This document shows, piece by piece, positions 1 to 64,000 of a stretch of 64,000 nt of DNA (position 1 is the first letter of the stretch; each line of letters opens with the position of its first letter). The notes beneath the pieces are model-generated. The model made no database searches and was not told the DNA's origin. It was given only the letters and a program-made list of their open reading frames with translations. This DNA is from a virus, in IMG/VR virus record IMGVR_UViG_3300042541_003876, positions 1 to 64,000 of that record; one strand, written 5' to 3'. The position numbers and the translations under genes were made by a program.

Positions 1-783
1 TCCGGAACGGAAAGAAGGTTCCGTTGCTTTAAATGACATTGAGATATTTTCAAAGAGTCCAGCTTCCTCAAAGATTGAGATTTTATTATTGTTGATTCCT
101 TCAAATGCTCCAGAATCAGCGAACATCGTTTTAAACCTGGCCTTGGTATTTATTCCGGAAGGAATCTTTTGTTTGTTGATTGTATCATTGTAAAATATTT
201 CCATCAACTTGTCATTGTTGGTTTCCATATAATTACGATAAGCAGGGTGAGTATTGTTTAACGAAGAATAAAGTTTTTGTTTAAATTCTTGAACCTTATC
301 ATCTTTACCAGCAGCAATTGCAGCTTCTGCTAAGAAATGAAAATTCAATGTGTAATTAACATTTACTACACCAAGTTCCGATAAACCTACCTGTCTTGGT
401 TTTGCGAGAATAAGACCATAACCGTTAATAATTGCTGATTCTATTTCAAGAAAAATCCAATGGTCCAAATCACGGTAATTTGGATTTGCTAAAATTTTAT
501 CTTTTTTCCCTTTCGGAAGTAGTTTGATGGAAGTGAAATTGAGATAATAAAAATGCCTTCCGGTAATCCGCGGCATTCCTTTAGGTGCAAAACCATTGTA
601 ACAATAGTAATCCATTTCTTCCCAGAAATCATCATATTCTAAAGTTCCTGGTTTAAGATTTTCTGATTTTTTCTTAACGGTTTCATTGAATACCATCGGT
701 GAATACAACTTTGTATCCCACGACGAAGATTTAGATAATTTGATGAAATCAGGTATTTGTAACTCTGGAAATTTTCTTTTCAT
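1..783 (-). CDS. terL: Terminase large subunit, N-terminal part (cut by window edge)
   Basis: Open reading frame of 261 codons running off the left edge, starting at the ATG complementary to 781-783. It would be the DNA-packaging ATPase. Visible features are an N-terminal segment with RHFYYLNF, a deviant Walker A-like loop LAKPRQVGLSE near residues 127-137, and a Walker B-like IFEEAG near residue 234. This arrangement is typical of TerL from crAss-like and other Bacteroidota phages. The nuclease domain lies outside the window. A hairpin terminator sits immediately upstream, so its transcription start is unclear. The call rests on motif spacing and the phage context; another phage ATPase is a less likely alternative. 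Confidence 0.78.
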   Translation of the reverse strand, partial: MKRKFPELQIPDFIKLSKSSSWDTKLYSPMVFNETVKKKSENLKPGTLEYDDFWEEMDYYCYNGFAPKGMPRITGRHFYYLNFTSIKLLPKGKKDKILANPNYRDLDHWIFLEIESAIINGYGLILAKPRQVGLSELGVVNVNYTLNFHFLAEAAIAAGKDDKVQEFKQKLYSSLNNTHPAYRNYMETNNDKLMEIFYNDTINKQKIPSGINTKARFKTMFADSGAFEGINNNKISIFEEAGLFENISMSFKATEPSFRSG

Positions 784-822
784 AATAAAAAAGTCTGCTT
801 ACAAAAATAAGCAGACTTTTAA
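784..822 (-). terminator. Rho-independent terminator
   Basis: Perfect 12-bp inverted repeat (790-801 with 808-819, arm AAAGTCTGCTTA) with an A-run on its left, which is a T-run on the minus strand. It lies just after the stop of the 110-residue gene and just before terL, so it ends the leftward transcript or acts as a partial read-through point into terL. Confidence 0.8.
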
Positions 823-838
823 AGTTTTCTGATTTGAA

Positions 839-1171
839 TTACTTTACAAGAGAAGCAAAGGCTTCTAATTGTTTGGAGATTTGTGCTTTGAACTGTTTTA
901 GATTCTGATCAGAAGTTCTACGTTTTACAATTTCCGCAGCCATCAGTTCATCTTTGTTTCCAAGAGAATCTAAATACTGTTCTTTAGCAGCAGCTTTTTC
1001 TTCTTCTGTTGGTTCTACAATAGGTCTTTCAGAAATTCCAATTAAATGATCTAATTGATCCGTTGTAAGGTTATCCCATTTTTCTCCTTTTTTAATTGTG
1101 CCGGTTTTTTCAAGTACATCAATTAAATCTTTTTTACTTGGTGCTGGTGGATTTCGTGTGTTGTTTTCCAT
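839..1171 (-). CDS. Small charged protein of unknown function upstream of terL
   Basis: 110 residues, mostly helical and highly charged (Lys/Glu rich), with a Pro-rich N-terminus (NPPAPSKKD) and a helix-rich C-terminus. It is the last gene of a tight leftward run (4-bp gap to the 200-residue gene) and is followed by a terminator and then TerL. A small terminase subunit or a packaging accessory protein is possible from position alone; no diagnostic motif was seen. Confidence 0.6.
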   Translation of the reverse strand: MENNTRNPPAPSKKDLIDVLEKTGTIKKGEKWDNLTTDQLDHLIGISERPIVEPTEEEKAAAKEQYLDSLGNKDELMAAEIVKRRTSDQNLKQFKAQISKQLEAFASLVK

Positions 1172-1175
1172 AATA

Positions 1176-1778
1176 CTACGTTTTTGAATTAAGTCCTAAT
1201 TTATCTGGGTTAATGACGCCATCGCCGTGTTGTTTGAATTTACTGTTTTTTCGGGATTTAATATCATTTTCAATTCTGCTAAGTTCATAACCATTAGTTG
1301 TTACCGCTCTTCCTATTGCTTCTTTTTTGTCAAAATTTTTATTGAAAGATTGAATACTTTCTTCATGGTTAGCAAGCGATTTACGGTATTTTTCTACCTT
1401 ACTGTCATCGTCATCATTGTTAGCATCTGTAAGCTGTCCTAACAATCTTGTTTTGATTTCCCGATTTACTTTTTCCATTTCTAAATCAGGATCTATCTGT
1501 AATTCAAGATAAGTGGCTATTGCTGTTTTCATCAATTCACTATCAAAATTTATGCTATTTCTTCTACCAAAAACTTCCTCACATGCACGATAAGGTCTAT
1601 CTTTTGTGCTATAGTGCTTTAATGGAGAAAAATAGTCACACGCGAGTGCGACTACTGTAAAGCCTTTGATTCCTTTTTTCTTGTAAACTTCATTAAAAGC
1701 TTTGATAGCTTTCCATCCGGAATTAAATTCTTTCTCTGACACAAACCCTGTCTCTTCATCTATTTCAACTAAAAACAT
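1176..1778 (-). CDS. Conserved-looking phage protein, possible terminase-associated
   Basis: 200 residues. The first half is well-ordered (GFTVVALACDYFSPLKHYS, then a YRACEEVFGRR segment); the second half is charged and helical, with an acidic patch NDDDDSK near residue 120 and a basic C-terminus. It lies 2 bp from the neighbouring 121-residue gene and 4 bp from the 110-residue gene, so all are co-transcribed towards terL. A role in DNA packaging is inferred from position only; I do not recognise the family. Confidence 0.6.
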   Translation of the reverse strand: MFLVEIDEETGFVSEKEFNSGWKAIKAFNEVYKKKGIKGFTVVALACDYFSPLKHYSTKDRPYRACEEVFGRRNSINFDSELMKTAIATYLELQIDPDLEMEKVNREIKTRLLGQLTDANNDDDDSKVEKYRKSLANHEESIQSFNKNFDKKEAIGRAVTTNGYELSRIENDIKSRKNSKFKQHGDGVINPDKLGLNSKT

Positions 1779-1780
1779 AA

Positions 1781-2146
1781 TTATTTGAATAAAAAATTTC
1801 GTTGTAAAATATATTTTTTTCGATCTTTACTGTAGTCATTAATTATTGTGTAAAATTGTCGATAAGTAATCCAACAATGAAATTTTTTATCAATGATTTC
1901 ATGCGCTTCACTTTTAGTTTTTTGAGGATAAATCAATAAAATCAAATCATAAAGAAAACCTACTTTATAGTTTTTTTTGAATTTCTTTTCATCGATATGA
2001 TAAGTATTTTCCAGATCATCAGGAATAAGAAATAACATAAGACCTTTATCTAAATTATCATAAATGTAATTTCTCGTAACCGCCGGCAAACATTTTACAT
2101 CTACAGGATTTTTTATCGTTACGTCTTGTATTGGTAAATAAATCAT
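1781..2146 (-). CDS. Hypothetical protein
   Basis: 121 residues rich in aromatic and basic residues (KKFKKNYKVGFLYDLILLIYPQK, HCWITYRQFYTIIN). No family recognised. Its start codon overlaps the stop of the 119-residue gene by one base, which indicates translational coupling in the leftward pre-terminase operon. Confidence 0.55.
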   Translation of the reverse strand: MIYLPIQDVTIKNPVDVKCLPAVTRNYIYDNLDKGLMLFLIPDDLENTYHIDEKKFKKNYKVGFLYDLILLIYPQKTKSEAHEIIDKKFHCWITYRQFYTIINDYSKDRKKYILQRNFLFK

Positions 2147-2505
2147 TATGCTTTAGAATTATTGTTTTTAAAATCTTGATTTTGCAATTGCTTGAATTCT
2201 TGGTAAGCTTCCTGAAAATCTATAAGCAAATCTGACATTGGTTTGATATTCATTTCAATATCCAAAGCTGCTTTAATTCTCAAATCAAGTTCTGCATTTA
2301 TTTCCATCATTTTGTCTTTAATTTTTGTCATTTCCGGTTCAAGTTTTCCCAGTAATGCTTCAAAGTTATATTTGAAAGAATCCCCATCTCGAGATTTTAC
2401 CATAACAACTCCTTCTCTCTGTTTTTGCAATTCAGCATAATAATGATGTAGAACTTGACTTAATGTTTGAAGTTCCGGAATTGTAAGATATGTTAGATCA
2501 CTCAT
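2146..2505 (-). CDS. Predicted coiled-coil protein
   Basis: 119 residues, almost entirely helical with heptad-like spacing of hydrophobic residues (LSQVLHHYYAELQKQ; MTKIKDKMMEINAELDL; FQEAYQEFKQLQNQ), suggesting a coiled coil. It is the first gene of the leftward operon ending before terL and is preceded at 14 bp by a copy of the 24-bp promoter-like element. Function unknown. Confidence 0.6.
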   Translation of the reverse strand: MSDLTYLTIPELQTLSQVLHHYYAELQKQREGVVMVKSRDGDSFKYNFEALLGKLEPEMTKIKDKMMEINAELDLRIKAALDIEMNIKPMSDLLIDFQEAYQEFKQLQNQDFKNNNSKA

Positions 2506-2518
2506 GATATTTTTTTTA

Positions 2519-2542
2519 CAAATATAATGGAAATTATTTCAA
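2519..2542 (-). promoter_or_regulatory. Copy 1 of the 24-bp promoter-like element
   Basis: On the minus strand it reads TTGAAATAATTTC, CAT, TATATTTG. It matches four other copies at 4046, 4706, 6678 and 7465. The 3' end resembles the Bacteroidota -7 box (TAnnTTTG) and the 5' part is a GAAATAATTTC dyad. It lies 14 bp upstream of the coiled-coil gene. Confidence 0.7.
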
Positions 2543-2544
2543 AT

Positions 2545-2575
2545 AAAAATCCCCTGCTATTATCAAGGGATTATA
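2545..2575 (-). terminator. Probable terminator after the KTSC gene
   Basis: Short inverted repeat (AATCCC with GGGATT, around 2549-2572) whose left flank is A-rich, giving a T-run on the minus strand. It sits just beyond the stop of the 86-residue gene and directly abuts promoter element copy 1. The stem is only 6 bp. Confidence 0.5.
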
Positions 2576-2579
2576 TTTG

Positions 2580-2840
2580 TTATTCTGACTTATCTTCATC
2601 ATTGACTTTTTCATAATGAATTGATGGATTTTTTTTGATTTCCAAATTAAACCAAGTTCCCTTGGATTCTTCTTGAAAAACTTCCGAAAACTTTTCTTTT
2701 GAAACAGGAAAGTAATCATATTGAATTTTGTTTCTAAATTCTGCTCTCAAAACTCCTTGTTTTGTCTCATTGTCATATTCCCAACCTAATCGATTAAGGT
2801 TTCCAGAATATACAGCATACATTTTACCTGTAAATTTCAT
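2580..2840 (-). CDS. KTSC-domain protein
   Basis: 86 residues. The core LNRLGWEYDNETKQGVLRAE followed by IQYDYFPVSKEKF and ESKGTWFNLEIKK fits the KTSC domain, a small domain named for a Lys-Thr-Ser-Cys tetrad, often seen alone in phages or fused to lysyl-tRNA synthetase-like proteins. Here the Lys-Gly-Thr-Trp-Phe-Asn part is clear. Biochemical role is not established. It is 3 bp downstream of the DHH gene, so both are in one leftward transcript. Confidence 0.7.
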   Translation of the reverse strand: MKFTGKMYAVYSGNLNRLGWEYDNETKQGVLRAEFRNKIQYDYFPVSKEKFSEVFQEESKGTWFNLEIKKNPSIHYEKVNDEDKSE

Positions 2841-2843
2841 AAT

Positions 2844-4022
2844 TTAAACTTTATATTTTTCGTAAGCGACTGCAAAATCTAAACTAGACAAAGATTCTAA
2901 ATCTTTGTTAATTTTAGCTTTCATGATATTGGGTATTAAATAGTTAATTTCATCTTTTACATAATGAGAATATCCTTTTTTTGTATATTCAGGTTTTATT
3001 ATAGCATCTTTATTTTCTGCTGAAGCATTTAGAATATAGCTTTTTTTAAGTGTTATTTCTGATCCATTAAATTCTATCAATGATGAATCTATAGAGAACC
3101 CACAGGCTTTTGCATGTCCACCACCGCCAAATTTTGTTGCAACAGAAAGTAAATCAACATCATCTTTTGTAGTGTATAAAGAAAACACCCAAACACCTTT
3201 TGGTCCATCAAAAACAAATGGCATCATTGCATCATGTATGTCTGGATGATATAATCCTTCAAATGTATTAGAATTAAAGAAATGAGTGTTTAAAGCAATT
3301 ACATTTAGTCCTTCAAACTCAAATTCAAAATATTTTTTAGCCTGGCTTTCATTAATATTATTTTGATATTTAAAAATAGATTTTCCTTGTGTAATGATAT
3401 CTTTTAATTCAAAATCATCACGATATGAATCAACTAATTTTAAAACTTCATAAACTTCAACTGGACTTTTACAGGTTCTCATAAAATATTGAACCGGCAT
3501 TACAACTTCGTTCCAATTTTTATCATAAGCAAACTTTTTTTCTTCAACATCTCTCCATGTATCATATTGTCCAAGAATTGTAATTACTTCTCTAGAATTT
3601 TTGGTCAAATTTTTAGCACAGAGTGTAGAAGCTATTTCACATCCTGATAATCTTGAAGAATAAAAATATATCAAATTCATTTCTTTAACTTCAATTCTTG
3701 TAATTAAAGAATTATATTCAATCTCAGTTACAGTATAATTTTTTTCTAAACAATATTTTTTCAATTTATTATAAGCAGAAAGATGATGGTCAAGCCAAAG
3801 AAATTCCATTGCATTTACTGATAACATTTCCATTCTATCCATTTCCATAGAAACATCAATCATAATTGTTGATTTGCCTTTAAATCGCCTTGTGTCTAAT
3901 TTTTCGCCAAAATCATAAGGAACAAGTATGCAATCCTCACCATACGCTTTTTGATGTGAATAAATTACGGCTCCAGAAGTAAGTCCGTCTAAATCTTTTG
4001 AATGGTAAATACAATACTCCAT
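2844..4022 (-). CDS. DHH-family phosphoesterase (NrnB/RecJ-like)
   Basis: 392 residues. Motifs of the DHH superfamily are visible: motif I KDLDGLTSG (residues 9-17, Asp10 and Asp12), motif II MIDVS (54-58), the DHH triad in WLDHHLS (78-80), and a C-terminal glycine-rich DHHA1 motif GGGGHAKACGFS near residues 295-305. Family members hydrolyse short oligonucleotides, single-stranded DNA or cyclic dinucleotides with bound metal ions; the length and layout fit the NrnB/oligoribonuclease type better than full RecJ. Possible jobs are nucleotide recycling or destruction of a host cyclic dinucleotide signal; the sequence does not decide. It has its own promoter-like element 24 bp upstream. Confidence 0.85.
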   Translation of the reverse strand: MEYCIYHSKDLDGLTSGAVIYSHQKAYGEDCILVPYDFGEKLDTRRFKGKSTIMIDVSMEMDRMEMLSVNAMEFLWLDHHLSAYNKLKKYCLEKNYTVTEIEYNSLITRIEVKEMNLIYFYSSRLSGCEIASTLCAKNLTKNSREVITILGQYDTWRDVEEKKFAYDKNWNEVVMPVQYFMRTCKSPVEVYEVLKLVDSYRDDFELKDIITQGKSIFKYQNNINESQAKKYFEFEFEGLNVIALNTHFFNSNTFEGLYHPDIHDAMMPFVFDGPKGVWVFSLYTTKDDVDLLSVATKFGGGGHAKACGFSIDSSLIEFNGSEITLKKSYILNASAENKDAIIKPEYTKKGYSHYVKDEINYLIPNIMKAKINKDLESLSSLDFAVAYEKYKV

Positions 4023-4045
4023 TGTTGTTAATTTTTAAATTTAAA

Positions 4046-4069
4046 CAAATATATATGAAATTATTTCAA
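4046..4069 (-). promoter_or_regulatory. Copy 2 of the 24-bp promoter-like element
   Basis: Minus strand TTGAAATAATTTC, ATA, TATATTTG, matching the other four copies. It starts the DHH/KTSC transcript 24 bp before the DHH start codon and lies directly downstream of the histone-gene terminator. Confidence 0.75.
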
Positions 4070-4074
4070 TAAAA

Positions 4075-4112
4075 AAATAAATAAAAAAAGTGTTGATTAA
4101 AAACCAACACTT
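4075..4112 (-). terminator. Rho-independent terminator after the histone-like gene
   Basis: 8-bp stem AAGTGTTG/CAACACTT (4088-4095 with 4105-4112). A long A-run on the left becomes a T-run on the minus strand. It ends the leftward GroES/histone transcript. Confidence 0.8.
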
Positions 4113-4133
4113 CCAAATAAAAATAATAAAATA

Positions 4134-4313
4134 CTAAGCTTCTTTATTTCTTGTCTCTGTAACATTATTTCTAATTTCTTGAGAAATAGTTTTAATGGTT
4201 TGAGCAGATTTACGCAATCTTGTTCCGGAAGCTTTGATTCCTTTGTTGTAAAATTTCTCGCCTTCTGCGCGTAACACTTTTACTTCTTCTTCTAATTTTT
4301 CGATTAAATCCAT
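4134..4313 (-). CDS. Histone H1-like small basic protein
   Basis: 59 residues, starting at the ATG complementary to 4311-4313. The sequence is MDLIEKLEEEV, then KFYNKGIKASGTRLRKSAQ, then IKTISQEIRNNV. It closely follows the pattern of the short histone H1-like proteins of Bacteroidota (EKFxxKGNKAAGTRxRKxxQxI). Those proteins are thought to bind and compact DNA. It lies between GroES (18-bp gap) and a terminator, so it should be co-expressed with the GroES transcript. For a phage this could mean packaging-related DNA condensation or modulation of host transcription. The assignment is by pattern recall. Confidence 0.72.
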   Translation of the reverse strand: MDLIEKLEEEVKVLRAEGEKFYNKGIKASGTRLRKSAQTIKTISQEIRNNVTETRNKEA

Positions 4314-4330
4314 GTTATAAAATATTTAAA

Positions 4331-4681
4331 TTAAACGTTAGTTTCTGATTCTTTCTCAAATCTTTCGATTGCTGAGAATTGGTATTGTTGAACTACTACA
4401 AGATTTTCTCCGTTAAAAGAAAAAACAGCCCCGGAATGAATGCCGTGATGAACGATATCTCCAACTTTTACATTTTCTACCCCTGGACCAACTGCAAGTA
4501 CTTTTCCTTTGTACTCATAACCCGAAGTAATTTCTTTTTTGTCTTTGATAAGCCCGGGAGTTTTTTCCAATTCTTTTTTTGGTTCATCCAATAACTTGTC
4601 AATTGGTTCATAAGAATTATCATCTATTTGTGATAAAATCACTGAATCCTTTGGTGCAAATAATTTTCCTCTTTTTGTCAT
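4331..4681 (-). CDS. groES: Co-chaperonin GroES-like protein
   Basis: 116 residues. The C-terminal core YKGKVLAVGPGVENVKVGDIVHHGIHSG is a clear GroES beta-barrel signature (GxVxAVGxG ... VKVGD). A TPGLIKDKKEI segment stands where the GroEL-binding mobile loop is expected. It is longer than bacterial GroES (about 97 residues) because of an N-terminal insertion (residues 20-40, charged), a pattern seen in phage co-chaperonins such as T4 Gp31. It lies next to the phage GroEL gene but is separated from it by a terminator and a promoter-like element, so the two are probably expressed from separate starts. Confidence 0.88.
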   Translation of the reverse strand: MTKRGKLFAPKDSVILSQIDDNSYEPIDKLLDEPKKELEKTPGLIKDKKEITSGYEYKGKVLAVGPGVENVKVGDIVHHGIHSGAVFSFNGENLVVVQQYQFSAIERFEKESETNV

Positions 4682-4705
4682 AATGTTGTTTTTAAATTAT
4701 AAGAA

Positions 4706-4729
4706 CAAATATATATGAAATAATTGCAA
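4706..4729 (-). promoter_or_regulatory. Copy 3 of the 24-bp promoter-like element
   Basis: Minus strand TTGCAATTATTTC, ATA, TATATTTG; one base in the upstream half differs from the other copies (GCAAT for GAAAT). It lies 25 bp upstream of the GroES start codon and abuts the GroEL terminator. Confidence 0.72.
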
Positions 4730-4731
4730 TA

Positions 4732-4760
4732 AAAAAGCCATATTTAAAAATATGGCTAAA
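4732..4760 (-). terminator. Rho-independent terminator after groEL
   Basis: Perfect 10-bp stem AGCCATATTT/AAATATGGCT (4736-4745 with 4748-4757) flanked by A-runs on both sides. It should work on the minus strand after GroEL. Confidence 0.85.
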
Positions 4761-4780
4761 AAAAATAAAAATGGATTAAA

Positions 4781-6394
4781 TTATTCGGTCATGTAATTTG
4801 AATTAACAATCGCATATTGTGTTGTTAAAAACAGTGCTGCAACTGATACAGCGTTTCTTAAAGCTGTTTTAACAACCTTTGCAGAATCTACGATATTTGA
4901 TTCAATCATATTTTCGCAGTATTTTTCAGTAAGCATATTTACTCCAGAACCGGGAGTTCTATTTACCATATTTAAAAGTTCTTTAATGTTTGGTTGACTT
5001 GCTCCGGAATTAACCATCATTGTCATTAATGGTGCTGCTAAAGATTCGGCTAATACATAACCTCCTTTTTTTATATCCCCTGCATTTAAATACCTTCTAG
5101 CAACTAATAACATACTTCCTCCTCCGGGAACAACACCTTCCTCAATCGCTGACTTCAAAGCATTTTTAGCATCTTCCAATCTGTCAATTTTTTCAAAGAT
5201 TTCAAGTGGTGTAGAACCTCCGGCATATATTACTCCAATCCCCCCTGACATTCTCGCTATCCGTTCTTTCACTTTATCTTTCAAAAACCCTTCATCCATT
5301 TTTTCATATTGGAAAGTAACATCTTCAATGTGTTTTTTTAATGTTTCTGAATCTTTTCCACCATGACCCATTAATGTAGTTTGGTCCTTATCAATTTCAA
5401 CATCCATTGCAAAGCCATATACCTCAGATGTAGCTTCTTTAAAATCTAAACCATACTCTTTACCAATAATTTGTGCGTTGGTCATTTTAGCGATATCCAA
5501 AAGCAAGTCTCGACGATCAAAATTAATTCCAGGACCTTTGACAATTGCAATATTCAAATTTCCTTTAAGTTTATTGTAAATTAAAAGTTGAGAAACTTTT
5601 TCGTCAATATCTTCACAAATTAAAAGATATGGTTTTTTTAAATCTTCATTTAAAACATTAGCTTTTGTTCTTTCTAAAAATTCAAAAAAATCATCGATTG
5701 ATGTAAGTTTATCACCAACTACAACTATAATAACATTCTCTAATTCTGCCTTTTTATTTTTAGTATTGGTAATAAATGAAGGAGAAGTAAATCCACGATT
5801 GAAACGATATCCATCGATCAATTCGAAATTTGTTTCGAAATTTTTTCCTTCTACAATACTGATTTCGCCTTCAGAACCTACAGATTGAAAAGCATGAGAT
5901 AAAAGGTTTCCCAGTTCAGGATCATTATTGGCAGAAATTGTTGCAACAGCTTTGAGCATATCGGTATTTGATAAATCCAAAGGAATCGATGTTTCGTCAA
6001 TTAAAACATAAACTTGTTCTGCAGAAGCTTCAATTTCTCTTTTGAAAACAGTCTGATTAATTTCTGGATTTTGTTTTAAAACTTCTAATCCCAATTTAAT
6101 GATGGCGTTCGCCAAAACCAAAGCCGTTGTAGTTCCATCACCGGCAATTTCATTTGTTTTCTCACAAATTTCTCGTACAACAGTTGCCCCAAGATTTTCA
6201 ATATCATCTTCAAGGATAATATTTTTAGCTACAGTAACACCATCTTTTGTGCTTTTTACCATTCCATAATCATCTTGAATTAAAACTGTTCTTCCTTTTG
6301 GTCCAAGAGTACTACCGACAGCTTGAGCCATTTTGTCGATACCATTTGCAATTTTATGGAGGTCCGTGCCTGATATTAATTTCTTTCGTTGCAT
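4781..6394 (-). CDS. groEL: Chaperonin GroEL (Hsp60)
   Basis: 537 residues from the ATG complementary to 6392-6394; an upstream in-frame extension is rejected because it runs through the neighbouring gene. Diagnostic Hsp60 features include TLGPKGRTVLI (residues 28-38), DGVTVAK, the nucleotide-binding AGDGTTTA (about 84-90), ATISANND, SGGIGVIYAGGSTPLE, and EEGVVPGGGSMLL. Length is close to E. coli GroEL (548); the Gly-Gly-Met tail is absent. It would form the ring that folds phage proteins, presumably with the adjacent GroES. Start is 1 bp after the stop of the 84-residue gene, so they share a transcript. Confidence 0.95.
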   Translation of the reverse strand: MQRKKLISGTDLHKIANGIDKMAQAVGSTLGPKGRTVLIQDDYGMVKSTKDGVTVAKNIILEDDIENLGATVVREICEKTNEIAGDGTTTALVLANAIIKLGLEVLKQNPEINQTVFKREIEASAEQVYVLIDETSIPLDLSNTDMLKAVATISANNDPELGNLLSHAFQSVGSEGEISIVEGKNFETNFELIDGYRFNRGFTSPSFITNTKNKKAELENVIIVVVGDKLTSIDDFFEFLERTKANVLNEDLKKPYLLICEDIDEKVSQLLIYNKLKGNLNIAIVKGPGINFDRRDLLLDIAKMTNAQIIGKEYGLDFKEATSEVYGFAMDVEIDKDQTTLMGHGGKDSETLKKHIEDVTFQYEKMDEGFLKDKVKERIARMSGGIGVIYAGGSTPLEIFEKIDRLEDAKNALKSAIEEGVVPGGGSMLLVARRYLNAGDIKKGGYVLAESLAAPLMTMMVNSGASQPNIKELLNMVNRTPGSGVNMLTEKYCENMIESNIVDSAKVVKTALRNAVSVAALFLTTQYAIVNSNYMTE

Positions 6395-6395
6395 A

Positions 6396-6650
6396 TTATT
6401 TTGTTTTAAAAATTTCTGAGTAAAGTTCTGCAGAATAAACACCAATGTTATTTTCTGCTCCGATTTCCTGAGTAACAACATCACCAACTACAATTTGGCA
6501 TGCTTGGTTATTGTCGATAAAAAGCCCAGGAGTTCCCATGTGACTTTCCCGGATATCCGCTTTGAATTCTTCTTTTATTAATTTAAGATTGGAGCCATCA
6601 TATTTGATTACTCTGAATTCCGGCTGTTGTTTAAATTGAACAATTTCCAT
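6396..6650 (-). CDS. Small protein of unknown function upstream of groEL
   Basis: 84 residues. Predicted beta-rich: EFRVIKYDGSNLKLIKEEF, GTPGLFIDNNQACQIVVGDVVTQE. No family recognised. It is the first gene of the groEL transcript, 28 bp downstream of a promoter-like element, and its stop is 1 bp from the groEL start. Confidence 0.6.
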   Translation of the reverse strand: MEIVQFKQQPEFRVIKYDGSNLKLIKEEFKADIRESHMGTPGLFIDNNQACQIVVGDVVTQEIGAENNIGVYSAELYSEIFKTK

Positions 6651-6677
6651 TTTTTATTTATTTGCTTGTTAATATGG

Positions 6678-6701
6678 CAAATTTATATGAAATTATTTCA
6701 A
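6678..6701 (-). promoter_or_regulatory. Copy 4 of the 24-bp promoter-like element
   Basis: Minus strand TTGAAATAATTTC, ATA, TAAATTTG. It starts the groEL transcript and abuts the hairpin at 6713-6742. Confidence 0.75.
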
Positions 6702-6712
6702 TACACAAATAA

Positions 6713-6743
6713 AAAACCGAACTACAAATGTAATTCGGTTTTC
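6713..6743 (-). terminator. Hairpin terminator upstream of the groEL promoter
   Basis: Stem AAAACCGAA/TTCGGTTTT with an extra TAC/GTA pairing nearer the loop, A-run on the left and T-run on the right, so it may work in both directions. It insulates the groEL unit from whatever is transcribed leftward across 6.8-7.4 kb. Confidence 0.7.
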
Positions 6744-6838
6744 TGAATCAGTCCATTTTGATTCAGTCTGCTTTTGCAATTTGATTAATTCTTGTGCTGT
6801 TTTTAACTTTTCCATTTTAATTAATATTTGTGAAGAAA

Positions 6839-6980
6839 AACGGCTTATAACAGCACATTGCAAAAAGTGGCGGTTTAGTGCTAATATCAACTGTTGCGAT
6901 TCGGTTTAACTTTCGTTTTTATATCAAGTTTAGTACTTCGATTTCGCCACCTTCGGCAATCTGCAAACCGTTAGCGGTAA
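6839..6980 (-). repeat. attC-like fold-back repeat downstream of the 133-residue gene
   Basis: About 140 bp non-coding segment that folds back on itself: GCACATTGCAAAAAGTGGCG (6853-6872) pairs imperfectly with CGCCACCTTCGGCAATCTGC (6945-6964). Read in the direction of the adjacent gene it starts with CGCTAACGG and ends with GTTATAAG, the same layout as the element at 15001-15120. Such elements resemble integron cassette recombination sites, but the exact attC consensus is not met. Confidence 0.5.
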
Positions 6981-6982
6981 CC

Positions 6983-7384
6983 TTACGACAACTCTCCAGT
7001 TTCAACGAACTTTTGAAGGATTGGCAATAATTCTTTGACATGCTCACGTGTTAAGTGCATTCTTGTACTCAATAAAACTTCTTTTGGAATTTCAAACTTT
7101 ACCCAACCATTGTCATTTTCATCAAATGTTCTTTGTCTTAATCCCATACGAATCGCATCGATTGACATTATTTGTGGGTTAACATCATCAATACCTAACC
7201 AAATGCAATCTTCGGTTGCATTGCTTGATTTTTGAATAGAACACTCGTAACCACATCTATCTATGAATTTACCAGTATATGTATCTATGAATTTACCAGT
7301 TTCAAAATTTCTTCCGTTGGTTTTAATTTTTAATTCTGCTATTTTAGCTTCGTATTTTTCTATTTTTTCTTGTGGTGTTTTCAT
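6983..7384 (-). CDS. Hypothetical accessory protein with TPQEKIEKY N-terminus
   Basis: 133 residues. The N-terminal helix TPQEKIEKYEAKIAE is nearly the same as that of the octapeptide-repeat protein at 15461. The C-terminal HLTREHVKELLPILQKFVET looks like a compact helical module. Around residue 30 a short duplication gives GKFIDTYTGKFIDR; the DNA shows a tandem repeat of about 21 bp at 7256-7301. Function unknown. The attC-like fold-back element directly follows its stop and promoter element copy 5 lies 81 bp upstream. Confidence 0.6.
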   Translation of the reverse strand: MKTPQEKIEKYEAKIAELKIKTNGRNFETGKFIDTYTGKFIDRCGYECSIQKSSNATEDCIWLGIDDVNPQIMSIDAIRMGLRQRTFDENDNGWVKFEIPKEVLLSTRMHLTREHVKELLPILQKFVETGELS

Positions 7385-7464
7385 TTTATCAAATTTGTTA
7401 AGATTGGTGATTGTGGGTTTTGACTTTGTAAATCCATAATAAATATGTTTTGATTATTTAAAAG

Positions 7465-7488
7465 CAAATATAGTGGAAATAATTTCAA
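7465..7488 (-). promoter_or_regulatory. Copy 5 of the 24-bp promoter-like element
   Basis: Minus strand TTGAAATTATTTC, CAC, TATATTTG. It points to the 133-residue gene, with an 81-bp leader, longer than at the other copies. No terminator abuts this copy. Confidence 0.7.
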
Positions 7489-7962
7489 CTACAAATTTTT
7501 TTTATCATAAAACTACCTCACCATATAATTTCCCCGAAAAGTTCTATATAATTTAACACCAATTGTTGTACACCGATAATTAATTACTCAGTAAATATAG
7601 AAGTCATTTCCACAATACACAACAACAGTCCTTTTAAATCACTTATCGGAAGTAACTACAACCATGAAAAAAAATAAAAAATATTTCTTGGGGGAGATTA
7701 CTACAAACCATTCTTTTAAAATTACTTCTTGAAGTTACTTCTACCATGAAAAAAAATTTTTTTAGAAAAGAAAGGGAGGTTCTTGTTTTAAGTTACTTGA
7801 AGTCACTGCAATACTAAAAAATTTTTTAAAATATTTCTTGGGGGAGGGTATCTGAGGAACACTCCCCCTCGGAAACTTTGTTTTCCCTAAGGGGGGGGGT
7901 CTGGAACGAAGAACAAAAAGAGAGTCTTATTACCTAACTAACCCTAAGGCTTCTCAATTATT
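7489..7962. other. Non-coding leader region with imperfect repeats and G-runs
   Basis: About 470 bp without a credible gene between divergent genes. Three imperfect units of about 75-85 bp begin near 7630, 7712 and 7786. They share a TTTTAAA start, an ACTT..GAAGT.ACT segment and an A-rich stretch; the first and third also contain ATATTTCTTGGGGGAG (7680 and 7831). The right end has G-runs and C-runs that can form alternative hairpins. It is probably the control region of the rightward operon at 7963. Confidence 0.55.
7839..7900 (+). promoter_or_regulatory. Competing G/C-run hairpins in the 7963 leader
   Basis: A C-run at 7863-7869 (ACTCCCCCTC) can pair either with the upstream GGGGGAG at about 7840-7846 or with the run of nine G at 7891-7899. 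In the second case a nested GGAAAC/GTTTTCC stem strengthens the hairpin. No T-tract follows, so it does not look like a simple terminator. An attenuator- or switch-like leader is an inference. Confidence 0.45.
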
Positions 7963-8181
7963 ATGAAAACTTTCATGATCAAAGCAGCTACGACTGCGCT
8001 ACAAACAACTTTCACTTTAGGCGAAACAGTATCAGTACTTAGTGTTAACGGCATGACGAAACTTCGTCCTAACAAAGATCCTGAACGTATTGAGATATCA
8101 ATGAGGTCTGCGTCTATCATGGCAAGAGCTAAGATTGGTGTCCTATCTTCAAACGAGGCTAAATCTATTCATAACTTATAA
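7963..8181 (+). CDS. Small hypothetical protein, first of the 7.9-9.1 kb operon
   Basis: 72 residues. Thr/Ala-rich N-terminus (KAATTALQTTFTLGETV) followed by a basic segment (RPNKDPERIEISMRSASIMARAKIG). No family recognised. Codon use is visibly richer in C and G than in the flanking phage genes. It is followed within 11 bp by the next gene in a tight rightward run. Confidence 0.6.
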   Translation: MKTFMIKAATTALQTTFTLGETVSVLSVNGMTKLRPNKDPERIEISMRSASIMARAKIGVLSSNEAKSIHNL

Positions 8182-8192
8182 AATAACTTATC

Positions 8193-8537
8193 ATGAAACA
8201 ACCTATTATCTTCGCCGGCACTATGTTGCTTGGCTGTATCCTTGGTGGTCACTTAGCTGGCCACATCTTCTTCGGTGTCATCCTATTGGGAGGACTTATC
8301 GCATTAGTTGAAAATATCCCAGCCATTAAATGGTTGGTGTACAAAGGCAATAACATCATGGATATCATGTTGTGGGTACTCAGCGCACTTGCAATAGTAA
8401 CTCTTGGAGTATCCGTAGCAGCGGCGTTAGCGGTTGCGAGCCTTGGTTACACGATGGCTTATGCTCCTTATGTCCGTAGGAGATTATCTGAGCAACAGGC
8501 TTCGAAGAACAAAAACAAACACTCAATCAAATTCTAA
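8193..8537 (+). CDS. Small membrane protein
   Basis: 114 residues with strong hydrophobic segments: about 4-24 (IFAGTMLLGCILGGHLAGH), 25-44 (FFGVILLGGLIALVE) and 57-88 (DIMLWVLSALAIVTLGVSVAAALAVAS), then a basic tail (RRRLSEQQASKNKNKHS). Probably an inner-membrane protein with 3 or 4 helices and the basic tail inside. Function unknown; a membrane role early in infection fits the operon position but is not shown. Confidence 0.65.
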   Translation: MKQPIIFAGTMLLGCILGGHLAGHIFFGVILLGGLIALVENIPAIKWLVYKGNNIMDIMLWVLSALAIVTLGVSVAAALAVASLGYTMAYAPYVRRRLSEQQASKNKNKHSIKF

Positions 8538-8555
8538 TCAATTACTTATATTATT

Positions 8556-8909
8556 ATGAAAGCAATTACAATCGTAGCTACAGCTACTAAGACCGCAGCT
8601 TACAAGACTGCAAAAGGATTATTATCAGCCACACACTTCGTGGGTTATATCACCTGTCAAGGTTCATTACAATTAGAAATGAAATTAGATAAGGACGTTG
8701 ATCCCCAACAGATTGCCGCTGAACGCACCGACAAATCTCACGATCGTATGCAGTCTATCATCAGGACTGCTACCAATATTGTCAACAGACAAAAGGACAT
8801 TGCTTCGCAGGTTCATGCTGAAACATCCGTTGAGATTGCAATGATTGAATCATCAATCAGCAACCCTCCGGTGTACAAACCATTCTCAATTGTTAACGCA
8901 ACATTATAA
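8556..8909 (+). CDS. Hypothetical Ala/Thr-rich protein
   Basis: 117 residues: an Ala/Thr/Lys-rich N-terminus (IVATATKTAAYKTAKG), then a helical middle with AAERTDKSHDRMQSIIRTATNIV. It shows faint layout similarity to the 72-residue protein at 7963 (MKx start, Ala/Thr-rich first third, then a charged helical part), so the two could be distant paralogues; this is weak. It belongs to the same compositionally distinct operon. Confidence 0.6.
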   Translation: MKAITIVATATKTAAYKTAKGLLSATHFVGYITCQGSLQLEMKLDKDVDPQQIAAERTDKSHDRMQSIIRTATNIVNRQKDIASQVHAETSVEIAMIESSISNPPVYKPFSIVNATL

Positions 8910-8911
8910 TC

Positions 8912-9061
8912 ATGAAAGATTTCATTCAAACAATGATGGTATTAGGATATTTCATCTTGTTCATTCCATTTGTATGCATCAGCATTATCAAAAAGATTAT
9001 CGATTATATCTACATCAAAGTAGAACGTGTAACTTATAAATGTGCACAGTCAGTTGACTAA
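8912..9061 (+). CDS. 49-residue single-pass membrane peptide
   Basis: Starts 2 bp after the stop of the 117-residue gene. Residues 7-26 (TMMVLGYFILFIPFVCISII) form one transmembrane helix, followed by a basic, tyrosine-rich tail (KKIIDYIYIKVERVTYK). The tight spacing and shared codon style argue that it is real. Role unknown. Confidence 0.6.
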   Translation: MKDFIQTMMVLGYFILFIPFVCISIIKKIIDYIYIKVERVTYKCAQSVD

Positions 9062-9149
9062 CATTTATTACTCAAATCAATTTAATTTAATAAACAATTC
9101 AGTCCTTACAGGTTCTACAAAAGGACATTAAATATTTTCCTGATTTATT

Positions 9150-9794
9150 ATGAACGCAAATACAGCTTCAAACTTCGTAACAGTGAACACATTCACAACT
9201 CCTAATGCTATCGTAATGATGAGCAATTTAAAAATCAATCAAAAGGACTTCACTTTCACAGTGGATCTTTCACTTTGTCATTCAGACATGTGTACTGTTC
9301 CCCAAAAGATTACGGGCAAGGTTACCGTTGAGGTAATGAACTGGATCACTCTCGTTCAAGATGAGAAGATTCAAGTCAAAGCCGATAACCCTAAAGGTTT
9401 CGAATGGATCAAGACAGGAAAACGTATAACAAGATTCCAACAGTATCTCAACAAAATTGGATTCACTACATTGTCTGACTCCCACGACACTCTCTCTGAA
9501 TTAGTGTTCGAGTGTCACAACAATTCAGAAAATTATCTGGAAAATCCATTCAGATTAATAACAAGACTCGATGGTACAGCAAGTATCAATATGGTTAATA
9601 TTCCTTCTAAACGTAGAGTAGAGACTATAAACGAGGAAACTGGCGAACACACTATTCGTTACTCAACCAAGTATGGTACAATGGCAGACGGTAAAGTCGT
9701 TAAAGCTTTCATACATCCCACCAAGTACAGAAGATTCATTTTCCAGGAGACTGTTCAGCGTGAAGTATATGTTACTCCAGAGGCTGCCGAGTAG
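9150..9794 (+). CDS. Hypothetical protein, 214 residues
   Basis: A folded-looking, beta-rich protein (FTFTVDLSLCHSDMC, ITGKVTVEVMNW, HTIRYSTKYGTM) with no recognised family. Composition matches the 7963-9061 genes (C-richer wobble positions). Its 3' end overlaps the convergent winged-helix-like gene by 23 bp. An 88-bp leader precedes it, containing a GTCCTT/AAGGAC hairpin near 9102-9127. Confidence 0.65.
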   Translation: MNANTASNFVTVNTFTTPNAIVMMSNLKINQKDFTFTVDLSLCHSDMCTVPQKITGKVTVEVMNWITLVQDEKIQVKADNPKGFEWIKTGKRITRFQQYLNKIGFTTLSDSHDTLSELVFECHNNSENYLENPFRLITRLDGTASINMVNIPSKRRVETINEETGEHTIRYSTKYGTMADGKVVKAFIHPTKYRRFIFQETVQREVYVTPEAAE

Positions 9795-10227
9795 GAACGT
9801 TGCTGATATCAATTACATTCATCCGAGAGTATGAACTGCTATGGAATAATGAGCGTTGACTCAAAGTCATCACACAGATATATTCCATCGATACAATATA
9901 TACTTTCGGATTTAATTTGTACAGTATCCCAAACTCAACCAGTGTATTAACCGATTTGTAAAACAGATTCTTATTACTCGTGATAAGTTTCCTACAAATC
10001 TCATCATCAAAATCTAATCTTACAGTTATGGTTTTAATCAGATCACCATCGTCTTTCTTTATCAGAAAGAAACAACAGTTCAATGCTCTAACCACGTTGT
10101 CAGGCTGATTCAATGCAAGTTCCATAAATAATTTCCTGTTAATTTTATCAGCAAATCTTATGCGCTTACCATTTTTTACGTATATTTGTCGAAACCAATC
10201 GAGTGGGATCTTATACATCTCATTCAT
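9772..10227 (-). CDS. Winged-helix-like DNA-binding protein (paralogue A)
   Basis: 151 residues. The segment IKTITVRLDFDDEICRKLITSNKNLFYKSVNTLVEFGILYKLNPKVYIV aligns over its length with the 124-residue protein encoded next door (LKTITVKIDFENEDCRRMVSTNKSTFYKQIKELVSEGILIKIKPKTFIV). The pattern helix - STNKxxFYKxxxxLVxxGIL - beta wing is typical of winged-helix plasmid replication initiators and of repressors. It is likely a DNA-binding regulator or a Rep-like protein. Tail-to-tail overlap with the gene at 9150. Confidence 0.65.
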   Translation of the reverse strand: MNEMYKIPLDWFRQIYVKNGKRIRFADKINRKLFMELALNQPDNVVRALNCCFFLIKKDDGDLIKTITVRLDFDDEICRKLITSNKNLFYKSVNTLVEFGILYKLNPKVYIVSMEYICVMTLSQRSLFHSSSYSRMNVIDISNVPTRQPLE

Positions 10228-10233
10228 GCATGA

Positions 10234-10286
10234 GTTAATATTTAAAGTTAATATTTAAAGTCCTTCCCCTCAAGAAGGACTTTTTT
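10234..10286. terminator. Hairpin with small tandem repeat between the two paralogues
   Basis: A 13-bp unit TTAATATTTAAAG is repeated in tandem at 10235-10260, followed by a 10-bp stem AAAGTCCTTC/GAAGGACTTT (10257-10283) and a T-run on the plus strand. On the minus strand, the direction of the flanking genes, the tail is only TTTAAATATT, so it may work weakly as terminator there. Confidence 0.5.
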
Positions 10287-10659
10287 ATTTGTTGAAATAC
10301 TCAACCAGTTCCAAAGGTAGAATATAATTGTATTCACCATTTCTAAAAGATTTCTTTTGAGTATCTGTCATCATACAGATGTAATCCATTCTTACAATAA
10401 AAGTTTTTGGCTTTATTTTAATAAGAATACCTTCAGATACTAATTCTTTTATCTGTTTATAAAATGTTGATTTATTAGTACTTACCATTCTACGACAATC
10501 TTCATTTTCAAAATCAATTTTTACTGTAATTGTTTTTAAAATATCAGAAGAACAAGTTTTAAGATTACAAAGAGAATACAGTAAAACCCTGTTCCTCTCT
10601 TGTCTTTCAAAAATTTCTTTGAGTTTAATTCTGTCATAAATAGTGCAAAAGTTTTTCAT
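10285..10659 (-). CDS. Winged-helix-like DNA-binding protein (paralogue B)
   Basis: 124 residues, paralogous to the protein encoded at 9772 (shared blocks around KTITV, STNK/SNKN-FYK, GIL and the MDYIC/MEYIC-MT end). The winged-helix pattern suggests DNA binding. A -7-like TACATTTG lies on the minus strand at 10683-10690, and two identical palindromic operator sites follow at 10723-10786, suggesting that it or its paralogue binds there and controls its own promoter or an origin. Confidence 0.65.
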   Translation of the reverse strand: MKNFCTIYDRIKLKEIFERQERNRVLLYSLCNLKTCSSDILKTITVKIDFENEDCRRMVSTNKSTFYKQIKELVSEGILIKIKPKTFIVRMDYICMMTDTQKKSFRNGEYNYILPLELVEYFNK

Positions 10660-10722
10660 TTGTTTTGATTTATTTTAGATTACAAATGTAATAAAAAAGT
10701 TTTAATTAAATACCATTATTAG

Positions 10723-10786
10723 TGGTATCACCTATGATACCAAATCCGATTCCGTCGTTTAAATGATGGTATCATAGGTGATACCA
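10723..10786. promoter_or_regulatory. Pair of palindromic operator sites
   Basis: Two 20-bp palindromes, TGGTATCA-CCTA-TGATACCA at 10723-10742 and TGGTATCA-TAGG-TGATACCA at 10767-10786. The half sites are identical; the 4-bp centres are inverse complements, so the whole pair is also one long inverted repeat. Centre spacing is 44 bp, about four helical turns. They fit binding of a dimeric regulator, probably one of the two winged-helix-like proteins. Confidence 0.8.
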
Positions 10787-10890
10787 AATTGATTTTGTTA
10801 TATTTAACTGTATATCAGTACTTTACAAGACTATTTTAACAAAACTTTAACAAAAATCTGTTCTATATACCTACATCATATATATTATAG

Positions 10891-10958
10891 CAAGAACTTT
10901 TTGCCATTAAAACGACAAAAGAACCAAGAACTTTTTGTCATTAAAACGACAAAAGAAC
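10891..10958. repeat. 34-bp tandem direct repeat, two copies
   Basis: Copies at 10891-10924 and 10925-10958, differing at one base (TTGCCATT versus TTGTCATT). Each starts CAAGAACTTTTTG and ends GACAAAAGAAC. Copy 2 contains an internal inverted repeat TTTTGTC/GACAAAA. It could be an iteron-like or regulator site. Confidence 0.75.
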
Positions 10959-11191
10959 TACAACTTCGTTAAAGAAATAAAAAGAAATAAAAAGAGACAC
11001 CCTCTCCTCGTTACTTCTCTTAGCTCTTATTGTATTAATATTATTGTAATAACTGTATACTTATAAATAAATGTTATATTTATATAATTGCAATAAGCTT
11101 GAAATAAAGAAATTAGTTTTATGTTTAATAAAAGTTATTTTTGATAAAAATTAAAAAATGGAGTTTTATAGTTGAAAAACGTGTTATTAAG

Positions 11192-11228
11192 TTGATTTTA
11201 AGATAGATAATAAGAATAATTATCTTTG
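11192..11228 (+). promoter_or_regulatory. Promoter of the rightward genes at 11.26 kb
   Basis: -7-like box TATCTTTG at 11221-11228, matching the Bacteroidota TAnnTTTG type, 28 bp before the start codon. It is overlapped by an inverted repeat GATAAT/ATTATC (11206-11224), a possible operator. A TTG at 11192 lies further upstream than the usual -33 spacing. Confidence 0.55.
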
Positions 11229-11256
11229 TATGAATTAACAAATTAAATTTTAGAAA

Positions 11257-11808
11257 ATGGAAAGAAAGAGTTATGATCCGAGGATTACAGATGTTAATGA
11301 CCCAATGTATACTGCATTAAATGCATTTGGAGGTAGGGTTGATATGACTATGTTGTTAACAGATGATGCTTACTTTATGGGTGGCTTTGTTTTGTATGAT
11401 TTGGTAAAGAGGATTGAAGAGGTAAATGTAGAATCTGGGGATCAGGTTGTATTAGGACAGAGGTTTGGTATTGTAAAGGATGTTTATCGTGATGGATTAG
11501 TATTGTTAGGAATACGAGTTCAGGAGTATTTGCCTTATGTACCTGTTTCATGGAGGAATAATGTAGAAGATTATTATGGAGAAGGAGGAACTATCAGAGG
11601 AAGGGATGTTGTTTATCTTTTTAGAGATCCAGATGGGGAAGATGTAGGAGGGAGTGAGTTGTTGACTAATTTACAGAGTGGAGGGTTACCGATAGAGAGT
11701 ATTTATCGTGGAACGTTAAAGGTTTTGCATAAGCAGACAGCAGATACGAATACTTGGAATGACATTATGCAGAGTGTATCTAAGTATCAGAGTAAATTTG
11801 ATGAATAA
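11257..11808 (+). CDS. Hypothetical protein with G-rich coding strand
   Basis: 183 residues, no family recognised. Folded-looking: GGRVDMTMLLTDDAYFMGGF, SGDQVVLGQRFGIVKDVYRDG, then a more polar C-terminus. The coding strand is unusually rich in G and in GTT, GGA and AGG codons compared with flanking genes, a sign of a different origin or of strand-specific selection. It has its own promoter and terminator and is the first rightward gene after the intergenic control block, so it is likely expressed as an isolated unit, perhaps early. Confidence 0.65.
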   Translation: MERKSYDPRITDVNDPMYTALNAFGGRVDMTMLLTDDAYFMGGFVLYDLVKRIEEVNVESGDQVVLGQRFGIVKDVYRDGLVLLGIRVQEYLPYVPVSWRNNVEDYYGEGGTIRGRDVVYLFRDPDGEDVGGSELLTNLQSGGLPIESIYRGTLKVLHKQTADTNTWNDIMQSVSKYQSKFDE

Positions 11809-11837
11809 TATTATTAACAATTAAAAGGAAATATAAA

Positions 11838-11873
11838 AAATGCACCACTTTTGAGAGTGGTGCATTTTATTTT
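11838..11873 (+). terminator. Rho-independent terminator
   Basis: Perfect 12-bp stem AAATGCACCACT/AGTGGTGCATTT (11838-11849 with 11856-11867) followed by a T-rich stretch. It ends the 183-residue gene's transcript. Confidence 0.85.
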
Positions 11874-11952
11874 ATTGTGCGAAGAACAAAAAGAGTAATG
11901 TGTAAAGTACATATTTCTATAACTATCAAAATTAAATCTAAAATAGACTTGT

Positions 11953-12234
11953 ATGCTAGCTAAAAATACTAAACTGAAATATGTTGTAAAACACAAAGAG
12001 CCGGGAATAGAATATGCGATCGAAGAGAAGCATTTCCGCGGAGAGATTATGTATTACACTTGGTTGTTAGTTTCTAAGAATGGAATTAATTATCAAGGAA
12101 TGATGGATAGGAAATCGAGAGGGTTTAAAACCGTTGAAGTGTCAAAGGCTCAATTACGGACACTTTTATCTCAAAAACTATCAAATACCTGTCTTGAAAA
12201 AGATGTGGCAAATTTGCCTATTTTCTGTAAATAG
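11953..12234 (+). CDS. Small hypothetical protein
   Basis: 93 residues, basic, with beta-strand-like YYTWLLVSKNGINYQGM and EVSKAQLRTLLSQKL. No family recognised. It opens the accessory block and ends in a TAG stop. Upstream is a GCGAAGAACAAAAAG motif (11879) that also recurs near 7906, 8502 and 17627. Confidence 0.55.
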   Translation: MLAKNTKLKYVVKHKEPGIEYAIEEKHFRGEIMYYTWLLVSKNGINYQGMMDRKSRGFKTVEVSKAQLRTLLSQKLSNTCLEKDVANLPIFCK

Positions 12235-12337
12235 TTTCAAACCTCAATTAAATTTTAAAAAAATGAAAAGATTCGAAAGCTAAGCACAAATGCTCAACCC
12301 TTGATAAAGCCGATTAAAGGAATAAAAGCTAAATTTA

Positions 12338-12384
12338 CCACGTCTGCCCAGCTTTTGGTAAGCCGATGTTACAGGCAGGTGTGG
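12338..12384. repeat. Fold-back element upstream of the nucleotidyltransferase gene
   Basis: CCACGTCTGCC pairs with GGCAGGTGTGG (9 of 11 positions) around an inner AGCTT/AAGC pairing. It is non-coding, sits in the 173-bp gap before the nucleotidyltransferase and looks like a short relative of the attC-like elements at 6839 and 15001. Confidence 0.4.
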
Positions 12385-12407
12385 GTTAATTTAAAACGAA
12401 TATCAAA

Positions 12408-13019
12408 ATGATACAAATTACAAACGCTGTTGAAAGATACGGCAAACTTATTATTAACGAACTAAAAGAAGCTAATATTAATTGTTGGATTGCTGGCGGT
12501 GCTTTGCGTGATTATTTCGCTGGGGTAAAAGTAAACACAGACTATGATTTATTTTTTCCTAATGAAATTGAATACGAAAAAGCAAAAGTATATTTCAAAG
12601 CAAAAGAATGTACGGTTAAATGGGAAAGTGATAATGGAATGAAAATAGTTTACAATGGCAAAACATTTGACTTGGTAAAAAAGTTTTTTGCAACTCCAAA
12701 AGAAACTATTGATGCCTTTGATTTTACTGTATCAATGTTTGCAGTAGATACTGAAAATGTTTATTATGGTGAAACTACATTTATGGACTTGGCTAAAAGG
12801 CAATTAATGATAAACAAGATTACTTACCCTGCTTCAACTATGAGCCGAGCTTTTCGTTATTACAAAAAAGGATTTTCAATGTGTTTAGGCGAAATGAAAA
12901 AACTTGTTGAAGCTATACAAGATATGCAAAAACCTGAACCAAAAAACGAAGAACAAAGTCAAAATGAAGAAGAAAAGTCAAGTGGTGATGATTTAGCGTT
13001 TTTTGTCGGCATTGATTAG
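12408..13019 (+). CDS. Nucleotidyltransferase-fold protein (poly(A) polymerase/CCA-enzyme head-like)
   Basis: 203 residues. Residues 28-48 contain the nucleotidyltransferase signature IAGGALRDYF followed by NTDYDLFF (Gly-Gly, Arg-Asp and the Asp-x-Asp metal ligands), as in the head domain of tRNA CCA-adding enzymes and poly(A) polymerases. A third acidic position is plausible in GKTFDLV. The rest lacks an RNA-binding domain and ends with a long acidic, Gln-rich tail (from about residue 175). It may transfer nucleotides to a nucleic acid, protein or antibiotic; target unknown. First clear gene of the cassette-like array. Confidence 0.75.
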   Translation: MIQITNAVERYGKLIINELKEANINCWIAGGALRDYFAGVKVNTDYDLFFPNEIEYEKAKVYFKAKECTVKWESDNGMKIVYNGKTFDLVKKFFATPKETIDAFDFTVSMFAVDTENVYYGETTFMDLAKRQLMINKITYPASTMSRAFRYYKKGFSMCLGEMKKLVEAIQDMQKPEPKNEEQSQNEEEKSSGDDLAFFVGID

Positions 13020-13040
13020 CAGGGTGCTAACACTTGCCTG

Positions 13041-13084
13041 TAACTCGTGCATTTGCGCAACTTTAATAAAAAAATAAAAATATG
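13041..13084 (+). repeat. Recurrent intergenic repeat, copy A
   Basis: Begins TAACTCGTGCATTTGCGCAAC, followed by TTTAATAAAAAAATAAAAATATG leading into the next start codon. Copies B (13472), C (14143) and D (15374, partial) lie at the same place relative to genes. A and C stay alike into the coding sequence, over about 60 bp. Preceded by GTGCTAAC, as in the longer fold-back elements. Confidence 0.75.
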
Positions 13085-13462
13085 AATAAAATTAAAAATT
13101 TCAATACAATGCGAAAAATAGAAGTAAAAATCAGACAAATTATTTGGGCTTTCAAACAATCATTAAAGCCTACAACTTATGACCTTGTTATTTATCAAGG
13201 CAAACAGTATTTTATTAAATCAAGTCTTACTAGGGAAAATGTTTGGAATCTTTTTGAAAAAGGAGAAAAAGAGCCAACGCACAGATACATTAAAGGTAAA
13301 GAATTGAAAGTTTTTCAATCAGTAAAACGATTTATTAATGTTTTCAAAAATCATTTAAGATTCCAAAAGAAAAGCTGGGACTTGATTGATTGTGGCAATC
13401 CAATTGGCACAAGGCTGTCTTACAATAATTCAGAGGATATCTATTTTGGGAGGTGGTTCTAA
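13082..13462 (+). CDS. Hypothetical basic protein
   Basis: 126 residues, strongly basic, with predicted beta segments (YDLVIYQGKQYFIKSS) and Trp-containing stretches. No family recognised. Its first seven codons are the same as those of the 40-residue zinc-ribbon peptide at 14184 (MNKIKNF), because the repeat unit extends into both genes. A start at 13109 (MRKIEVKIRQ) would avoid the repeat-derived leader. Confidence 0.55.
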   Translation: MNKIKNFNTMRKIEVKIRQIIWAFKQSLKPTTYDLVIYQGKQYFIKSSLTRENVWNLFEKGEKEPTHRYIKGKELKVFQSVKRFINVFKNHLRFQKKSWDLIDCGNPIGTRLSYNNSEDIYFGRWF

Positions 13463-13471
13463 CATTGCCAC

Positions 13472-13515
13472 TAACTCGTGCATTTGCGTAACTTTAATAA
13501 AAAAATAAAAATATG
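13472..13515 (+). repeat. Recurrent intergenic repeat, copy B
   Basis: Same unit as at 13041 with one difference in the first half (GCGTAAC for GCGCAAC), preceded by TTCTAACATTGCC. It leads directly into the start codon at 13513. Confidence 0.75.
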
Positions 13516-13692
13516 AGCATATTTAACCAAGACTTTTACCCAACTCCAGAAAATATAATTGCACAAATGCCGATTAGGATTACAAAAGTTGAGGGTTATT
13601 ACCTCCGCCCCAATTTAACAAATACCTTGTTATCTGCATCTGCGGTTTTCAAGGCAGGAAGTTTCAAATTATTCACTAATAAATTAAAATAA
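13513..13692 (+). pseudogene. Truncated methyltransferase N-terminus joined to an unrelated tail
   Basis: 59-codon reading frame. Its first 19 residues, FNQDFYPTPENIIAQM after the start, match the N-terminus common to a family of Bacteroidota phage and mobile-element N6-adenine methyltransferases. No motif I or NPPF follows. The remaining residues (ITKVEGYYLRPNLTN and onwards) do not continue that family. This looks like a deletion remnant or a chimera made by cassette recombination. It might still be translated, since it follows repeat copy B as the other genes do. Confidence 0.5.
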
Positions 13693-13693
13693 A

Positions 13694-14122
13694 ATGTCAG
13701 AAATTAAAGAACAAACAATGTTTGAAGAAATGAGAAAAAAAGGAAGTAGTATTCCTGATAAAGTAGAATATCTACAAGCCAATGGTTGGCAATGCTATAA
13801 TCATCACGACAACTGGGTTAAATCTACTTGGTCGGACACGGAAAAAGACGGTTCATTATTAGATTTAAACAAAGCATTTGAGCAATGCGTAAAAGAGCAA
13901 ATTGTTTTACAAGAAGCAATTAAAACACTATGCAATGCGTTGAAAGAAGATAAAGGGTTATATATCGCTTACCAAGCTAATATTGCTATGGCTTTCCAAG
14001 ATGAGTTTAATATACAGTCAGAAAAGCACGAAATGTTTACAAAGTGGTTAATGTTGGAAGGTGGATTGTACACAATAGCTAATAATGCAAGTCATAATTT
14101 CCTAAAACTTTTAATGCCGTAG
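13694..14122 (+). CDS. Hypothetical protein
   Basis: 142 residues, predicted mostly helical (LNKAFEQCVKEQIVLQEAIKTLCNALKED), with a WQCYNHHDNWVKSTW segment near the N-terminus. No family recognised. It starts one base after the stop of the methyltransferase remnant and is followed by repeat copy C. Confidence 0.55.
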   Translation: MSEIKEQTMFEEMRKKGSSIPDKVEYLQANGWQCYNHHDNWVKSTWSDTEKDGSLLDLNKAFEQCVKEQIVLQEAIKTLCNALKEDKGLYIAYQANIAMAFQDEFNIQSEKHEMFTKWLMLEGGLYTIANNASHNFLKLLMP

Positions 14123-14142
14123 GGTGGTAGCAGTTGCGCAGA

Positions 14143-14183
14143 TAACTCGTTTATTTGCGCAACTTTAATAAAAAAATAAAAAT

Positions 14184-14186
<3 letters not shown>
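14143..14186 (+). repeat. Recurrent intergenic repeat, copy C
   Basis: Same unit as at 13041 with two differences in CGTTTATTTG, and like copy A continuing into the coding start (ATGAATAAAATTAAAAATTT). Confidence 0.75.
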
Positions 14187-14854
<668 letters not shown>

Positions 14855-15163
14855 CCGATACTGTTAAATCTTTCATATTTTCAAATTTTGTTGAAAAGTA
14901 TTTATGTTTCCCTCATAAATAAGGGAAACAATCTGCAACTTAATGTATATCAATAACTTTAGTGGTCTTAAAACAGGCTGCAAACATATAGAATTAGAAA
15001 GTGCTAACGTCTGTTAAGATTGTCACTAACTGTTCTAGGCTTGGCGTTAGTGCTACCTTGCACGAACTTTGAATTTAGCACTAAACTATCTGGTGGCATT
15101 ACGCCAAACCCGTGTTATAGGATAGTTTTATTTTTGTGGGTTGGCAATAAATAAATTTCAATT
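14855..15163. other. Intergenic stretch with hairpin and fold-back element
   Basis: About 310 bp without a gene. It holds a 9-bp hairpin TGTTTCCCT/AGGGAAACA at about 14907-14932 with no T-tract and the attC-like element at 15001-15120, followed by an A-rich leader to the gene at 15164. Confidence 0.6.
15001..15120 (+). repeat. attC-like fold-back repeat downstream of the exoribonuclease
   Basis: Starts GTGCTAACG and ends CGTGTTATAG. Inner arms TTGGCGT (15041-15047) and ACGCCAA (15101-15107) pair, and TTAGTGCTA (15047-15055) pairs with TAGCACTAA (15076-15084). The order GCTAACG ... TTTAGCACTAAA ... GTTATAG is shared in inverse orientation with the element at 6839-6980. It resembles integron cassette sites in shape but not in exact consensus. 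Confidence 0.5.
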
Positions 15164-15364
15164 ATGAGTAAATGGTTAGACAAAGAGGTTAAACAGCTAA
15201 TGATGTATGTAGAAGCATCAGATGATAAAACAATGGAAGAGCTTTATGAATATGTTCACCACATGATGTATAAAGAAGGTAATCATCCAGATTTTCCAGT
15301 TAGAACATTGTCGGCTGTAACTGCTAAAATTCGTAAATTTTGTCGGGAGCTTGGAAAAAAATAA
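15164..15364 (+). CDS. Small helical protein
   Basis: 66 residues. Helix-turn-helix-like alternation: MSKWLDKEVKQLMMYVEA, DDKTMEELYEYVHHMM, RTLSAVTAKIRKFCRELG. It resembles small Myb/SANT-like or repressor-like proteins but no firm motif is present. It is followed by partial repeat copy D. Confidence 0.5.
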   Translation: MSKWLDKEVKQLMMYVEASDDKTMEELYEYVHHMMYKEGNHPDFPVRTLSAVTAKIRKFCRELGKK

Positions 15365-15373
15365 AATTTCCTA

Positions 15374-15399
15374 CAACTCGTGCATTGGCGCGACTTTAA
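15374..15399 (+). repeat. Recurrent intergenic repeat, copy D (partial)
   Basis: CAACTCGTGCATTGGCGCGACTTTAA, a diverged 26-bp version of the unit at 13041; the A-rich half is replaced. It follows the 66-residue gene. Confidence 0.6.
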
Positions 15400-15460
15400 A
15401 TGTAATTAACTGATTATAAGCGCATATAAATTGCGTATTTTAAATATTAAAAAAAATAAA

Positions 15461-16276
15461 ATGGATACACCACAAGAAAAAATAGAAAAGTACAAATCTA
15501 AAATAGCAGAGTACGAAGATAAAATAGCAGAACTAAAAAAAGAAATATTAGAAATATTAGAAAGATTACATAAAGACAATCGTGATATTCTATTTAATGC
15601 TAATTCAAAAAACGAATTTTTTGATTTATTTAAATCGAATTTTATTATTTTTTGCAGGTATAAAATAATAGATGCCGATTTAATTAAAAAGTATGAATAT
15701 ATTTTTAATTCAGAAAAGATATATTTGAATATTGATATTAGTGATGGTTTTTTATTCGCTTCTGATAATTCAAAAGTAAACACTCATGGAAATTCAGTAG
15801 TATTCGCTTCTGAAAATTCAGTAGTAATCTCTTATGATAATTCAGAAGTATTCGCTTATCAAAATTCAAAAGTATTCGCTTATCAAAATTCAAAAGTAAA
15901 CGCTTATGACAATTCAGAAGTAAACGCTTATGACAATTCAGAAGTAAACGCTTATGATAATTCAAAAGTAAAAGCTCTTGATAATTCAAAAGTATTCGCT
16001 TTTGAAAATTCAACAGTAACCGCTTATGATAATTCAGAAGTAAACGCTTATGATAATTCAGAAGTAAAAGCTTTTGATAATTCAAAAGTAATCTCTTCTG
16101 ATAATTCAGAAGTAAACGCTACTGGAAATTCAGAAGTATTCGCTTATCAAAATTCAAAAGTATTCGCTTATCAAAATTCAAAAGTAAACGCTTATGACAA
16201 TTCAGAAGTAAACGCTTATGATAATTCAAAAGTAATCTCTTCTGATAATTCAAAAGTAAATGATTTAAGAAAATAA
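15461..16276 (+). CDS. Octapeptide-repeat protein with coiled-coil N-terminus
   Basis: 271 residues from the ATG at 15461. Residues 1-45 form a coiled coil (TPQEKIEKYKSKIAEYEDKIAELKK). A globular linker follows to about residue 95. From about residue 98 to the end come some 21 tandem octads of the form xNS(E/K)VxAY, with variants FAYQNSKV and NAYDNSEV. Repeats of this kind are expected to form a right-handed beta-solenoid. The encoding DNA is a 24-bp tandem repeat. The N-terminal 15 residues are nearly shared with the gene at 6983. Function unknown; a surface or decoy role is conceivable. Confidence 0.7.
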   Translation: MDTPQEKIEKYKSKIAEYEDKIAELKKEILEILERLHKDNRDILFNANSKNEFFDLFKSNFIIFCRYKIIDADLIKKYEYIFNSEKIYLNIDISDGFLFASDNSKVNTHGNSVVFASENSVVISYDNSEVFAYQNSKVFAYQNSKVNAYDNSEVNAYDNSEVNAYDNSKVKALDNSKVFAFENSTVTAYDNSEVNAYDNSEVKAFDNSKVISSDNSEVNATGNSEVFAYQNSKVFAYQNSKVNAYDNSEVNAYDNSKVISSDNSKVNDLRK

Positions 16277-16278
16277 AA

Positions 16279-16398
16279 ATGATTACAAAAAAAACAGAAA
16301 TTAAATATTGCCGTAATTACGGTGCTTTAACTCAGATTACATTTTATTTTTTAGGGTTAAAATTTTGGACTGAAAATCACTTAAAATATGAAAATTAA
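16279..16398 (+). CDS. 39-residue hypothetical peptide
   Basis: MITKKTEIKYCRNYG then an aromatic-rich segment ITFYFLGLKFWTENHL. Starts 2 bp after the octapeptide-repeat gene and overlaps the next start by 11 bp, as expected in a tight phage operon. Too short to classify. Confidence 0.4.
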   Translation: MITKKTEIKYCRNYGALTQITFYFLGLKFWTENHLKYEN

Positions 16399-16546
16399 AA
16401 TGGAAATAATAAATATCGGTGGGATTTGGAATGCAATTATAAACAATTCTATCCCACAAAGATATAGTGAGCTAAGAGATAAAACAAAATGTGATGATAA
16501 ATTTAAAATCTTTAATAAAATAAATCCTTTTCAAAATGAGAAATAA
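16388..16546 (+). CDS. 52-residue hypothetical peptide
   Basis: MKIKMEIINIGGIWNAII followed by a polar tail with YSELRDKTKCDDKFKIF. A start at 16400 is equally possible. It overlaps both neighbours by 11 bp. No family recognised. Confidence 0.4.
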   Translation: MKIKMEIINIGGIWNAIINNSIPQRYSELRDKTKCDDKFKIFNKINPFQNEK

Positions 16547-16832
16547 GCAACACATGACATTTATTGCATTAGAAACATTAGTTGGAAAAACCATTAAATG
16601 GAGCGCTCCTTCAGCTAAAGAAAACAGACCGTATTCTGGAATTGATAAAATAATATCAATCGATTTAAAAGATCGAACACCTTTAAAAACAGAAGTTATT
16701 GAAGGTGATGATTTATCATTTGCTTTTGTAGATGATATGATGAAAAATGAATTTTTATCTTATTCAGATAGCTGTCGTGTAGTATCTTTTGAAATCATTG
16801 AACCAAGTAATAAAGTAAAATTCATGTCGTAA
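16536..16832 (+). CDS. Hypothetical beta-rich protein
   Basis: 98 residues: TFIALETLVGKTIKWSAPSAKENRPYSGIDKIISID, then SDSCRVVSFEIIE. The layout (GKTIKW ... GIDKI) is reminiscent of small beta-barrel proteins, but no family is recognised. The start may instead be ATG 16554 (MTFIALETLV). Confidence 0.5.
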   Translation: MRNKQHMTFIALETLVGKTIKWSAPSAKENRPYSGIDKIISIDLKDRTPLKTEVIEGDDLSFAFVDDMMKNEFLSYSDSCRVVSFEIIEPSNKVKFMS

Positions 16833-16834
16833 GA

Positions 16835-17150
16835 ATGAGACGTCCAAAAAACAAAGTATGCAGTTGATGATTCAATTGCATTAAAACTTACCCATCTAGA
16901 TGATGGACCGATTGCTACAGATACAGTTTAGCTGGAACAGTTTCCGATTTCAGAACTGCATAAAAAAGACCATTGCTGGATTAAAACATGGTCTGAAAAC
17001 GAGGGAATCCTTGAAGCTTTAATCGAAGCTAAGATTATAGAAAAAGTAAACTTTCCAGCTGTTGATGTTAATGATTGGGGGAAGAATGGCCGTTTTAGTA
17101 AAACTAATGAATTCACAAATAACCAATACCGAGTTTATAGACTTGGTTGA
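16835..17150 (+). pseudogene. Degraded reading frame with frameshift and in-frame TAG
   Basis: From 16857 to 17150 one frame encodes TKYAVDDSIALKLTHLDDGPIATDTV, then a TAG at 16929-16931, then LEQFPISELHKKDHCWIKTWSENEG and on to WGKNGRFSKTNE and YRVYRLG. The ATG at 16835 (MRRPK) is in another frame, so a frameshift near 16850 is also needed. No alternative start lies just after the TAG. A pseudogene is the simplest view; stop-codon readthrough is the alternative. Confidence 0.5.
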
Positions 17151-17165
17151 TACAATAGATTAATT

Positions 17166-17618
17166 ATGATAGCACAAGTTAGAATCACTGTAGGAAAAGA
17201 TTCTTTAGAGAAAAGAGTCACAGAGTTAAATCTTTTAAAATTGTATTTTGAAAGAGATAAAAATAATTTACCTTTCTGTATTGAAATTTTAAATGAATTT
17301 GAAGCCGAAGATGATATCGGAGAAATCAATTATTTTCTAAAAAAAAGATTACCTAAAATGAATCAACACCAAATCGAAAACAATTCAGAAGCTCTTCAGA
17401 AAATTGAAGATTTGCAATTAAAAAAGAAGTTTATTCTGGAGTCAATGGAACGCGTTCACCAAATTAAAATGGAGAATGTAAATGCAAAACTTGATGATGG
17501 AAATAGTGCTTTTGTAATTATGGAAATTCCAAAGATGCAGCTTATTGAAAATCTCCGAATGCAGCTTATTGAAATCGAAAAAGAGATTAAAGAATTGCAG
17601 GGAAAAATCATCATCTAA
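17166..17618 (+). CDS. Predicted coiled-coil protein
   Basis: 150 residues. N-terminal half has beta-like MIAQVRITVGKDSLEKRV; residues 65-150 are long helices with heptads (LQKIEDLQLKKKFILESMERV, LRMQLIEIEKEIKELQGKI). DNA around 17538-17580 carries a short duplication (MQLIENLRMQLIE). Function unknown. It is followed by a strong terminator that separates the accessory block from the replication operon. Confidence 0.6.
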   Translation: MIAQVRITVGKDSLEKRVTELNLLKLYFERDKNNLPFCIEILNEFEAEDDIGEINYFLKKRLPKMNQHQIENNSEALQKIEDLQLKKKFILESMERVHQIKMENVNAKLDDGNSAFVIMEIPKMQLIENLRMQLIEIEKEIKELQGKIII

Positions 17619-17636
17619 TATTAACCTACGAAGAAC

Positions 17637-17672
17637 AAAAACCGGTACAAACACTTGTGCCGGTTTTTTATT
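17637..17672 (+). terminator. Rho-independent terminator
   Basis: Stem AAAACCGGTACAA/TTGTGCCGGTTTT with one mismatch and a short loop, followed by a T-rich stretch. Marks the border between the accessory block and the replication genes. Confidence 0.85.
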
Positions 17673-17680
17673 TTATTACT

Positions 17681-17968
17681 ATGGCGAAAATGACATTTGC
17701 AATTAGTTGCAAGAAAATCGGTTTATCACATTCTACTTCTTACTTTACTTTAGAGAAAGATTTTAATAATGAGGATCATTGTAAAAATTGGATTGCTAAG
17801 TATGGAGACACCAATTATAGAAAGGTAATAAGTTACGATAGAGTTTATTCTATTAAAAAAGAACATTCTGTTGAAGAAATGAGATCAGCTTATGAAGCTG
17901 CAGAATCAAAAAAGTTTTCGAAATTTGAGGAATGGTATAAATTTAATTTTAAAAAAAATCCTGAATGA
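17681..17968 (+). CDS. Hypothetical protein preceding the helicase-methyltransferase
   Basis: 95 residues from the ATG at 17681; a start further upstream would begin inside the terminator. Segments TFAISCKKIGLSHSTSYFTLE and KNWIAKYGDTNYRKVISYD suggest a small folded domain. Unrecognised. The stop overlaps the start of the next gene by 4 bp (ATGA), indicating coupling. Confidence 0.55.
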   Translation: MAKMTFAISCKKIGLSHSTSYFTLEKDFNNEDHCKNWIAKYGDTNYRKVISYDRVYSIKKEHSVEEMRSAYEAAESKKFSKFEEWYKFNFKKNPE

Positions 17969-20583
17969 AAAAAACAAAACAAAGCGTTTCAAGTTTAAAG
18001 CAGCTTTCATTTGATGATATGTTTGATAGTTTTTATGAAGATGAAATAGTTGAGACAATAATTGATGAAGTTATAATTGAAGGTCCAAAACATTTAGACC
18101 TTCCTTTTATTTTAATGGATATTGAAAACATACGAGCAACGGTTCCTCAACTTCTTCCAGAGCAGCATGATAATGTTTTAATGGCTGAGCTAAGATTTTT
18201 TCAACAAAAAGGAAAAGGCATGTTGTTTACTGACTCAACTGGTTCTGGAAAGACTTTTACAGGATTGGGAATCATTAAAAGATTTTTACTTCAAGAAAAA
18301 AAGAATGTTCTTATTGTAGTTCCTACAGATAAAAAATGTAAAGATTGGATTGATGATGGAGAAATTTTAGATATTCATGTTGAGCAACTTAAAGGAATCA
18401 GTGATTGTTATCTAGGAGTAAATGTTACTACCTATGCGAATTTTTATCAGAATGATAAAATTATTGAACAGCACTGGGATTTAATTGTTTATGATGAATC
18501 ACATTATCTCCAGCAGAATGGTCAAGGCGATAAAACTATTTATCAAAAGGCTCATGCAATTTTAGCAAAGCTTCCATCTACTATCAAAAGTATTTTGAAT
18601 AGTGAAGAAAATCGAGAAGCTACTTATAAGATGCCTGAAGAAAAATTGAAACAGATTATTTCTGATTATGTTCAGTCTACAAAAGTTGTAATGCTTTCAG
18701 CAACTCCATTTGCCTATGTAAAATCTATAATGTATGCAGATGGTTGTTTATGGGATATTAACGAAACAGAAGAACTTTATTCACCAATACCATCAACTAC
18801 ATATAATTCTCCAAGTAAAGAACAAGCTTTCTTTATTGAGAATTTTGGATACAGAATGAGGTACAATAAACTGACAATTCCGGATACAGGTGTTGACTTA
18901 AATCTTATGGAAAGACAATTCCATGAAAAGTTTAAAGCACTTGGTGTAATCTCCGGAAGACAGCTTGACATTGATAAGGATTATTCCCGCGACTTTGTGA
19001 TTTTAGATTCAACTATTGGCGACAAGATTGATAAAGGAAGAAAGGTTTTTTATACCGAATATTTTAAAAATAATTATAAAATACTTAATGAGTATTGGAA
19101 TAAAAAATACAAAGGTCTTTATAATCGCCAATTGCTTGAAGCAATCAAAGTAAGGTTGGTAATGCCAAGAATTATAAAGCATATTCAGAATGGCCGTAAG
19201 GTTGTTTTGTTTCATGATTTTAACACAGCAATTCCTACTCACCCATTCCGATTTACTTTGGAAGAATTAATGGGTAAAAATCACCATGATGTTAATGTTT
19301 GTAGACGTCTTAAACAAGACATCGATAATTTTCATGAAGAATACAGAGATCTGTACAATCTGGATTTATCGGAACTTACCAATGCTTTATCTGAATATTC
19401 TACTCATTTTGAAAAGAAAATTGCTTTATTTAATGGAACTGTTTCCAAATTAAAAAGAAGTAAAGTTTTTATAGAATTTATGACTGACTATTCAGAAATA
19501 GATTTATTGGTTGTTCAACGTAAAGCAGGTAAAGAAGGTATTTCCGCTCATGACATGACTGGAGTACAAGAACGTGTTTTAATCGATTTAGGACTTCCTA
19601 CTTCACCAACGGATGCTATTCAATGTGAAGGTAGGATTTATCGCTATGGTGTACAATCAAATGCCAGATTTGAGTATCCTGTAATTATGACTAACTTTGA
19701 AAGAGAGACTTTTGCTCAAACAATTGCAGAGCGTTCTCGAACTGCAGAAAATTTAGCCCTTGGAAACTTAGCCAGAAATATGGAAATTGTTTTTAAAGAA
19801 GGTTACTCTGGAGCAGATTATATCGATCCTTTGGAAACCACCGGAATCGGCGGTAAAAATACTGATAGATTCATTATGGAAATTTCAGAGTTTGAAAGGT
19901 CTAAAACTTATTATTGGGCGAATCAAAAGAAAACTGCTAAAAATAAAGCAGCTGAAGGTAAAGATTACTACGCAACTCCAGAACCTTTAGGTTTTAAGAT
20001 GGTTGAGTGGCTGAATTTACTTTCGAACCAAAAAGTTTTAGAACCATCATGTGGTCACGGTGCAATATCTAGATTCTTTCCTGCGTTTACAAATAATGTA
20101 ATGATAGAACCAAGCTATGATCTTTCGACAAAAGCAATGATTAATTCTACAGGTGATGTTTACAACATTACTTTAGAAGATTATTCTATAGTCAATAGTT
20201 TTGATAAAATTGCAATGAATCCTCCATTTGGTAGAGGTGGTGCTTTGGCCGCCGAACATATTAAAAAATGTTTGAGATATCATTTAAGAAGAATATACGA
20301 TAAAAGTTCAATGCTAATTGCTATTGTTCCGGACAGTCCGATTTATGATAAAAAAATAGCAGAAGTAATGGAGATGATAGAAATTCGACGTTACTTTAAA
20401 CTGACCAGAGAAATTATTCTTCCATTGTGTACTTTTGAAAGAGCCGGAACAAATGTAAAATGTAAGATTCAGTTCTTTGAAACATTTGATCCTTACAATG
20501 AAAAGCCTTTGCATAATATAGATTTGTCTTATGCAAAAGATATAAAAGAATTCTTTTCTTCAATCGAAAATTTAAATTTCTAA
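17965..20583 (+). CDS. SF2 (SNF2-like) helicase fused to an N6-adenine methyltransferase domain
   Basis: 872 residues. N-terminal helicase: Walker A TGSGKTFTG near 92-100, Walker B YDESHYL near 175, motif III LSATPF near 245, and C-lobe motifs GKEGISAHDM, then QCEGRIYRYG around 550-560. C-terminal methyltransferase: KDYYATPEPLGFKMVEW, motif I VLEPSCGHGAISRFF near 691, and catalytic motif IV NPPFGRGG near 752. This fusion resembles the helicase-methyltransferases of mobile elements and the DarB antirestriction protein of phage P1; crAss-like phages also encode SNF2-type helicases. Likely roles are DNA methylation, antirestriction or replication support. Confidence 0.85.
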   Translation: MKKTKQSVSSLKQLSFDDMFDSFYEDEIVETIIDEVIIEGPKHLDLPFILMDIENIRATVPQLLPEQHDNVLMAELRFFQQKGKGMLFTDSTGSGKTFTGLGIIKRFLLQEKKNVLIVVPTDKKCKDWIDDGEILDIHVEQLKGISDCYLGVNVTTYANFYQNDKIIEQHWDLIVYDESHYLQQNGQGDKTIYQKAHAILAKLPSTIKSILNSEENREATYKMPEEKLKQIISDYVQSTKVVMLSATPFAYVKSIMYADGCLWDINETEELYSPIPSTTYNSPSKEQAFFIENFGYRMRYNKLTIPDTGVDLNLMERQFHEKFKALGVISGRQLDIDKDYSRDFVILDSTIGDKIDKGRKVFYTEYFKNNYKILNEYWNKKYKGLYNRQLLEAIKVRLVMPRIIKHIQNGRKVVLFHDFNTAIPTHPFRFTLEELMGKNHHDVNVCRRLKQDIDNFHEEYRDLYNLDLSELTNALSEYSTHFEKKIALFNGTVSKLKRSKVFIEFMTDYSEIDLLVVQRKAGKEGISAHDMTGVQERVLIDLGLPTSPTDAIQCEGRIYRYGVQSNARFEYPVIMTNFERETFAQTIAERSRTAENLALGNLARNMEIVFKEGYSGADYIDPLETTGIGGKNTDRFIMEISEFERSKTYYWANQKKTAKNKAAEGKDYYATPEPLGFKMVEWLNLLSNQKVLEPSCGHGAISRFFPAFTNNVMIEPSYDLSTKAMINSTGDVYNITLEDYSIVNSFDKIAMNPPFGRGGALAAEHIKKCLRYHLRRIYDKSSMLIAIVPDSPIYDKKIAEVMEMIEIRRYFKLTREIILPLCTFERAGTNVKCKIQFFETFDPYNEKPLHNIDLSYAKDIKEFFSSIENLNF

Positions 20584-20585
20584 AT

Positions 20586-20834
20586 ATGACAAAAGTTTTA
20601 AGTAAAAACTATACTGTAGATTTTAAACAGTATGGTAAAATCACAGTTCCTAAAGGAACAAGGACAACTCATCAAACTGCAATGGGTATTGATAGAAGCT
20701 ACAATTTTGTAGATGAATATGATTGGATTGATAAAGATTATCCGGCTTATTCAAACATCTTAAAAATAGATGTAGAGTATTACGGAATTAATGTTCCCGA
20801 GGAATATCTTGAAGAAATTAACAAAAAAGTATAA
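20586..20834 (+). CDS. Hypothetical small acidic protein
   Basis: 82 residues with KYGxI-like beta start (VDFKQYGKITVPKGT) and an acidic, Tyr-rich second half (NFVDEYDWIDKDYPAYSN). Lies 2 bp after the helicase-methyltransferase and 10 bp before DnaB. No family recognised. Confidence 0.55.
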   Translation: MTKVLSKNYTVDFKQYGKITVPKGTRTTHQTAMGIDRSYNFVDEYDWIDKDYPAYSNILKIDVEYYGINVPEEYLEEINKKV

Positions 20835-20844
20835 CCATTAAATT

Positions 20845-22329
20845 ATGGTCAATTATGACATACATGCACGAGACTTAATTGAACAGCAGATTCTTTCTTC
20901 CATCATCAATCTTTCAGCGTACAATACTATTGAAAAGGTTAAAAATTTATTTATAAATATTCATGGCCTTGACAATCCTGAATACTTTGGTTCTTCAATG
21001 AACAAAAGTGTTTTTATTGCAATTTTAAGATGTTGGGAAAATGAAGTTCAAGCAGATATAAGTATGGTTTGTACTTTCAAACCAAGAGATGTTATTGCAG
21101 GAAATAATCACTTACATTTTGAAGGTAAAAAAAAGAATGATGACGGTTCAAATAGCCTTTATGATTTAGATAATGATTGTAAGTATTTTGATAATTACAT
21201 TATCGATATTTCAATGAAATGGTTAAGTGAAACAAATCTTGAAAAAACAATTTTTATTCACAAGCAATTTATATTGATTGATTATTGGAATAATAAAGCT
21301 AAAGATATTCTGTATAACGAATGGGAGCAACGTGATATTCTTGTTGTTACCAAAAATATTATAGATGGTCACAATCTTTTATTTGATAAAATCACCAAGA
21401 CTTTTCAAAAGAACACCGAAGTTTTAACTCCAAAAGAAAGAATGAGATTAGAGCGCCAGCGTGTAAAAAATGGAGAAGTTATTTGGGTTCCTTCCGGAAT
21501 ACCACCGGTTGATATTAAATGGAAAGGCTATTGGAATGGAGAGGTTACTATCATTGCAGGAAGACCTTCAATGGGTAAAACAGCATTAATGATTGCTTCA
21601 GCAGTTCATTCAGCTTTTAACTTTAATAAAAAAGTAGCTTTCTTTTCCTTGGAAATGGATAAGACAAGATTAATGAATCATATTATTTCTGCAAAAACAG
21701 GGATCAGTTATAAGGCAATGAAAGAACATTCTACAACTGATCAGGAATTTGAAGTAATAGAGCAATGGTACGACTGGTTTGAAATAGAATCAAATTTGAA
21801 AATTTATGACATTCACGAGTGCCAGACTTTAGATGAAATTTTATATTTTATTCCAGGAAACGAAATTGTATTTATTGATTATCTTCAACTTGTGAAACTT
21901 GTAAAAACTACCAAGAAAAAGGATTTTGTCCGGGAACAAGATGTTGCCGAAATATCCCGAAGTTTTAAACTTGCTGCTTTACAACATCAAATACCTTTGG
22001 TTATTGGTGCTCAGTTAAACAGAGATGTTGACAAAAGACCAGGACATATTCCGGTTCTTGGTGATTTGCGGGAATCAGGTAGTATCGAACAAGATGCAGA
22101 CAATGTTTACTTTCCGGTAAGACCATCATATTATGATGAGATTGCAAATCCAGATGCGGTTATTCCGTATTGGCAAAAAGGAAACTTTACAATGCGTGGT
22201 GCAAAAGGTAGAGATACAGGAACTGATAATCTAAAATTCCACATGGATATGTTAACTTATAAATTTACAGACGGCCATTTACACACAGCGCCAGAACCCG
22301 AATTCAATGTCGGTAATATGAAAATCTAA
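20845..22329 (+). CDS. dnaB: Replicative DNA helicase, DnaB family
   Basis: 494 residues. N-terminal ~170 residues with DLIEQQILSSIINLS, the DnaB N-domain start. RecA-like C-domain: Walker A AGRPSMGKTALMI near 238-250, FFSLEMDK, Walker B FIDYLQLVK near 343, GAQLNRDVDKRPGHIPVLGDLRESGSIEQDADNV with the conserved arginine finger region. This is the ring helicase that unwinds the fork. No loader or primase gene is nearby in this window, so the primase must be elsewhere or come from the host. Confidence 0.93.
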   Translation: MVNYDIHARDLIEQQILSSIINLSAYNTIEKVKNLFINIHGLDNPEYFGSSMNKSVFIAILRCWENEVQADISMVCTFKPRDVIAGNNHLHFEGKKKNDDGSNSLYDLDNDCKYFDNYIIDISMKWLSETNLEKTIFIHKQFILIDYWNNKAKDILYNEWEQRDILVVTKNIIDGHNLLFDKITKTFQKNTEVLTPKERMRLERQRVKNGEVIWVPSGIPPVDIKWKGYWNGEVTIIAGRPSMGKTALMIASAVHSAFNFNKKVAFFSLEMDKTRLMNHIISAKTGISYKAMKEHSTTDQEFEVIEQWYDWFEIESNLKIYDIHECQTLDEILYFIPGNEIVFIDYLQLVKLVKTTKKKDFVREQDVAEISRSFKLAALQHQIPLVIGAQLNRDVDKRPGHIPVLGDLRESGSIEQDADNVYFPVRPSYYDEIANPDAVIPYWQKGNFTMRGAKGRDTGTDNLKFHMDMLTYKFTDGHLHTAPEPEFNVGNMKI

Positions 22330-22347
22330 AAAAAACAATTTAAGAAT

Positions 22348-22425
22348 AAAAATACTTGAAGTTATTTCATATATGATGGAAAATGTTTATTTTCGCCTTA
22401 TACAAAATAGTATTCAAGTATTTTT
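22348..22425 (+). promoter_or_regulatory. Long-loop inverted repeat between dnaB and the HU/IHF gene
   Basis: 13-bp perfect arms AAAAATACTTGAA (22348-22360) and TTCAAGTATTTTT (22413-22425) enclose 52 bp. The right arm runs into a T-tract just before the ATG at 22428. The left arm overlaps TTGAAGTTATTTCATATAT, which resembles the 24-bp promoter-like element, so this may combine a terminator and a promoter. Confidence 0.5.
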
Positions 22426-22427
22426 TT

Positions 22428-22703
22428 ATGAAAAGAAAACCAGATTTAGTTAAAGACGTACATCGTGATTTGAAGAGTGAAGGATTAGTAACTCATGCAG
22501 ATCAAACAAAAAAGATTGTTGATATTGTAATCAACAATATTCGAAATTATATTGTTCAAGGAATTACTCTCGAATTAGTCAATTTTGGTAAGTTCTATAC
22601 CAAATTTGTAAAAAGAAGTAATTTCGGAAAAGAACAAACGAAAAGATGGGAAGCTTTATTTTCAGCTTCGCCATTATTAAAATCAGATTTAAATGAAGAT
22701 TGA
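22428..22703 (+). CDS. HU/IHF-like DNA-binding protein
   Basis: 91 residues from the ATG at 22428 (the in-frame upstream extension would be translated from the hairpin). Pattern KDVHRDLKSEGLVTHADQTKKIVDIVINNIRNYIVQGITLELVNFGKFYTKFVK corresponds to the HU/IHF fold: two helices, then NFGKFxxxxxxxR. Such proteins bend DNA in replication and packaging; IHF-like genes occur in crAss-like phages. It is shorter at the arm than host HU. Confidence 0.78.
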   Translation: MKRKPDLVKDVHRDLKSEGLVTHADQTKKIVDIVINNIRNYIVQGITLELVNFGKFYTKFVKRSNFGKEQTKRWEALFSASPLLKSDLNED

Positions 22704-23130
22704 GCACGATTTGAATATCTCGCATTCACCTCGATTTCTACCGAAAATAGATAATTTCTTCTATTACAAAAAACTTAAATATTCTAAAGAAGATAAAGAA
22801 TTGATTTTTCAAAAAGAAGTCATTGAGAATGTAGATTTTCAAAGACACATTTCAGAAACAGCATTAAAGCTGAATATTCCTGAATATATTGTGCACACTG
22901 TTGTAACTCATTATTTTTTTACTAACCTTTTAAAACTTAAATATCTAAAGCAAAGAATAAGAATCGTTATTTATCAATTTTTTTATATCGAGCAAATTAA
23001 CCCTCTCGAAAATGAATATTCAAATTACTATAAACATAAACTTAAAAATTTAAAAAATGTCAAATACAAACGTCAACTACGTCGCGCCAATGGGAGCAAT
23101 GACAACACCAATGATTGCTCCGGAGAGTAG
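22693..23130 (+). CDS. Hypothetical protein overlapping HU and SSB genes
   Basis: 145 residues, helical, rich in Lys/Tyr/Phe (RFLPKIDNFFYYKKLKYSKEDKELIFQ). The pattern SETALKLNIPEYIVHTVVTHYFFTNLLKLKYLK could be a small helical DNA-binding region. It overlaps the HU/IHF gene by 11 bp and the SSB start by 74 bp, which is a long overlap, so either the end or the start of one is unusual. Confidence 0.5.
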   Translation: MKIEHDLNISHSPRFLPKIDNFFYYKKLKYSKEDKELIFQKEVIENVDFQRHISETALKLNIPEYIVHTVVTHYFFTNLLKLKYLKQRIRIVIYQFFYIEQINPLENEYSNYYKHKLKNLKNVKYKRQLRRANGSNDNTNDCSGE

Positions 23131-24133
23131 CTCAGGATTTACAAAAAGAGACGATATTCAATTACTTCCAAATGGTTTGCATCCAGGAGTAATTTATGCA
23201 GTCTGCGGAATAGGAACTCATATGGAGTCTTTCAATGGTCAACCACCAAGAGAAATGAATAAAATCCATATTGGTATTGAGTTTCCTCAGATAAAACAAA
23301 TGTTTTATATGGAAGATACTGTACCACGCTCTACCGTTGGTTCATTGGAAGGTGCTTTTGCAATGACAGCTAAATCCAAACTTAAAGCACTTGTAGAAGC
23401 TGTTAGAGGTGTAGCGTTTAATACAGAACAAGAAGCAAGCAATTATGATATAAGTCAGTTACTTGGTTGTAAAGTACTTTGTAATATGACTACCATTGCC
23501 AGACAAAACGGAAAAGGAAATTATAATAAGATTCTGAATTTTGCTCCATTAGGTACTTATCCATTACCTCCGAATTTCAATCCTGAAAATGAATATAATT
23601 TATTTGTAGTAGATGCTGCCGGAGAAAATTTCAAAACAACCAATTATGCAAATCTTCCAAATTGGTTAAAAAAGACAATTATGGAAAGTGTCGAAGCAAA
23701 AAAATATGCTTCAAAAGGTGGTGCATTTGCTAAAAAACCAGATGCACAACAAAATGGTAAATCTCAACAACCAGTTCAACAACAATTGCAACATCAAGCG
23801 GGACAACCGGTTCCTCAACAACAGCAAGTTCCCCAACAACAAATTCCACCGGTAACTCAGAAAACATTTGTTCTTACAAATCCTGATTATACAATGGAAC
23901 AATGGAGACATGCCGGATGGAATGAAGAAGCTTTGGTTGCTGCGGGTCATGCAAGATGGGATATGCCACTTGCGCCAGCAAGCGCACCACAACCACAAGC
24001 CCCTCCAGCCTTACCTCCACAACAGACTTCACAACCTCCGGTTCAACAGATGCCACAACAAGCACAACCACAAGGACCACCACAAATACCAGATTCTCAA
24101 TTTGTTGATGAAGATGATGATTTACCCTATTAA
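23057..24133 (+). CDS. Single-stranded DNA-binding protein with Q/P-rich linker and acidic tip
   Basis: 358 residues. About residues 25-190 form an OB-fold-like domain (LPNGLHPGVIYAVCGIG, MNKIHIGIEF, LLGCKVLCNMT). A long Gln/Pro-rich linker follows (QQPVQQQLQ, VPQQQIPPV), interrupted by a short ordered module NPDYTMEQWRHAGWNEEALVAAGHARWDMP near 276-305. The protein ends in FVDEDDDLPY, closely like the DDDIPF tail by which bacterial SSBs recruit repair and replication partners. Not a close match to host SSB; a phage-type SSB. Confidence 0.8.
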   Translation: MSNTNVNYVAPMGAMTTPMIAPESSSGFTKRDDIQLLPNGLHPGVIYAVCGIGTHMESFNGQPPREMNKIHIGIEFPQIKQMFYMEDTVPRSTVGSLEGAFAMTAKSKLKALVEAVRGVAFNTEQEASNYDISQLLGCKVLCNMTTIARQNGKGNYNKILNFAPLGTYPLPPNFNPENEYNLFVVDAAGENFKTTNYANLPNWLKKTIMESVEAKKYASKGGAFAKKPDAQQNGKSQQPVQQQLQHQAGQPVPQQQQVPQQQIPPVTQKTFVLTNPDYTMEQWRHAGWNEEALVAAGHARWDMPLAPASAPQPQAPPALPPQQTSQPPVQQMPQQAQPQGPPQIPDSQFVDEDDDLPY

Positions 24134-24178
24134 ATTAGAGTTTGGTAGAAAGAAATATATCTTACCACCACCAAGTAG

Positions 24179-24571
24179 ATGAAATCATTCACAATGAAAG
24201 TAGAAGGAGATAAAATCAAATTCTTAGACAAAGAAGATAAAGCCGCTTTTCAGCGGCTTCTTTTTCAATTTGAAAAGAAAGGACATAAAACCTACATATT
24301 GACTGTTGATGTTTCAACAGATTCAATTAGCGAAAAACAAGAAAAATTGTTTGAAGTTTTAGTTAACAAGGTAGCGGATGCTTCCGGTCAAGATAAAAGT
24401 GATATTGAAGAAACATTAATTAAGAATTATGGTAACGGGAAAAACATTAAAGATTTTTCCAAAGAAGAATTTCAGAATTTCATAGAACTTACTTCTGCTT
24501 TTTCAATAGACTTTTTCGGGTTCTCAATTAATTTTGACAGTAAAGGGCACGTTCAAATAAATAAAATCTAA
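24179..24571 (+). CDS. Hypothetical protein, possibly NinB/recombination-associated
   Basis: 130 residues. Pattern: MKSFTMKVEGDKIKFLDKEDKAAFQRLLFQFEKKGHKTYILTVD with the usual 'function + FKK loop' of phage NinB-like/recombination proteins, then SISEKQEKLFEVLVNKVADASG and FSKEEFQNFIELTSAFS. The resemblance is to layout only, so NinB-like is a guess. Position between SSB and an SF1 helicase suggests a role in recombination or replication. Confidence 0.5.
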   Translation: MKSFTMKVEGDKIKFLDKEDKAAFQRLLFQFEKKGHKTYILTVDVSTDSISEKQEKLFEVLVNKVADASGQDKSDIEETLIKNYGNGKNIKDFSKEEFQNFIELTSAFSIDFFGFSINFDSKGHVQINKI

Positions 24572-24728
24572 ATGTATGTTTACACCGTAATAATCACAAT
24601 CTGTAAAGTAGGTGCAATTTGGGCGCGTACTATTGTTTTTAGAAAAACATTCCAATCGATATCAACCGTAGTTTTTATGGTCATGATAATTCACATTAAC
24701 CAAATAAAATCAAAATCCACATTAATTT

Positions 24729-26201
24729 ATGAAGAAAAACGAAGAAAGAATAACGAAGTTTTCTCCAGATCAAATTCTGGCTCTTGAGAGAATTGAGGAA
24801 TTCAGAAAACAACCCATAGTCAAGAATGACGTTAATTCAAGAGTAATGGTTATTATCGGCGCCGCTGGCGTCGGTAAAACCACTCTTATTAAATATGGTT
24901 TGGAGGACTTAATTGCAAAAGATACAGAAAAAGAGTATGATGATGAACAAGTAGATGGTGGTTTATTTTCTTCTACACCAGAAGTTATAGGAGTATGTTT
25001 AGCACATCAAGCAAAAAAGAATCTTAGAAAATCACTTCCACATACAAAAACTTTTGCTTCATTTTTCGGCATGAAAGAAACTCATGGCGATGAAGGACAA
25101 AAAAAATTTGAAGTTGATGAATATGCGCTTAGGTTTGCATTATGTAAAGCAGATTTATCATTTGTTGTACACGACGAAGTCTCTATGTATGATATTGATA
25201 TGATCAATATTATTTTGAAAGAAACTAATCCAAGAACTAAAATCATTTTAATGGGTGATGCATGTCAATTACCCCCAATTAATACAGTTGGTGATGATGA
25301 TAGTCCTGCTTTCGAAATGTTTACTAATGTAGTCGAATTAACTAAACGTCATCGTCAAGAAGAAGAAAATCCACTTCTTGAATTATCAGATATTTTAAGA
25401 GAAGAAATTCGTGGAAAACAAAATGTGAAACGAGTTTTAGAAGCGATGAAAAATAATAACATTGTTAATGGAAAAGGTTTTAGAAATGTTTTTTATAGAG
25501 ATTTTCTGAAAGATTATAAGTCGATTACTTCCAATTATAAAGAAGCAAAATTAATTGCTTACCGTCGTGCAACAGTTCAAGATTATAATATCAAAATTCG
25601 TAATTATCTTTATCCTACCGCTGATCAAATTTATATTCCAGGAGAAATAATTTACATGAATGATACTTTTAGGCAAGAAAAAAGTGAGCCGATAAATCCT
25701 GATGACCATTTGGATGAAATCATTAAAAAGAAACAGGCTCCTGCAGAATATTACTGTTACAATTCCGATGAATATGTCATCAATACAGTTGAAACAGGTT
25801 TTGTTGAAGGAGTAAAGATTTATAAAATCTATTTTGATAAGTCGGATCGTCCGGATATCGCCGTAGAAAAACCTTATTTTCCAATGCTTCATCCATCAGG
25901 AGTAACTAAGTACAATGAAACTTTTTATTATCGTCGTGGAAAAGCTTTAAATGAGTTTGACAGAAAAAAGAAAAAAGGTTATTGGAAATGGTTTTATATT
26001 TTCAAGAATCAGTTTGGTGATTGTTCTTATGCTTATGCATTAACAGGTCACAAAGCTCAAGGAAGCGGATATAAATACGTTTATGTTGATGTAAGCGATA
26101 TACTTACCGTTGGTCCAATTTCGGACAAAAGAAAGCTCCAAGCAATCTATACAGGAATGACAAGAGCAACAGATATCGTATTATTTTTAAAATCAAAATA
26201 A
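24729..26201 (+). CDS. SF1 helicase (Dda/RecD-like)
   Basis: 490 residues. Walker A IIGAAGVGKTTLI (residues 42-54), Walker B HDEVSMYD near 148-155, motif III MGDACQLPP near 174-182, motif IV-like TKRHRQEEENP, and C-terminal motifs YALTGHKAQGSGYKYVYVD and YTGMTRATD. This is the Dda/RecD/Pif1-like group of 5'-3' DNA helicases, used at stalled forks and in recombination. The start at 24729 follows 157 bp without a convincing gene. Confidence 0.9.
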   Translation: MKKNEERITKFSPDQILALERIEEFRKQPIVKNDVNSRVMVIIGAAGVGKTTLIKYGLEDLIAKDTEKEYDDEQVDGGLFSSTPEVIGVCLAHQAKKNLRKSLPHTKTFASFFGMKETHGDEGQKKFEVDEYALRFALCKADLSFVVHDEVSMYDIDMINIILKETNPRTKIILMGDACQLPPINTVGDDDSPAFEMFTNVVELTKRHRQEEENPLLELSDILREEIRGKQNVKRVLEAMKNNNIVNGKGFRNVFYRDFLKDYKSITSNYKEAKLIAYRRATVQDYNIKIRNYLYPTADQIYIPGEIIYMNDTFRQEKSEPINPDDHLDEIIKKKQAPAEYYCYNSDEYVINTVETGFVEGVKIYKIYFDKSDRPDIAVEKPYFPMLHPSGVTKYNETFYYRRGKALNEFDRKKKKGYWKWFYIFKNQFGDCSYAYALTGHKAQGSGYKYVYVDVSDILTVGPISDKRKLQAIYTGMTRATDIVLFLKSK

Positions 26202-26488
26202 TGAATAAAAAAAGTCAAGAAGAAATTTTTCAGGAAACCTGGGATAATTCAGAATTTAATGTTTTTAAGTATAAAAAAAAAGGTGGTAAAATAACCACAA
26301 AAAACGAAAGTTTTTTTCTTACCCCACTTCTTAAGAAAAACAAATTGTATACTTGGGAAAAGATTAATCGCGAAGCAACTTTGATTGTTGATGGGAAATC
26401 AGAACTTTCCTCAAAAGCGAGAGGTGTTATTGATCATGTTCACACTCATGTTCTTATTATGTATCAAAAACAATTCAATGGAGAATAG
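26201..26488 (+). CDS. Hypothetical protein
   Basis: 95 residues, Lys-rich, with TWEKINREATLIVDGKSELSSKARGVIDHVHTHVLIMY. Starts on the stop of the helicase gene (one-base overlap) and overlaps the exonuclease start by 11 bp. Translationally coupled; function unknown. Confidence 0.55.
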   Translation: MNKKSQEEIFQETWDNSEFNVFKYKKKGGKITTKNESFFLTPLLKKNKLYTWEKINREATLIVDGKSELSSKARGVIDHVHTHVLIMYQKQFNGE

Positions 26489-27362
26489 TGAGTTTATTCA
26501 ATTTGAAATAAAAGCTTCGTCTCATACGAATGCTATTTTAGATACTGGAAAGATTGCCTTATTCGATGCAGATTTTTTCAAATATCACGCTACATATAAA
26601 AGATTCAAAGAAATTGAATCAGATAAGCAAGCAGGAAGATTTCCGATATTTGAAAAAGAATTGCCAATCCTGAGAATAGTTAAAAGTATGCTTGCAACAT
26701 ATTTGCTGAAAATTAAGGATCCTATTATTTTTTGTTTTTCTGGAAGTTCCAAAAATACTTTTCGTGCGCATTGTGCTGTTGAAAAAGAATACAAAGGAAA
26801 CCGTAACAAAACTGAGGATAAGTATGATTACGATGGAAAGATGAATGATATTTTTACTTTAATGAAATTCATTAAGGAAAATTATATGTCATTGCTTTTC
26901 GAAGATTTAGAAGCAGATGATATTGTTGCGGTACTGCAGGATGAAAATACCTATATTATTTCTCAGGATAAAGATTTAAAACAAGTTCCTGGATTTCATT
27001 ATAATTTTGGAAACAATACCATTGAGGAAGTCACAAAAGATCAGTCAATGTACAATCTGATGTTCCAGATGATTAAAGGAGATACCACGGATAATATCGC
27101 AGGTATTCCGGGCGCCGGAGAAAAAAAAGCAATTACTGTACTTTCAGAAGTAAGACCACCTAAATATATTAGTAGGGTTTTATTTGAATACCAGTCTAAA
27201 TTTGGATTAATGGAAGGAACAGACCGATTTGTTGAATCGTGGAATTTGATAAAAATGAGAATGAATAGAGGTGTTCATTTTCGTTCCAAATACCATCGAA
27301 TGTTTGACCTCAAAGAATTACTCATTAATCAATTAAAACAAGAAAAAAAGATAAAGAGTTGA
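26478..27362 (+). CDS. 5'-3' exonuclease / flap endonuclease (PIN-like)
   Basis: 294 residues from the ATG at 26478; a longer frame starts inside the previous gene and has no support. Acidic metal-binding residues: IALFDADFFKYH (Asp of motif I), LEADDIVAVL, ISQDKDLKQV, and the helix-3-turn GDTTDNIAGIPGAGEKKA (H3TH DNA-binding motif). This is the phage T5/T4 RNase H and DNA polymerase I 5'-nuclease family. It removes RNA primers or flaps during replication. The stop codon lies inside the following terminator stem. Confidence 0.86.
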   Translation: MENSEFIQFEIKASSHTNAILDTGKIALFDADFFKYHATYKRFKEIESDKQAGRFPIFEKELPILRIVKSMLATYLLKIKDPIIFCFSGSSKNTFRAHCAVEKEYKGNRNKTEDKYDYDGKMNDIFTLMKFIKENYMSLLFEDLEADDIVAVLQDENTYIISQDKDLKQVPGFHYNFGNNTIEEVTKDQSMYNLMFQMIKGDTTDNIAGIPGAGEKKAITVLSEVRPPKYISRVLFEYQSKFGLMEGTDRFVESWNLIKMRMNRGVHFRSKYHRMFDLKELLINQLKQEKKIKS

Positions 27363-27390
27363 AGTTATTTCAACTCTTTATCTTTTTTAT
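27350..27390 (+). terminator. Rho-independent terminator after the exonuclease
   Basis: 14-bp perfect stem GATAAAGAGTTGAA/TTCAACTCTTTATC (27350-27363 with 27369-27382) and a T-run. It contains the stop codon of the exonuclease gene. Confidence 0.88.
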
Positions 27391-27423
27391 TAAATTTGTC
27401 TAATAATTAAAAATCAAAAAATT

Positions 27424-28653
27424 ATGTCAGAAACTAAAAACGCCTTGGAAGTAGAAGTAATCATTCCAAAGGAAGTTCTTGAAAATAACGAAGGACTAAA
27501 AAAAATGTACGATGAAAAGAAAAAATCTTTATCATATGTCATGGGAGCAGAAACTACAAAACAACTTAAAGATTACATTTCAGATGTAGTAAAAAGTTCT
27601 ACTTCTGAAGAACTTGCTTTGTTCAATCCAGTATTTAGCGCTATCAGTTTTATTCAAAATTTCCGTTCCCTTAAATGGAATCCGGAAAAGAAAAATGAAA
27701 AAGAATATACTCAAGCAAAAACAATACTGGGTAAATTCAATACTGCAATTAAAACAACTGCGTCAGAAATTAAGAAACCGAGAAATGAATACAATAAAAA
27801 AGTTATTCAGCTTGAGAAACTTCTTAATGAAGAAAGCGCAAATGTTCGGGCAGCTTTGGATAAAAACTTTGATGAACTGCTTAAAGAAAAGTTAGCAAAA
27901 GTAGAAGCTGCTAATGCTAAAAAAGATGCGGTGAAAGACGGTCAGATTGCGGAACTTTCTGCTGAAAACACAAAGAATACTGAATTACTTACTAATCAGA
28001 AAATAACTACAAGAAAATTAGAAATTGATAATATTATTGCAAAAGTTGTTATCGATGTTACGGGTAAATTAGATTCTTTAAATGAAGAGGGATTAGATAA
28101 ATTACGAGTAGAAGTTTTGGATAAAAAATTAGGAGACACTGATACTCCGGATGTAACTTTTTCAGTCGAAGAAAAAACAAAGTACAGGAAAGATTTTGCA
28201 ACTCAGGTTTTAGCTGCTATCAAATTAATTGATGATAAAAAGCAAAACCTTTCTCTTACATCAACTAATGCAAACCTGGAGACTGAAAATAAAGTTTTGA
28301 AAGCAAATACACCATCGGCTTTTGTAGACGATGAAGATGATATGCCTTTCGAAATTACTACAGCAACACCAATTACTCCACAGCCAATTGCGCAACCGGT
28401 TCTGGTTACAGATGCTGATAAACTTTCATTAGTTGCTCAACTGATTGATGAAACTAATACTGCACTTATCAATGCTGTTTCTACTATCAATAATTTAGAA
28501 TTTGAAGATCCATCACTTCAATCTATTCAAAGAAAATTGGTAGATGTATCTATGAAAAACATTCTTGACTGGACGGATAAAACAAATATTTGGACGGCCA
28601 AAAAGAAAGAAGCATATATTAATCACATTAATTCTTTACAAAATGAACTTTAA
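27424..28653 (+). CDS. Coiled-coil protein with SSB-tail-like acidic motif
   Basis: 409 residues. The first third includes LKWNPEKKNEKEYTQAKTILGKFNTAIKTTASEIKKPRNEYNKKVIQLEKLLNEE, a pattern like the DUF1351 group of phage proteins near RecT/RecE genes. A long coiled coil spans residues 100-300. Near 301-308 is an internal VDDEDDMPFE, almost the same as the acidic tail of the phage SSB (VDEDDDLPY). A folded C-terminal part follows (SLVAQLIDETNTALINAV). A scaffolding or recombination-mediator role on SSB-coated DNA is a reasonable inference. Confidence 0.6.
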   Translation: MSETKNALEVEVIIPKEVLENNEGLKKMYDEKKKSLSYVMGAETTKQLKDYISDVVKSSTSEELALFNPVFSAISFIQNFRSLKWNPEKKNEKEYTQAKTILGKFNTAIKTTASEIKKPRNEYNKKVIQLEKLLNEESANVRAALDKNFDELLKEKLAKVEAANAKKDAVKDGQIAELSAENTKNTELLTNQKITTRKLEIDNIIAKVVIDVTGKLDSLNEEGLDKLRVEVLDKKLGDTDTPDVTFSVEEKTKYRKDFATQVLAAIKLIDDKKQNLSLTSTNANLETENKVLKANTPSAFVDDEDDMPFEITTATPITPQPIAQPVLVTDADKLSLVAQLIDETNTALINAVSTINNLEFEDPSLQSIQRKLVDVSMKNILDWTDKTNIWTAKKKEAYINHINSLQNEL

Positions 28654-29296
28654 GCTACCAAAACTTCAAGTATTTTTAAATGGAGACAAAAAAACCGATG
28701 AAACTGATGCTACAAAAAACATTCATGTTATCGGTGGTCATGCTATTGTAAGCAATGACATTATTGCAATTGTTAATCTTCGTGAATATGTCAAACGAGA
28801 ATTAAAAATCAATGACGATAATGATTTGCAAGAGTTGTCCCAAATTATTGATTGGATGAATTATAAGTCATTCACAAAAGAATTTTGGAGCGAACTTACT
28901 TCCGAAAAAATTGTTTCATTATTAGATGATGGTTTGGAAATTACTCACCAGAGTTATACTAAACATCTGAATTATCTTGATAATGATGCAGATCCTGAAA
29001 GAGCTTATCAACTTACAAAAGATAATATCAATCGCAATGAAATTGAAATGTCAAGATTTGCATTATCAGGAGAGCATCTGAGTTTAATATCAAAAGGCTT
29101 TGCTTCTGAAATGAAAGGAGATAATCTCATTTTTAAATTGTCAGGAACAGGAAACGCGATCATGTTTTCTCTTCAGAGAAGAGATTATATATTTGGTGTT
29201 ATTCCTGAACATTTCGATTCATCAATGGACCTTGCCGCTTTCATTACTTCGGAAGGTTTGTTTGAGTTGCTTCGAGCAAAAGAATTTAATCAATAA
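28643..29296 (+). CDS. Hypothetical replication-region protein (possible clamp-like)
   Basis: 217 residues from the ATG at 28643, overlapping the previous stop by 11 bp. Pattern: GGHAIVSNDIIAIVNLREYV, then SGEHLSLISKGFASEMKGDNLIFKLSGTGNAIMFS. The repeated short beta-helix elements are faintly like phage sliding clamps, but no conserved signature is present, so this is only a hint. Position with the recombination genes. Confidence 0.5.
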   Translation: MNFKLPKLQVFLNGDKKTDETDATKNIHVIGGHAIVSNDIIAIVNLREYVKRELKINDDNDLQELSQIIDWMNYKSFTKEFWSELTSEKIVSLLDDGLEITHQSYTKHLNYLDNDADPERAYQLTKDNINRNEIEMSRFALSGEHLSLISKGFASEMKGDNLIFKLSGTGNAIMFSLQRRDYIFGVIPEHFDSSMDLAAFITSEGLFELLRAKEFNQ

Positions 29297-29301
29297 CTTT
29301 T

Positions 29302-29332
29302 AAAGGCGGTCTTAGTGCCGCCATTTTTTTTA
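29302..29332 (+). terminator. Rho-independent terminator
   Basis: GGCGGT/GCCGCC hairpin (29305-29310 with 29317-29322, one wobble pair) followed by eight T. Ends the 27424-29296 transcript just before the gene at 29335. Confidence 0.8.
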
Positions 29333-29334
29333 TT

Positions 29335-29994
29335 ATGGCAACTGAAATAAACATGACCGAAGTCTATTTTGAATGGTGGTTAAAAGAACTTCAAGCAAAA
29401 GGGTTGGTATTATATTATGAAAGAGAACCTCAAAGTTTTGTGTTGACGAATCCGGTTCAAATCTTTTACAATCAATTCAAAGCAACTAAAGAGATTATAA
29501 AATCTTTTGAATTATATTCACCATTAACATACACTCCTGATTATAAAGTAGTGATTTCCGAAAAACTAAAAAATAGATTATTCGGTGTTGTTTCAAAGGA
29601 ACAGCAGATTTTAGAAGATGAGGATTTTAACGAAATAGGTTCTGCTTATCAAAATACTATTTTCTATACTGAGTCGCTTCAAAAATCTAAAGATTATCCA
29701 GGTTGCTATGAAATATGGTTTGATGTAAAAGCACCGAATGCTGCATCAAATGTTAATCCTCGTTTAACATCTACCAGAGATTTTAAATACGTCTCTCGTT
29801 TGATGTTTGACACTCATGGAATAGTCGTTAATAAAGTCGTTCCTATTGGAATGAAAACGTGTTTATTTGGTAAAACATTTATGCCAAAAAGATATAGGTA
29901 CACGGATATTTCCGGACAGCTTAGAAAATTAAAAGATTATGAATCTGGCTTTCGTAATCTTGAACAGTATTTAGAAATCAAAAAAGTAATTTAA
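29335..29994 (+). CDS. PDDEXK-like nuclease candidate
   Basis: 219 residues. LTYTPDYKVVIS (near 62-73) and EIWFDVKAPN (near 125-134) match the PD-(D/E)xK spacing of endonucleases, with a preceding helix containing EVYFEWWLKEL and a following RDFKYVSRLMFDTHGIVVNKVVP strand-helix. Similar phage proteins act as Holliday-junction or recombination endonucleases. The E of helix 1 and D/K in WFDVK are the expected catalytic residues. Family membership is by pattern only. Confidence 0.6.
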   Translation: MATEINMTEVYFEWWLKELQAKGLVLYYEREPQSFVLTNPVQIFYNQFKATKEIIKSFELYSPLTYTPDYKVVISEKLKNRLFGVVSKEQQILEDEDFNEIGSAYQNTIFYTESLQKSKDYPGCYEIWFDVKAPNAASNVNPRLTSTRDFKYVSRLMFDTHGIVVNKVVPIGMKTCLFGKTFMPKRYRYTDISGQLRKLKDYESGFRNLEQYLEIKKVI

Positions 29995-30012
29995 TTTTAA
30001 AAATCAAAAAAA

Positions 30013-30648
30013 ATGCAATTATCAAAAGTATTATTATTAGGACTTTCACACTTTTCAATTGATGTGAAACAAACAGAAACCAAAGTTACTGTGGTCTTTT
30101 CTCCAAAAACAACTGTTACCGATCCTGCGGTAAAAGATTTAAAACCATTAATTATTAACTTTGATTCTCCGGAAGAAATGGATGAGAAATTTGTGGAAAT
30201 GATTACTGGGCCAGTTCAAAAAACAGTTCAGTTGTTTACGGGTATCGAAGATTACGAAAAACAATTAGCAGCAACCGCCAAGAAAACCAAAGAAGCTGAT
30301 GCTGAGAAAAAAGCAAACAGTACCGCGGCGGCGAGTAAAAAAGCAGCAGATGCAAAGAAAAAAGAAGAGGTTGCAAAAGCAACTCCTACTTTAGAATTTA
30401 CTGAAGAAACTCCAGTGGAAAAACCTGCAGAAGTAGAAACTAAAAAAACAGCACCGGAATTAATCAAGGAAATATCTGATAAAAATAAAGCTGAAGTTCC
30501 GGTTGTTGAGGAAGCAAAAGTCGAAGAGGAAATCATTCAGACTCATTCTTACGACAATGAAGATGTTGTTGATGCAACAGACCAAGAGCAGGAAGAGGAA
30601 GAAAATCAAGAAGATTTATTTTCATCAGTTCCGGATTTATTTTCTTAA
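30013..30648 (+). CDS. PRTRC system protein E
   Basis: 211 residues. The N-terminal part (LSHFSIDVKQTETKVTVVFSPK, TDPAVKDLKPLIINFDSPEEMDEKFVEMI, then PVQKTVQLFTGIEDYEKQL) matches the Bacteroidota PRTRC E pattern (xDPAxxxLxPLxxxGTxxELDxxF). A long low-complexity Lys/Ala/Glu region follows and the tail is acidic (DQEQEEEENQEDLFSS). PRTRC is a plasmid/ICE cassette whose molecular task is not established. First gene of the cassette here. Confidence 0.75.
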   Translation: MQLSKVLLLGLSHFSIDVKQTETKVTVVFSPKTTVTDPAVKDLKPLIINFDSPEEMDEKFVEMITGPVQKTVQLFTGIEDYEKQLAATAKKTKEADAEKKANSTAAASKKAADAKKKEEVAKATPTLEFTEETPVEKPAEVETKKTAPELIKEISDKNKAEVPVVEEAKVEEEIIQTHSYDNEDVVDATDQEQEEEENQEDLFSSVPDLFS

Positions 30649-30666
30649 TCATTAAATATTTATAAA

Positions 30667-30888
30667 ATGGCTACAGTACAAGCAATTACCAGAAAGTTCT
30701 CATTAAAAGTAAATGGAAACACTATAGAGTTAGATGATCCAAATCCGGAATTATCTACAGACGAAGTAAAAGATATTTTGTCTAATCATTACCCTCAATT
30801 ATTAAATTCAACTATTAGTGACAAAGGTCTTTCAGATAACGGAGACCACACTTTTGAATTTATTACTGTTGCAGGAACAAAAGGATAA
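30667..30888 (+). CDS. PRTRC system protein C (ubiquitin-like fold)
   Basis: 73 residues. The core IELDDPNPELSTDEVKDILSNHYPQLLNSTI, then HTFEFITVAGTKG, is the PRTRC C signature (L.DPNP.....V..FY...YP.L..A.V ... F....GTKG). From memory, this family corresponds to a Pfam prokaryotic-ubiquitin entry: a beta-grasp protein that ends in Gly, the group that E1-like enzymes adenylate. Here the C-terminus is Gly-Thr-Lys-Gly with a single terminal Gly. Sits between E and the F-position gene. Confidence 0.82.
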   Translation: MATVQAITRKFSLKVNGNTIELDDPNPELSTDEVKDILSNHYPQLLNSTISDKGLSDNGDHTFEFITVAGTKG

Positions 30889-30891
30889 AAT

Positions 30892-31095
30892 ATGAATGCA
30901 AAACAGTTTTTAAAATTCTGTAAAGAAAGAGGGGTCGGTAACGATCCCTCTTTTTCTATTGGAAAAGTAAAAAAAGAGAATTCCAATATTATAAACTTAA
31001 TGTCTTCAATATGCAAAACTCAAAAAAATCAATCGGAACACAACACATTCCAGGAGAAATTATACCAAGCAAAAACAAAAACTTTTTTGAGTTAA
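30892..31095 (+). CDS. Possible small protein between PRTRC C and the F-position gene
   Basis: 67 residues, MNAKQFLKFCKERGVGNDPSFSIG and then a Ser/Asn/Lys-rich part. It starts 3 bp after the stop of C, as expected of a coupled gene, but overlaps the next gene by 85 bp and contains a terminator-like hairpin (30926-30957). It may be a short leader peptide rather than a full gene. Confidence 0.35.
   Translation: MNAKQFLKFCKERGVGNDPSFSIGKVKKENSNIINLMSSICKTQKNQSEHNTFQEKLYQAKTKTFLS
30926..30959 (+). terminator. Terminator/attenuator inside the PRTRC operon
   Basis: 12-bp stem AAAGAGGGGTCG/CGATCCCTCTTT with a GTAA tetraloop (a GNRA type) at 30938-30941, one G-T pair, followed by TTTCT. It lies between PRTRC C and the F-position gene, so it probably lowers expression of the downstream ThiF/B genes relative to E and C. 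Confidence 0.65.
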
Positions 31096-32084
31096 CATCT
31101 TTGTTACCTCGAATTATTGTTCAAAATCAAAATGAAAAGAGTTTTGAATGGTATGTTTCTTATTGCGAATTACTTATTAAGATTTTAGAAAACTATAATC
31201 TTTTAGACCAAGTTGATTTTGAATTTGTAGAATATGATTCTATAATAACATTAACAATAGAACTTGAACGAGTAGTACAACTTATTGAAGGCTGGACTGA
31301 TGATACATCTCGTCATGATTATTCAGATGAACTTGCTGTTTCGATATACACTGAAGATTTCAAAAACAAAAAATTAAAAAACGTAACATTAGGATTTCCG
31401 GATTTAAACCCAGATTACATTTATGTTTATTATATAACACAATTCCGAAAATTTAAAAGCCGAAAAATGAGAATCGGTTTTTGTCATTTTCTTCATCATT
31501 TTAAATACCTCACTCCATTACCATTATCTGATGATGCACTTTCCTATTACACTACTTTAGAAATGGAGTTAGATAATTATGAAGACTTTGATCCGGAAGA
31601 AATGCAAGATGACACTTTTGTTTCTGGTCTTTTTGATATGAAATCTTTACTTGAAACCAGAGAACCTATTTTGAAAAAAATATTTTCTGAGTTCAATGAA
31701 TATTCTATTTCTTATTATTCAGAGTTCCTAAGTTACAATCCTCGGGATCCAGAATTAAAAAAAGTCAAAGAATCAATAATTTTCTGTGTAGATAACTTAA
31801 AAGGTTTTCATGAAAAATACGGATGTTCTTTTTATGGTGCCGATGAAGGTGGGATTCACTTTGAAGAAATGTTTAGGATTTTTCCTGAAAAAAATGGAAT
31901 AGATGACTATGAAGTTGACAGTATTCAAATTAATGCTCAAAATGGAGTCTTACCATTAGAGTCTTTTTTAACATTTAACAAAACAACTATAAATTTCGAA
32001 AAAAGAGAAAAATCAAAAAAGATTTTTAATGAATTATTACATCACTTAATTGTAATTTCTGAATATTTTAATAAAGATGAATAA
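31011..32084 (+). CDS. Large protein in the PRTRC F position
   Basis: 357 residues. Many Tyr/Asp/Glu; motifs LEYDSIITLTIELERVV and YYITQFRKFKSRKMRIGFCHFLHHFKYL are distinctive but not assigned. Its place between C and B matches the F gene of other PRTRC cassettes, but sequence agreement with PRTRC F could not be established, so the label is positional. Overlaps B by 8 bp. Confidence 0.5.
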   Translation: MQNSKKSIGTQHIPGEIIPSKNKNFFELTSLLPRIIVQNQNEKSFEWYVSYCELLIKILENYNLLDQVDFEFVEYDSIITLTIELERVVQLIEGWTDDTSRHDYSDELAVSIYTEDFKNKKLKNVTLGFPDLNPDYIYVYYITQFRKFKSRKMRIGFCHFLHHFKYLTPLPLSDDALSYYTTLEMELDNYEDFDPEEMQDDTFVSGLFDMKSLLETREPILKKIFSEFNEYSISYYSEFLSYNPRDPELKKVKESIIFCVDNLKGFHEKYGCSFYGADEGGIHFEEMFRIFPEKNGIDDYEVDSIQINAQNGVLPLESFLTFNKTTINFEKREKSKKIFNELLHHLIVISEYFNKDE

Positions 32085-32739
32085 GAAAAAAAAAGAAGAA
32101 AAAACAGACCTTATTGGGGTAATATCTGTTTACGAGAATTTAGTTTTATACCATTCAAATAAAAATGGAGAGCTGTCTGCCGGTAAACTTTTAGATAAAG
32201 AATCAATGAAAAAGATTTTTAAATTTTTACAGACAGGTTCAGATTTGGTTTCATACAAATTTGAAGGAATGGTTCCGGAAAATGTTTTAAAATACAATTC
32301 CGATAACGGTGATCTTTTGTTTTACACAAAACCTCAACGTCGCACAATGATATTCAAAAAAGACCTTCCTGTGCAAACTGCAGAATATAATTTGCCTTAT
32401 ATCTTATGGCAATATACAAATGGAAGTCTTAAAGTTTTTTCCTTAAAATCAAAACCTAAAAACGAAAAAGATATTTTATACAATGCCCCTTTCTTTAACA
32501 CTAATTCAAGCGGCCTTGTATGTATGGGAAATGTTAATTATAAAAACAATACTGGCAAATTCAATGGCTTTATGGACCAGCTTCAAGAATTGTTTTTTAA
32601 TTCAATTTTTAATGCAAGTCATAACAACAAAATGGCTACAGAAAACATCATTGATGTTTATGAAAAAGCAAAATCAAAAGATTTTAACTGGAATGAATAT
32701 TTGGTTAAATCATCATATACTTTAAAAAACGTATTATGA
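32077..32739 (+). CDS. PRTRC system protein B (E2-like fold)
   Basis: 220 residues. ALPYILWQYTNGSLKVFSLK-like segment (YNLPYILWQYTNGSLKVFSL), then YNAPFFNTNSSGLVCMGNV with Cys149, then FNGFMDQLQELFFNSIFNASHNN. These are the PRTRC B landmarks; the Cys before the GN segment is the best candidate for an active-site cysteine. From memory, the family was predicted to have the E2 ubiquitin-conjugating fold. Coupled to ThiF by a 4-bp overlap (ATGA). Confidence 0.75.
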   Translation: MNKKKKEEKTDLIGVISVYENLVLYHSNKNGELSAGKLLDKESMKKIFKFLQTGSDLVSYKFEGMVPENVLKYNSDNGDLLFYTKPQRRTMIFKKDLPVQTAEYNLPYILWQYTNGSLKVFSLKSKPKNEKDILYNAPFFNTNSSGLVCMGNVNYKNNTGKFNGFMDQLQELFFNSIFNASHNNKMATENIIDVYEKAKSKDFNWNEYLVKSSYTLKNVL

Positions 32740-33464
32740 GTTACAAAATAAATGGATATTTACAAAATCCAAACCATGCAATTACTGTTGATGTAGTTGG
32801 TTGTGGCGGTACCGGTTCTTTTGTTCTTTCAAGATTAGCAAGATTAAACTATGCTCTTAAAGCAATGAATCATCCCGGACTCCATGTGAAAGCTTACGAT
32901 GATGATAAAGTAGAATCTCATAATGTTGGTAGGCAAAATTTCTACGAAACGGATGTTAACGATTACAAATCAACAAATATTATTGAGAAATGTAATATGG
33001 CTTACGGAACAACTTGGGAAGCTTTTAGAAAAAAACACGATGCAAAAATAAATTCAAATATTTTGTTTTGTTGCGTTGATAATGTTCAATTCAGAAAAGA
33101 AATCTATGATCGTGGTAAAATAAAAATTACTAATCATACAATGTATAATCAAGGATTGTATTTGTTTGATTGTGGAAATGGAAAAGATTTTGGCCAAGTC
33201 ATAGTTTCGGAACTATTTGATTCTAATTTAAAAGACACCATTGATTTCTTTCCGGAAATGATGTCTCAAGACAATGAAAAAACTCAGGGAACTAAAGGTT
33301 GCAGTTATGCAGAAAAACTTCAAGAACAGAGTTTATTTATTAATGATTTTATTTCTGCAGAAGCTTGCAATTTATTTTTTGTGATGCTTACGTCAAAAAC
33401 AATTGATTACCAAGGCGTGATTATCAATCAGAACAATTTTAAAAAACAACCGTTAAAAATTTAA
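32736..33464 (+). CDS. PRTRC ThiF-family (E1-like) protein
   Basis: 242 residues. Rossmann start VDVVGCGGTGSFVLSRLARL (GxGGxGS, Gly22-Ser28), the conserved NVGRQNFYETDV segment near 64-75 (Arg in the adenylation site), and CVDNVQFR. Cysteines such as Cys189 in TKGCSYAE could form the thioester. This is the E1/ThiF/MoeB fold that adenylates the C-terminal glycine of a ubiquitin-like protein. Last recognisable gene of the cassette; the JAB protease (A) and D genes of plasmid cassettes were not found nearby. Confidence 0.88.
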   Translation: MSYKINGYLQNPNHAITVDVVGCGGTGSFVLSRLARLNYALKAMNHPGLHVKAYDDDKVESHNVGRQNFYETDVNDYKSTNIIEKCNMAYGTTWEAFRKKHDAKINSNILFCCVDNVQFRKEIYDRGKIKITNHTMYNQGLYLFDCGNGKDFGQVIVSELFDSNLKDTIDFFPEMMSQDNEKTQGTKGCSYAEKLQEQSLFINDFISAEACNLFFVMLTSKTIDYQGVIINQNNFKKQPLKI

Positions 33465-33466
33465 TC

Positions 33467-33688
33467 ATGAGTACATATGAAATTTTCTTTTGGTTAATGC
33501 TTTTCTTTTATTGGATACAACAATTTATTAATTCAAAAAATCGAAAGAAACAACAGAAACTTAATGCAGAAATATTGTCTTACAAAGACAGAACGATTGC
33601 TTCGTTGATTAGACAAAATCAATTGCAAGCTGCAAAAATTGATTTCCTTGAAAAGATCAGGAGATACCCTAACGCTAATTACAATTAA
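33467..33688 (+). CDS. Small membrane-anchored protein
   Basis: 73 residues: transmembrane helix at about 6-21 (IFFWLMLFFYWIQQFI), then a basic helical cytoplasmic tail with KIDFLEKIRRYP. Starts 2 bp after ThiF, so in the same transcript. Function unknown. Confidence 0.6.
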   Translation: MSTYEIFFWLMLFFYWIQQFINSKNRKKQQKLNAEILSYKDRTIASLIRQNQLQAAKIDFLEKIRRYPNANYN

Positions 33689-33689
33689 A

Positions 33690-33860
33690 ATGTTTATCGT
33701 AATATTTAATATCGGAAGCCGTGACGTCACATTGATGACAAATAACCATGGATTTATTGAAGAGTTTTATGACTATGAAACCGCTGTACAACATGCTAAA
33801 GAATGGTTAGACGAAGACCAGTTCAGAAAATTTGAAGTATTTGAAAAATCAAAAAATTAA
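33690..33860 (+). CDS. 56-residue hypothetical protein
   Basis: From the ATG at 33690, just 1 bp after the previous stop. MFIVIFNIGSRDVTLMTN, then EFYDYETAVQHAKEWLDED; the latter part looks like a small helical domain. A longer upstream start would overlap the previous gene. Unrecognised. Confidence 0.5.
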   Translation: MFIVIFNIGSRDVTLMTNNHGFIEEFYDYETAVQHAKEWLDEDQFRKFEVFEKSKN

Positions 33861-33864
33861 AAAT

Positions 33865-34320
33865 ATGTTACTAATCGAAGACAAAAGAGAGCGATACGTC
33901 GTTGATAAAAAGAATTTCAAGGGAAATGTTCAATCAATCCTTTACGGTCAAAAATGCCCATACAGCGGAAAGACTGAACGGGAATATTTATCACAAGGAT
34001 TTGTGATTTATGATTCGTGGGATTTGTTTTACGATGAAATGGTAAATCCTTATTTACTTTCCTTACAAGGTGAGTGGGTTGAAATTTCAGAAGAGCGATA
34101 CGATGATATGCTAAATTGCTTACCACCGATGCGCTGGAGAAACATTGCTTCCGGAATAAATTGTTTTGCAATGTGTGAAGGATTAACCTATGATTTGCAT
34201 TCATTTTATTTACAAGTTACCGACGGAAAATCTGTAAAGTATTACACCGCTGTTCGCAGGATTCGTGAAAAAGATTCAGTGATTGCAGCAGATATTATTA
34301 ATCAATTGAAACTAGGGTAA
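33865..34320 (+). CDS. DUF1419-like hypothetical protein
   Basis: 151 residues from the ATG at 33865. SEERYDDMLNCLPPMRWRNIASGINCFAMCEGLTYDLHSFYLQ resembles a conserved segment (EERYDEMLxVLPP..W) of mobile-element and phage proteins known as DUF1419; the resemblance is from memory. Function unknown. Confidence 0.5.
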   Translation: MLLIEDKRERYVVDKKNFKGNVQSILYGQKCPYSGKTEREYLSQGFVIYDSWDLFYDEMVNPYLLSLQGEWVEISEERYDDMLNCLPPMRWRNIASGINCFAMCEGLTYDLHSFYLQVTDGKSVKYYTAVRRIREKDSVIAADIINQLKLG

Positions 34321-34559
34321 TGAGAGCAATTGATATTAATAATGACGATTTATATGAATACAAAAAAGATCGTCAAAGAACAAAACAACGACTTCAACAG
34401 CTTATTGATTTAGGTTGTGAAGAAATTGGCGTTTTTTCTTTTGGAATTAAAGATGTTTTTTCCGGATTGTATATCGAAAAAGTTTGGAGTTATTCTGAAA
34501 AAGACTGGAATGATTATATGGATTTTACTAATAAACTAATTAAAAACAGCAAAAAATAA
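34320..34559 (+). CDS. 79-residue hypothetical protein
   Basis: Basic N-terminal half (YEYKKDRQRTKQRLQQLIDLG) and Trp/Tyr-rich second half (IEKVWSYSEKDWNDYM). Start and stop overlap both neighbours by one base. Unrecognised. Confidence 0.55.
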   Translation: MRAIDINNDDLYEYKKDRQRTKQRLQQLIDLGCEEIGVFSFGIKDVFSGLYIEKVWSYSEKDWNDYMDFTNKLIKNSKK

Positions 34560-35083
34560 TGGAATTTACAATAGAGCAATTTAAAGCAATGAATAAAGGA
34601 AACGAAAATCTTGGCGCTTACTTCGGTGAGTGGACTCCTGAACTTGGATTTCCCTTTTCTTTTAACGAAAAAAAAGTTCAGGAAAATTTTGAACTTTTTA
34701 AAGAAATGCAGAAGTCAAGATTTGTTATAAATCCTTCACCTATTCATCCGCGTAATGGCGATGTTATTCATTTGCCAAATAACAAAATGGTTTATATCTG
34801 TCATGTTTGGGATACCAATGTACAGACTACACAAGGTGGTTCATTTTCGCTTCATTCAGCGGGTGGGATGTCTTACTCAGGTGGATTAGATTCAGGTCTT
34901 AAAATAGAAGATTTGGTAGAATCAGATGAGCAGGATTTTTGTATCTGCTGGTTTCCGGAAGGTGGAAGACTGCGAGCTCATTCTGCGCTTTTTGCGAAAA
35001 TCAAAGTTCGTGTTTGGAAAGTAAAAGAAGATGCCGACCTTTCCGGTGTTTGGAAAAGTAAAGAACGTAAAACAGAAAATTAA
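34559..35083 (+). CDS. Hypothetical beta-rich protein
   Basis: 174 residues. GDVIHLPNNKMVYICHVWDTNVQTTQGGSFSLH, then SGGLDSGLKIEDLVESDEQDFCICWFPEGGRLRAHSALFAKIKVRVWKV. Reads as one beta-rich domain; no family recognised. Lies in the coupled gene run downstream of PRTRC. Confidence 0.55.
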   Translation: MEFTIEQFKAMNKGNENLGAYFGEWTPELGFPFSFNEKKVQENFELFKEMQKSRFVINPSPIHPRNGDVIHLPNNKMVYICHVWDTNVQTTQGGSFSLHSAGGMSYSGGLDSGLKIEDLVESDEQDFCICWFPEGGRLRAHSALFAKIKVRVWKVKEDADLSGVWKSKERKTEN

Positions 35084-35097
35084 ATAAATTTTAAATT

Positions 35098-35334
35098 ATG
35101 GATGCAAAAACAGCAAGACAAATAGCCGAAAAAACAAAATCAAGTGCTATTAACAAAAGCTTTGATGAAATAATGACTAATATTTTACGTGACAGTAAAC
35201 AAGGTCATTTTGAAAGTCATTACTACAAATCAATACCTTTTGAGACTACCGTTAAATTGGAAGAATTAGGCTATAAAGTTTCTAAACCTTTACAATCCGG
35301 GCCAAATGAAATGTGCGTAACTATTAAATGGTAA
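35098..35334 (+). CDS. 78-residue hypothetical protein
   Basis: MDAKTARQIAEKTKSSAINKSFDE, an Ala/Lys-rich helix, then YKSIPFETTVKLEELGYKV, as in small two-domain phage proteins. Unrecognised. Confidence 0.5.
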   Translation: MDAKTARQIAEKTKSSAINKSFDEIMTNILRDSKQGHFESHYYKSIPFETTVKLEELGYKVSKPLQSGPNEMCVTIKW

Positions 35335-35337
35335 ATT

Positions 35338-35766
35338 ATGAAAAAGCAATTAACAAAAGATAACAATCATCTTTACTTCTGGGTTAATAATGAAGAATTG
35401 TTTGAAACCTATCAAACTATCAGAGGTCGAAGATGGAGATTAATTATGCCTGTTTTGGGTATGAAAAATATTGAGAAATGTTCTGAAGAGGATATCGAAA
35501 TGATTGAAATGATTTATGTCAATATTTACAATCTTGAAGGTAGATTTCAATTTTATCTGCAAATGGTAAAATTGGATAAAGACAAAATTTCAGTGCATCA
35601 GTACGAAGAAACCCGAAGAGCATTTTTCGGAGCATGCGGGATTATTATGGATATTTTCAAAAATAGAATTCCTGAAGAAACAGATGAAAATGCATTTAAT
35701 ATAATGACCAATTTAGAAAATCAAATAAAGAATTTTTTTATTGACCAGGATAACAATTTTAATTAA
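35338..35766 (+). CDS. 142-residue hypothetical helical protein
   Basis: Mostly helical, with YQTIRGRRWRLIMPVLGMKNIEKCSEEDIEMIEMIYVNIY and FYLQMVKLDKDKISVHQYEE. Starts 3 bp after the previous gene. Unrecognised. Confidence 0.5.
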   Translation: MKKQLTKDNNHLYFWVNNEELFETYQTIRGRRWRLIMPVLGMKNIEKCSEEDIEMIEMIYVNIYNLEGRFQFYLQMVKLDKDKISVHQYEETRRAFFGACGIIMDIFKNRIPEETDENAFNIMTNLENQIKNFFIDQDNNFN

Positions 35767-35771
35767 TAATT

Positions 35772-36038
35772 ATGAATACAAAATATAATACTAAAAAAAA
35801 ACTAAAGAAATTAAAAAAACAAATTGTAGAAAATTCTGCAATTTTTGTAGGTTATGATTGTTCAATACTGGAAAATTTACCAAGTTATTCTTTATTACAA
35901 GCTATAAAAGAAATTTCTATACATCGATTTATTAAAGAAAAAACTGATGAATCAGAAAGCATGAATATAGTAGTAACAGAATCTGTAAAAGCAATGAGTT
36001 ATCAGGACTTTAAAAAAGTTTCAGATTTTTTTATTTAA
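35772..36038 (+). CDS. 88-residue hypothetical protein, last rightward gene
   Basis: Lys-rich start (KKKLKKLKKQIVEN) then YDCSILENLPSYSLLQAIKEISIHRF. Ends tail to tail with the leftward gene, overlapping by 4 bp. Unrecognised. Confidence 0.5.
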   Translation: MNTKYNTKKKLKKLKKQIVENSAIFVGYDCSILENLPSYSLLQAIKEISIHRFIKEKTDESESMNIVVTESVKAMSYQDFKKVSDFFI

Positions 36039-36292
36039 TCATCTACACCATAACCGTGTTGAGAAAGCAATTCAATCTCAATCTCACCGATGCTTTCTTT
36101 AGCATTGAGATTGAGATTTTTTTTAAAAGTTTCTTTTTTACGTCGGATCATATCAGGAATAGAATAACCTTTTATTATTACATCATTGATTTTTCTTTTA
36201 CGAGAAACAGTGGTTACACGACCTGTTTTCTCTTTAATTTCTAAAGTGATATTGGCTATATAAATAGGTACATTAAATTTTTGCATAGACAA
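36035..36292 (-). CDS. 85-residue hypothetical protein
   Basis: Beta-rich start MQKFNVPIYIANITLEIKEKTGRVTTVSRK and a basic middle; no family recognised. It stands alone between two terminator/promoter features: a TATATATTTG-like -7 sequence lies only 4-8 bp upstream of its ATG on the minus strand, so its leader is very short. Confidence 0.5.
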   Translation of the reverse strand: MSMQKFNVPIYIANITLEIKEKTGRVTTVSRKRKINDVIIKGYSIPDMIRRKKETFKKNLNLNAKESIGEIEIELLSQHGYGVDD

Positions 36293-36298
36293 ATATAT

Positions 36299-36338
36299 AA
36301 AAAACCACTTTTATTGTGAAATAAAAGTGGTTTTTTTT
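36299..36338 (-). terminator. Bidirectional terminator at the end of the late operon
   Basis: 13-bp stem AAAACCACTTTTA/TAAAAGTGGTTTT with A-run left and T-run right. It sits 39 bp below the stop of the giant virion protein and ends the leftward late transcript. Confidence 0.88.
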
Positions 36339-36376
36339 AAAATCAAAAATGATACTAATTATATGGCTGGTCAAAT

Positions 36377-39300
36377 TTAAAACATATTATTCAAAGCTGC
36401 AACCGGTGCCGGAACAAGTTTTCCTGCAAGCCTGTCTGAATTCAATATCAAATGACTATCCGAAATTAATTTATCAATAGCAGGATTGTCTGTAAATGTA
36501 TTTACTGCTGCCAAAGAAGAAACTAATCCCATTGTCACCAATGCTGAATTTAATTTTTTTCTTTCATTAGAGTCAAGGTTTTTGTAATAATTTACAAAAG
36601 TTTTAGGAGTCCATTCACCACGATATCCTTTCTGAATTGTTTCAAGCAAAGCAGTATAAGTTCCTATGGTAACATTTCCATAACGGTCAATGTCTTTTTT
36701 GCCAAATAAAGTATTGAACATTGTTGGAATGTACCTATTAAACTGCATCATTGCTCTTCCCCATGAATACATTTGAATCATTCTTTGATCAGTTGGTTGA
36801 TAACCTCTGCCATGAACTGCTTTAATTTGATCTTCATAAAGAGTCAATTTATTTGAATTAATTGGATTTCCATTTTTTAAAGTTTCCCATTCTTCATCTT
36901 GAAGTTTACCTAAAAAATGTACACCTTGAATCCATTTCTCACTCCATGTCATTGGAAACAAAGCAATATTCATTAGATTTTTTTCTACTGAATTTTTGTT
37001 ATCCATATTGACATCATCGTAGATATTAATATCCATGAATCCAGCAGTTTTCAATACCGCCATGGATTCCCGAATTCCCTTAAAAGGATCGGTGATATCA
37101 AACTTCCCACTTTTTCCCATCCAAAATCTTTTTTCTCCTTTTAGCCAATCGGTACCACCAGCTTCTACAACATTGTTGAATTTACCAATCAGCACATTTC
37201 CCACTGCATAAACTCCGGCACCCATTGCTAAACCCTTCCATCCAAGCCAATAAACTAAACTTCCTTTGGTGATATAATCAACGACTTTATCCGATGTAAT
37301 TCCCATTGCTTCCAATGCAGGAATATTAGGAATTGAACTTTGTTTTTGACCGCCAATAAAATATTGTTTCCAAACTTTGTTTACATAATCTGATACATTT
37401 TTATCTCCATTAGCATCTGCTTGTGCAAGAATTCCGTCAATAACTGGAACCATTTTTTTAAAGCCTTGAAAATTTTCATTTCCATGCTGGAATAATGTAG
37501 CATGAGCATAATCAACAAAAGATTTGTTTAAATCCAGCGAAGGAAAGTCTGCGGACTTCACACTCCTTCCACTTGCAAACCTATCCATAAACACATCACC
37601 TAAAGCCCCGCCGATTTCGATAGGGCTTTGGAATATTGGTGAACCGTCTTGGTTGATTCCTTTTTTATTTAAAACAATTGCTTTTCGTTTTAACTTTATA
37701 TAATCTAAAGCGTGCCGGTTACTCCGGTTTGGGCCTGCCGATAATCCATTGTAGATGTCAGTGATTTCTTTGAATGAAACTCCTTTCATTAACATGGCGT
37801 TGACAGGATTTATGATATCCATTTTAACATCGTTGATTTTTTCATCAACTGTTTTGGCATTTACCATCAATCCAAGCAATCCCCTTCTTGATAATATTTC
37901 CCAGTTTGCAGGAGCAACGTGCGGTATATAATCTTTCCTTCCTGATTTCCCTTCTGGCAAAGCAAATCCTTTTAAAGCATCAGTCGTTGCACGTGAAATA
38001 TTGTAGAAATTATATTGAGCATCGGAAATACTTCCGGCTTTATGTTCTCTCTCTACAACCTCTCTTGGTTTATACCTCATTTCATTGTAAGAATTCCCTT
38101 CATTATCTTTTTCAATAATAATCATCAAAGGCCCATAAAGTTTTTGGTAAATTTCCTGTTTGTTTCCAAACAAATTTGTCTCAACATTTTTGATGTAATT
38201 TTTAATATTACCTGAAATTCCTTTACCGCCGTAAGGCTCATAACCTAACTGTTCTTTGTATAAAGCATTGGTAGCATCATTAATTTTACCGACAATTTTA
38301 CTTCTTTCATTCAAAAAGTTTTTATACTCTCCTTCCATTCGGCGAACTAAGTTTTGTACAGCTGGGTGATTACTGGGAACATTTCCGGTCATGAAATATT
38401 TCTGCAAAATAGAAATATCATTTCCGTCATATTCGCGACCCGTTAACATTGTTTGGTCAGTGGCTGCTCTCGTAGCTAATTCTTTTATGATTGGTGCCAC
38501 AATTTCAGCATAAGCAAATTTATTCCGGTTTCCAAAACCAACTCCATTTCCATATTTATTTCCGATATCATCACGAGAATCATAAAGCTTCAGTAATTCA
38601 TCATTACTCATTGTTTTTACTGAATCAGTATTAATGATCGATTTTAATTTATCGGCTTCCATTTTATTACTGACATATGCCTGATGCATGGAAATTTTAC
38701 GGTTTTCAGAAAACTCTTTAGAATACTCCATAACCTGATCATATTCGTCTTTGTTCATCAGGCGAGCAAAATTCCAGTAATCTCCCCGCATTTCACGTCC
38801 ATCTGACAGTTTACTCATATCCAATGGTCTTGCAGTAGATTCATTAAAAATACGGTCATTTATGCCTGTTTCCAGCGTTGCAGGATTTTTAATGGTGATG
38901 TAATCCAAATTAGGATTTGCATTGTATTTACCAGCGTAACTTTTTGAAATCAACCTATGAATTGTCGGCAATAATGTATTGCTGTAATATTCTTTAGTGC
39001 TTGAACTTTCTTTATCCAGTTTCAGCTGAGCTCTCGTGTCTTTATCAATCCCTTGGAATTTTTGAATTAAGTCTTTTCCAGATTTGTCTTTTGTTCGGAA
39101 AATAAACGGGTCACCTTTCATAAATGAAGCCATTAAACTTTCATTGTTTACAGACAATTCGGGATTCAAATTTCTTTCACCATTTCTGCCGTAGGAAAAT
39201 ACATTGTCATAGCTTCTGAATAAATCAGGGTTATTAAAAATGGCTTTGTTTTTTAATTGCTGCAACTGAACATCTGTAGCTTTATTTTCTTTTGACATTA

Positions 39301-42300
39301 CAGATACTGTCTGTTTGATCCCACTCTCAAATAATGGAAACAACGAGTTTGGTCCTGACCATCCATTTTTCATCAAATCATAAAGAATCAAATCATTCTT
39401 AAGTTCCGACGGAAGCGCCGCAAATTCCTGAATCATTTTGCTTCTCAAAGTATCATCAGCAGAATTATTGAAAAAATCACTGTTCAAAGAAATATATTTA
39501 TTGCTTGATTTTAGAGATAAGTTTAAGCCTTGAGTAAGCAATAAATTGCTTTCAAAATTGGTAACACTGGCATTAGGGTTTTTGCTGTCATAAAAAGCAA
39601 AATCTTTTTTGTACTCAGTAATCTGTTGAGCTAAATTGTTGAATATGTTTTTTGGTCCAGGAACCTGGCGTTTTGTTGCTGGATCAATTTCATATTTTGT
39701 TAAAGCTTCATAAACTTCGCGATCCACATTATTCAATCCTAAAGCCTGAGCAGTATGGAAAATATCCAAAGCATTATACAAAGCTTTGTGATTATCAGCA
39801 CTCATTTCTTTTGTAGACAAACTGGTAATTTCATTGTAAACTGCTTCGGTATTTCCGGAATAAACAGGATCCAGCTTTTTCTGTGCATCTTGATTTTTAA
39901 TCAAAACATTTTTGTAATTCTGAACGATAGGACTGTTTTTAAAATCATCATTGGTAATCAAATGACGGTTATTATCCGGATTCATTCTGTTGTCAAAGTT
40001 TTTGATAACGTCATTAATCTCAAATGGATTTACGGTCATTGTATTGTGAATTGACAGTACAGCACTAATGTCAGAAAGTTCAGTTTCCATTTGATTGATG
40101 GTATTAATCAAATTGTACAATTCAATTTCTTGTGACTCAATTTTTTTCGTATCGATGTTTATTTCTGAAAATTTACTTCTTTTTAAACCAAATTCAGTAC
40201 GAAGTTTTTCCATCACATTATACTTCTCATCTTTATTGAAAGCACTGGTATTATTATTTTTTAACGCTGAATATCTTTTGATCATCGGTGAATTTAGAAT
40301 AACTGCAACCTGGTCCAAATCAAATCCAAGATTAGTAAGTACCATTGCAATAGGAATGGTATTAGTGTCAATTCCCAATTTATTAGCAAAAGCATTTTTG
40401 GAATTATCCAGAATAATGTTGAAGTTTTTCGCTGAATTAATGGATATTGATTTGTCTGCAGCATCCATAAATTGGTCAGCATAATTACCATCGATATTAA
40501 TCGGAACTTTAATTCCAATACCGTAATTTCTAAACATTCCTAAAGTCGTATGAAGATTGGCTGCCAATCCCACATTTGCTTTTGCAATCAAAGTATCTTC
40601 GAAAGCTTTTTGTCTACCTCTGGAAGAAAATGGTAACGTAAAATCAGTTTCGGTTTTTCCCCAAACTTTTTCAGCTGCTTCCACTGCATTTTGCGCATCT
40701 TCTTTAAAGTCGATATCCAATCGGATTTCGTCCTGCATCTGAGGGTTCAGATAATGTTTTTCAATTTTACCCAAAATTCTATTCCAGTCACCGGTCCTGC
40801 TTCCTTTGTGCTGAACAAATATCGGATCACCATCATTATCAGAACCGATGGTTTTTTTAAACTCATTTGGCAATTGGATATTATTTCCTTTTTCTCCGGT
40901 AGTCCCTACTACTTCAAAAACTCCTGTAGACTGAATACCATGTGAAGGAATACGCGTTGCCAAAACGGTGTCTCCGGCGGCGTAAAATCCTATATGTTGA
41001 CCACTTGCATTGAATACTTTTCCAACTTCAGTTCCGCGGTTATTTGCTTCTGATTTAGCTAATTTCATTTGCTCTTCCAACGATGACTGTTCCGTATAAG
41101 TTCCAACAAAATATTTTCTGACTTTCAGTTTATTTCTTTTGTTGGAATCAGAACCATCTACCATTCCTTCCGGAATAACAACCTCACCTTTTGAAACGGT
41201 ACCATTGGAATTTGTTTGGTAGAAATTTAAACCAACGTTTCCGGATTCAGCATTTAAGTCTGAACTTGTTGCATATTCTTTTTCAAATAATGATGGTTTT
41301 TCCCGGAGGATTCCCCCGGGGGTTTTTATTTTCAAACCATTCTGTTTGATGTAATTGGCGATTGTATTTTTTACAATTGATTTTACTGCAGGAGTTTGAA
41401 GTGATACATTTTCATTGAATAACAAAAAGTTTTGAGTCTGGTCAATTAAATTCGGATCAATCAAATCTTTGATAAAAGTTCTGATTTCTGAATCGGTACC
41501 ACTTATTAATGTTTCCATTCCGACAGTCAGCTGTTGTTCAGAAAGATTCCTAATGTCATTTAAAATATCATTGACAAAATCTTCATTTTCATTTAAAGCT
41601 ATATTGCTTGTAAGCGATTTGATGAACTGAACAGAAGTGTTGGCAAAATCTTTATCAATATCCATTACCTGTTGAATACCAAAGTTAGAACCGTCTGCAC
41701 CGATAAAGTCATCACCTTCGTAATACATTTTATCCAGCTGATTTAATGCTTCCTGAAACTGTTCCGGATTGCTTTCAAAAGCATCGGTAATATTTTGGAA
41801 ATTCATTAAAGCCGGATTTTCATCGGTAGTTCTATGATTGTAATAATCAGGAAGATTGTTTGATTTATTTGCCGAAATAGGCACAATCATAGGAATATAG
41901 TTTCCGGTACCATCCAACAAATTCATTGAAGGTTTACCATATTTAGATTCGTATTTTGCTTTTCTTGCTTTCAACAATTCATAAGCGCCTTTTAAAGCAG
42001 GGTTTTTAATGACAACCTCATCATTAAGAACGGTAGCAAATCCTTTGTTGTAAATATTCTGGCCAAGCATTCCCGGAGCATTTCTCTCAATACCGGTATG
42101 AATCAGTTTGAATGAATTACCTAAAAGCATCATGTTACCACCAGCTGATCTAAATCTTTCTGCGTCATCTTCCAAAATATAAAATCCGGAATCGGTTGCT
42201 TCAAAATCATCCAATTCATTGATTTTAATATCTTCCAAATAAATCGGTTCCACGCGGGTATTTGGAAAAGTAAACATCGGCGATGATGCAGATTTTGCTC

Positions 42301-45300
42301 TTTTCACCAACTCATTGTCTCCATTTGCTTTTTTCATCTGGAACGACGGAAAGAAAATCTCAGTAAAATTGGTACCATTGATAATTTGATTCATTTCAAA
42401 TTCTGCAATTTTCATTTGGCCGTCACGGTTTAATTTACCTGTAGCTGGATCAGTAATTTTTTGGAATTTCTTATCATATTTAAATGAAGTTAAATTGTCG
42501 TTAACAAAATTAATTTGATCTTTTACAGAATCCAACAGCAAGCCTTTAAATTCATCAAAAGTTCCGTTGTAACCCAAAGCCTTGTGAGTATTATAAATAT
42601 TGTCTAAAAACGCTCTGTTGGTAAAATCAATGCCGTCTTTCCCGATTTTCATAATATCAGCAATATCTGTTTTAGGCATTTCGGTATAGAATGCTCGTGT
42701 ACTGTCTGAGAATCTTCCCAAGTCCATCAAATAAGTTCCTGCTTTGTCAGTATTCAAAAAAGTAACAAATTGGCTTAATCTTTCAGTAACAGGATCACTT
42801 GTTTTTAAAGTGGTTCGTTTATCATTGTTATAAGCATTTTGAATTCCACCGTATTCCAATAAATCGATATCTCCACCATTGGAAATTCTATCATAAATAA
42901 ATCCTGCAAATTTGTTGGATAATGCTCCTTTTCCTTCAGTATTTTTCAAAGAATGTTTAGCGATAAACTCATTTTTTGAATTTCTTAAAACATCTTCTTT
43001 TAAATATTTAAAATTACGTGAGAGGTAATTATCGACAATTCTTGCTTGGTGCATATTGTTGTCTGCATGCATTACGGTATAATCAGCGCGGTACTTACGG
43101 TTTTCATTGATAAGACCCTGTACTACCATTCTGATTCCCGGCTTCATAATAGAAGCGTTATTTGAATCTAATTTATAAACTCCAGAAGTGAATTTATTAC
43201 CAACTTTTTTAATGAACTGTTTGGTCTTGGTATTACGAGCTCCTTCTACATTTCTAATTTCACCAATAAAACCATTTCCACTTTGATCTGTAGCTAGAGA
43301 AACAATAATTTGGTCAAGCGGATAAGCTTTACCATTAATATTAATTCTGTTTGCTGCAATCAAAGATTTTGAGTCAATACCAAATTCATTACGAACTAAA
43401 AATCTAGTAATAACATTAATGTCATTACGTGTGTAATCGTTGTTTTGAATATTATTCAAAGATTGATTTAGAGTAATATATTCTTCCTGTAAATCAGAAT
43501 TGTTTTTACGGTTGTTTCCAAAGAAAGGCTCTTTGATACTTTCCATAATATTTTCATATTGAGTCTTTTCTTTGTTGCTTAAATTTAATTCTACTTGGGA
43601 TTCTCCGGAAGGATTTACATAATTTTTAAATGAAGAAATATTACTGGTGTTATTCTCGTGCCAGTAAAACATTTGCATTACCATATTTTTGTCACCACGG
43701 TTTATTTTATCTAAATGTTTTAAAAATTCCTCAACTTCATAATACGGTGATTCTTCCATTCTTCGGATAAAATCAGAACCGGACCACGCAACTTTTGCCA
43801 ATCCACTCATTTGATAACGAAGCTGGTCAGCTTTCACATAAGGAATGTTTTTCCAGTTGGCTTTTTTTCCATTGATACTATTGATATAGGAAATTCCTTT
43901 ATTCATTTTCCGAGTAAATGCTGTAATCAATGGTGTAATTTTGTTTACATACGAAAACCGGTTATCATCATCAAAAAAATTATTGAAATCAATATCATCA
44001 ATTAAGTTTTCTAAATCTCCGGAAGCTAATCTTTGCGGTAAAGTTTCATTATTGATAAAAGCTTGGCGCTCTGCTTCAATGGAATTTTCAATTGCTTGTA
44101 GACGATTTGAAATCTGGTCATTGTTTTCCATTTCTAAAGATGCGCGACCATCTGCAGAAATAAGTTTGCCGCTAATTTCATTTTGAAACTGATCTAAAAT
44201 AGAATTTAAATTATCAGAATATTCAATTTGATCATCCTCACTTAAAGTTTTGAAAAACACTTCTCTTTCAGATTTATTACCAAGGTTTTTTCCTTGCTCT
44301 TTGATTTTTCCCCACCATTTTTTTGCAAGAAATTTTCGGCGAGGTTCATCTTCAATTGAAGGATTACTGTCTTTGAAATATTTGTTATACTTGTCAGATA
44401 ATGGACCTTGTAATGTTGCCGCGAAAACTTCATCAGCGATTACCTCCTGTTCTATCAAAGGAATATTTGTAATGAATCCTTTTTTGATTAATTCTTCAAT
44501 TTTAGAATCTCTTTCTTCCTGGGATAAGTCTCCAAAATTTTGGAACAATTGTTCCCGAAAAAGAATTTCACCATCTTTTTTACGGTACTGAATTTTATCT
44601 TCGTAACGATCAAGAATATTATTAACCAAAGTTTTGTTTCTAAAACCATTTCTCAGCATTCTTTGAGTTTCCTCGGTATCTTTAGTCAAAGCATAGTAAA
44701 TGTGCGAAGCTTCATGCATGAAAACATCATTCTGGTACCACTTTGATTCGTCAATATAGATTTGTCCGGCCAAGGCAAAGCCCATAGCTTTTACGCCTAC
44801 AGTTTCCTGCATGTTGCGAACAGAATAAACATTAATGTTCATATCTGGAAATACTCTTTTCATTGCATTGGAAACTCCAATCGATTGTGATAAGAATTCA
44901 AAATCAGCGGTACCGAAATCACTTTCAAAAAAATTAACTGCTTTTCCTTTTTTGTTTCGAAGATTGTTTAAACCATTGGAAACAATATCCAAAGCTGAAC
45001 TGACAATCTTTTCTTTATTGAAAAATTTATTTTCTTCCTGTCTTGCATCACGACGATCATTGAACATATCAGGATTTGCAGGTTTAACAGTAATTTTTTC
45101 TTCTGAATTTTCTTCAGCTGCTGGTGATGCTTCATTAATGGATTTTTTACCACTAATGTTTTTCATCATTTCTTTAACCTCAATTTTTTCTTCGTCGGAT
45201 AAAGTTTCATCGTTATCCACAAATTTTGAAGGGTTATCCACGATTTCATCAACTTCGGTTTTGAAAGCTTCATAAACCTCAGCTTGTTTTTTAGTCAATT

Positions 45301-48268
45301 CCTTACCATCCAGAATTTGTAACGCCAAAGCATCTACAGCATGAGAACCGACAGTTCCCTTGCTTTTATACTCTTCATAATCTTTAGTTGCAAAATTGGG
45401 CTCCTGATCAGTTTGCTTAATAGTGGTTTTTGGTTCTGCAGGTTTTGTTTTGTATTCTTTTGCTTTTTTTAAATCTTCAGATTTTTTCTGTAATTCTGAT
45501 ATTTGTTCCTGATTATTATTAGAGGAATTTTCCGGTTGATTACGAACAGCTTCTATTTGTTGATTATAATTTTCAGTAATTTCAGATTTCTTTTCCTGTG
45601 TTTCTTGTTTAGCTTGTTCTTGTAATTTTTTATTTTCTTCTGGATCTAAAGAAATACTTTCAGGCAAAACATTAGTATTTGCGACTTCGCGATCACGCTT
45701 GATTTCTAATTCTAAAATTTTCTCATCATTAGACTGAACATTACTATTTCCTAATTCAGCAATAGCAATCTCTACATTAGATATTTCAGCATCGATATCT
45801 TCTGGAGTAGAAAATGAATTTGCTAATTCTTCAATAGCGCCATTAACCTGAGCTTCGATTCCGGTGGTTTTTTCTTCCAGAGAAGGATTATTTTTTTCTT
45901 CTAAAGATTGTTGTTCGGCAGCGGCTTCTTTGCCAAAATAACTTTTCGCTTTATTCCACCATCCTTTGACTGTTCCAACCATTGTTCCTTCTTCTGCTTG
46001 TAATTCCTCGATGATTCGTTGTTGTGCCGTTTCCCGTTCTGTTTGTGTAAGTCCTGTTTCATTGATAACTTCGGTATAAATGGGATCGATGAATTCTCCA
46101 GTAACCGGATCCTGTTTGAATTCTACTTTATATTCAACAGGTTTTGCATCTTTCCCTAAAATTAAATTTTTTTGGTTTTTCTTTGACGCAGCAATCATGT
46201 TCACCAAAGGAATAATTTTTTGCTGATGTTCTTTATCTAATTCTGCTTTTTGCTTTTCAAAATTCTGAGTGTCGCGTACACCATTTTCATCAACATAAGT
46301 ATCGTAAGCATTGGATAATGTTGCTAAAGCTTCTTTATAATTATCATTAATTTCATTCAAGTCATCATTAAATCTGATCTCTTCAGCAACATTCAACATG
46401 AAAGCTTTCTGGCCTTTCATTTTTAAATCTTTGATTTTTCCATGATTCGAAGCAATTTGATCATAAGTCTGAGCAAATCTTTTATAATCATTTTCATCGA
46501 TTTTATCCTCTTCATAAAGAGTATCAATAAATTCAGTAAACAAACCTCCTTTGTTTTCCATCACTGCTTCTGCCATTTGCCGGTAAATATCTCGGCGTTG
46601 CGTGTCTTTTCCTTCCGGAGTATTATGAAGTTTGTTAATGTTATTCCATCGGTCTTCTAATTTAAAAGCATTGTCAGCTTGTTTATTGAAAACTTCTCCA
46701 ACATTAAAAGCGCCGCCAGCCATTGCTCCCATCGCTGCGGAAATAACTCTGATCGATTCTGAATCTTTTGATTTGTAATAATCCCAAAATCCGGAAGAGA
46801 ATGGGCCCCAACCTTTCATATTATAATTTTGAGAAACCTTACCTTGGTAATTATCTAAAGAACCATGAATATCAGCATAAGCTTTCATTTTAGACCATTC
46901 TTCGTAACTTTCTTGAATAGTTTCTTCAGCACCTTCAGCAATCATTTTACCACCAATCTTTGCAAGATTTTGATACAATGGTTTCACAGACTTAGAGATT
47001 AACTCGCTTGCTGTTTTTTTAGCGATTTCTGGAGTCATTGATTTTACAGCACCTTTCACTGCGCCAAGACCTTTTCCGTATACCAATCCCCATGATAAAA
47101 TATCAGCAGCCATATATTGAGAATTAGTAATAAAAGTATCTCGTGACATTTGACCTAATTCTTCTTTGGTAAATAATGGAATTGGTTGACCCTGATTATC
47201 TCTTGAAATGTTTCCTTCTTCATCTAATTGATATGCGTTTTTGTAGGTGTTGTAAATTTCCCCGGCATTTCGAAGACTAACGGAAAGATTAGTAAATGCT
47301 CCGGCACCGGTTGCCTGTAATGTTGCAGCAAAACCTTTAGTTAAATTTCCTTTATCAGTAACGGTAGCACCTAAAATTCCTGAACCTTTTTTTAAAGTAT
47401 TCTCGACACCTGCTTTTCCCGCACCGGCTGTAAATGCATCGGTAGTAGTAACTTTTGGAGCACCGATGACTTTTTTTAACAAACCTTTTTTTACAGACTC
47501 TTCGGCAACTTCCTCAGCAATTTCAATTCCTGCTTTTTTTCCTGCTATTTTTAATAAGCCTCCGGTAGCTGCTTTACCAGCAGTTTTAGCTACGGCACCC
47601 GCACCATAAGAAGCAGCAATTTCTGCAAGTTGTGGAATAAACTCTCCACCATAAGTAGACCAAAATTCAGGATTTAAAAATGTATCAAATGAAAATGTAG
47701 GATTTTTTAAATCTTCAGTTTGAAAACTTTCATTTTCTTTAGCAAGTTTTTTTCCAGCTTCTTGCATCATAAACGATAATTCGTTGTTTGATTCCATCAA
47801 CTCATTAAACGTTTTATTGAAATTAGCTGGATTCATAGCACCTCCTGCAGCCGCATTTACAACTTGAATAACAGAACCCCAACCATCAATAAAAGTTCCT
47901 GTACCACGTTTCAATGAAGTCAATCCATTATCAAGAAAAGATTCAGCCATAGCAGTTTTGGAAACAGTGTCATTTCCTTGCTGATCATATTCAGTTCCAG
48001 AATAACCAATGCGATTTTCCATAAATGGAGCTTCGTTGTCAGTAATTCTTTTTTCATACTCATCATTTAAACCCTGTTCGGTTCCTCCGGTAGCAGCTAT
48101 AGATGTGTCAACACCTCTTTGTTGATAAAGAGGTGCGGATTGTTGTTTTATATTGTTTACACGATTCTGTTTGATTCGTTGTAAAGGAGTAAGATTTTGT
48201 GTATTGAGTTTCTGTTGTGATTGTCTGTTTACAATATCTTCTTTTAATCTATCGAAAAAATCAGGCAT
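36377..48268 (-). CDS. Giant virion protein with zincin and RNA-polymerase-type motifs
   Basis: 3963 residues. Residues 1-320: hydrophobic helical segments with Gly/Ala (GAGAVAKTAGKAATGGLLKIAG near 220-240), resembling proteins ejected into the host. About 790-1020: coiled coil, Gln/Glu/Lys rich. HEASHIYYAL near 1185-1194 is a zincin HExxH metalloprotease motif. Near 2420-2500, ATRIPSHGIQSTGVFEVVG, then GSDNDGDPIFVQ (DNDGD at 2477-2481), matches the double-psi barrel metal motif of single-chain RNA polymerases, as in the virion polymerases of crAss-like phages. Hydrophobic YWLGWKGLAMGAGVYAVG near 3680. Likely an RNA polymerase carried in the capsid and injected. Confidence 0.75.
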   Translation of the reverse strand: MPDFFDRLKEDIVNRQSQQKLNTQNLTPLQRIKQNRVNNIKQQSAPLYQQRGVDTSIAATGGTEQGLNDEYEKRITDNEAPFMENRIGYSGTEYDQQGNDTVSKTAMAESFLDNGLTSLKRGTGTFIDGWGSVIQVVNAAAGGAMNPANFNKTFNELMESNNELSFMMQEAGKKLAKENESFQTEDLKNPTFSFDTFLNPEFWSTYGGEFIPQLAEIAASYGAGAVAKTAGKAATGGLLKIAGKKAGIEIAEEVAEESVKKGLLKKVIGAPKVTTTDAFTAGAGKAGVENTLKKGSGILGATVTDKGNLTKGFAATLQATGAGAFTNLSVSLRNAGEIYNTYKNAYQLDEEGNISRDNQGQPIPLFTKEELGQMSRDTFITNSQYMAADILSWGLVYGKGLGAVKGAVKSMTPEIAKKTASELISKSVKPLYQNLAKIGGKMIAEGAEETIQESYEEWSKMKAYADIHGSLDNYQGKVSQNYNMKGWGPFSSGFWDYYKSKDSESIRVISAAMGAMAGGAFNVGEVFNKQADNAFKLEDRWNNINKLHNTPEGKDTQRRDIYRQMAEAVMENKGGLFTEFIDTLYEEDKIDENDYKRFAQTYDQIASNHGKIKDLKMKGQKAFMLNVAEEIRFNDDLNEINDNYKEALATLSNAYDTYVDENGVRDTQNFEKQKAELDKEHQQKIIPLVNMIAASKKNQKNLILGKDAKPVEYKVEFKQDPVTGEFIDPIYTEVINETGLTQTERETAQQRIIEELQAEEGTMVGTVKGWWNKAKSYFGKEAAAEQQSLEEKNNPSLEEKTTGIEAQVNGAIEELANSFSTPEDIDAEISNVEIAIAELGNSNVQSNDEKILELEIKRDREVANTNVLPESISLDPEENKKLQEQAKQETQEKKSEITENYNQQIEAVRNQPENSSNNNQEQISELQKKSEDLKKAKEYKTKPAEPKTTIKQTDQEPNFATKDYEEYKSKGTVGSHAVDALALQILDGKELTKKQAEVYEAFKTEVDEIVDNPSKFVDNDETLSDEEKIEVKEMMKNISGKKSINEASPAAEENSEEKITVKPANPDMFNDRRDARQEENKFFNKEKIVSSALDIVSNGLNNLRNKKGKAVNFFESDFGTADFEFLSQSIGVSNAMKRVFPDMNINVYSVRNMQETVGVKAMGFALAGQIYIDESKWYQNDVFMHEASHIYYALTKDTEETQRMLRNGFRNKTLVNNILDRYEDKIQYRKKDGEILFREQLFQNFGDLSQEERDSKIEELIKKGFITNIPLIEQEVIADEVFAATLQGPLSDKYNKYFKDSNPSIEDEPRRKFLAKKWWGKIKEQGKNLGNKSEREVFFKTLSEDDQIEYSDNLNSILDQFQNEISGKLISADGRASLEMENNDQISNRLQAIENSIEAERQAFINNETLPQRLASGDLENLIDDIDFNNFFDDDNRFSYVNKITPLITAFTRKMNKGISYINSINGKKANWKNIPYVKADQLRYQMSGLAKVAWSGSDFIRRMEESPYYEVEEFLKHLDKINRGDKNMVMQMFYWHENNTSNISSFKNYVNPSGESQVELNLSNKEKTQYENIMESIKEPFFGNNRKNNSDLQEEYITLNQSLNNIQNNDYTRNDINVITRFLVRNEFGIDSKSLIAANRININGKAYPLDQIIVSLATDQSGNGFIGEIRNVEGARNTKTKQFIKKVGNKFTSGVYKLDSNNASIMKPGIRMVVQGLINENRKYRADYTVMHADNNMHQARIVDNYLSRNFKYLKEDVLRNSKNEFIAKHSLKNTEGKGALSNKFAGFIYDRISNGGDIDLLEYGGIQNAYNNDKRTTLKTSDPVTERLSQFVTFLNTDKAGTYLMDLGRFSDSTRAFYTEMPKTDIADIMKIGKDGIDFTNRAFLDNIYNTHKALGYNGTFDEFKGLLLDSVKDQINFVNDNLTSFKYDKKFQKITDPATGKLNRDGQMKIAEFEMNQIINGTNFTEIFFPSFQMKKANGDNELVKRAKSASSPMFTFPNTRVEPIYLEDIKINELDDFEATDSGFYILEDDAERFRSAGGNMMLLGNSFKLIHTGIERNAPGMLGQNIYNKGFATVLNDEVVIKNPALKGAYELLKARKAKYESKYGKPSMNLLDGTGNYIPMIVPISANKSNNLPDYYNHRTTDENPALMNFQNITDAFESNPEQFQEALNQLDKMYYEGDDFIGADGSNFGIQQVMDIDKDFANTSVQFIKSLTSNIALNENEDFVNDILNDIRNLSEQQLTVGMETLISGTDSEIRTFIKDLIDPNLIDQTQNFLLFNENVSLQTPAVKSIVKNTIANYIKQNGLKIKTPGGILREKPSLFEKEYATSSDLNAESGNVGLNFYQTNSNGTVSKGEVVIPEGMVDGSDSNKRNKLKVRKYFVGTYTEQSSLEEQMKLAKSEANNRGTEVGKVFNASGQHIGFYAAGDTVLATRIPSHGIQSTGVFEVVGTTGEKGNNIQLPNEFKKTIGSDNDGDPIFVQHKGSRTGDWNRILGKIEKHYLNPQMQDEIRLDIDFKEDAQNAVEAAEKVWGKTETDFTLPFSSRGRQKAFEDTLIAKANVGLAANLHTTLGMFRNYGIGIKVPINIDGNYADQFMDAADKSISINSAKNFNIILDNSKNAFANKLGIDTNTIPIAMVLTNLGFDLDQVAVILNSPMIKRYSALKNNNTSAFNKDEKYNVMEKLRTEFGLKRSKFSEINIDTKKIESQEIELYNLINTINQMETELSDISAVLSIHNTMTVNPFEINDVIKNFDNRMNPDNNRHLITNDDFKNSPIVQNYKNVLIKNQDAQKKLDPVYSGNTEAVYNEITSLSTKEMSADNHKALYNALDIFHTAQALGLNNVDREVYEALTKYEIDPATKRQVPGPKNIFNNLAQQITEYKKDFAFYDSKNPNASVTNFESNLLLTQGLNLSLKSSNKYISLNSDFFNNSADDTLRSKMIQEFAALPSELKNDLILYDLMKNGWSGPNSLFPLFESGIKQTVSVMSKENKATDVQLQQLKNKAIFNNPDLFRSYDNVFSYGRNGERNLNPELSVNNESLMASFMKGDPFIFRTKDKSGKDLIQKFQGIDKDTRAQLKLDKESSSTKEYYSNTLLPTIHRLISKSYAGKYNANPNLDYITIKNPATLETGINDRIFNESTARPLDMSKLSDGREMRGDYWNFARLMNKDEYDQVMEYSKEFSENRKISMHQAYVSNKMEADKLKSIINTDSVKTMSNDELLKLYDSRDDIGNKYGNGVGFGNRNKFAYAEIVAPIIKELATRAATDQTMLTGREYDGNDISILQKYFMTGNVPSNHPAVQNLVRRMEGEYKNFLNERSKIVGKINDATNALYKEQLGYEPYGGKGISGNIKNYIKNVETNLFGNKQEIYQKLYGPLMIIIEKDNEGNSYNEMRYKPREVVEREHKAGSISDAQYNFYNISRATTDALKGFALPEGKSGRKDYIPHVAPANWEILSRRGLLGLMVNAKTVDEKINDVKMDIINPVNAMLMKGVSFKEITDIYNGLSAGPNRSNRHALDYIKLKRKAIVLNKKGINQDGSPIFQSPIEIGGALGDVFMDRFASGRSVKSADFPSLDLNKSFVDYAHATLFQHGNENFQGFKKMVPVIDGILAQADANGDKNVSDYVNKVWKQYFIGGQKQSSIPNIPALEAMGITSDKVVDYITKGSLVYWLGWKGLAMGAGVYAVGNVLIGKFNNVVEAGGTDWLKGEKRFWMGKSGKFDITDPFKGIRESMAVLKTAGFMDINIYDDVNMDNKNSVEKNLMNIALFPMTWSEKWIQGVHFLGKLQDEEWETLKNGNPINSNKLTLYEDQIKAVHGRGYQPTDQRMIQMYSWGRAMMQFNRYIPTMFNTLFGKKDIDRYGNVTIGTYTALLETIQKGYRGEWTPKTFVNYYKNLDSNERKKLNSALVTMGLVSSLAAVNTFTDNPAIDKLISDSHLILNSDRLAGKLVPAPVAALNNMF

Positions 48269-48272
48269 ATTA

Positions 48273-50429
48273 TTAATTTTTAGTTTTAATGTAATTTAAA
48301 GTTTGTTCCCAACTATTGGCGTTTTCAGCAGAAACATAACCTTTGTCTTTAAAAAACTGGATCATCCTTCTGTCTGTAGTAGAACCATCCTGCACCAAAG
48401 TTCGCAATTCTTTTTGATGTTGAGGATTAGCATTGATTTCTTGAATTAATTTAAGGAAAGCTCCACTTTGCACCATATCATCATTACTTGTTTTACCACC
48501 TGATAATGAATTTGCGATAACATAGAATGAAGTTGAAAGTGCTCCATATTTATTTCCGGTATTATTTGCTCCCGGAATTTGCTGAGCATGCTGGATCATT
48601 TTTGAAGCAACATTTTTATTTAATTGCTGATAAATAGTTGCAACATTTTGTTGATCTTTTTTCATTTTAGCAATAGTTCCTTGTGCGCTCTTATTAGCTT
48701 GAACTCTAGCTTGATGAACTTTGTTTCCATCAGCACCAACCCATTTAGATAATTCAGTTAATCTGGCTGTTCCGGTAATTGGCACATAAGTTCTTTCTCC
48801 ATATTCTGATTCCATTGCCATCATTAAACGAGGAACAGGCTTTTCGTTGGTTTTAATACGTTTGTTGTATTCAGTGGTTTTTTTCTCATCTTTTGTTCCT
48901 CGACCTTTACCGCCGCGAACATCCATGATGATAGTTTCCTGACCGTTCTGATCTTTTCCGACAAATGTTCCTACAACTCCTAATGGTTTCCAAGTTCTGT
49001 TTTCTACATCTTCACCATAAGTTGAAGCAATTATGCCTTTTTCACTGATATCAGTTTTAAGATTTTCAATTTTAATTCCTTCAGCGGTATATGCGTCACG
49101 CATTTGTTTAAGGTCCATTTTGAATCCACCTTTTTCATTATCATATTTGAATCCACTCATCACTTTTGCAGCTGACTCAGCTTCGGCGCCATTAAATAAC
49201 ATTTTACTTCCTCTTGGAGCAAAAGCATTCAACATTACATTTTTAATACCTTTTCCAATTTTACTATCAGTATCCCAGAAGTTTCCTCCGGAACCGTTTT
49301 CTTCGTAGTTTTTGGCAAAAATCTCAAATCGATCAAATGAATCTTTACCAAAAACTTGTTTTCCGTATTTCTCCCAAACCTGATCATTGATATTATCTAC
49401 AGTCGGAACTTCACTTTCTACAGCTTCATTCATATTTTCAATTTGATAAGCAATAGTGCCTTGATTATCTTCCAATTCTTTTAATTGTTCTTTAGTCATT
49501 CCGGAAGTATCAACAACATTTGATTTAGCTCCGTATTCTGACTGAACACCAAGTTCATATTTGTTTTGTTCATTTTGATCATAAGCTAATTCTTGATTAA
49601 ACTCTTGACCAGATTTTCTAAGAAGATAATCTAAATTCCATTGTTTATCATTTTGGTCTAAAGTAGCTTTTCTGTATTGTTGATCGTTGGTTTCTTTTTG
49701 ATAAGATAAATCACGTTGCCAGTTTCCACCTTTAATGTTTCCATGAGATAATGCTACAAATGATTTTAATTCTTCTTCGGAAGGTGGATATGTTGCTTGT
49801 GGGTAAGTTAATTTATAATTACCTAAGAATTTTACATAATTTTGTGCATTATTTAAAATGTATTCAACAGGAATTGTTTTGTCATAATCGAAATTATTCA
49901 AGTCCGGCATTTCAATTTGATTTAACATTCCAGAAAAAGTAATTTTACCTTCTCCATTTTTCTGATAATGCTCCAGATTATTCATATCAGTAGCTGTTAA
50001 TAAATGACCAAAACCTTTTGATTGCATATCTAAGATTCTTTCCATGTTTTTTTTGTTCTCAATATAAGTTCCAGATTCTTCCGAATTGACAACAGAATTT
50101 TTATATTCAGACATAATTTTGTGTCCGCCATTCGCCCAGAATTTTCCCATATCATTTCCATTAGCTTTGATATGTTCACGAACCATAGCAGATAATACTC
50201 CAGATTTTTGATTAATTCGATTTCTATCTGGAGCCAATAATGTATCAGCAAATTTGCTTATTTGTTCTTGATAAGCTGCTTGTTTTAAATCATCAGTTTC
50301 TTTCTGAGCTCGGTCAGCTTTCATTTGTTGATCCAGCATTTGAAGCGTACCTAATTCTTCTTTTGCTTGCTGATTACGATTTACTCCTTGATATAGACCA
50401 GAGTAGCCTTTTCCTATTCCCCAATCCAT
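48273..50429 (-). CDS. Internal virion protein (large, unassigned)
   Basis: 718 residues, GLYQGVNRNQQAKEELGTLQMLDQQMKAD at the start and a polar, Gln/Lys/Asn-rich helical middle, with no enzyme motif. It lies between the lysozyme protein and the giant protein, 4 bp from the latter, in the order of the T7 gp14-gp15-gp16 and crAss-like cargo proteins. A DNA-ejection or capsid-interior role is inferred from position. Confidence 0.6.
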   Translation of the reverse strand: MDWGIGKGYSGLYQGVNRNQQAKEELGTLQMLDQQMKADRAQKETDDLKQAAYQEQISKFADTLLAPDRNRINQKSGVLSAMVREHIKANGNDMGKFWANGGHKIMSEYKNSVVNSEESGTYIENKKNMERILDMQSKGFGHLLTATDMNNLEHYQKNGEGKITFSGMLNQIEMPDLNNFDYDKTIPVEYILNNAQNYVKFLGNYKLTYPQATYPPSEEELKSFVALSHGNIKGGNWQRDLSYQKETNDQQYRKATLDQNDKQWNLDYLLRKSGQEFNQELAYDQNEQNKYELGVQSEYGAKSNVVDTSGMTKEQLKELEDNQGTIAYQIENMNEAVESEVPTVDNINDQVWEKYGKQVFGKDSFDRFEIFAKNYEENGSGGNFWDTDSKIGKGIKNVMLNAFAPRGSKMLFNGAEAESAAKVMSGFKYDNEKGGFKMDLKQMRDAYTAEGIKIENLKTDISEKGIIASTYGEDVENRTWKPLGVVGTFVGKDQNGQETIIMDVRGGKGRGTKDEKKTTEYNKRIKTNEKPVPRLMMAMESEYGERTYVPITGTARLTELSKWVGADGNKVHQARVQANKSAQGTIAKMKKDQQNVATIYQQLNKNVASKMIQHAQQIPGANNTGNKYGALSTSFYVIANSLSGGKTSNDDMVQSGAFLKLIQEINANPQHQKELRTLVQDGSTTDRRMIQFFKDKGYVSAENANSWEQTLNYIKTKN

Positions 50430-50431
50430 AG

Positions 50432-53236
50432 TTATTGATTTAATAATTCTCTAAATTTTTTATTTTGTTCTTCTATTGTTAACCGATCATTCATTACTGT
50501 ATTAACTGTTTCTGATTGATTTTGTAAAAAAGAATTAATCTCAGTTTTCATATTTTGATTTTGCTGTGCTTGTTTTTCAATATTACTAAATAAATCACTT
50601 CCAATGTTATTTTCAGTTTTAGGCATTAAATCATAATTAGGTAAAGATAATTCAGGAAATTTTATTTCAGTATTTGGAATTGGAGAAGATGGATTAAATT
50701 TTACTTCAGCAATTTTAGCTTTTGGTAATGGCGCCATTTCTTCTGTAGACACAGGAAACATTTTATCAGGTGACTTTTGCTCTTGATTTAATATTTCCGG
50801 AGCTTTAACATTATTTTCTGATTGCTGAAATAATGAAGCCCAATTTCCAGATTTTTTTGCTTCATTATATTTACCTAAATCAGCCTGATTACCAACATCA
50901 TTTTTAGCTAAAAAATCTAATAAACCTTTTGATTCATTACCATAACCTTTTTGCATAGCAATACGATTAAATTCGATTTGTTTTTCTGGAGAAAGATTTC
51001 CATATTTTTCACCCATTTCTTTATTTTGGGTATAACGAACTAAATTTTCTTTATCAATTTTATCTTTGTATGATTTAGTTCCGGGAACAGTTCCTGAACC
51101 ATCATCTTTTTTATTAGGATCAAAATCAAACATTTGTTGCATCATGTAAGATTTATAAGCATGATTTGCAGAACCTGGTTTGTTTTGTTCGTAATAATTG
51201 ATATTATCCATTAAAGATTTCCATCCCGCCGACATTAATTCACCACCAGCTTGTTTATTTAACATTGCATTTTGATATTGTCTATCACTATTAGCAATAT
51301 CTTTATTTGCATCAAATTCTGAGACATATTTCATTGCTTCACCATACTTGTAAAAACTTTCGTTTTTGGCATTAGCATCTGCTAAAGCAATTTCAAGTAA
51401 TCCTCTTTGTTTTTGATAATCCAATCTTCCAAGATTCCCTAAGACTAAATTTCTATTACCGCCAGAAGCGTGAACAATTTGTTCTACGCCAGAAGAGTAA
51501 GATTCAGAAAGCATTCTTTTTGCATAAGCTTCATCTTCGGGACGAAGTCCTATTTCTGACAATCTTTGTAATTCTCCAGCATAAGACATATAAGCAGCAG
51601 AAACCTGTTCATTTCTTTGTGGAAGTTCATTGTCTGCCATATCCATTCCTGTCATAATACCAAACATAGAACTTGCTATTTCAGCATAAGGAACGCTTTG
51701 TTTATAAGCGCTTGGATCATAATTATATTGCGTAGGCATTTCAGAATTAGCAAAAGTTTCCATCATTTTACCGATACCCGCATTGCTTTCTTGCTGTTGT
51801 GATAATCTATCAAACTCTTCTTTTTCAGCAGCAGTCCATTTTGATTTATCTTTTTGGCCGAGCTCAGCAAGTCTTTTGTTTTCGGCGGAACCATCAGACA
51901 AAGCATTATATGATAAATTTGGATTGTAATTATTTTCTGTGTAATTAGAAGCTGAACTGTCAATGTATGGATCAGCTGTAGCAGCAGCATCATTTGCAAC
52001 TTCTGTTACTGTAGAATCATCAATTTCCCAATTTTGTCCAGGAACAATATAATTTAGTTTTTTATAATTTGAATTTTTTGGATCGTATTTAAATTCCTTA
52101 GGATTATAACTATTTGAAATTTTTAATCCCATTATTCCATTTCCTTGATTTCCTTGAGAAAAATCTGGAATATAAACTTGTGATGGAGAAAAAGTTTGTT
52201 TAGTTTTATCACTTCCTTCGGAATTTTCAAAAGCCAAATCTTTTCCTCTTGAATTATCTTTACTATTAATTAATTGTACATTTTGTCCATGATCTTTTAA
52301 TTTTGATTGAAGTTTTGTTAATAAATTAATAGTTGAAACAGAAGTTTTGTCATCTATTTTTTTACCTAAAACAACCTCTAAATCTTTTTTTTGATCGGCA
52401 TTTAAACTTAAAGTTGGAACATTTGATTCTTTTGAGATATAATTTTTACCGTTTTTATCGATATAATTTAAACTATAAGAACGTCCTCCAGTTTTATCAA
52501 TTTTAGTTCCTAATAAATTACTTAAATTATTCGCCACCCTAAAAGTAGCTTCTGCATCAGTTTTATTATCACGCCACTTGTTTTTGTTAATCTGCATAAT
52601 GAGATTATTGAAAGGACCTGTAGCTTCGCCATTTGCATCTGAACCAATAAAACCCTTATCAGTGTATTTTTTAACCAATTTGTTTTCTTGCTTATCTCTG
52701 TCAGAACCAGTATAATTTTTTCTTACGGTAGCAAGCTCATTATTGTAATTTCTCCATTCGTTTAAAAGTTCTTCATTCATTGGTTTAGAATTAGAGGATT
52801 GATTGTTAGGAATTTTTTTAGAGTATTGTCCTGCATGATTTAAACGACGAACACTTGATGGTGATGTGTGAGAATCAAATCCCGCATATCTTTCATATTT
52901 GCCAAAAGCAAGAGTAGAATCTTTTACAGTTTTAGCATTTTTCAAAGAATTATAAGCGTCTTTTTCATGATTTTTTAATTCATAATCAATAAACTCTAAT
53001 TGCATTGCTACTGGAGCACCTTCTAAACTTCTACCAAATTTTTTTGAAAATTTAGCTTGTCTATCAGGATGCCATTGTGCTAAACCGACAGCTTTTCCAG
53101 AATCACCTTTTACTTTTCCAGAAACTACATTAGGATTAAAGCCTCCAGTTTCTTCTCTAAGATTAGCTATAATACCAATTACTTGGTGATGAGTATAACC
53201 TTTATTTTTGAAGAAATTATATATTTCTTTTTCCAT
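50432..53236 (-). CDS. Internal virion protein with N-terminal tail-lysozyme domain
   Basis: 934 residues. Residues 1-140 carry the phage tail-lysozyme pattern: GIIANLREETGGFNPNVVSG (catalytic Glu near 29) and GKAVGLAQWHPDRQAKF, then YDSHTSPSSVRRLNHAGQY. This muramidase-type domain cuts peptidoglycan as the phage DNA enters. The rest is long, polar and Gln/Asn-rich. It overlaps the 211-residue gene by one base. Confidence 0.8.
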   Translation of the reverse strand: MEKEIYNFFKNKGYTHHQVIGIIANLREETGGFNPNVVSGKVKGDSGKAVGLAQWHPDRQAKFSKKFGRSLEGAPVAMQLEFIDYELKNHEKDAYNSLKNAKTVKDSTLAFGKYERYAGFDSHTSPSSVRRLNHAGQYSKKIPNNQSSNSKPMNEELLNEWRNYNNELATVRKNYTGSDRDKQENKLVKKYTDKGFIGSDANGEATGPFNNLIMQINKNKWRDNKTDAEATFRVANNLSNLLGTKIDKTGGRSYSLNYIDKNGKNYISKESNVPTLSLNADQKKDLEVVLGKKIDDKTSVSTINLLTKLQSKLKDHGQNVQLINSKDNSRGKDLAFENSEGSDKTKQTFSPSQVYIPDFSQGNQGNGIMGLKISNSYNPKEFKYDPKNSNYKKLNYIVPGQNWEIDDSTVTEVANDAAATADPYIDSSASNYTENNYNPNLSYNALSDGSAENKRLAELGQKDKSKWTAAEKEEFDRLSQQQESNAGIGKMMETFANSEMPTQYNYDPSAYKQSVPYAEIASSMFGIMTGMDMADNELPQRNEQVSAAYMSYAGELQRLSEIGLRPEDEAYAKRMLSESYSSGVEQIVHASGGNRNLVLGNLGRLDYQKQRGLLEIALADANAKNESFYKYGEAMKYVSEFDANKDIANSDRQYQNAMLNKQAGGELMSAGWKSLMDNINYYEQNKPGSANHAYKSYMMQQMFDFDPNKKDDGSGTVPGTKSYKDKIDKENLVRYTQNKEMGEKYGNLSPEKQIEFNRIAMQKGYGNESKGLLDFLAKNDVGNQADLGKYNEAKKSGNWASLFQQSENNVKAPEILNQEQKSPDKMFPVSTEEMAPLPKAKIAEVKFNPSSPIPNTEIKFPELSLPNYDLMPKTENNIGSDLFSNIEKQAQQNQNMKTEINSFLQNQSETVNTVMNDRLTIEEQNKKFRELLNQ

Positions 53237-53871
53237 TAGTAATCTAAATTAATGTAGTTTAACTGATTTTTACGAAGAGCAGTCAAAGCCTTAATTCTTT
53301 TTTCATCTTCCTGTATAGAACCGTCAAGTTCGCGTTTGGTAAACATTGCTTCATTTTTCAAATCAGTTTGTTTTCTTGTTTCAGTATTTCGTTTGGTGAT
53401 ATCACCAAACGCATCAACTACTCCGGCAATTGTTCCTACTCCCGCACCAATTGCAGCGCCTACAGGACCACCAACCTGCATTCCTAAAGCACCGCCTTTT
53501 AATCCCCAAGTTCCTGCCTGAGCCCATCCTTCTTTTTCACTACCGGAAGTTGTAGAAAATCCTTTACCGATTTCTAAAGCGAGTCCAGCGCCTTTAATTG
53601 CAGTTTCACTTGTCAAACCATCACCCTTAAAACCTTCTTTTCCTGAGTCTAAATTTTCCAGCATTTTAGAATCTTCGTCATTTCTTCCGCGTTGAACAGT
53701 TTTTGGCGCAGAATTACCAATCTCGTAATTATCAATAGAATATCCGTCACCAATTAAACCACCGGATTCGTTCATTTTTTGAGTAAGATTATCTCTGTTT
53801 TTATAAAGTTCATTGAAGTTTTTATAGCTGGTTTTAGCGGATTCTAAATCCTGTGTAAATTCGTACGTCAT
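53236..53871 (-). CDS. Glycine-zipper virion protein
   Basis: 211 residues. Residues 110-160 (GGALGMQVGGPVGAAIGAGVGTIAGVV) have regularly spaced Gly, a glycine-zipper membrane segment as seen in T7 gp14-like ejection proteins. The C-terminal part is helical and basic. Position next to the lysozyme protein supports an ejection-apparatus role. Confidence 0.62.
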   Translation of the reverse strand: MTYEFTQDLESAKTSYKNFNELYKNRDNLTQKMNESGGLIGDGYSIDNYEIGNSAPKTVQRGRNDEDSKMLENLDSGKEGFKGDGLTSETAIKGAGLALEIGKGFSTTSGSEKEGWAQAGTWGLKGGALGMQVGGPVGAAIGAGVGTIAGVVDAFGDITKRNTETRKQTDLKNEAMFTKRELDGSIQEDEKRIKALTALRKNQLNYINLDY

Positions 53872-53882
53872 GATTTTTGATT

Positions 53883-56800
53883 TTAAAGATTTGAATGTCT
53901 GACAAAATTAAGGAAAGAAAAGATGTTTATATTTTTGTTGTTCTTAGACTCTACTTCAATTTCCAATGAAGCCCATTCTCCACGCAAATCCGCGTAATCC
54001 ATTCTGTTTTTTAAAGGAACATTATGAACGCCTTCATGAATCTGGTACCGGTGATGCTCTCCAAGAATTACTCTTTGTTGTCCTAAACTCGTTTTAGCAA
54101 TGATTTTTTTAATCGGATAATCAATATTTATTGTAGCAGCCCACGCTTTGAAAACTTTTACTGTTTGAGGATTATCATTCATGGTAATTTCAATTTTCAA
54201 AGTTTTTTGTTCACCAAAAATATTCATGTTAATTCCTTTATTGAATTCGTGGATTCTCATTTTATCAGTAATAATTTTTGGAGCAAATACTGAATTTTTC
54301 CACATAATAAAAATATTGGAATCAATCTGCATCCATCCATTAAATACATCAAATAATTCATTAAAAGAAAGCATAAAACTGTTTCCTGATTTAGTAGTCA
54401 TTCGGATATTTGTTTCTTTGTATTCATCATCATAATAACCTTCTGTGTCTACAATAGGATCATTTTCAAAAATCTCTCTAAATTTTAATTGCAATGATTT
54501 CTGTGTAAGCTTGGGAATAGTATTTTTAACCCACTCAAATCGCTTTTCATCGATGAATGTAAATCCACCTAATTTCTGATCATTAGATATTGCTTCGACA
54601 ATTGCTCTACGGATTGAAGTACCAAAATCAGAAACCGGCGTATGTCCTGATATCTGGTTTCCGGTTCCCTGCTTCATGGAAATTTCTCCGTTAGTTGTAG
54701 GAATTGCAACGTTTTCATTAATTATTAACTCCGATGTTTGATTTTCTTGAATAACGAAAATTTTATCAAGAAATTTAGAAAGATTATAAGCTACACCTTT
54801 ATTTTTTTCAACTTCATAAAAATTGTTTGTTCGAAATGATGACCAACTATCAATATAATCTCCATTTAATTTTGGGTCTGATACAGCTAAAATATTTGAA
54901 AGATTTGGATCATCTTTAAAATTGTAAGGTTTTGGAATGTAAGTTTTCAGATTATTTTTTTGTAAATAAGCTTCGTTAATAACACCGCGTTCCCGTGACG
55001 AAAAATTTATTTTATCTTTTCCGTCTTTATAAAATAAATCATCATGAGTCCATCTTGGTTCTATAGAAGTTTCAATTACTACAGCGTACAAAGCACCTCC
55101 TTTTCTTGTATATTCTTCTTCTTCATACTTTGGTCTACATGACGAATGATTTTCCATTTTTACTTGATAAACATCATTGTCGTTGAAGTAAGACTTCATT
55201 CTTAAAAATAAAGTACAATAAGTATCTCCAAAAACTTTTATTTTTTGAATATTATTGGAATAAATCAAAACAGGAATAGTTTCAGATAATGGTGCGTATA
55301 CATTTTTACTATATGATAATTCTGAACGTCCTCCATAAATAGAATCTTTATTGTTAATAATAATATTTACTAAAGCATGAGTATCATAGACAGGCATTAT
55401 TCCATAATAATCTAACTTAGGATCAATGTAACTATGAGCATCTAATTTAACTGGACTTTGATTAATAAAGCTATTAGTAAATAAATTTTCTTTTGTTTTA
55501 ATAAAAACAGTATCATTTCCTACAGCGTGATTTGCAGACATAAACAATTCATAATGCAAAGCTGTTCCTGCATTACTTGTATTATTGCATTTTTCATCTG
55601 CTCTAGTAGTATCTAAATAATACCACGCTGGTCTTCCAAGTGTCATTGCATTATTTGACATCTGCTGTTGCATTCCTAATGATGATGAGCTTTTAATTTC
55701 TCCAGCTGCAAACCTTTCTGATTTATCAATATTTAAAGAAGTAAAAATTTCATTAGATTGACTTTCTAAAAACATTGAAAAATGAGTCATTAAAGGTCTT
55801 TCATTTTCACTTCCTTCGATATTATCCATTTGAATTCTTCGGCTGAATGCAGGATAATTTTCTGGAATATATACAGAATATAAAGAATCCCGACGTTTAT
55901 CATGATTTAATCTTGCAACAGGTTTTACTTTTCCATTTTGAATTTTATCAGAACTTATTAAATTGAAAATAATATCTGGAGCATCAAAATAAAATAAATT
56001 TCTTGCAGTTACAACTCTTTTATATGGTTCTGATCTATCAGATTCATTAATATTATTATCTCCAGTCAAAAGTCCATGATAATCATAAGTTGGTCCACCA
56101 AAATAAGGAATATTCCATTTGTTATTTACAGGATCTGGAAGATTTACATATTCTGTATGATAAAAATTATTTGTTCTTTCTAATGGCGCCGAAATTCCTT
56201 GACAAAGAATACTTCTATTATCTTCTGTGCGTTCAACATAAACAATTTGATACATTGAGATTCTATCTTGAAGTTCACAAGATAATCGAACATCAATTTC
56301 CAAATAAATACCAATTGACTTTAATAATTCGCCTTCAGTAATACTATTTTTATAAGTTTCTGAAGTAATTACAGGGTTTCCGTTTTCATCAATATAACTG
56401 ATCTGTTCATTTAAATCCGGAATCTTAATGTCACCTAATGGAACTACAAATGGAGTACTGCCATCTTTTAACCAGACTTGTAATCCAAGTCGGTATATTT
56501 CACCTTTCATGAAATATCTTTTTTGATTTGGCTTTACTAAGTCTACCAAAGGTTTTGTAGTTAGAAATCCTCCCGTAGATTTTCTTGCTAAATCTGCTTG
56601 TTCAGTTTTAAAAGTAACGCGAATCCCATTACCTTGGTTAAACCCTAAACTTTGATAACCTCTTATTTTTGTTCCTGGAGAATTTAAGTTTTGAAATTTA
56701 ATTTCATCCTGATAATCTTCGATGATCTGAATAGTACTATACTTAAATTCTAAATTTGAAAAATCAAAATCAACCAATAGGTTTATTTTTGAAAACAGAA

Positions 56801-58466
56801 TTTTGTTTTGAATAAATTCAACTTTTACATTTAGAAATTTTGAAAGAAATTCCGGAGTGTTTTTTATACTATTTAGCCAGCTCCAAACTTCATCGATATA
56901 TTCTTCATAATTCATCTGAACTTTCTCTTCGATAAAAGTTTCCATAGATTCTCCCGAAGATTTATTAACAAGCGCAATGGTAAAGCTTTGGAAAACCTGA
57001 ATTGAATTGTATAGTTTTTTATCAGAATAAAACATTTTGTTTTGATTCAGCGGATCAATCCAAGCATATTCTGTCGGATCAGGATTCATATAAGATTCGT
57101 GACTTTCTCCGGTTTTTCTCCAGCCGTGTAATGCAAAGAAATGAGTAACATTATTAAAGTATGCCGGAATAGGCTCATTTCTCAATCCTGAAGCAATTAA
57201 TAAATTTTTCTTACTGGATATATCAGAACAGTATTTCCATGAGTTTTTTCGTACTAAAATATCACTCAAAGTTAAATCAGTGCTAAATTCACTTTCGTTT
57301 CCATAATGATTAAAATAAACAACTGGTGCAGCTGCTTTAATTCCCAATGTACGAATAGAAGTCGGTGAACCGTTTGCTTCATATTCAATAGCAATACATT
57401 CAATTTCTTTAAAATTTTTGTAGTTTAAAATATTACATTTTATTACAACATTTTTTGAAGTAGTTTCAGAGACATCACCGCCGGCAAAGCCTAAATCAGT
57501 ATCATTTTTTAAAATCTTAACATCATCTGAAATAGGAGAAAACTCACTTGTTTGTCCGTTTGCTGTAATCAATCGATAAACATACAATGATGTTCCGGCT
57601 TTAATTTGTCCGTTATTTTCTACACTGTCAATAAGTGGTCGTAACATCGGAACATTTTGAAACGTAGAAAATTCTAAAGCTTTTCTGTTTGCAAGATTAG
57701 AATCTTTGATATTGATTACTTTGAAGTAATTCACATAATCGGTAAAATAAACGCGTTTGTAAAAAGTATTTTCATTGACTCCAAGTGTTACTACTTTGGC
57801 ATTTAAAGGAAGATTTAAATTCCCAGACCATAATAATTTGTCTCTTATTTCTCCAGTATCTTTGTCAATAGTCAGTGACATAATAAAATCTACATAATCA
57901 ACATTGTTTTCTGGAATCTGATTTGTAATTATTTCACATAATTGATAGTTAGCATCATCGGTGAGAATTTCTTCAAAATAAAAACTCAAATCAATTTCTT
58001 CATTACTATTTTCTGTTTCGGAAAATGGAACATCAATGATTAAAGATTCATTCCCTTCCGTCGGAACAATTTCTTGTATAGTAATGGATTTTACAAAAAG
58101 ATCAAAATTGATTGTTTTTGAAAAATCGGAATAAGGAATATTAATATTTATGTAAGAAGCTCGTAATTGTTCTTTAGTGATAGTTTCGAAATCATCATCA
58201 ATTGGATCATCCGAAGTTCTATTAACTTTTCCAATTAAAATCAGTTCATCATCAAAAGCACAATATCCATTATAAACTACTACAGAAGGATTACTGTAAA
58301 CTTCTTTTGTTCCTTTTATAGAACTAAAAGCAATCGTTCCATTGTGAGAATGTAATCTACCGTTTACTCCGTTTTGATATGATTTTGATGACTCTGCATG
58401 TTGGTCGAAATCTGTCTTTAAACCGTCAATAAATACATTTAGAGACTCGTAATTGATGCTATTCAT
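53883..58466 (-). CDS. Large tail/muzzle-type structural protein
   Basis: 1527 residues. Starts NVFIDGLKTDFDQHAESSKSY and NGRLHSHNGTIAFSS with many beta-rich, Asn/Tyr/Ser-rich segments, and no enzymatic motif. Length and place (first of the large late genes, before the ejection proteins) match the muzzle/tail hub of crAss-like virions; from the sequence alone only 'tail structural' is safe. Preceded by a -7-like promoter 19 bp upstream of the start. Confidence 0.6.
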   Translation of the reverse strand: MNSINYESLNVFIDGLKTDFDQHAESSKSYQNGVNGRLHSHNGTIAFSSIKGTKEVYSNPSVVVYNGYCAFDDELILIGKVNRTSDDPIDDDFETITKEQLRASYININIPYSDFSKTINFDLFVKSITIQEIVPTEGNESLIIDVPFSETENSNEEIDLSFYFEEILTDDANYQLCEIITNQIPENNVDYVDFIMSLTIDKDTGEIRDKLLWSGNLNLPLNAKVVTLGVNENTFYKRVYFTDYVNYFKVINIKDSNLANRKALEFSTFQNVPMLRPLIDSVENNGQIKAGTSLYVYRLITANGQTSEFSPISDDVKILKNDTDLGFAGGDVSETTSKNVVIKCNILNYKNFKEIECIAIEYEANGSPTSIRTLGIKAAAPVVYFNHYGNESEFSTDLTLSDILVRKNSWKYCSDISSKKNLLIASGLRNEPIPAYFNNVTHFFALHGWRKTGESHESYMNPDPTEYAWIDPLNQNKMFYSDKKLYNSIQVFQSFTIALVNKSSGESMETFIEEKVQMNYEEYIDEVWSWLNSIKNTPEFLSKFLNVKVEFIQNKILFSKINLLVDFDFSNLEFKYSTIQIIEDYQDEIKFQNLNSPGTKIRGYQSLGFNQGNGIRVTFKTEQADLARKSTGGFLTTKPLVDLVKPNQKRYFMKGEIYRLGLQVWLKDGSTPFVVPLGDIKIPDLNEQISYIDENGNPVITSETYKNSITEGELLKSIGIYLEIDVRLSCELQDRISMYQIVYVERTEDNRSILCQGISAPLERTNNFYHTEYVNLPDPVNNKWNIPYFGGPTYDYHGLLTGDNNINESDRSEPYKRVVTARNLFYFDAPDIIFNLISSDKIQNGKVKPVARLNHDKRRDSLYSVYIPENYPAFSRRIQMDNIEGSENERPLMTHFSMFLESQSNEIFTSLNIDKSERFAAGEIKSSSSLGMQQQMSNNAMTLGRPAWYYLDTTRADEKCNNTSNAGTALHYELFMSANHAVGNDTVFIKTKENLFTNSFINQSPVKLDAHSYIDPKLDYYGIMPVYDTHALVNIIINNKDSIYGGRSELSYSKNVYAPLSETIPVLIYSNNIQKIKVFGDTYCTLFLRMKSYFNDNDVYQVKMENHSSCRPKYEEEEYTRKGGALYAVVIETSIEPRWTHDDLFYKDGKDKINFSSRERGVINEAYLQKNNLKTYIPKPYNFKDDPNLSNILAVSDPKLNGDYIDSWSSFRTNNFYEVEKNKGVAYNLSKFLDKIFVIQENQTSELIINENVAIPTTNGEISMKQGTGNQISGHTPVSDFGTSIRRAIVEAISNDQKLGGFTFIDEKRFEWVKNTIPKLTQKSLQLKFREIFENDPIVDTEGYYDDEYKETNIRMTTKSGNSFMLSFNELFDVFNGWMQIDSNIFIMWKNSVFAPKIITDKMRIHEFNKGINMNIFGEQKTLKIEITMNDNPQTVKVFKAWAATINIDYPIKKIIAKTSLGQQRVILGEHHRYQIHEGVHNVPLKNRMDYADLRGEWASLEIEVESKNNKNINIFSFLNFVRHSNL

Positions 58467-58484
58467 TGTAAGAATTATTTACAT

Positions 58485-58492
58485 CAAAAATA
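58485..58492 (-). promoter_or_regulatory. -7-like promoter box of the tail operon
   Basis: Minus strand TATTTTTG, matching TAnnTTTG, 18 bp before the ATG at 58466. No clear -33 sequence was identified. Confidence 0.55.
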
Positions 58493-58539
58493 CATATAAA
58501 AAAAAACTCCGAAGATTTCAGAGGTTTTACAATTTGGCA

Positions 58540-58655
58540 TTGACAACTCCCCCGTCTAAAGACCCAAGTGTAGGGGACTTTCTTGAAAAAATGGCGTAAA
58601 AGCTTTTCCTAGACTTTAATTAATAAAAAAAATGGTAACGATTCTCATTACCAAT
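58540..58655 (-). terminator. Structured intergenic region with terminator after the endolysin gene
   Basis: 58625-58655 has TGGTAA/TTACCA with an A-run that is a T-run on the minus strand: a terminator for the endolysin transcript. Next to it, 58547-58576 forms a C-run/G-run stem (CCCC...GGGG) around GTCTAAAGAC. This shape resembles the ends of IS200/IS605-type elements, but no transposase is present; no gene is seen in 58467-58688. Confidence 0.55.
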
Positions 58656-58688
58656 TAAATAAACATCTCATTTTTTTTTAATTAATAA

Positions 58689-59228
58689 TTATTTTAGAGC
58701 ATCATATTTTAATAAAATTAAAGCTATTTCTTTGTTAAGTTTTTCCGTGTATAATGTGTATTTATCCATGTCTAAAACAGAAGAAATAAAACAAATTTCC
58801 CACAAAACAGAAATTCCTGCTTTTAAATTTAAAATACCAATTCTTGGATGTTGAGAACTTGCTTCTGATTTTACACCTCTGTTTTTTATTCCTAAAATTG
58901 TAGAAGTTACTTTACATATTTCCGCAGACATTTTGTAAGACAATGAGTCTTTATTTGAAAAATCTGCTTTATTTACATAACATTCCGTTCCTGTAGCTGT
59001 AGGTGTTCCGGAATTAAAATGAATATCAAAAACTACTGAACCATTTCCTGGTTTAATTCTACTTTGATACTGACTATTATTTTCAAAATCTTTATCTTTT
59101 ATAACTTGATTTTGAAATAAATGAAATCCAATAAGCTCTCTTGATTGTTTTGTTAAATTTCTTTCAATGTATTTTCCAGAAACTGCTCCTGGATCTTTAT
59201 CGTGATGACCTGCTGATAAGTATATCAT
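58689..59228 (-). CDS. N-acetylmuramoyl-L-alanine amidase (endolysin)
   Basis: 179 residues. Amidase_3-type motifs: LSAGHHDKDPGAVSG (zinc ligand His), ERNLTKQSR, VVFDIHFNSGTPTATGTECYV (second His and Glu positions), GVKSE, and a conserved end VLWEICFISSVLDM (catalytic Glu). Releases phage by cutting peptidoglycan. No signal sequence, as expected of an endolysin that needs a holin. The operon includes the small membrane proteins that follow. Confidence 0.83.
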   Translation of the reverse strand: MIYLSAGHHDKDPGAVSGKYIERNLTKQSRELIGFHLFQNQVIKDKDFENNSQYQSRIKPGNGSVVFDIHFNSGTPTATGTECYVNKADFSNKDSLSYKMSAEICKVTSTILGIKNRGVKSEASSQHPRIGILNLKAGISVLWEICFISSVLDMDKYTLYTEKLNKEIALILLKYDALK

Positions 59229-59256
59229 TTTAATTTAGTTATTTAAGGTTTATTAA

Positions 59257-59324
59257 ATAAGCAATCTTGAAAAAAATTTAAACTCATGTCTGGATTATTA
59301 TTTAACGATTGCAAGATTGCTTAT
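59257..59324. repeat. Inverted repeat upstream of the endolysin gene
   Basis: 13-bp perfect arms ATAAGCAATCTTG (59257-59269) and CAAGATTGCTTAT (59312-59324) with a 42-bp loop, lying just beyond the start of the amidase gene on the minus strand and just after the stop of the neighbouring gene. May be an RNA structure for processing or a terminator with a long loop. Confidence 0.55.
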
Positions 59325-59326
59325 GA

Positions 59327-59584
59327 TTATTTAAAATTTTTAAGTTGTAAATCTTTTTGTTTAATTATATTTTTCAAACTATCAATTTTATATGCTTTAG
59401 AAATAATATTAATCCTCAAACTATCGTCAATTTTGCTTTCGTATTCAATCGAAAAATCAATTAATGAATCTAGTTCTTTCTCTTTCTTGTCAGTTTTATA
59501 TGGCTCTTTTGTTGGCTCTTTTAACGTTAAATTTACTGCTGTCGCAATTAAAACAACAAAAGCGCTATACATTATTGTTTTCAT
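59327..59584 (-). CDS. Membrane-anchored or secreted small protein (lysis region)
   Basis: 85 residues: N-terminal hydrophobic segment (MKTIMYSAFVVLIATAVNLTL) and then a charged helical part. No lipobox, so it is not a typical outer-membrane spanin. It overlaps the neighbouring 82-residue gene by 4 bp. Confidence 0.5.
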   Translation of the reverse strand: MKTIMYSAFVVLIATAVNLTLKEPTKEPYKTDKKEKELDSLIDFSIEYESKIDDSLRINIISKAYKIDSLKNIIKQKDLQLKNFK

Positions 59585-59829
59585 TTTATACTATCTTTTA
59601 AAGATTGTTTTTGAACAATTACAATTATTTTTTCGTGCAAAAGTTCAATTTTATTTTCTAAAACTTTTGAATGCTGCATACATTCTTTAAGGTTGTTTTG
59701 GTCTGTAATAGACTGCTTTTCCTCGCTTCTTCGCCAAAAACCAAATATTGTTATTAATGCGATAATTGTTGCAAAAGCGTAATATGTACTTTGATTTCTG
59801 CTAAAATCTTGGAAGCTTGGCATTTTCAT
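59581..59829 (-). CDS. Inner-membrane protein with coiled-coil tail (i-spanin-like?)
   Basis: 82 residues: transmembrane helix at about 16-32 (YYAFATIIALITIFGFW) then a helical, charged tail (LKECMQHSKVLENKIELLHEKIIVI). This resembles inner-membrane spanin or a holin accessory protein. The pairing with the 85-residue protein by overlap supports a shared lysis task; not proven. Confidence 0.45.
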   Translation of the reverse strand: MKMPSFQDFSRNQSTYYAFATIIALITIFGFWRRSEEKQSITDQNNLKECMQHSKVLENKIELLHEKIIVIVQKQSLKDSIK

Positions 59830-59874
59830 TTCTTTTTGTATTTTTTGATTATTAAAACTATCCAGACAATGCTC

Positions 59875-60222
59875 TCAAATAAAAGAATTAAAATATTCTC
59901 GTAAATTTCTTTTATAATGCTTTGCATATTCAATTATGATTATTGTTGGAATTAAAATAAAGTCTGAATAGCTATAATGTTTTTCTTCAAAAAAATATAG
60001 ACTTATAATATTGCTTAAAATTATTGACAAAAATATACTTTCTAATAAGCCAAATAAACCTACTTTATAAGCATTATATTTGATCGCCAAAATAATTATA
60101 ATTGAGTATATCGAAACCTTTAAATCCCAAAACTTAACTACATCATAAGGGTGTAAGAAATTACATATTTGAAAATTCAGGAAGTAAAGAGCAATAATTA
60201 TAAAACCTAATAATTTATTCAT
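59875..60222 (-). CDS. Multi-pass small membrane protein
   Basis: 115 residues with about four hydrophobic helices (LLGFIIIALYFLNF, IYSIIIILAIKY, LFGLLESIFLSIILSNIISLYF, FILIPTIIIIEYA). A holin is one plausible role from neighbourhood; no family recognised. Confidence 0.55.
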   Translation of the reverse strand: MNKLLGFIIIALYFLNFQICNFLHPYDVVKFWDLKVSIYSIIIILAIKYNAYKVGLFGLLESIFLSIILSNIISLYFFEEKHYSYSDFILIPTIIIIEYAKHYKRNLREYFNSFI

Positions 60223-60227
60223 TTTTT

Positions 60228-60464
60228 TTACTTTCTTGGCGGATAATTAGGGTTTTGCGGGTCTGTATTGTCAGATATTTCAGAATCTTCCATCGAAGAA
60301 GATTTAATAATTGTTGATGCAGAATCTTTTGAAAATAATCCAATAATAAAGCCTACTGCTCCTAAAAGATATACACTTTGTGTTTGGTCAATTTTATTTG
60401 TGTAAAGCAATCCTGCTACGGTTGCGGATAAAATACCGCCTAATGTTGTTTTCCAGTTCTTCAT
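60228..60464 (-). CDS. Holin-like protein with two membrane helices
   Basis: 78 residues. Two hydrophobic segments (TLGGILSATVAGLLYT and SVYLLGAVGFIIGLF) separated by NKIDQTQ, then a polar tail (SSSMEDSEISDNTD). This fits the class of small phage holins found next to tail-fibre and endolysin genes. Assignment is by shape. Confidence 0.55.
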   Translation of the reverse strand: MKNWKTTLGGILSATVAGLLYTNKIDQTQSVYLLGAVGFIIGLFSKDSASTIIKSSSMEDSEISDNTDPQNPNYPPRK

Positions 60465-60480
60465 TTTGTTGTTAAATTAA

Positions 60481-62403
60481 TTATGTTAATAGTCTTATAG
60501 ACTGTATATTAGTTGTATCCAAAGTCATTATAGTATTTCCATTAACCCGAGATATTTTAATTCTAAAACCTCCAGCTGTTGCTCCTACTGGCAATTGAAA
60601 GTTGTCATTTCCACCACTTTGAACATACGAGTTTATAACGCTAACTTGCTTGCTTGTAAATGTTTCTGTGGTCAATTCCGAATTATATAAGAAACTCCTA
60701 AAAATAGCATCATTTGGTCTATGAAGCGTTACCAAGAAAGTATCTCCAGAACCGCCACTTGTAATAGTACCACTCAACAATAAAATAATATTTATCGAAA
60801 AATACTTTTGTGTCAAATTACTACATCTTATCAAATTATTTGCACTATCATAATAAAATGGTGAACCCTCATTTAAAGGCGTAACTCCACCACATATTAA
60901 AGCGGTCAAATCTACTGGTGTAGCAGAATTAATTACTTGTGTAGTTGCCAGCGTTTTGTTGAAAATTATACCTTGGTCTAGTTGCTCTAATCCAATATTA
61001 GAAGCAATTTTATTTCTAACACCACCTGAAACAAAGTGCAAATTAGCACCATCAAACTCTAACATACCATTTGTTGGAGTTACATCTAAAGGTGTGTTTT
61101 TTAGAATAACTTTTTTAGCTTTTAATTTATCCCCGACTTCAAACTCACCACTTTCTCTTGTAAATGAATAAGCAAGACCAGCATAGTCACCATTATTGTC
61201 ATAATAATATGTAAACAAATTACCTCCCGAAATTGCTCCCGTTTCAGAACCTGTCCATTCGGTCGCATATCTAAGCTTATTGCCTACAAGCATATTATTA
61301 TTAATAGTCTCTAACCCATCTGTTTTTCTTTGATTAAAATTTCCTTTATTTTCAATTCCGGAAACTTTTAATGAGCCATTAATATCTAGCATGAAGTCAT
61401 TTTCAGCAATTCCAGAATCAAACTCATAACCTATCCTAGTTTTGCCTGCTAAATAATTTATGTCAGATAATCCCTCCTGCATTATCCCATATGCATTATT
61501 AATTCCAACTCTTTTTAAAGGCTTAATAACTAATCCATAAGCTCTATTAATAGTAGTGCCGTGCATTTCGTTAATATAAGACTTAAAAGAGGTAAATGAT
61601 TCAACGTAAGTAGTATTTGCCCCGTAGCCTGTTAAAGCTCCCTCGACAGATGTAATTGAATTTACAGAGCCGCTTGCTCCTGTTCTAATTCGGTTAATTA
61701 TCTCGGCACCAGTAATACTATCAATAGTACCCATATTTCCTTCCATAACCATTACACCACCAAGATAACCTATTTGAGCACCCGATGCAAACACTCCTAA
61801 ATCGGTGCTTATATTAGTATAAGCCTCGTTACTTACTACTGTTGAATAATCTGAAGCGGTTTGATGCAAGTACAAATCTGAATATATTCCAATCATTCCA
61901 GGATTTCCAGTTGGCACAACCCAGCTCATATCCTCATGCCAAGTATAAAATTTTGCACCTGCTGAATTGACGGTATCACCTACAATGACTGATTTTAATT
62001 CGTCATCTAAAATTTTTATTCTATTAAAAACATTGAATAATTGTGAATTTGGCATATCATAGCCTACCCATAATTTTCCATCAACTTTTCCCCCAGTTTT
62101 ATCATATTTATTATTTAATGAAACATCTACTTCATCAATTGTATATGCGCCAACGTTTGCGGCGCTAGTCCCATGAGGGTTGCCATTCGTCTGTGAATGT
62201 TGATAAGCTATTTCAGTTCTTTGGCTATATAGTACTGATATATTTGACGAATTATCAGTCACATACCTATCATGCGTACCTGCTCCGTTTTTCAAAAGAT
62301 AAGCGTTATCAGGCTCAAATGGCTTAGTCACTCCATTTTTATCAATAAAAGTATTATTGACAAAATCTATTGATTGAACAATTTGTTCTTTGATTCTACT
62401 CAT
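60481..62403 (-). CDS. Tail fibre protein (receptor-binding candidate)
   Basis: 640 residues. Near the N-terminus HSQTNGNPHGTSAANVGAY, typical of tail fibres that have NPHGT-type repeats. The long middle is beta-rich with Gly/Asn/Ser (GLVIKPLKRVGINNAYG). Probably adsorption to the host surface. The 3-residue spacing to its upstream partner and the shared direction place it in the late operon. Confidence 0.68.
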   Translation of the reverse strand: MSRIKEQIVQSIDFVNNTFIDKNGVTKPFEPDNAYLLKNGAGTHDRYVTDNSSNISVLYSQRTEIAYQHSQTNGNPHGTSAANVGAYTIDEVDVSLNNKYDKTGGKVDGKLWVGYDMPNSQLFNVFNRIKILDDELKSVIVGDTVNSAGAKFYTWHEDMSWVVPTGNPGMIGIYSDLYLHQTASDYSTVVSNEAYTNISTDLGVFASGAQIGYLGGVMVMEGNMGTIDSITGAEIINRIRTGASGSVNSITSVEGALTGYGANTTYVESFTSFKSYINEMHGTTINRAYGLVIKPLKRVGINNAYGIMQEGLSDINYLAGKTRIGYEFDSGIAENDFMLDINGSLKVSGIENKGNFNQRKTDGLETINNNMLVGNKLRYATEWTGSETGAISGGNLFTYYYDNNGDYAGLAYSFTRESGEFEVGDKLKAKKVILKNTPLDVTPTNGMLEFDGANLHFVSGGVRNKIASNIGLEQLDQGIIFNKTLATTQVINSATPVDLTALICGGVTPLNEGSPFYYDSANNLIRCSNLTQKYFSINIILLLSGTITSGGSGDTFLVTLHRPNDAIFRSFLYNSELTTETFTSKQVSVINSYVQSGGNDNFQLPVGATAGGFRIKISRVNGNTIMTLDTTNIQSIRLLT

Positions 62404-62405
62404 TA

Positions 62406-63314
62406 TTAAACGTATTCTATAATTATTTCAAATAAACGTGTCGTGAAATCATCTGCGTTAACTTGCCCAAGATTAATATTTTGGTATATTTGACCAGCTA
62501 TCAATGTGATTTCTGAAATTGTAGTATCTGACTCGGCATGATAAAGTTTTAACATAATGTTTTGAGATTCAGATGTCATGTCTATCGAAGTTGACAAAAC
62601 TGAAACATAATTGTAATTAATAAAAGGAGTTAAAATTGCCGAAGAAGAGTTGTTTGAACTTAAAGATTCAGTCTTATAACCTGATGATAAGAATAAATCT
62701 TTTGAAAATGACGTTACATTACTCACGGTAAAGTTAATTGGTGTTCCATTTATTAAGTCATCTCCTCCTCCAATGTCTAGTATATTAGCACTTATAGAAA
62801 AGGATTTGTTTATTGTCCCAAAATCTTCTCCTAATGGTAATGTCTTAAAAGCCTTGCTTAATGGTACTACTTCATCTAAAATATAATTAATAACTAAATA
62901 CTTCCCATTGGGTAAATTAAAATCTTTCTCCTCCTCACTCGTAAATGTTATTGGAAAATCTTCCGAAATAAAATTAAAACTTGCAACATTACTACTATCA
63001 ATTATTTTAAATCCTAAATTCCCATTAGCTAATATTTTAATATAATTTCCATTAAGATTAGCAGCTGATTTTGTGATTCTAAATCCGCTTAAATCATTTA
63101 TATAATTAGATATTTGCTTTGCCTGTTCATCTGTAAGGTTATTAAAGATATTATCAATAATATCTTTAGTTTCTAAAATAGATCCCTTTACGGTGTTAAA
63201 GTCCACGAAACTATGATACTTATTCTCTTCTCCTGCTGGTATATCTTGACCCATTGTAGGGTGCTTTTCTTTGTCTTGAATTAACGCTAATGCGTCTAAA
63301 TTTGGTGTTGTCAT
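62406..63314 (-). CDS. Tail-fibre-like structural protein
   Basis: 302 residues. Helical start (EETKDIIDNIFNNLTDEQAKQISNYIND) and beta-rich remainder with VSKxF-like strands and Ser-rich segments (SLSSNNSSSAIL). Starts 3 bp before the 158-residue gene's stop; probably a baseplate or fibre-adaptor protein. Confidence 0.55.
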   Translation of the reverse strand: MTTPNLDALALIQDKEKHPTMGQDIPAGEENKYHSFVDFNTVKGSILETKDIIDNIFNNLTDEQAKQISNYINDLSGFRITKSAANLNGNYIKILANGNLGFKIIDSSNVASFNFISEDFPITFTSEEEKDFNLPNGKYLVINYILDEVVPLSKAFKTLPLGEDFGTINKSFSISANILDIGGGDDLINGTPINFTVSNVTSFSKDLFLSSGYKTESLSSNNSSSAILTPFINYNYVSVLSTSIDMTSESQNIMLKLYHAESDTTISEITLIAGQIYQNINLGQVNADDFTTRLFEIIIEYV

Positions 63315-63317
63315 TTT

Positions 63318-63794
63318 TTAAAATATTTGATTAAATGTGTAATTAAACCCTAATGTTTGCGGTGTATCATCCCAAAGTCCTATGCCTGTATCATTAAACA
63401 TCTCTACAATGTAATTATATTTAAGTTCGTCCAAATGAAAATTTTGACCAATTGAACCCCCTTGTATTCCAGTTAATTCATTATGTACTGATGTTCCCCC
63501 ACCGCCGGAACCCCCACCTTTTTTAAAAAGTATCGGTGTTAATACTTCTGATAACTCTTCGTAAGTATCATAAGTTATTCCATCTACTTCAATTTCTTGA
63601 ACAGTTATACCTTGAAAAAGAAAATCTCCTGTATGTACGTTTCTAGCAATTACAGGGATTTTAGCCGGATCCTTTTTCAAAGCACCATATCTTTCAAGCT
63701 GATAGATTTTAGGTCTTGATTCGAAAAAATTAATGGATTGATCTTTAAATTTAAAAGCATCATCTCCGGACTCAATTTGAATTTTTATTGGCAT
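63318..63794 (-). CDS. Tail adaptor-like protein with glycine linker
   Basis: 158 residues. N-terminal beta-rich part (QIESGDDAFKFKDQSINF), a natural Gly/Ser linker KKGGGSGGGGTSVH near 92-105 and a C-terminal DELKYNYIVEMFN part. Such linker joins a virion-bound and a distal domain in fibre proteins. No family recognised. Confidence 0.55.
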   Translation of the reverse strand: MPIKIQIESGDDAFKFKDQSINFFESRPKIYQLERYGALKKDPAKIPVIARNVHTGDFLFQGITVQEIEVDGITYDTYEELSEVLTPILFKKGGGSGGGGTSVHNELTGIQGGSIGQNFHLDELKYNYIVEMFNDTGIGLWDDTPQTLGFNYTFNQIF

Positions 63795-63812
63795 TTTATA
63801 TTTTTTTTATTA

Positions 63813-64000
63813 TTAAATTACTTGTGATATCGCATTTTCGGTTGTATTGAAATAAGACATTCCTATAATATAATTCGCTGATACTGCCTCTGCGTTATTC
63901 GCAAAACTTGCTAATCCTGTATTTATTGGTATTGATTTTATAGAACTCCAAGCACCTTCAGTTAAGATATTCAAAATAGGTACATTCTTTTTTACCTTAT
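63813..64000 (-). CDS. C-terminal end of a further leftward gene (cut by window edge)
   Basis: Open frame from the right edge to the TAA at 63813-63815, ending NTTENAISQVI. Earlier residues include VPILNILTEGAWSSIKSIP and AEAVSANYIIGMSYF. The gene continues beyond the window. It lies directly upstream of the tail genes and is likely a tail or fibre protein. Confidence 0.6.
   Translation of the reverse strand, partial: KVKKNVPILNILTEGAWSSIKSIPINTGLASFANNAEAVSANYIIGMSYFNTTENAISQVI

Follow-up and report, generated by a model that had tools for sequence, protein, structure and literature searches.

The window analysed here, comprising the first 64,000 nucleotides of the IMG/VR record IMGVR_UViG_3300042541_003876, carries at positions 30013-33464 a compact cassette with the gene order E, C (ubiquitin-like, Ubl), F-position protein, B (Prok-E2_D) and ThiF (E1-like), in which the B gene shares a few bases with each of its neighbours, F and ThiF. 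An earlier note on this DNA had recognised an E-C-F-B-ThiF cassette of the PRTRC type, and this holds, with open reading frames at the positions below and family profile matches for E, C, B and ThiF. The note had also placed the cassette on the strand of replication and recombination genes, and the genes for a DnaB-like helicase, a Dda-like helicase and an exonuclease indeed lie on that strand. The relevant features are as follows.

20845..22329, plus strand: DnaB-like replicative helicase (phrog_19, 6.8e-58), context in the same-strand replication block
24729..26201, plus strand: Dda-like SF1B helicase (phrog_325, 3.1e-74), context in the same block
26385..27362, plus strand: exonuclease (phrog_107, 5.2e-41), context in the same block
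29335..29994, plus strand: 219-aa protein directly upstream of E, with blastp and profile matches in about 16 loci
30013..30648, plus strand: PRTRC E homologue, 211 aa, with an N-terminal PRTRC_E domain and a charged disordered tail (PF19556, TIGR03741)
30607..30621, plus strand: QEDLF, E residues 199-203, resembling a sliding-clamp-binding motif as defined in PMC11139829
30667..30888, plus strand: PRTRC C, ubiquitin-like, 73 aa, last residues GTKG (PF14454, TIGR03738)
30892..31095, plus strand: 67-aa open reading frame between C and F from the ORF list, overlapping the start of F; it may not be a gene (weak PHROG match only, E 0.006)
31011..32084, plus strand: F-position protein, 357 aa, assigned by synteny, mainly helical and fast-evolving
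32077..32739, plus strand: PRTRC B, E2-like (Prok-E2_D), 220 aa, with Asn141-x7-Cys149 (PF14460)
32736..33464, plus strand: PRTRC ThiF, E1-like adenylating enzyme, 242 aa, with a near-invariant Cys189 (TIGR03736)

The TIGRFAM and Pfam searches that the note had proposed bear out the assignment for some of these proteins more fully than for others. C matched PF14454 Prok_Ub (1.4e-16) and TIGR03738 (4e-15, 55.7 bits vs. 45.95) above cut-off, as did ThiF TIGR03736 (5.3e-56, 189.7 bits vs. 144.75), with a further match of ThiF to PF00899 (4.7e-9). B was above the cut-off of PF14460 Prok-E2_D (1e-21) but below that of TIGR03737 (1.2e-21, 77.2 bits vs. 131.45), while E was above that of PF19556 (1.7e-13, 51.1 bits vs. 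26) but slightly below that of TIGR03741 (2.2e-8, 34 bits vs. 37.95). The F-position protein had no family match in the profile libraries, and its identity is given by synteny, seen in 139 loci, rather than by profile. A profile grown from the window protein alone recruited most Bacteroidota F-position proteins, with 4 matches among 1,089 ORFs in the control, which by position are further F-position ORFs; against annotated proteobacterial PRTRC F it reached only an E of about 0.1, and homology to the latter is not established. Its AlphaFold2 model was of moderate confidence (mean pLDDT 71.8) and found no fold match in the PDB.

The 77,741-base (77.7 kb) record encodes a terminase, a portal and a Crassvirus muzzle protein (PF25731, 1.2e-62 in a profile search of the record), the portal being about 22% identical to crAss-like portals. 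With these crAss-type virion genes, muzzle and portal, in the same record as the terminase, the element that bears the cassette is, from its gene content, a crAss-like phage. The note had raised the prospect that host or plasmid sequence was misassembled into a phage; we consider this unlikely, because the same cassette adjoins replication genes, in the same order, in many independent phage contigs, and its base composition matches that of the window (GC 0.30 vs. 0.316, i.e. equal). Might the genes nonetheless be passengers that do nothing for the phage, acquired from a plasmid or integrative element of Bacteroidota? The E-C-F-B-ThiF order does also occur on a Bacteroidota plasmid and on a gut contig with a transposase, but the cassette is intact in many divergent phage lineages, its catalytic-type residues are conserved and its base composition fits the phage, making this very unlikely.

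Both putative enzymes retain residues of the catalytic type. The motifs noted earlier, Cys149 in B and GCGGTGS and NVGRQNF in ThiF, are all present and conserved across relatives. ThiF keeps the E1 nucleotide-site residues (GxGGTGS, R66, K78, D115), and Cys189 is conserved in 91 of 93 proteins. Among B relatives, Cys149 is conserved in 92/92 and Asn141 in 90/92, and all 72 of 72 matched PF14460. Asn141 stands eight residues before Cys149, the same spacing as between the Asn of the HPN motif and the catalytic Cys in canonical E2s. Position 180, an alanine in the window B, is a histidine in 45/71 A-less and 19/21 A-bearing B proteins. Structure prediction, another check suggested in the note, was equivocal for B: the AlphaFold2 model is confident (pLDDT 90.6), but none of its Foldseek matches was significant (E 0.46 for the best, 1.3 for two E2s) and the B profile had no sequence match in the PDB, and we do not offer the structure as proof of an E2 fold. 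The C profile likewise had no meaningful PDB match. For ThiF, PDB profile matches comprised UBA6, UBA1, ThiF, UBA5, Cap2 and BubCD. The similarity of this domain to ThiF and MoeB would also fit a scheme in which C is a ThiS/MoaD-like sulfur carrier activated by ThiF for cofactor, tRNA or DNA modification, with no protein conjugated at all. We regard this as highly improbable, given that the closest PDB matches are the protein-conjugating E1s UBA6 and UBA1, that the pair is accompanied by B, of an E2 family with an invariant Cys, and that no sulfurtransferase gene was seen within the cassette. The note's view of a minimal protein-conjugation module stands insofar as a Ubl/E1/E2-type cassette is present on a real phage, its conjugation activity, its target and the E2 fold of B being putative.

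The C terminus of C bears on how such a module may operate. The window C terminates exactly at its GTKG motif. Across 155 cassettes, an extension past GxKG was found only together with A (39/39), C ended at the motif in all 104 of the 104 A-less cassettes, the window cassette included, and 12 A-bearing cassettes had no tail; the non-redundant set held 27 tailed and 10 untailed cassettes with A and 89 untailed ones without. The 12 untailed A-bearing cassettes make the rule a one-way one, and a two-way version, with a JAB exactly where there is a tail, was abandoned. The rule corresponds to about 4 independent pairs, with p not below 0.05. The JAMM residues E, HxH and D were kept in 24/24 A proteins. 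As the tail occurs solely with A, we surmise from these sequences that A probably matures C and that the phages use a pre-matured tag; a Ubl encoded in its mature form would explain the absent JAB. The note's remark that A and D are missing was borne out, since no PRTRC A, no Prok-JAB of any kind, no D and no PRTRC ParB were found in the 77,741-base, possibly incomplete, record. With A missing from 104/155 cassettes, its presence does not define the PRTRC core.

On comparison with known systems, the cassette shares with PRTRC (NCBIfam TIGR03734-TIGR03742; C. metallidurans pMOL28) the order and orientation of E, C, the F-position gene, B and ThiF as well as the profile matches of C, ThiF and E, but differs in residing on a crAss-like phage, in lacking A (JAB), D and PRTRC ParB, in the absence of a C-terminal extension on C and in an F-position protein that profiles do not tie to the annotated F of proteobacteria. 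With the type 6d operon, for which Iyer, Burroughs and Aravind (2006) list Bacteroides thetaiotaomicron, it shares a Ubl with a C-terminal Gly, a helical fast-evolving protein, an E1-like protein and an E2-like protein that has a Cys but lacks the His of the HPN motif (PMC1779556). However, the type 6d operons are all described in that paper as having a JAB that adjoins the E1 or is fused with it, and a downstream His described there as absolute corresponds to Ala180 in the window B (PMC1779556). On these sequence features we file the cassette as a JAB-less variant of PRTRC / type 6d. Phage lambda TAPI/TAPK, a Ubl with a JAB in the tail operon (PMC1779556), is likewise phage-encoded, but that system has no E1 or E2, and the window cassette lies in a replication block, not a tail operon.

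The bacterial Bil, Bub and CBASS Cap2 systems have the same E1-, E2-like and Ubl logic, and they function in phage conflict (PMC10097602, PMC12135933). This precedent, along with an early-type operon on a phage that has no JAB to reverse a mark, lends some weight to the idea that C is conjugated to host proteins (defence sensors, replisome or RNA polymerase) for counter-defence or takeover, the place in the replication block reflecting early expression. In contrast to those systems, the window cassette has a separate short E1 and no JAB, and it is phage-borne in a replication block instead of a host defence locus; PADLOC defence models gave no family match, only weak ThiF-domain matches to E1-E2 models (best E 1.5e-4). 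Related cassettes, found on ParB plasmids or next to a clamp gene in phages, point to replicon functions, and we judge host targeting unlikely, if far from negligible. The note had suggested tagging of host or phage proteins, DNA partition or host-defence evasion; the context of sliding clamp and helicase genes favours replication over defence evasion.

The note's proposal to look for the same order in other phages yielded many A-less phage cassettes, and the arrangement is not unique. An alignment-based search found 189 IMG/VR contigs encoding a ThiF relative; looking in IMG/VR for close relatives with only the ThiF protein as query gave none, as did a search for relatives of the window protein at 60481-62403. 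A terminase was present in 19/50 cassette records examined, and the crAss muzzle was above cut-off in 7/50 of a second set overlapping the first. The 219-aa protein recurs in PRTRC-bearing phages, lying just 5' of the cassette in one locus (L093), and DnaB homologues occur in about 40 PRTRC loci, the window included. A phage-encoded beta sliding clamp (DnaN) was found in 16/50 viral cassette records, and in 12 records, vs. about 0.7 expected, it was no more than about 70 bp from the cassette. Many records may have inherited the upstream placement of the clamp gene from a single ancestral arrangement. DnaN was not found in the window phage record, so that for this phage the clamp argument is by analogy. 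In proteobacterial plasmids, PRTRC ParB sits just 5' of the cassette, and a gene family labelled ParB occurs in about 40 loci, as might be expected if plasmids, integrative elements and phages all used the cassette for maintenance, partition or copy control, the target of C then being not the clamp but ParB-like proteins or others bound to DNA. Neither PRTRC ParB nor D was found in the window record, though, and many phage cassettes sit with replication genes instead; we deem such a role decidedly unlikely.

Certain E tails resemble clamp-binding motifs, as exemplified by QEDLF in the window E, which ends in PDLFS (30631-30645). Among 97 non-redundant E proteins, 24 had [LI]F in the last 5 residues vs. 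0.7 expected from shuffled tails, and 6 had Q..[LFI]F-type ends vs. 0.0 expected. As a marker of clamp adjacency the LF motif was not significant (4/11 vs. 9/50, p 0.23).

Taken together, we tentatively favor a reading in which the cassette belongs to the phage replication operon and is a PRTRC (Iyer type 6d) Ubl-conjugation module without a JAB; its predicted chemistry is well supported by its sequence, and the replisome target is one that we infer. C would be synthesised already mature, ending in GTKG; ThiF would adenylate its terminal glycine and probably carry C as a thioester on Cys189; B would then receive C on Cys149 and transfer it to a lysine of the target protein. E, with its flexible charged tail and terminal LF motif, and F may serve as adaptor and scaffold to the replication machinery, with recruitment plausibly to the sliding clamp, the phage's own in relatives and, given a record without a clamp, the host's in the window phage. 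The phage would not remove the mark, as its record has no JAB. We further speculate, as a specific and quite unlikely form of this proposal, that Bacteroidota phages use the pre-matured modifier to mark the sliding clamp, or replisome proteins bound to it, and that E is the adaptor that docks on the clamp.

The PRTRC cassette is widespread; our literature search found no demonstrated conjugation for any PRTRC system and no report of PRTRC on phages. New in this analysis are the tail-JAB rule, the clamp-gene adjacency and the E-tail LF motif, the first being direct sequence evidence for A maturing C at its terminal Gly, and the other two giving a concrete idea of where the cassette may act. If this is right, these phages would possess a Ubl pathway that acts irreversibly at the replication fork, and marking of the clamp, if true, would be a viral counterpart to the ubiquitination or SUMOylation of PCNA.

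The earlier note had read a five-gene PRTRC cassette at 30013-33464, and the ORF coordinates bear out both the genes and their order.

Cassette genes and the Crassvirus muzzle homologue in the window
30013-30648, +, PRTRC E (PRTRC_E over Pfam cut-off)
30667-30888, +, PRTRC C, ubiquitin-like (PRTRC_C over NCBIfam cut-off; Prok_Ub 1.4e-16)
31011-32084, +, F-position gene (position, plus a profile specific to Bacteroidota-type F proteins)
32077-32739, +, PRTRC B, E2-like (Prok-E2_D over Pfam cut-off; NCBIfam B model 1.2e-21, score under its cut-off)
32736-33464, +, PRTRC ThiF, E1-like (PRTRC_ThiF over NCBIfam cut-off)
53883-58466, -, Crassvirus muzzle protein homologue (PF25731, 1.2e-62)

The F-position protein had no match in the profile libraries; we assign it as F by its position and by the specific profile uniting Bacteroidota-type F proteins. 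The few-base overlaps of F with B and of B with ThiF appear as in a translationally coupled operon. Between C and F lies a 67-aa ORF (30892-31095, +), a gap that also holds small ORFs in two compared loci (L063 and L010).

The virus record, of which the window is part, is 77,741 bases long and carries terminase, portal (~22% identical to crAss-like phage portals) and tape measure genes; we assign the element to the crAss-like phages because the muzzle protein is present. Its host is probably a member of the Bacteroidota, since the window ThiF groups with chromosomal loci of Flavobacteriaceae and with a Flavobacterium contig. The cassette shares the base composition of the window and lies 3' of DnaB-like helicase, Dda-like helicase and exonuclease genes, all on one strand. 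The window also encodes a GroEL/Cpn60 protein (4781-6487, -; PF00118 4e-55, phrog_5725), a 219-aa protein (29335-29994, +) kept in ~16 PRTRC-bearing loci, frequently within the replication block, and a 3,963-aa ORF (36377-48268, -) with no Pfam match, a HEASH zincin-like motif and an SDNDGDPIF stretch recalling the DxDGD of crAss-like RNA polymerases.

This cassette is one of many. An alignment search placed ThiF relatives in 189 IMG/VR contigs, and the same gene order, sought in 80 of these that were fetched, recurred as C-B-ThiF in nearly all, most with E; in the 139 loci listed for this feature, an F-position ORF separates C from B. A canonical terminase was present in 19/50 cassette records and a crAss muzzle over cut-off in 7/50 of a second, overlapping set. 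In 50,697 phage records from GenBank, the one full cassette found was that of Burkholderia phage BgVeeders33, which includes the JAB-domain protein A. In Salmonella phage Arash (L005, 2240-4539), a ThiF relative annotated 'structural protein' accompanies a JAB-like protein. Besides E-C-F-B and a ThiF with a broken frame, L006, a gut contig deposited as phage, has a transposase; it may instead be an integrative element.

The enzyme residues are well kept: ThiF GxGGTGS, D55, D57, N63, R66, K78, D115 and Cys189 each in at least 91 of 93 proteins, and B Cys149 in 92/92 and Asn141 in 90/92, at the spacing that separates the HPN Asn from the Cys in E2s. For B, AlphaFold2 gave a confident model (pLDDT 90.6) with an E2-like order of helix, sheet, Cys loop and helix; we grade an E2 fold as only probable because Foldseek gave the model no significant match and a profile search of the PDB matched no chain.

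Of 155 cassettes, drawn from phages, plasmids and genomes, 51 have A and 104 lack it, whereas every operon of this kind described by Iyer et al. 2006 had a JAB (PMC1779556). C extends 3 to 98 residues past GxKG in 39/51 A-bearing cassettes and stops at the motif in 104/104 A-less ones, 103 ending in Gly and one, at L022 (start 6966), in Ala (GTKA). The non-redundant set (27 tailed with A, 10 untailed with A, 89 untailed without A) gave a Fisher p of 1.5e-19, ancestry ignored; on the ThiF tree, which requires ~5 changes of A, tail and A shift together in ~4 independent pairs and never oppositely, too few for significance. The JAMM residues are kept in 24/24 A proteins. The simplest reading is that A would cut tailed C at its terminal Gly, A-less lineages encoding mature C; Iyer et al. 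2006 had predicted that a JAB carries out processing and removal (PMC1779556).

A gene family adjoining the cassette, with three DNA_pol3_beta Pfam domains, is the beta sliding clamp. It occurs in 16/50 viral records, one copy each, and lies ~70 bases or less from the cassette in 12, either before E or after ThiF, against ~0.7 expected by chance were the records independent. Relatedness of the records weakens this argument, but three arrangements are distinct from one another: upstream, downstream (locus L015) and JAB-ThiF-clamp (gut contig L004). In the last (MT835919, 1-7140) the clamp gene overlaps ThiF and a B-like gene lies further along. DnaB homologues occur in ~40 loci. The window phage itself lacks a clamp gene. 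[LI]F falls among the last five E residues in 24/97 non-redundant proteins vs. 0.7 in tail shuffles, several reading QTSLF, QNSLF or QTNLF; the window E has QEDLF near its end and finishes PDLFS. For clamp binding, the motif given in PMC11139829 is Q-aliphatic-x-[L/M]-[F/L], tolerant at its second position, and these tails would fit E as a clamp adaptor. LF ends could possibly serve other hydrophobic-tip interactions, and many Bacteroidota E tails terminate in acidic runs, not LF.

Judged from its sequence, the cassette is a real, intact, JAB-free PRTRC on a crAss-like phage. Its chemistry is quite likely conjugation; that this conjugation acts at the replication machinery, the best-supported place of action, is a combined statement to which we give slightly less than even credence.
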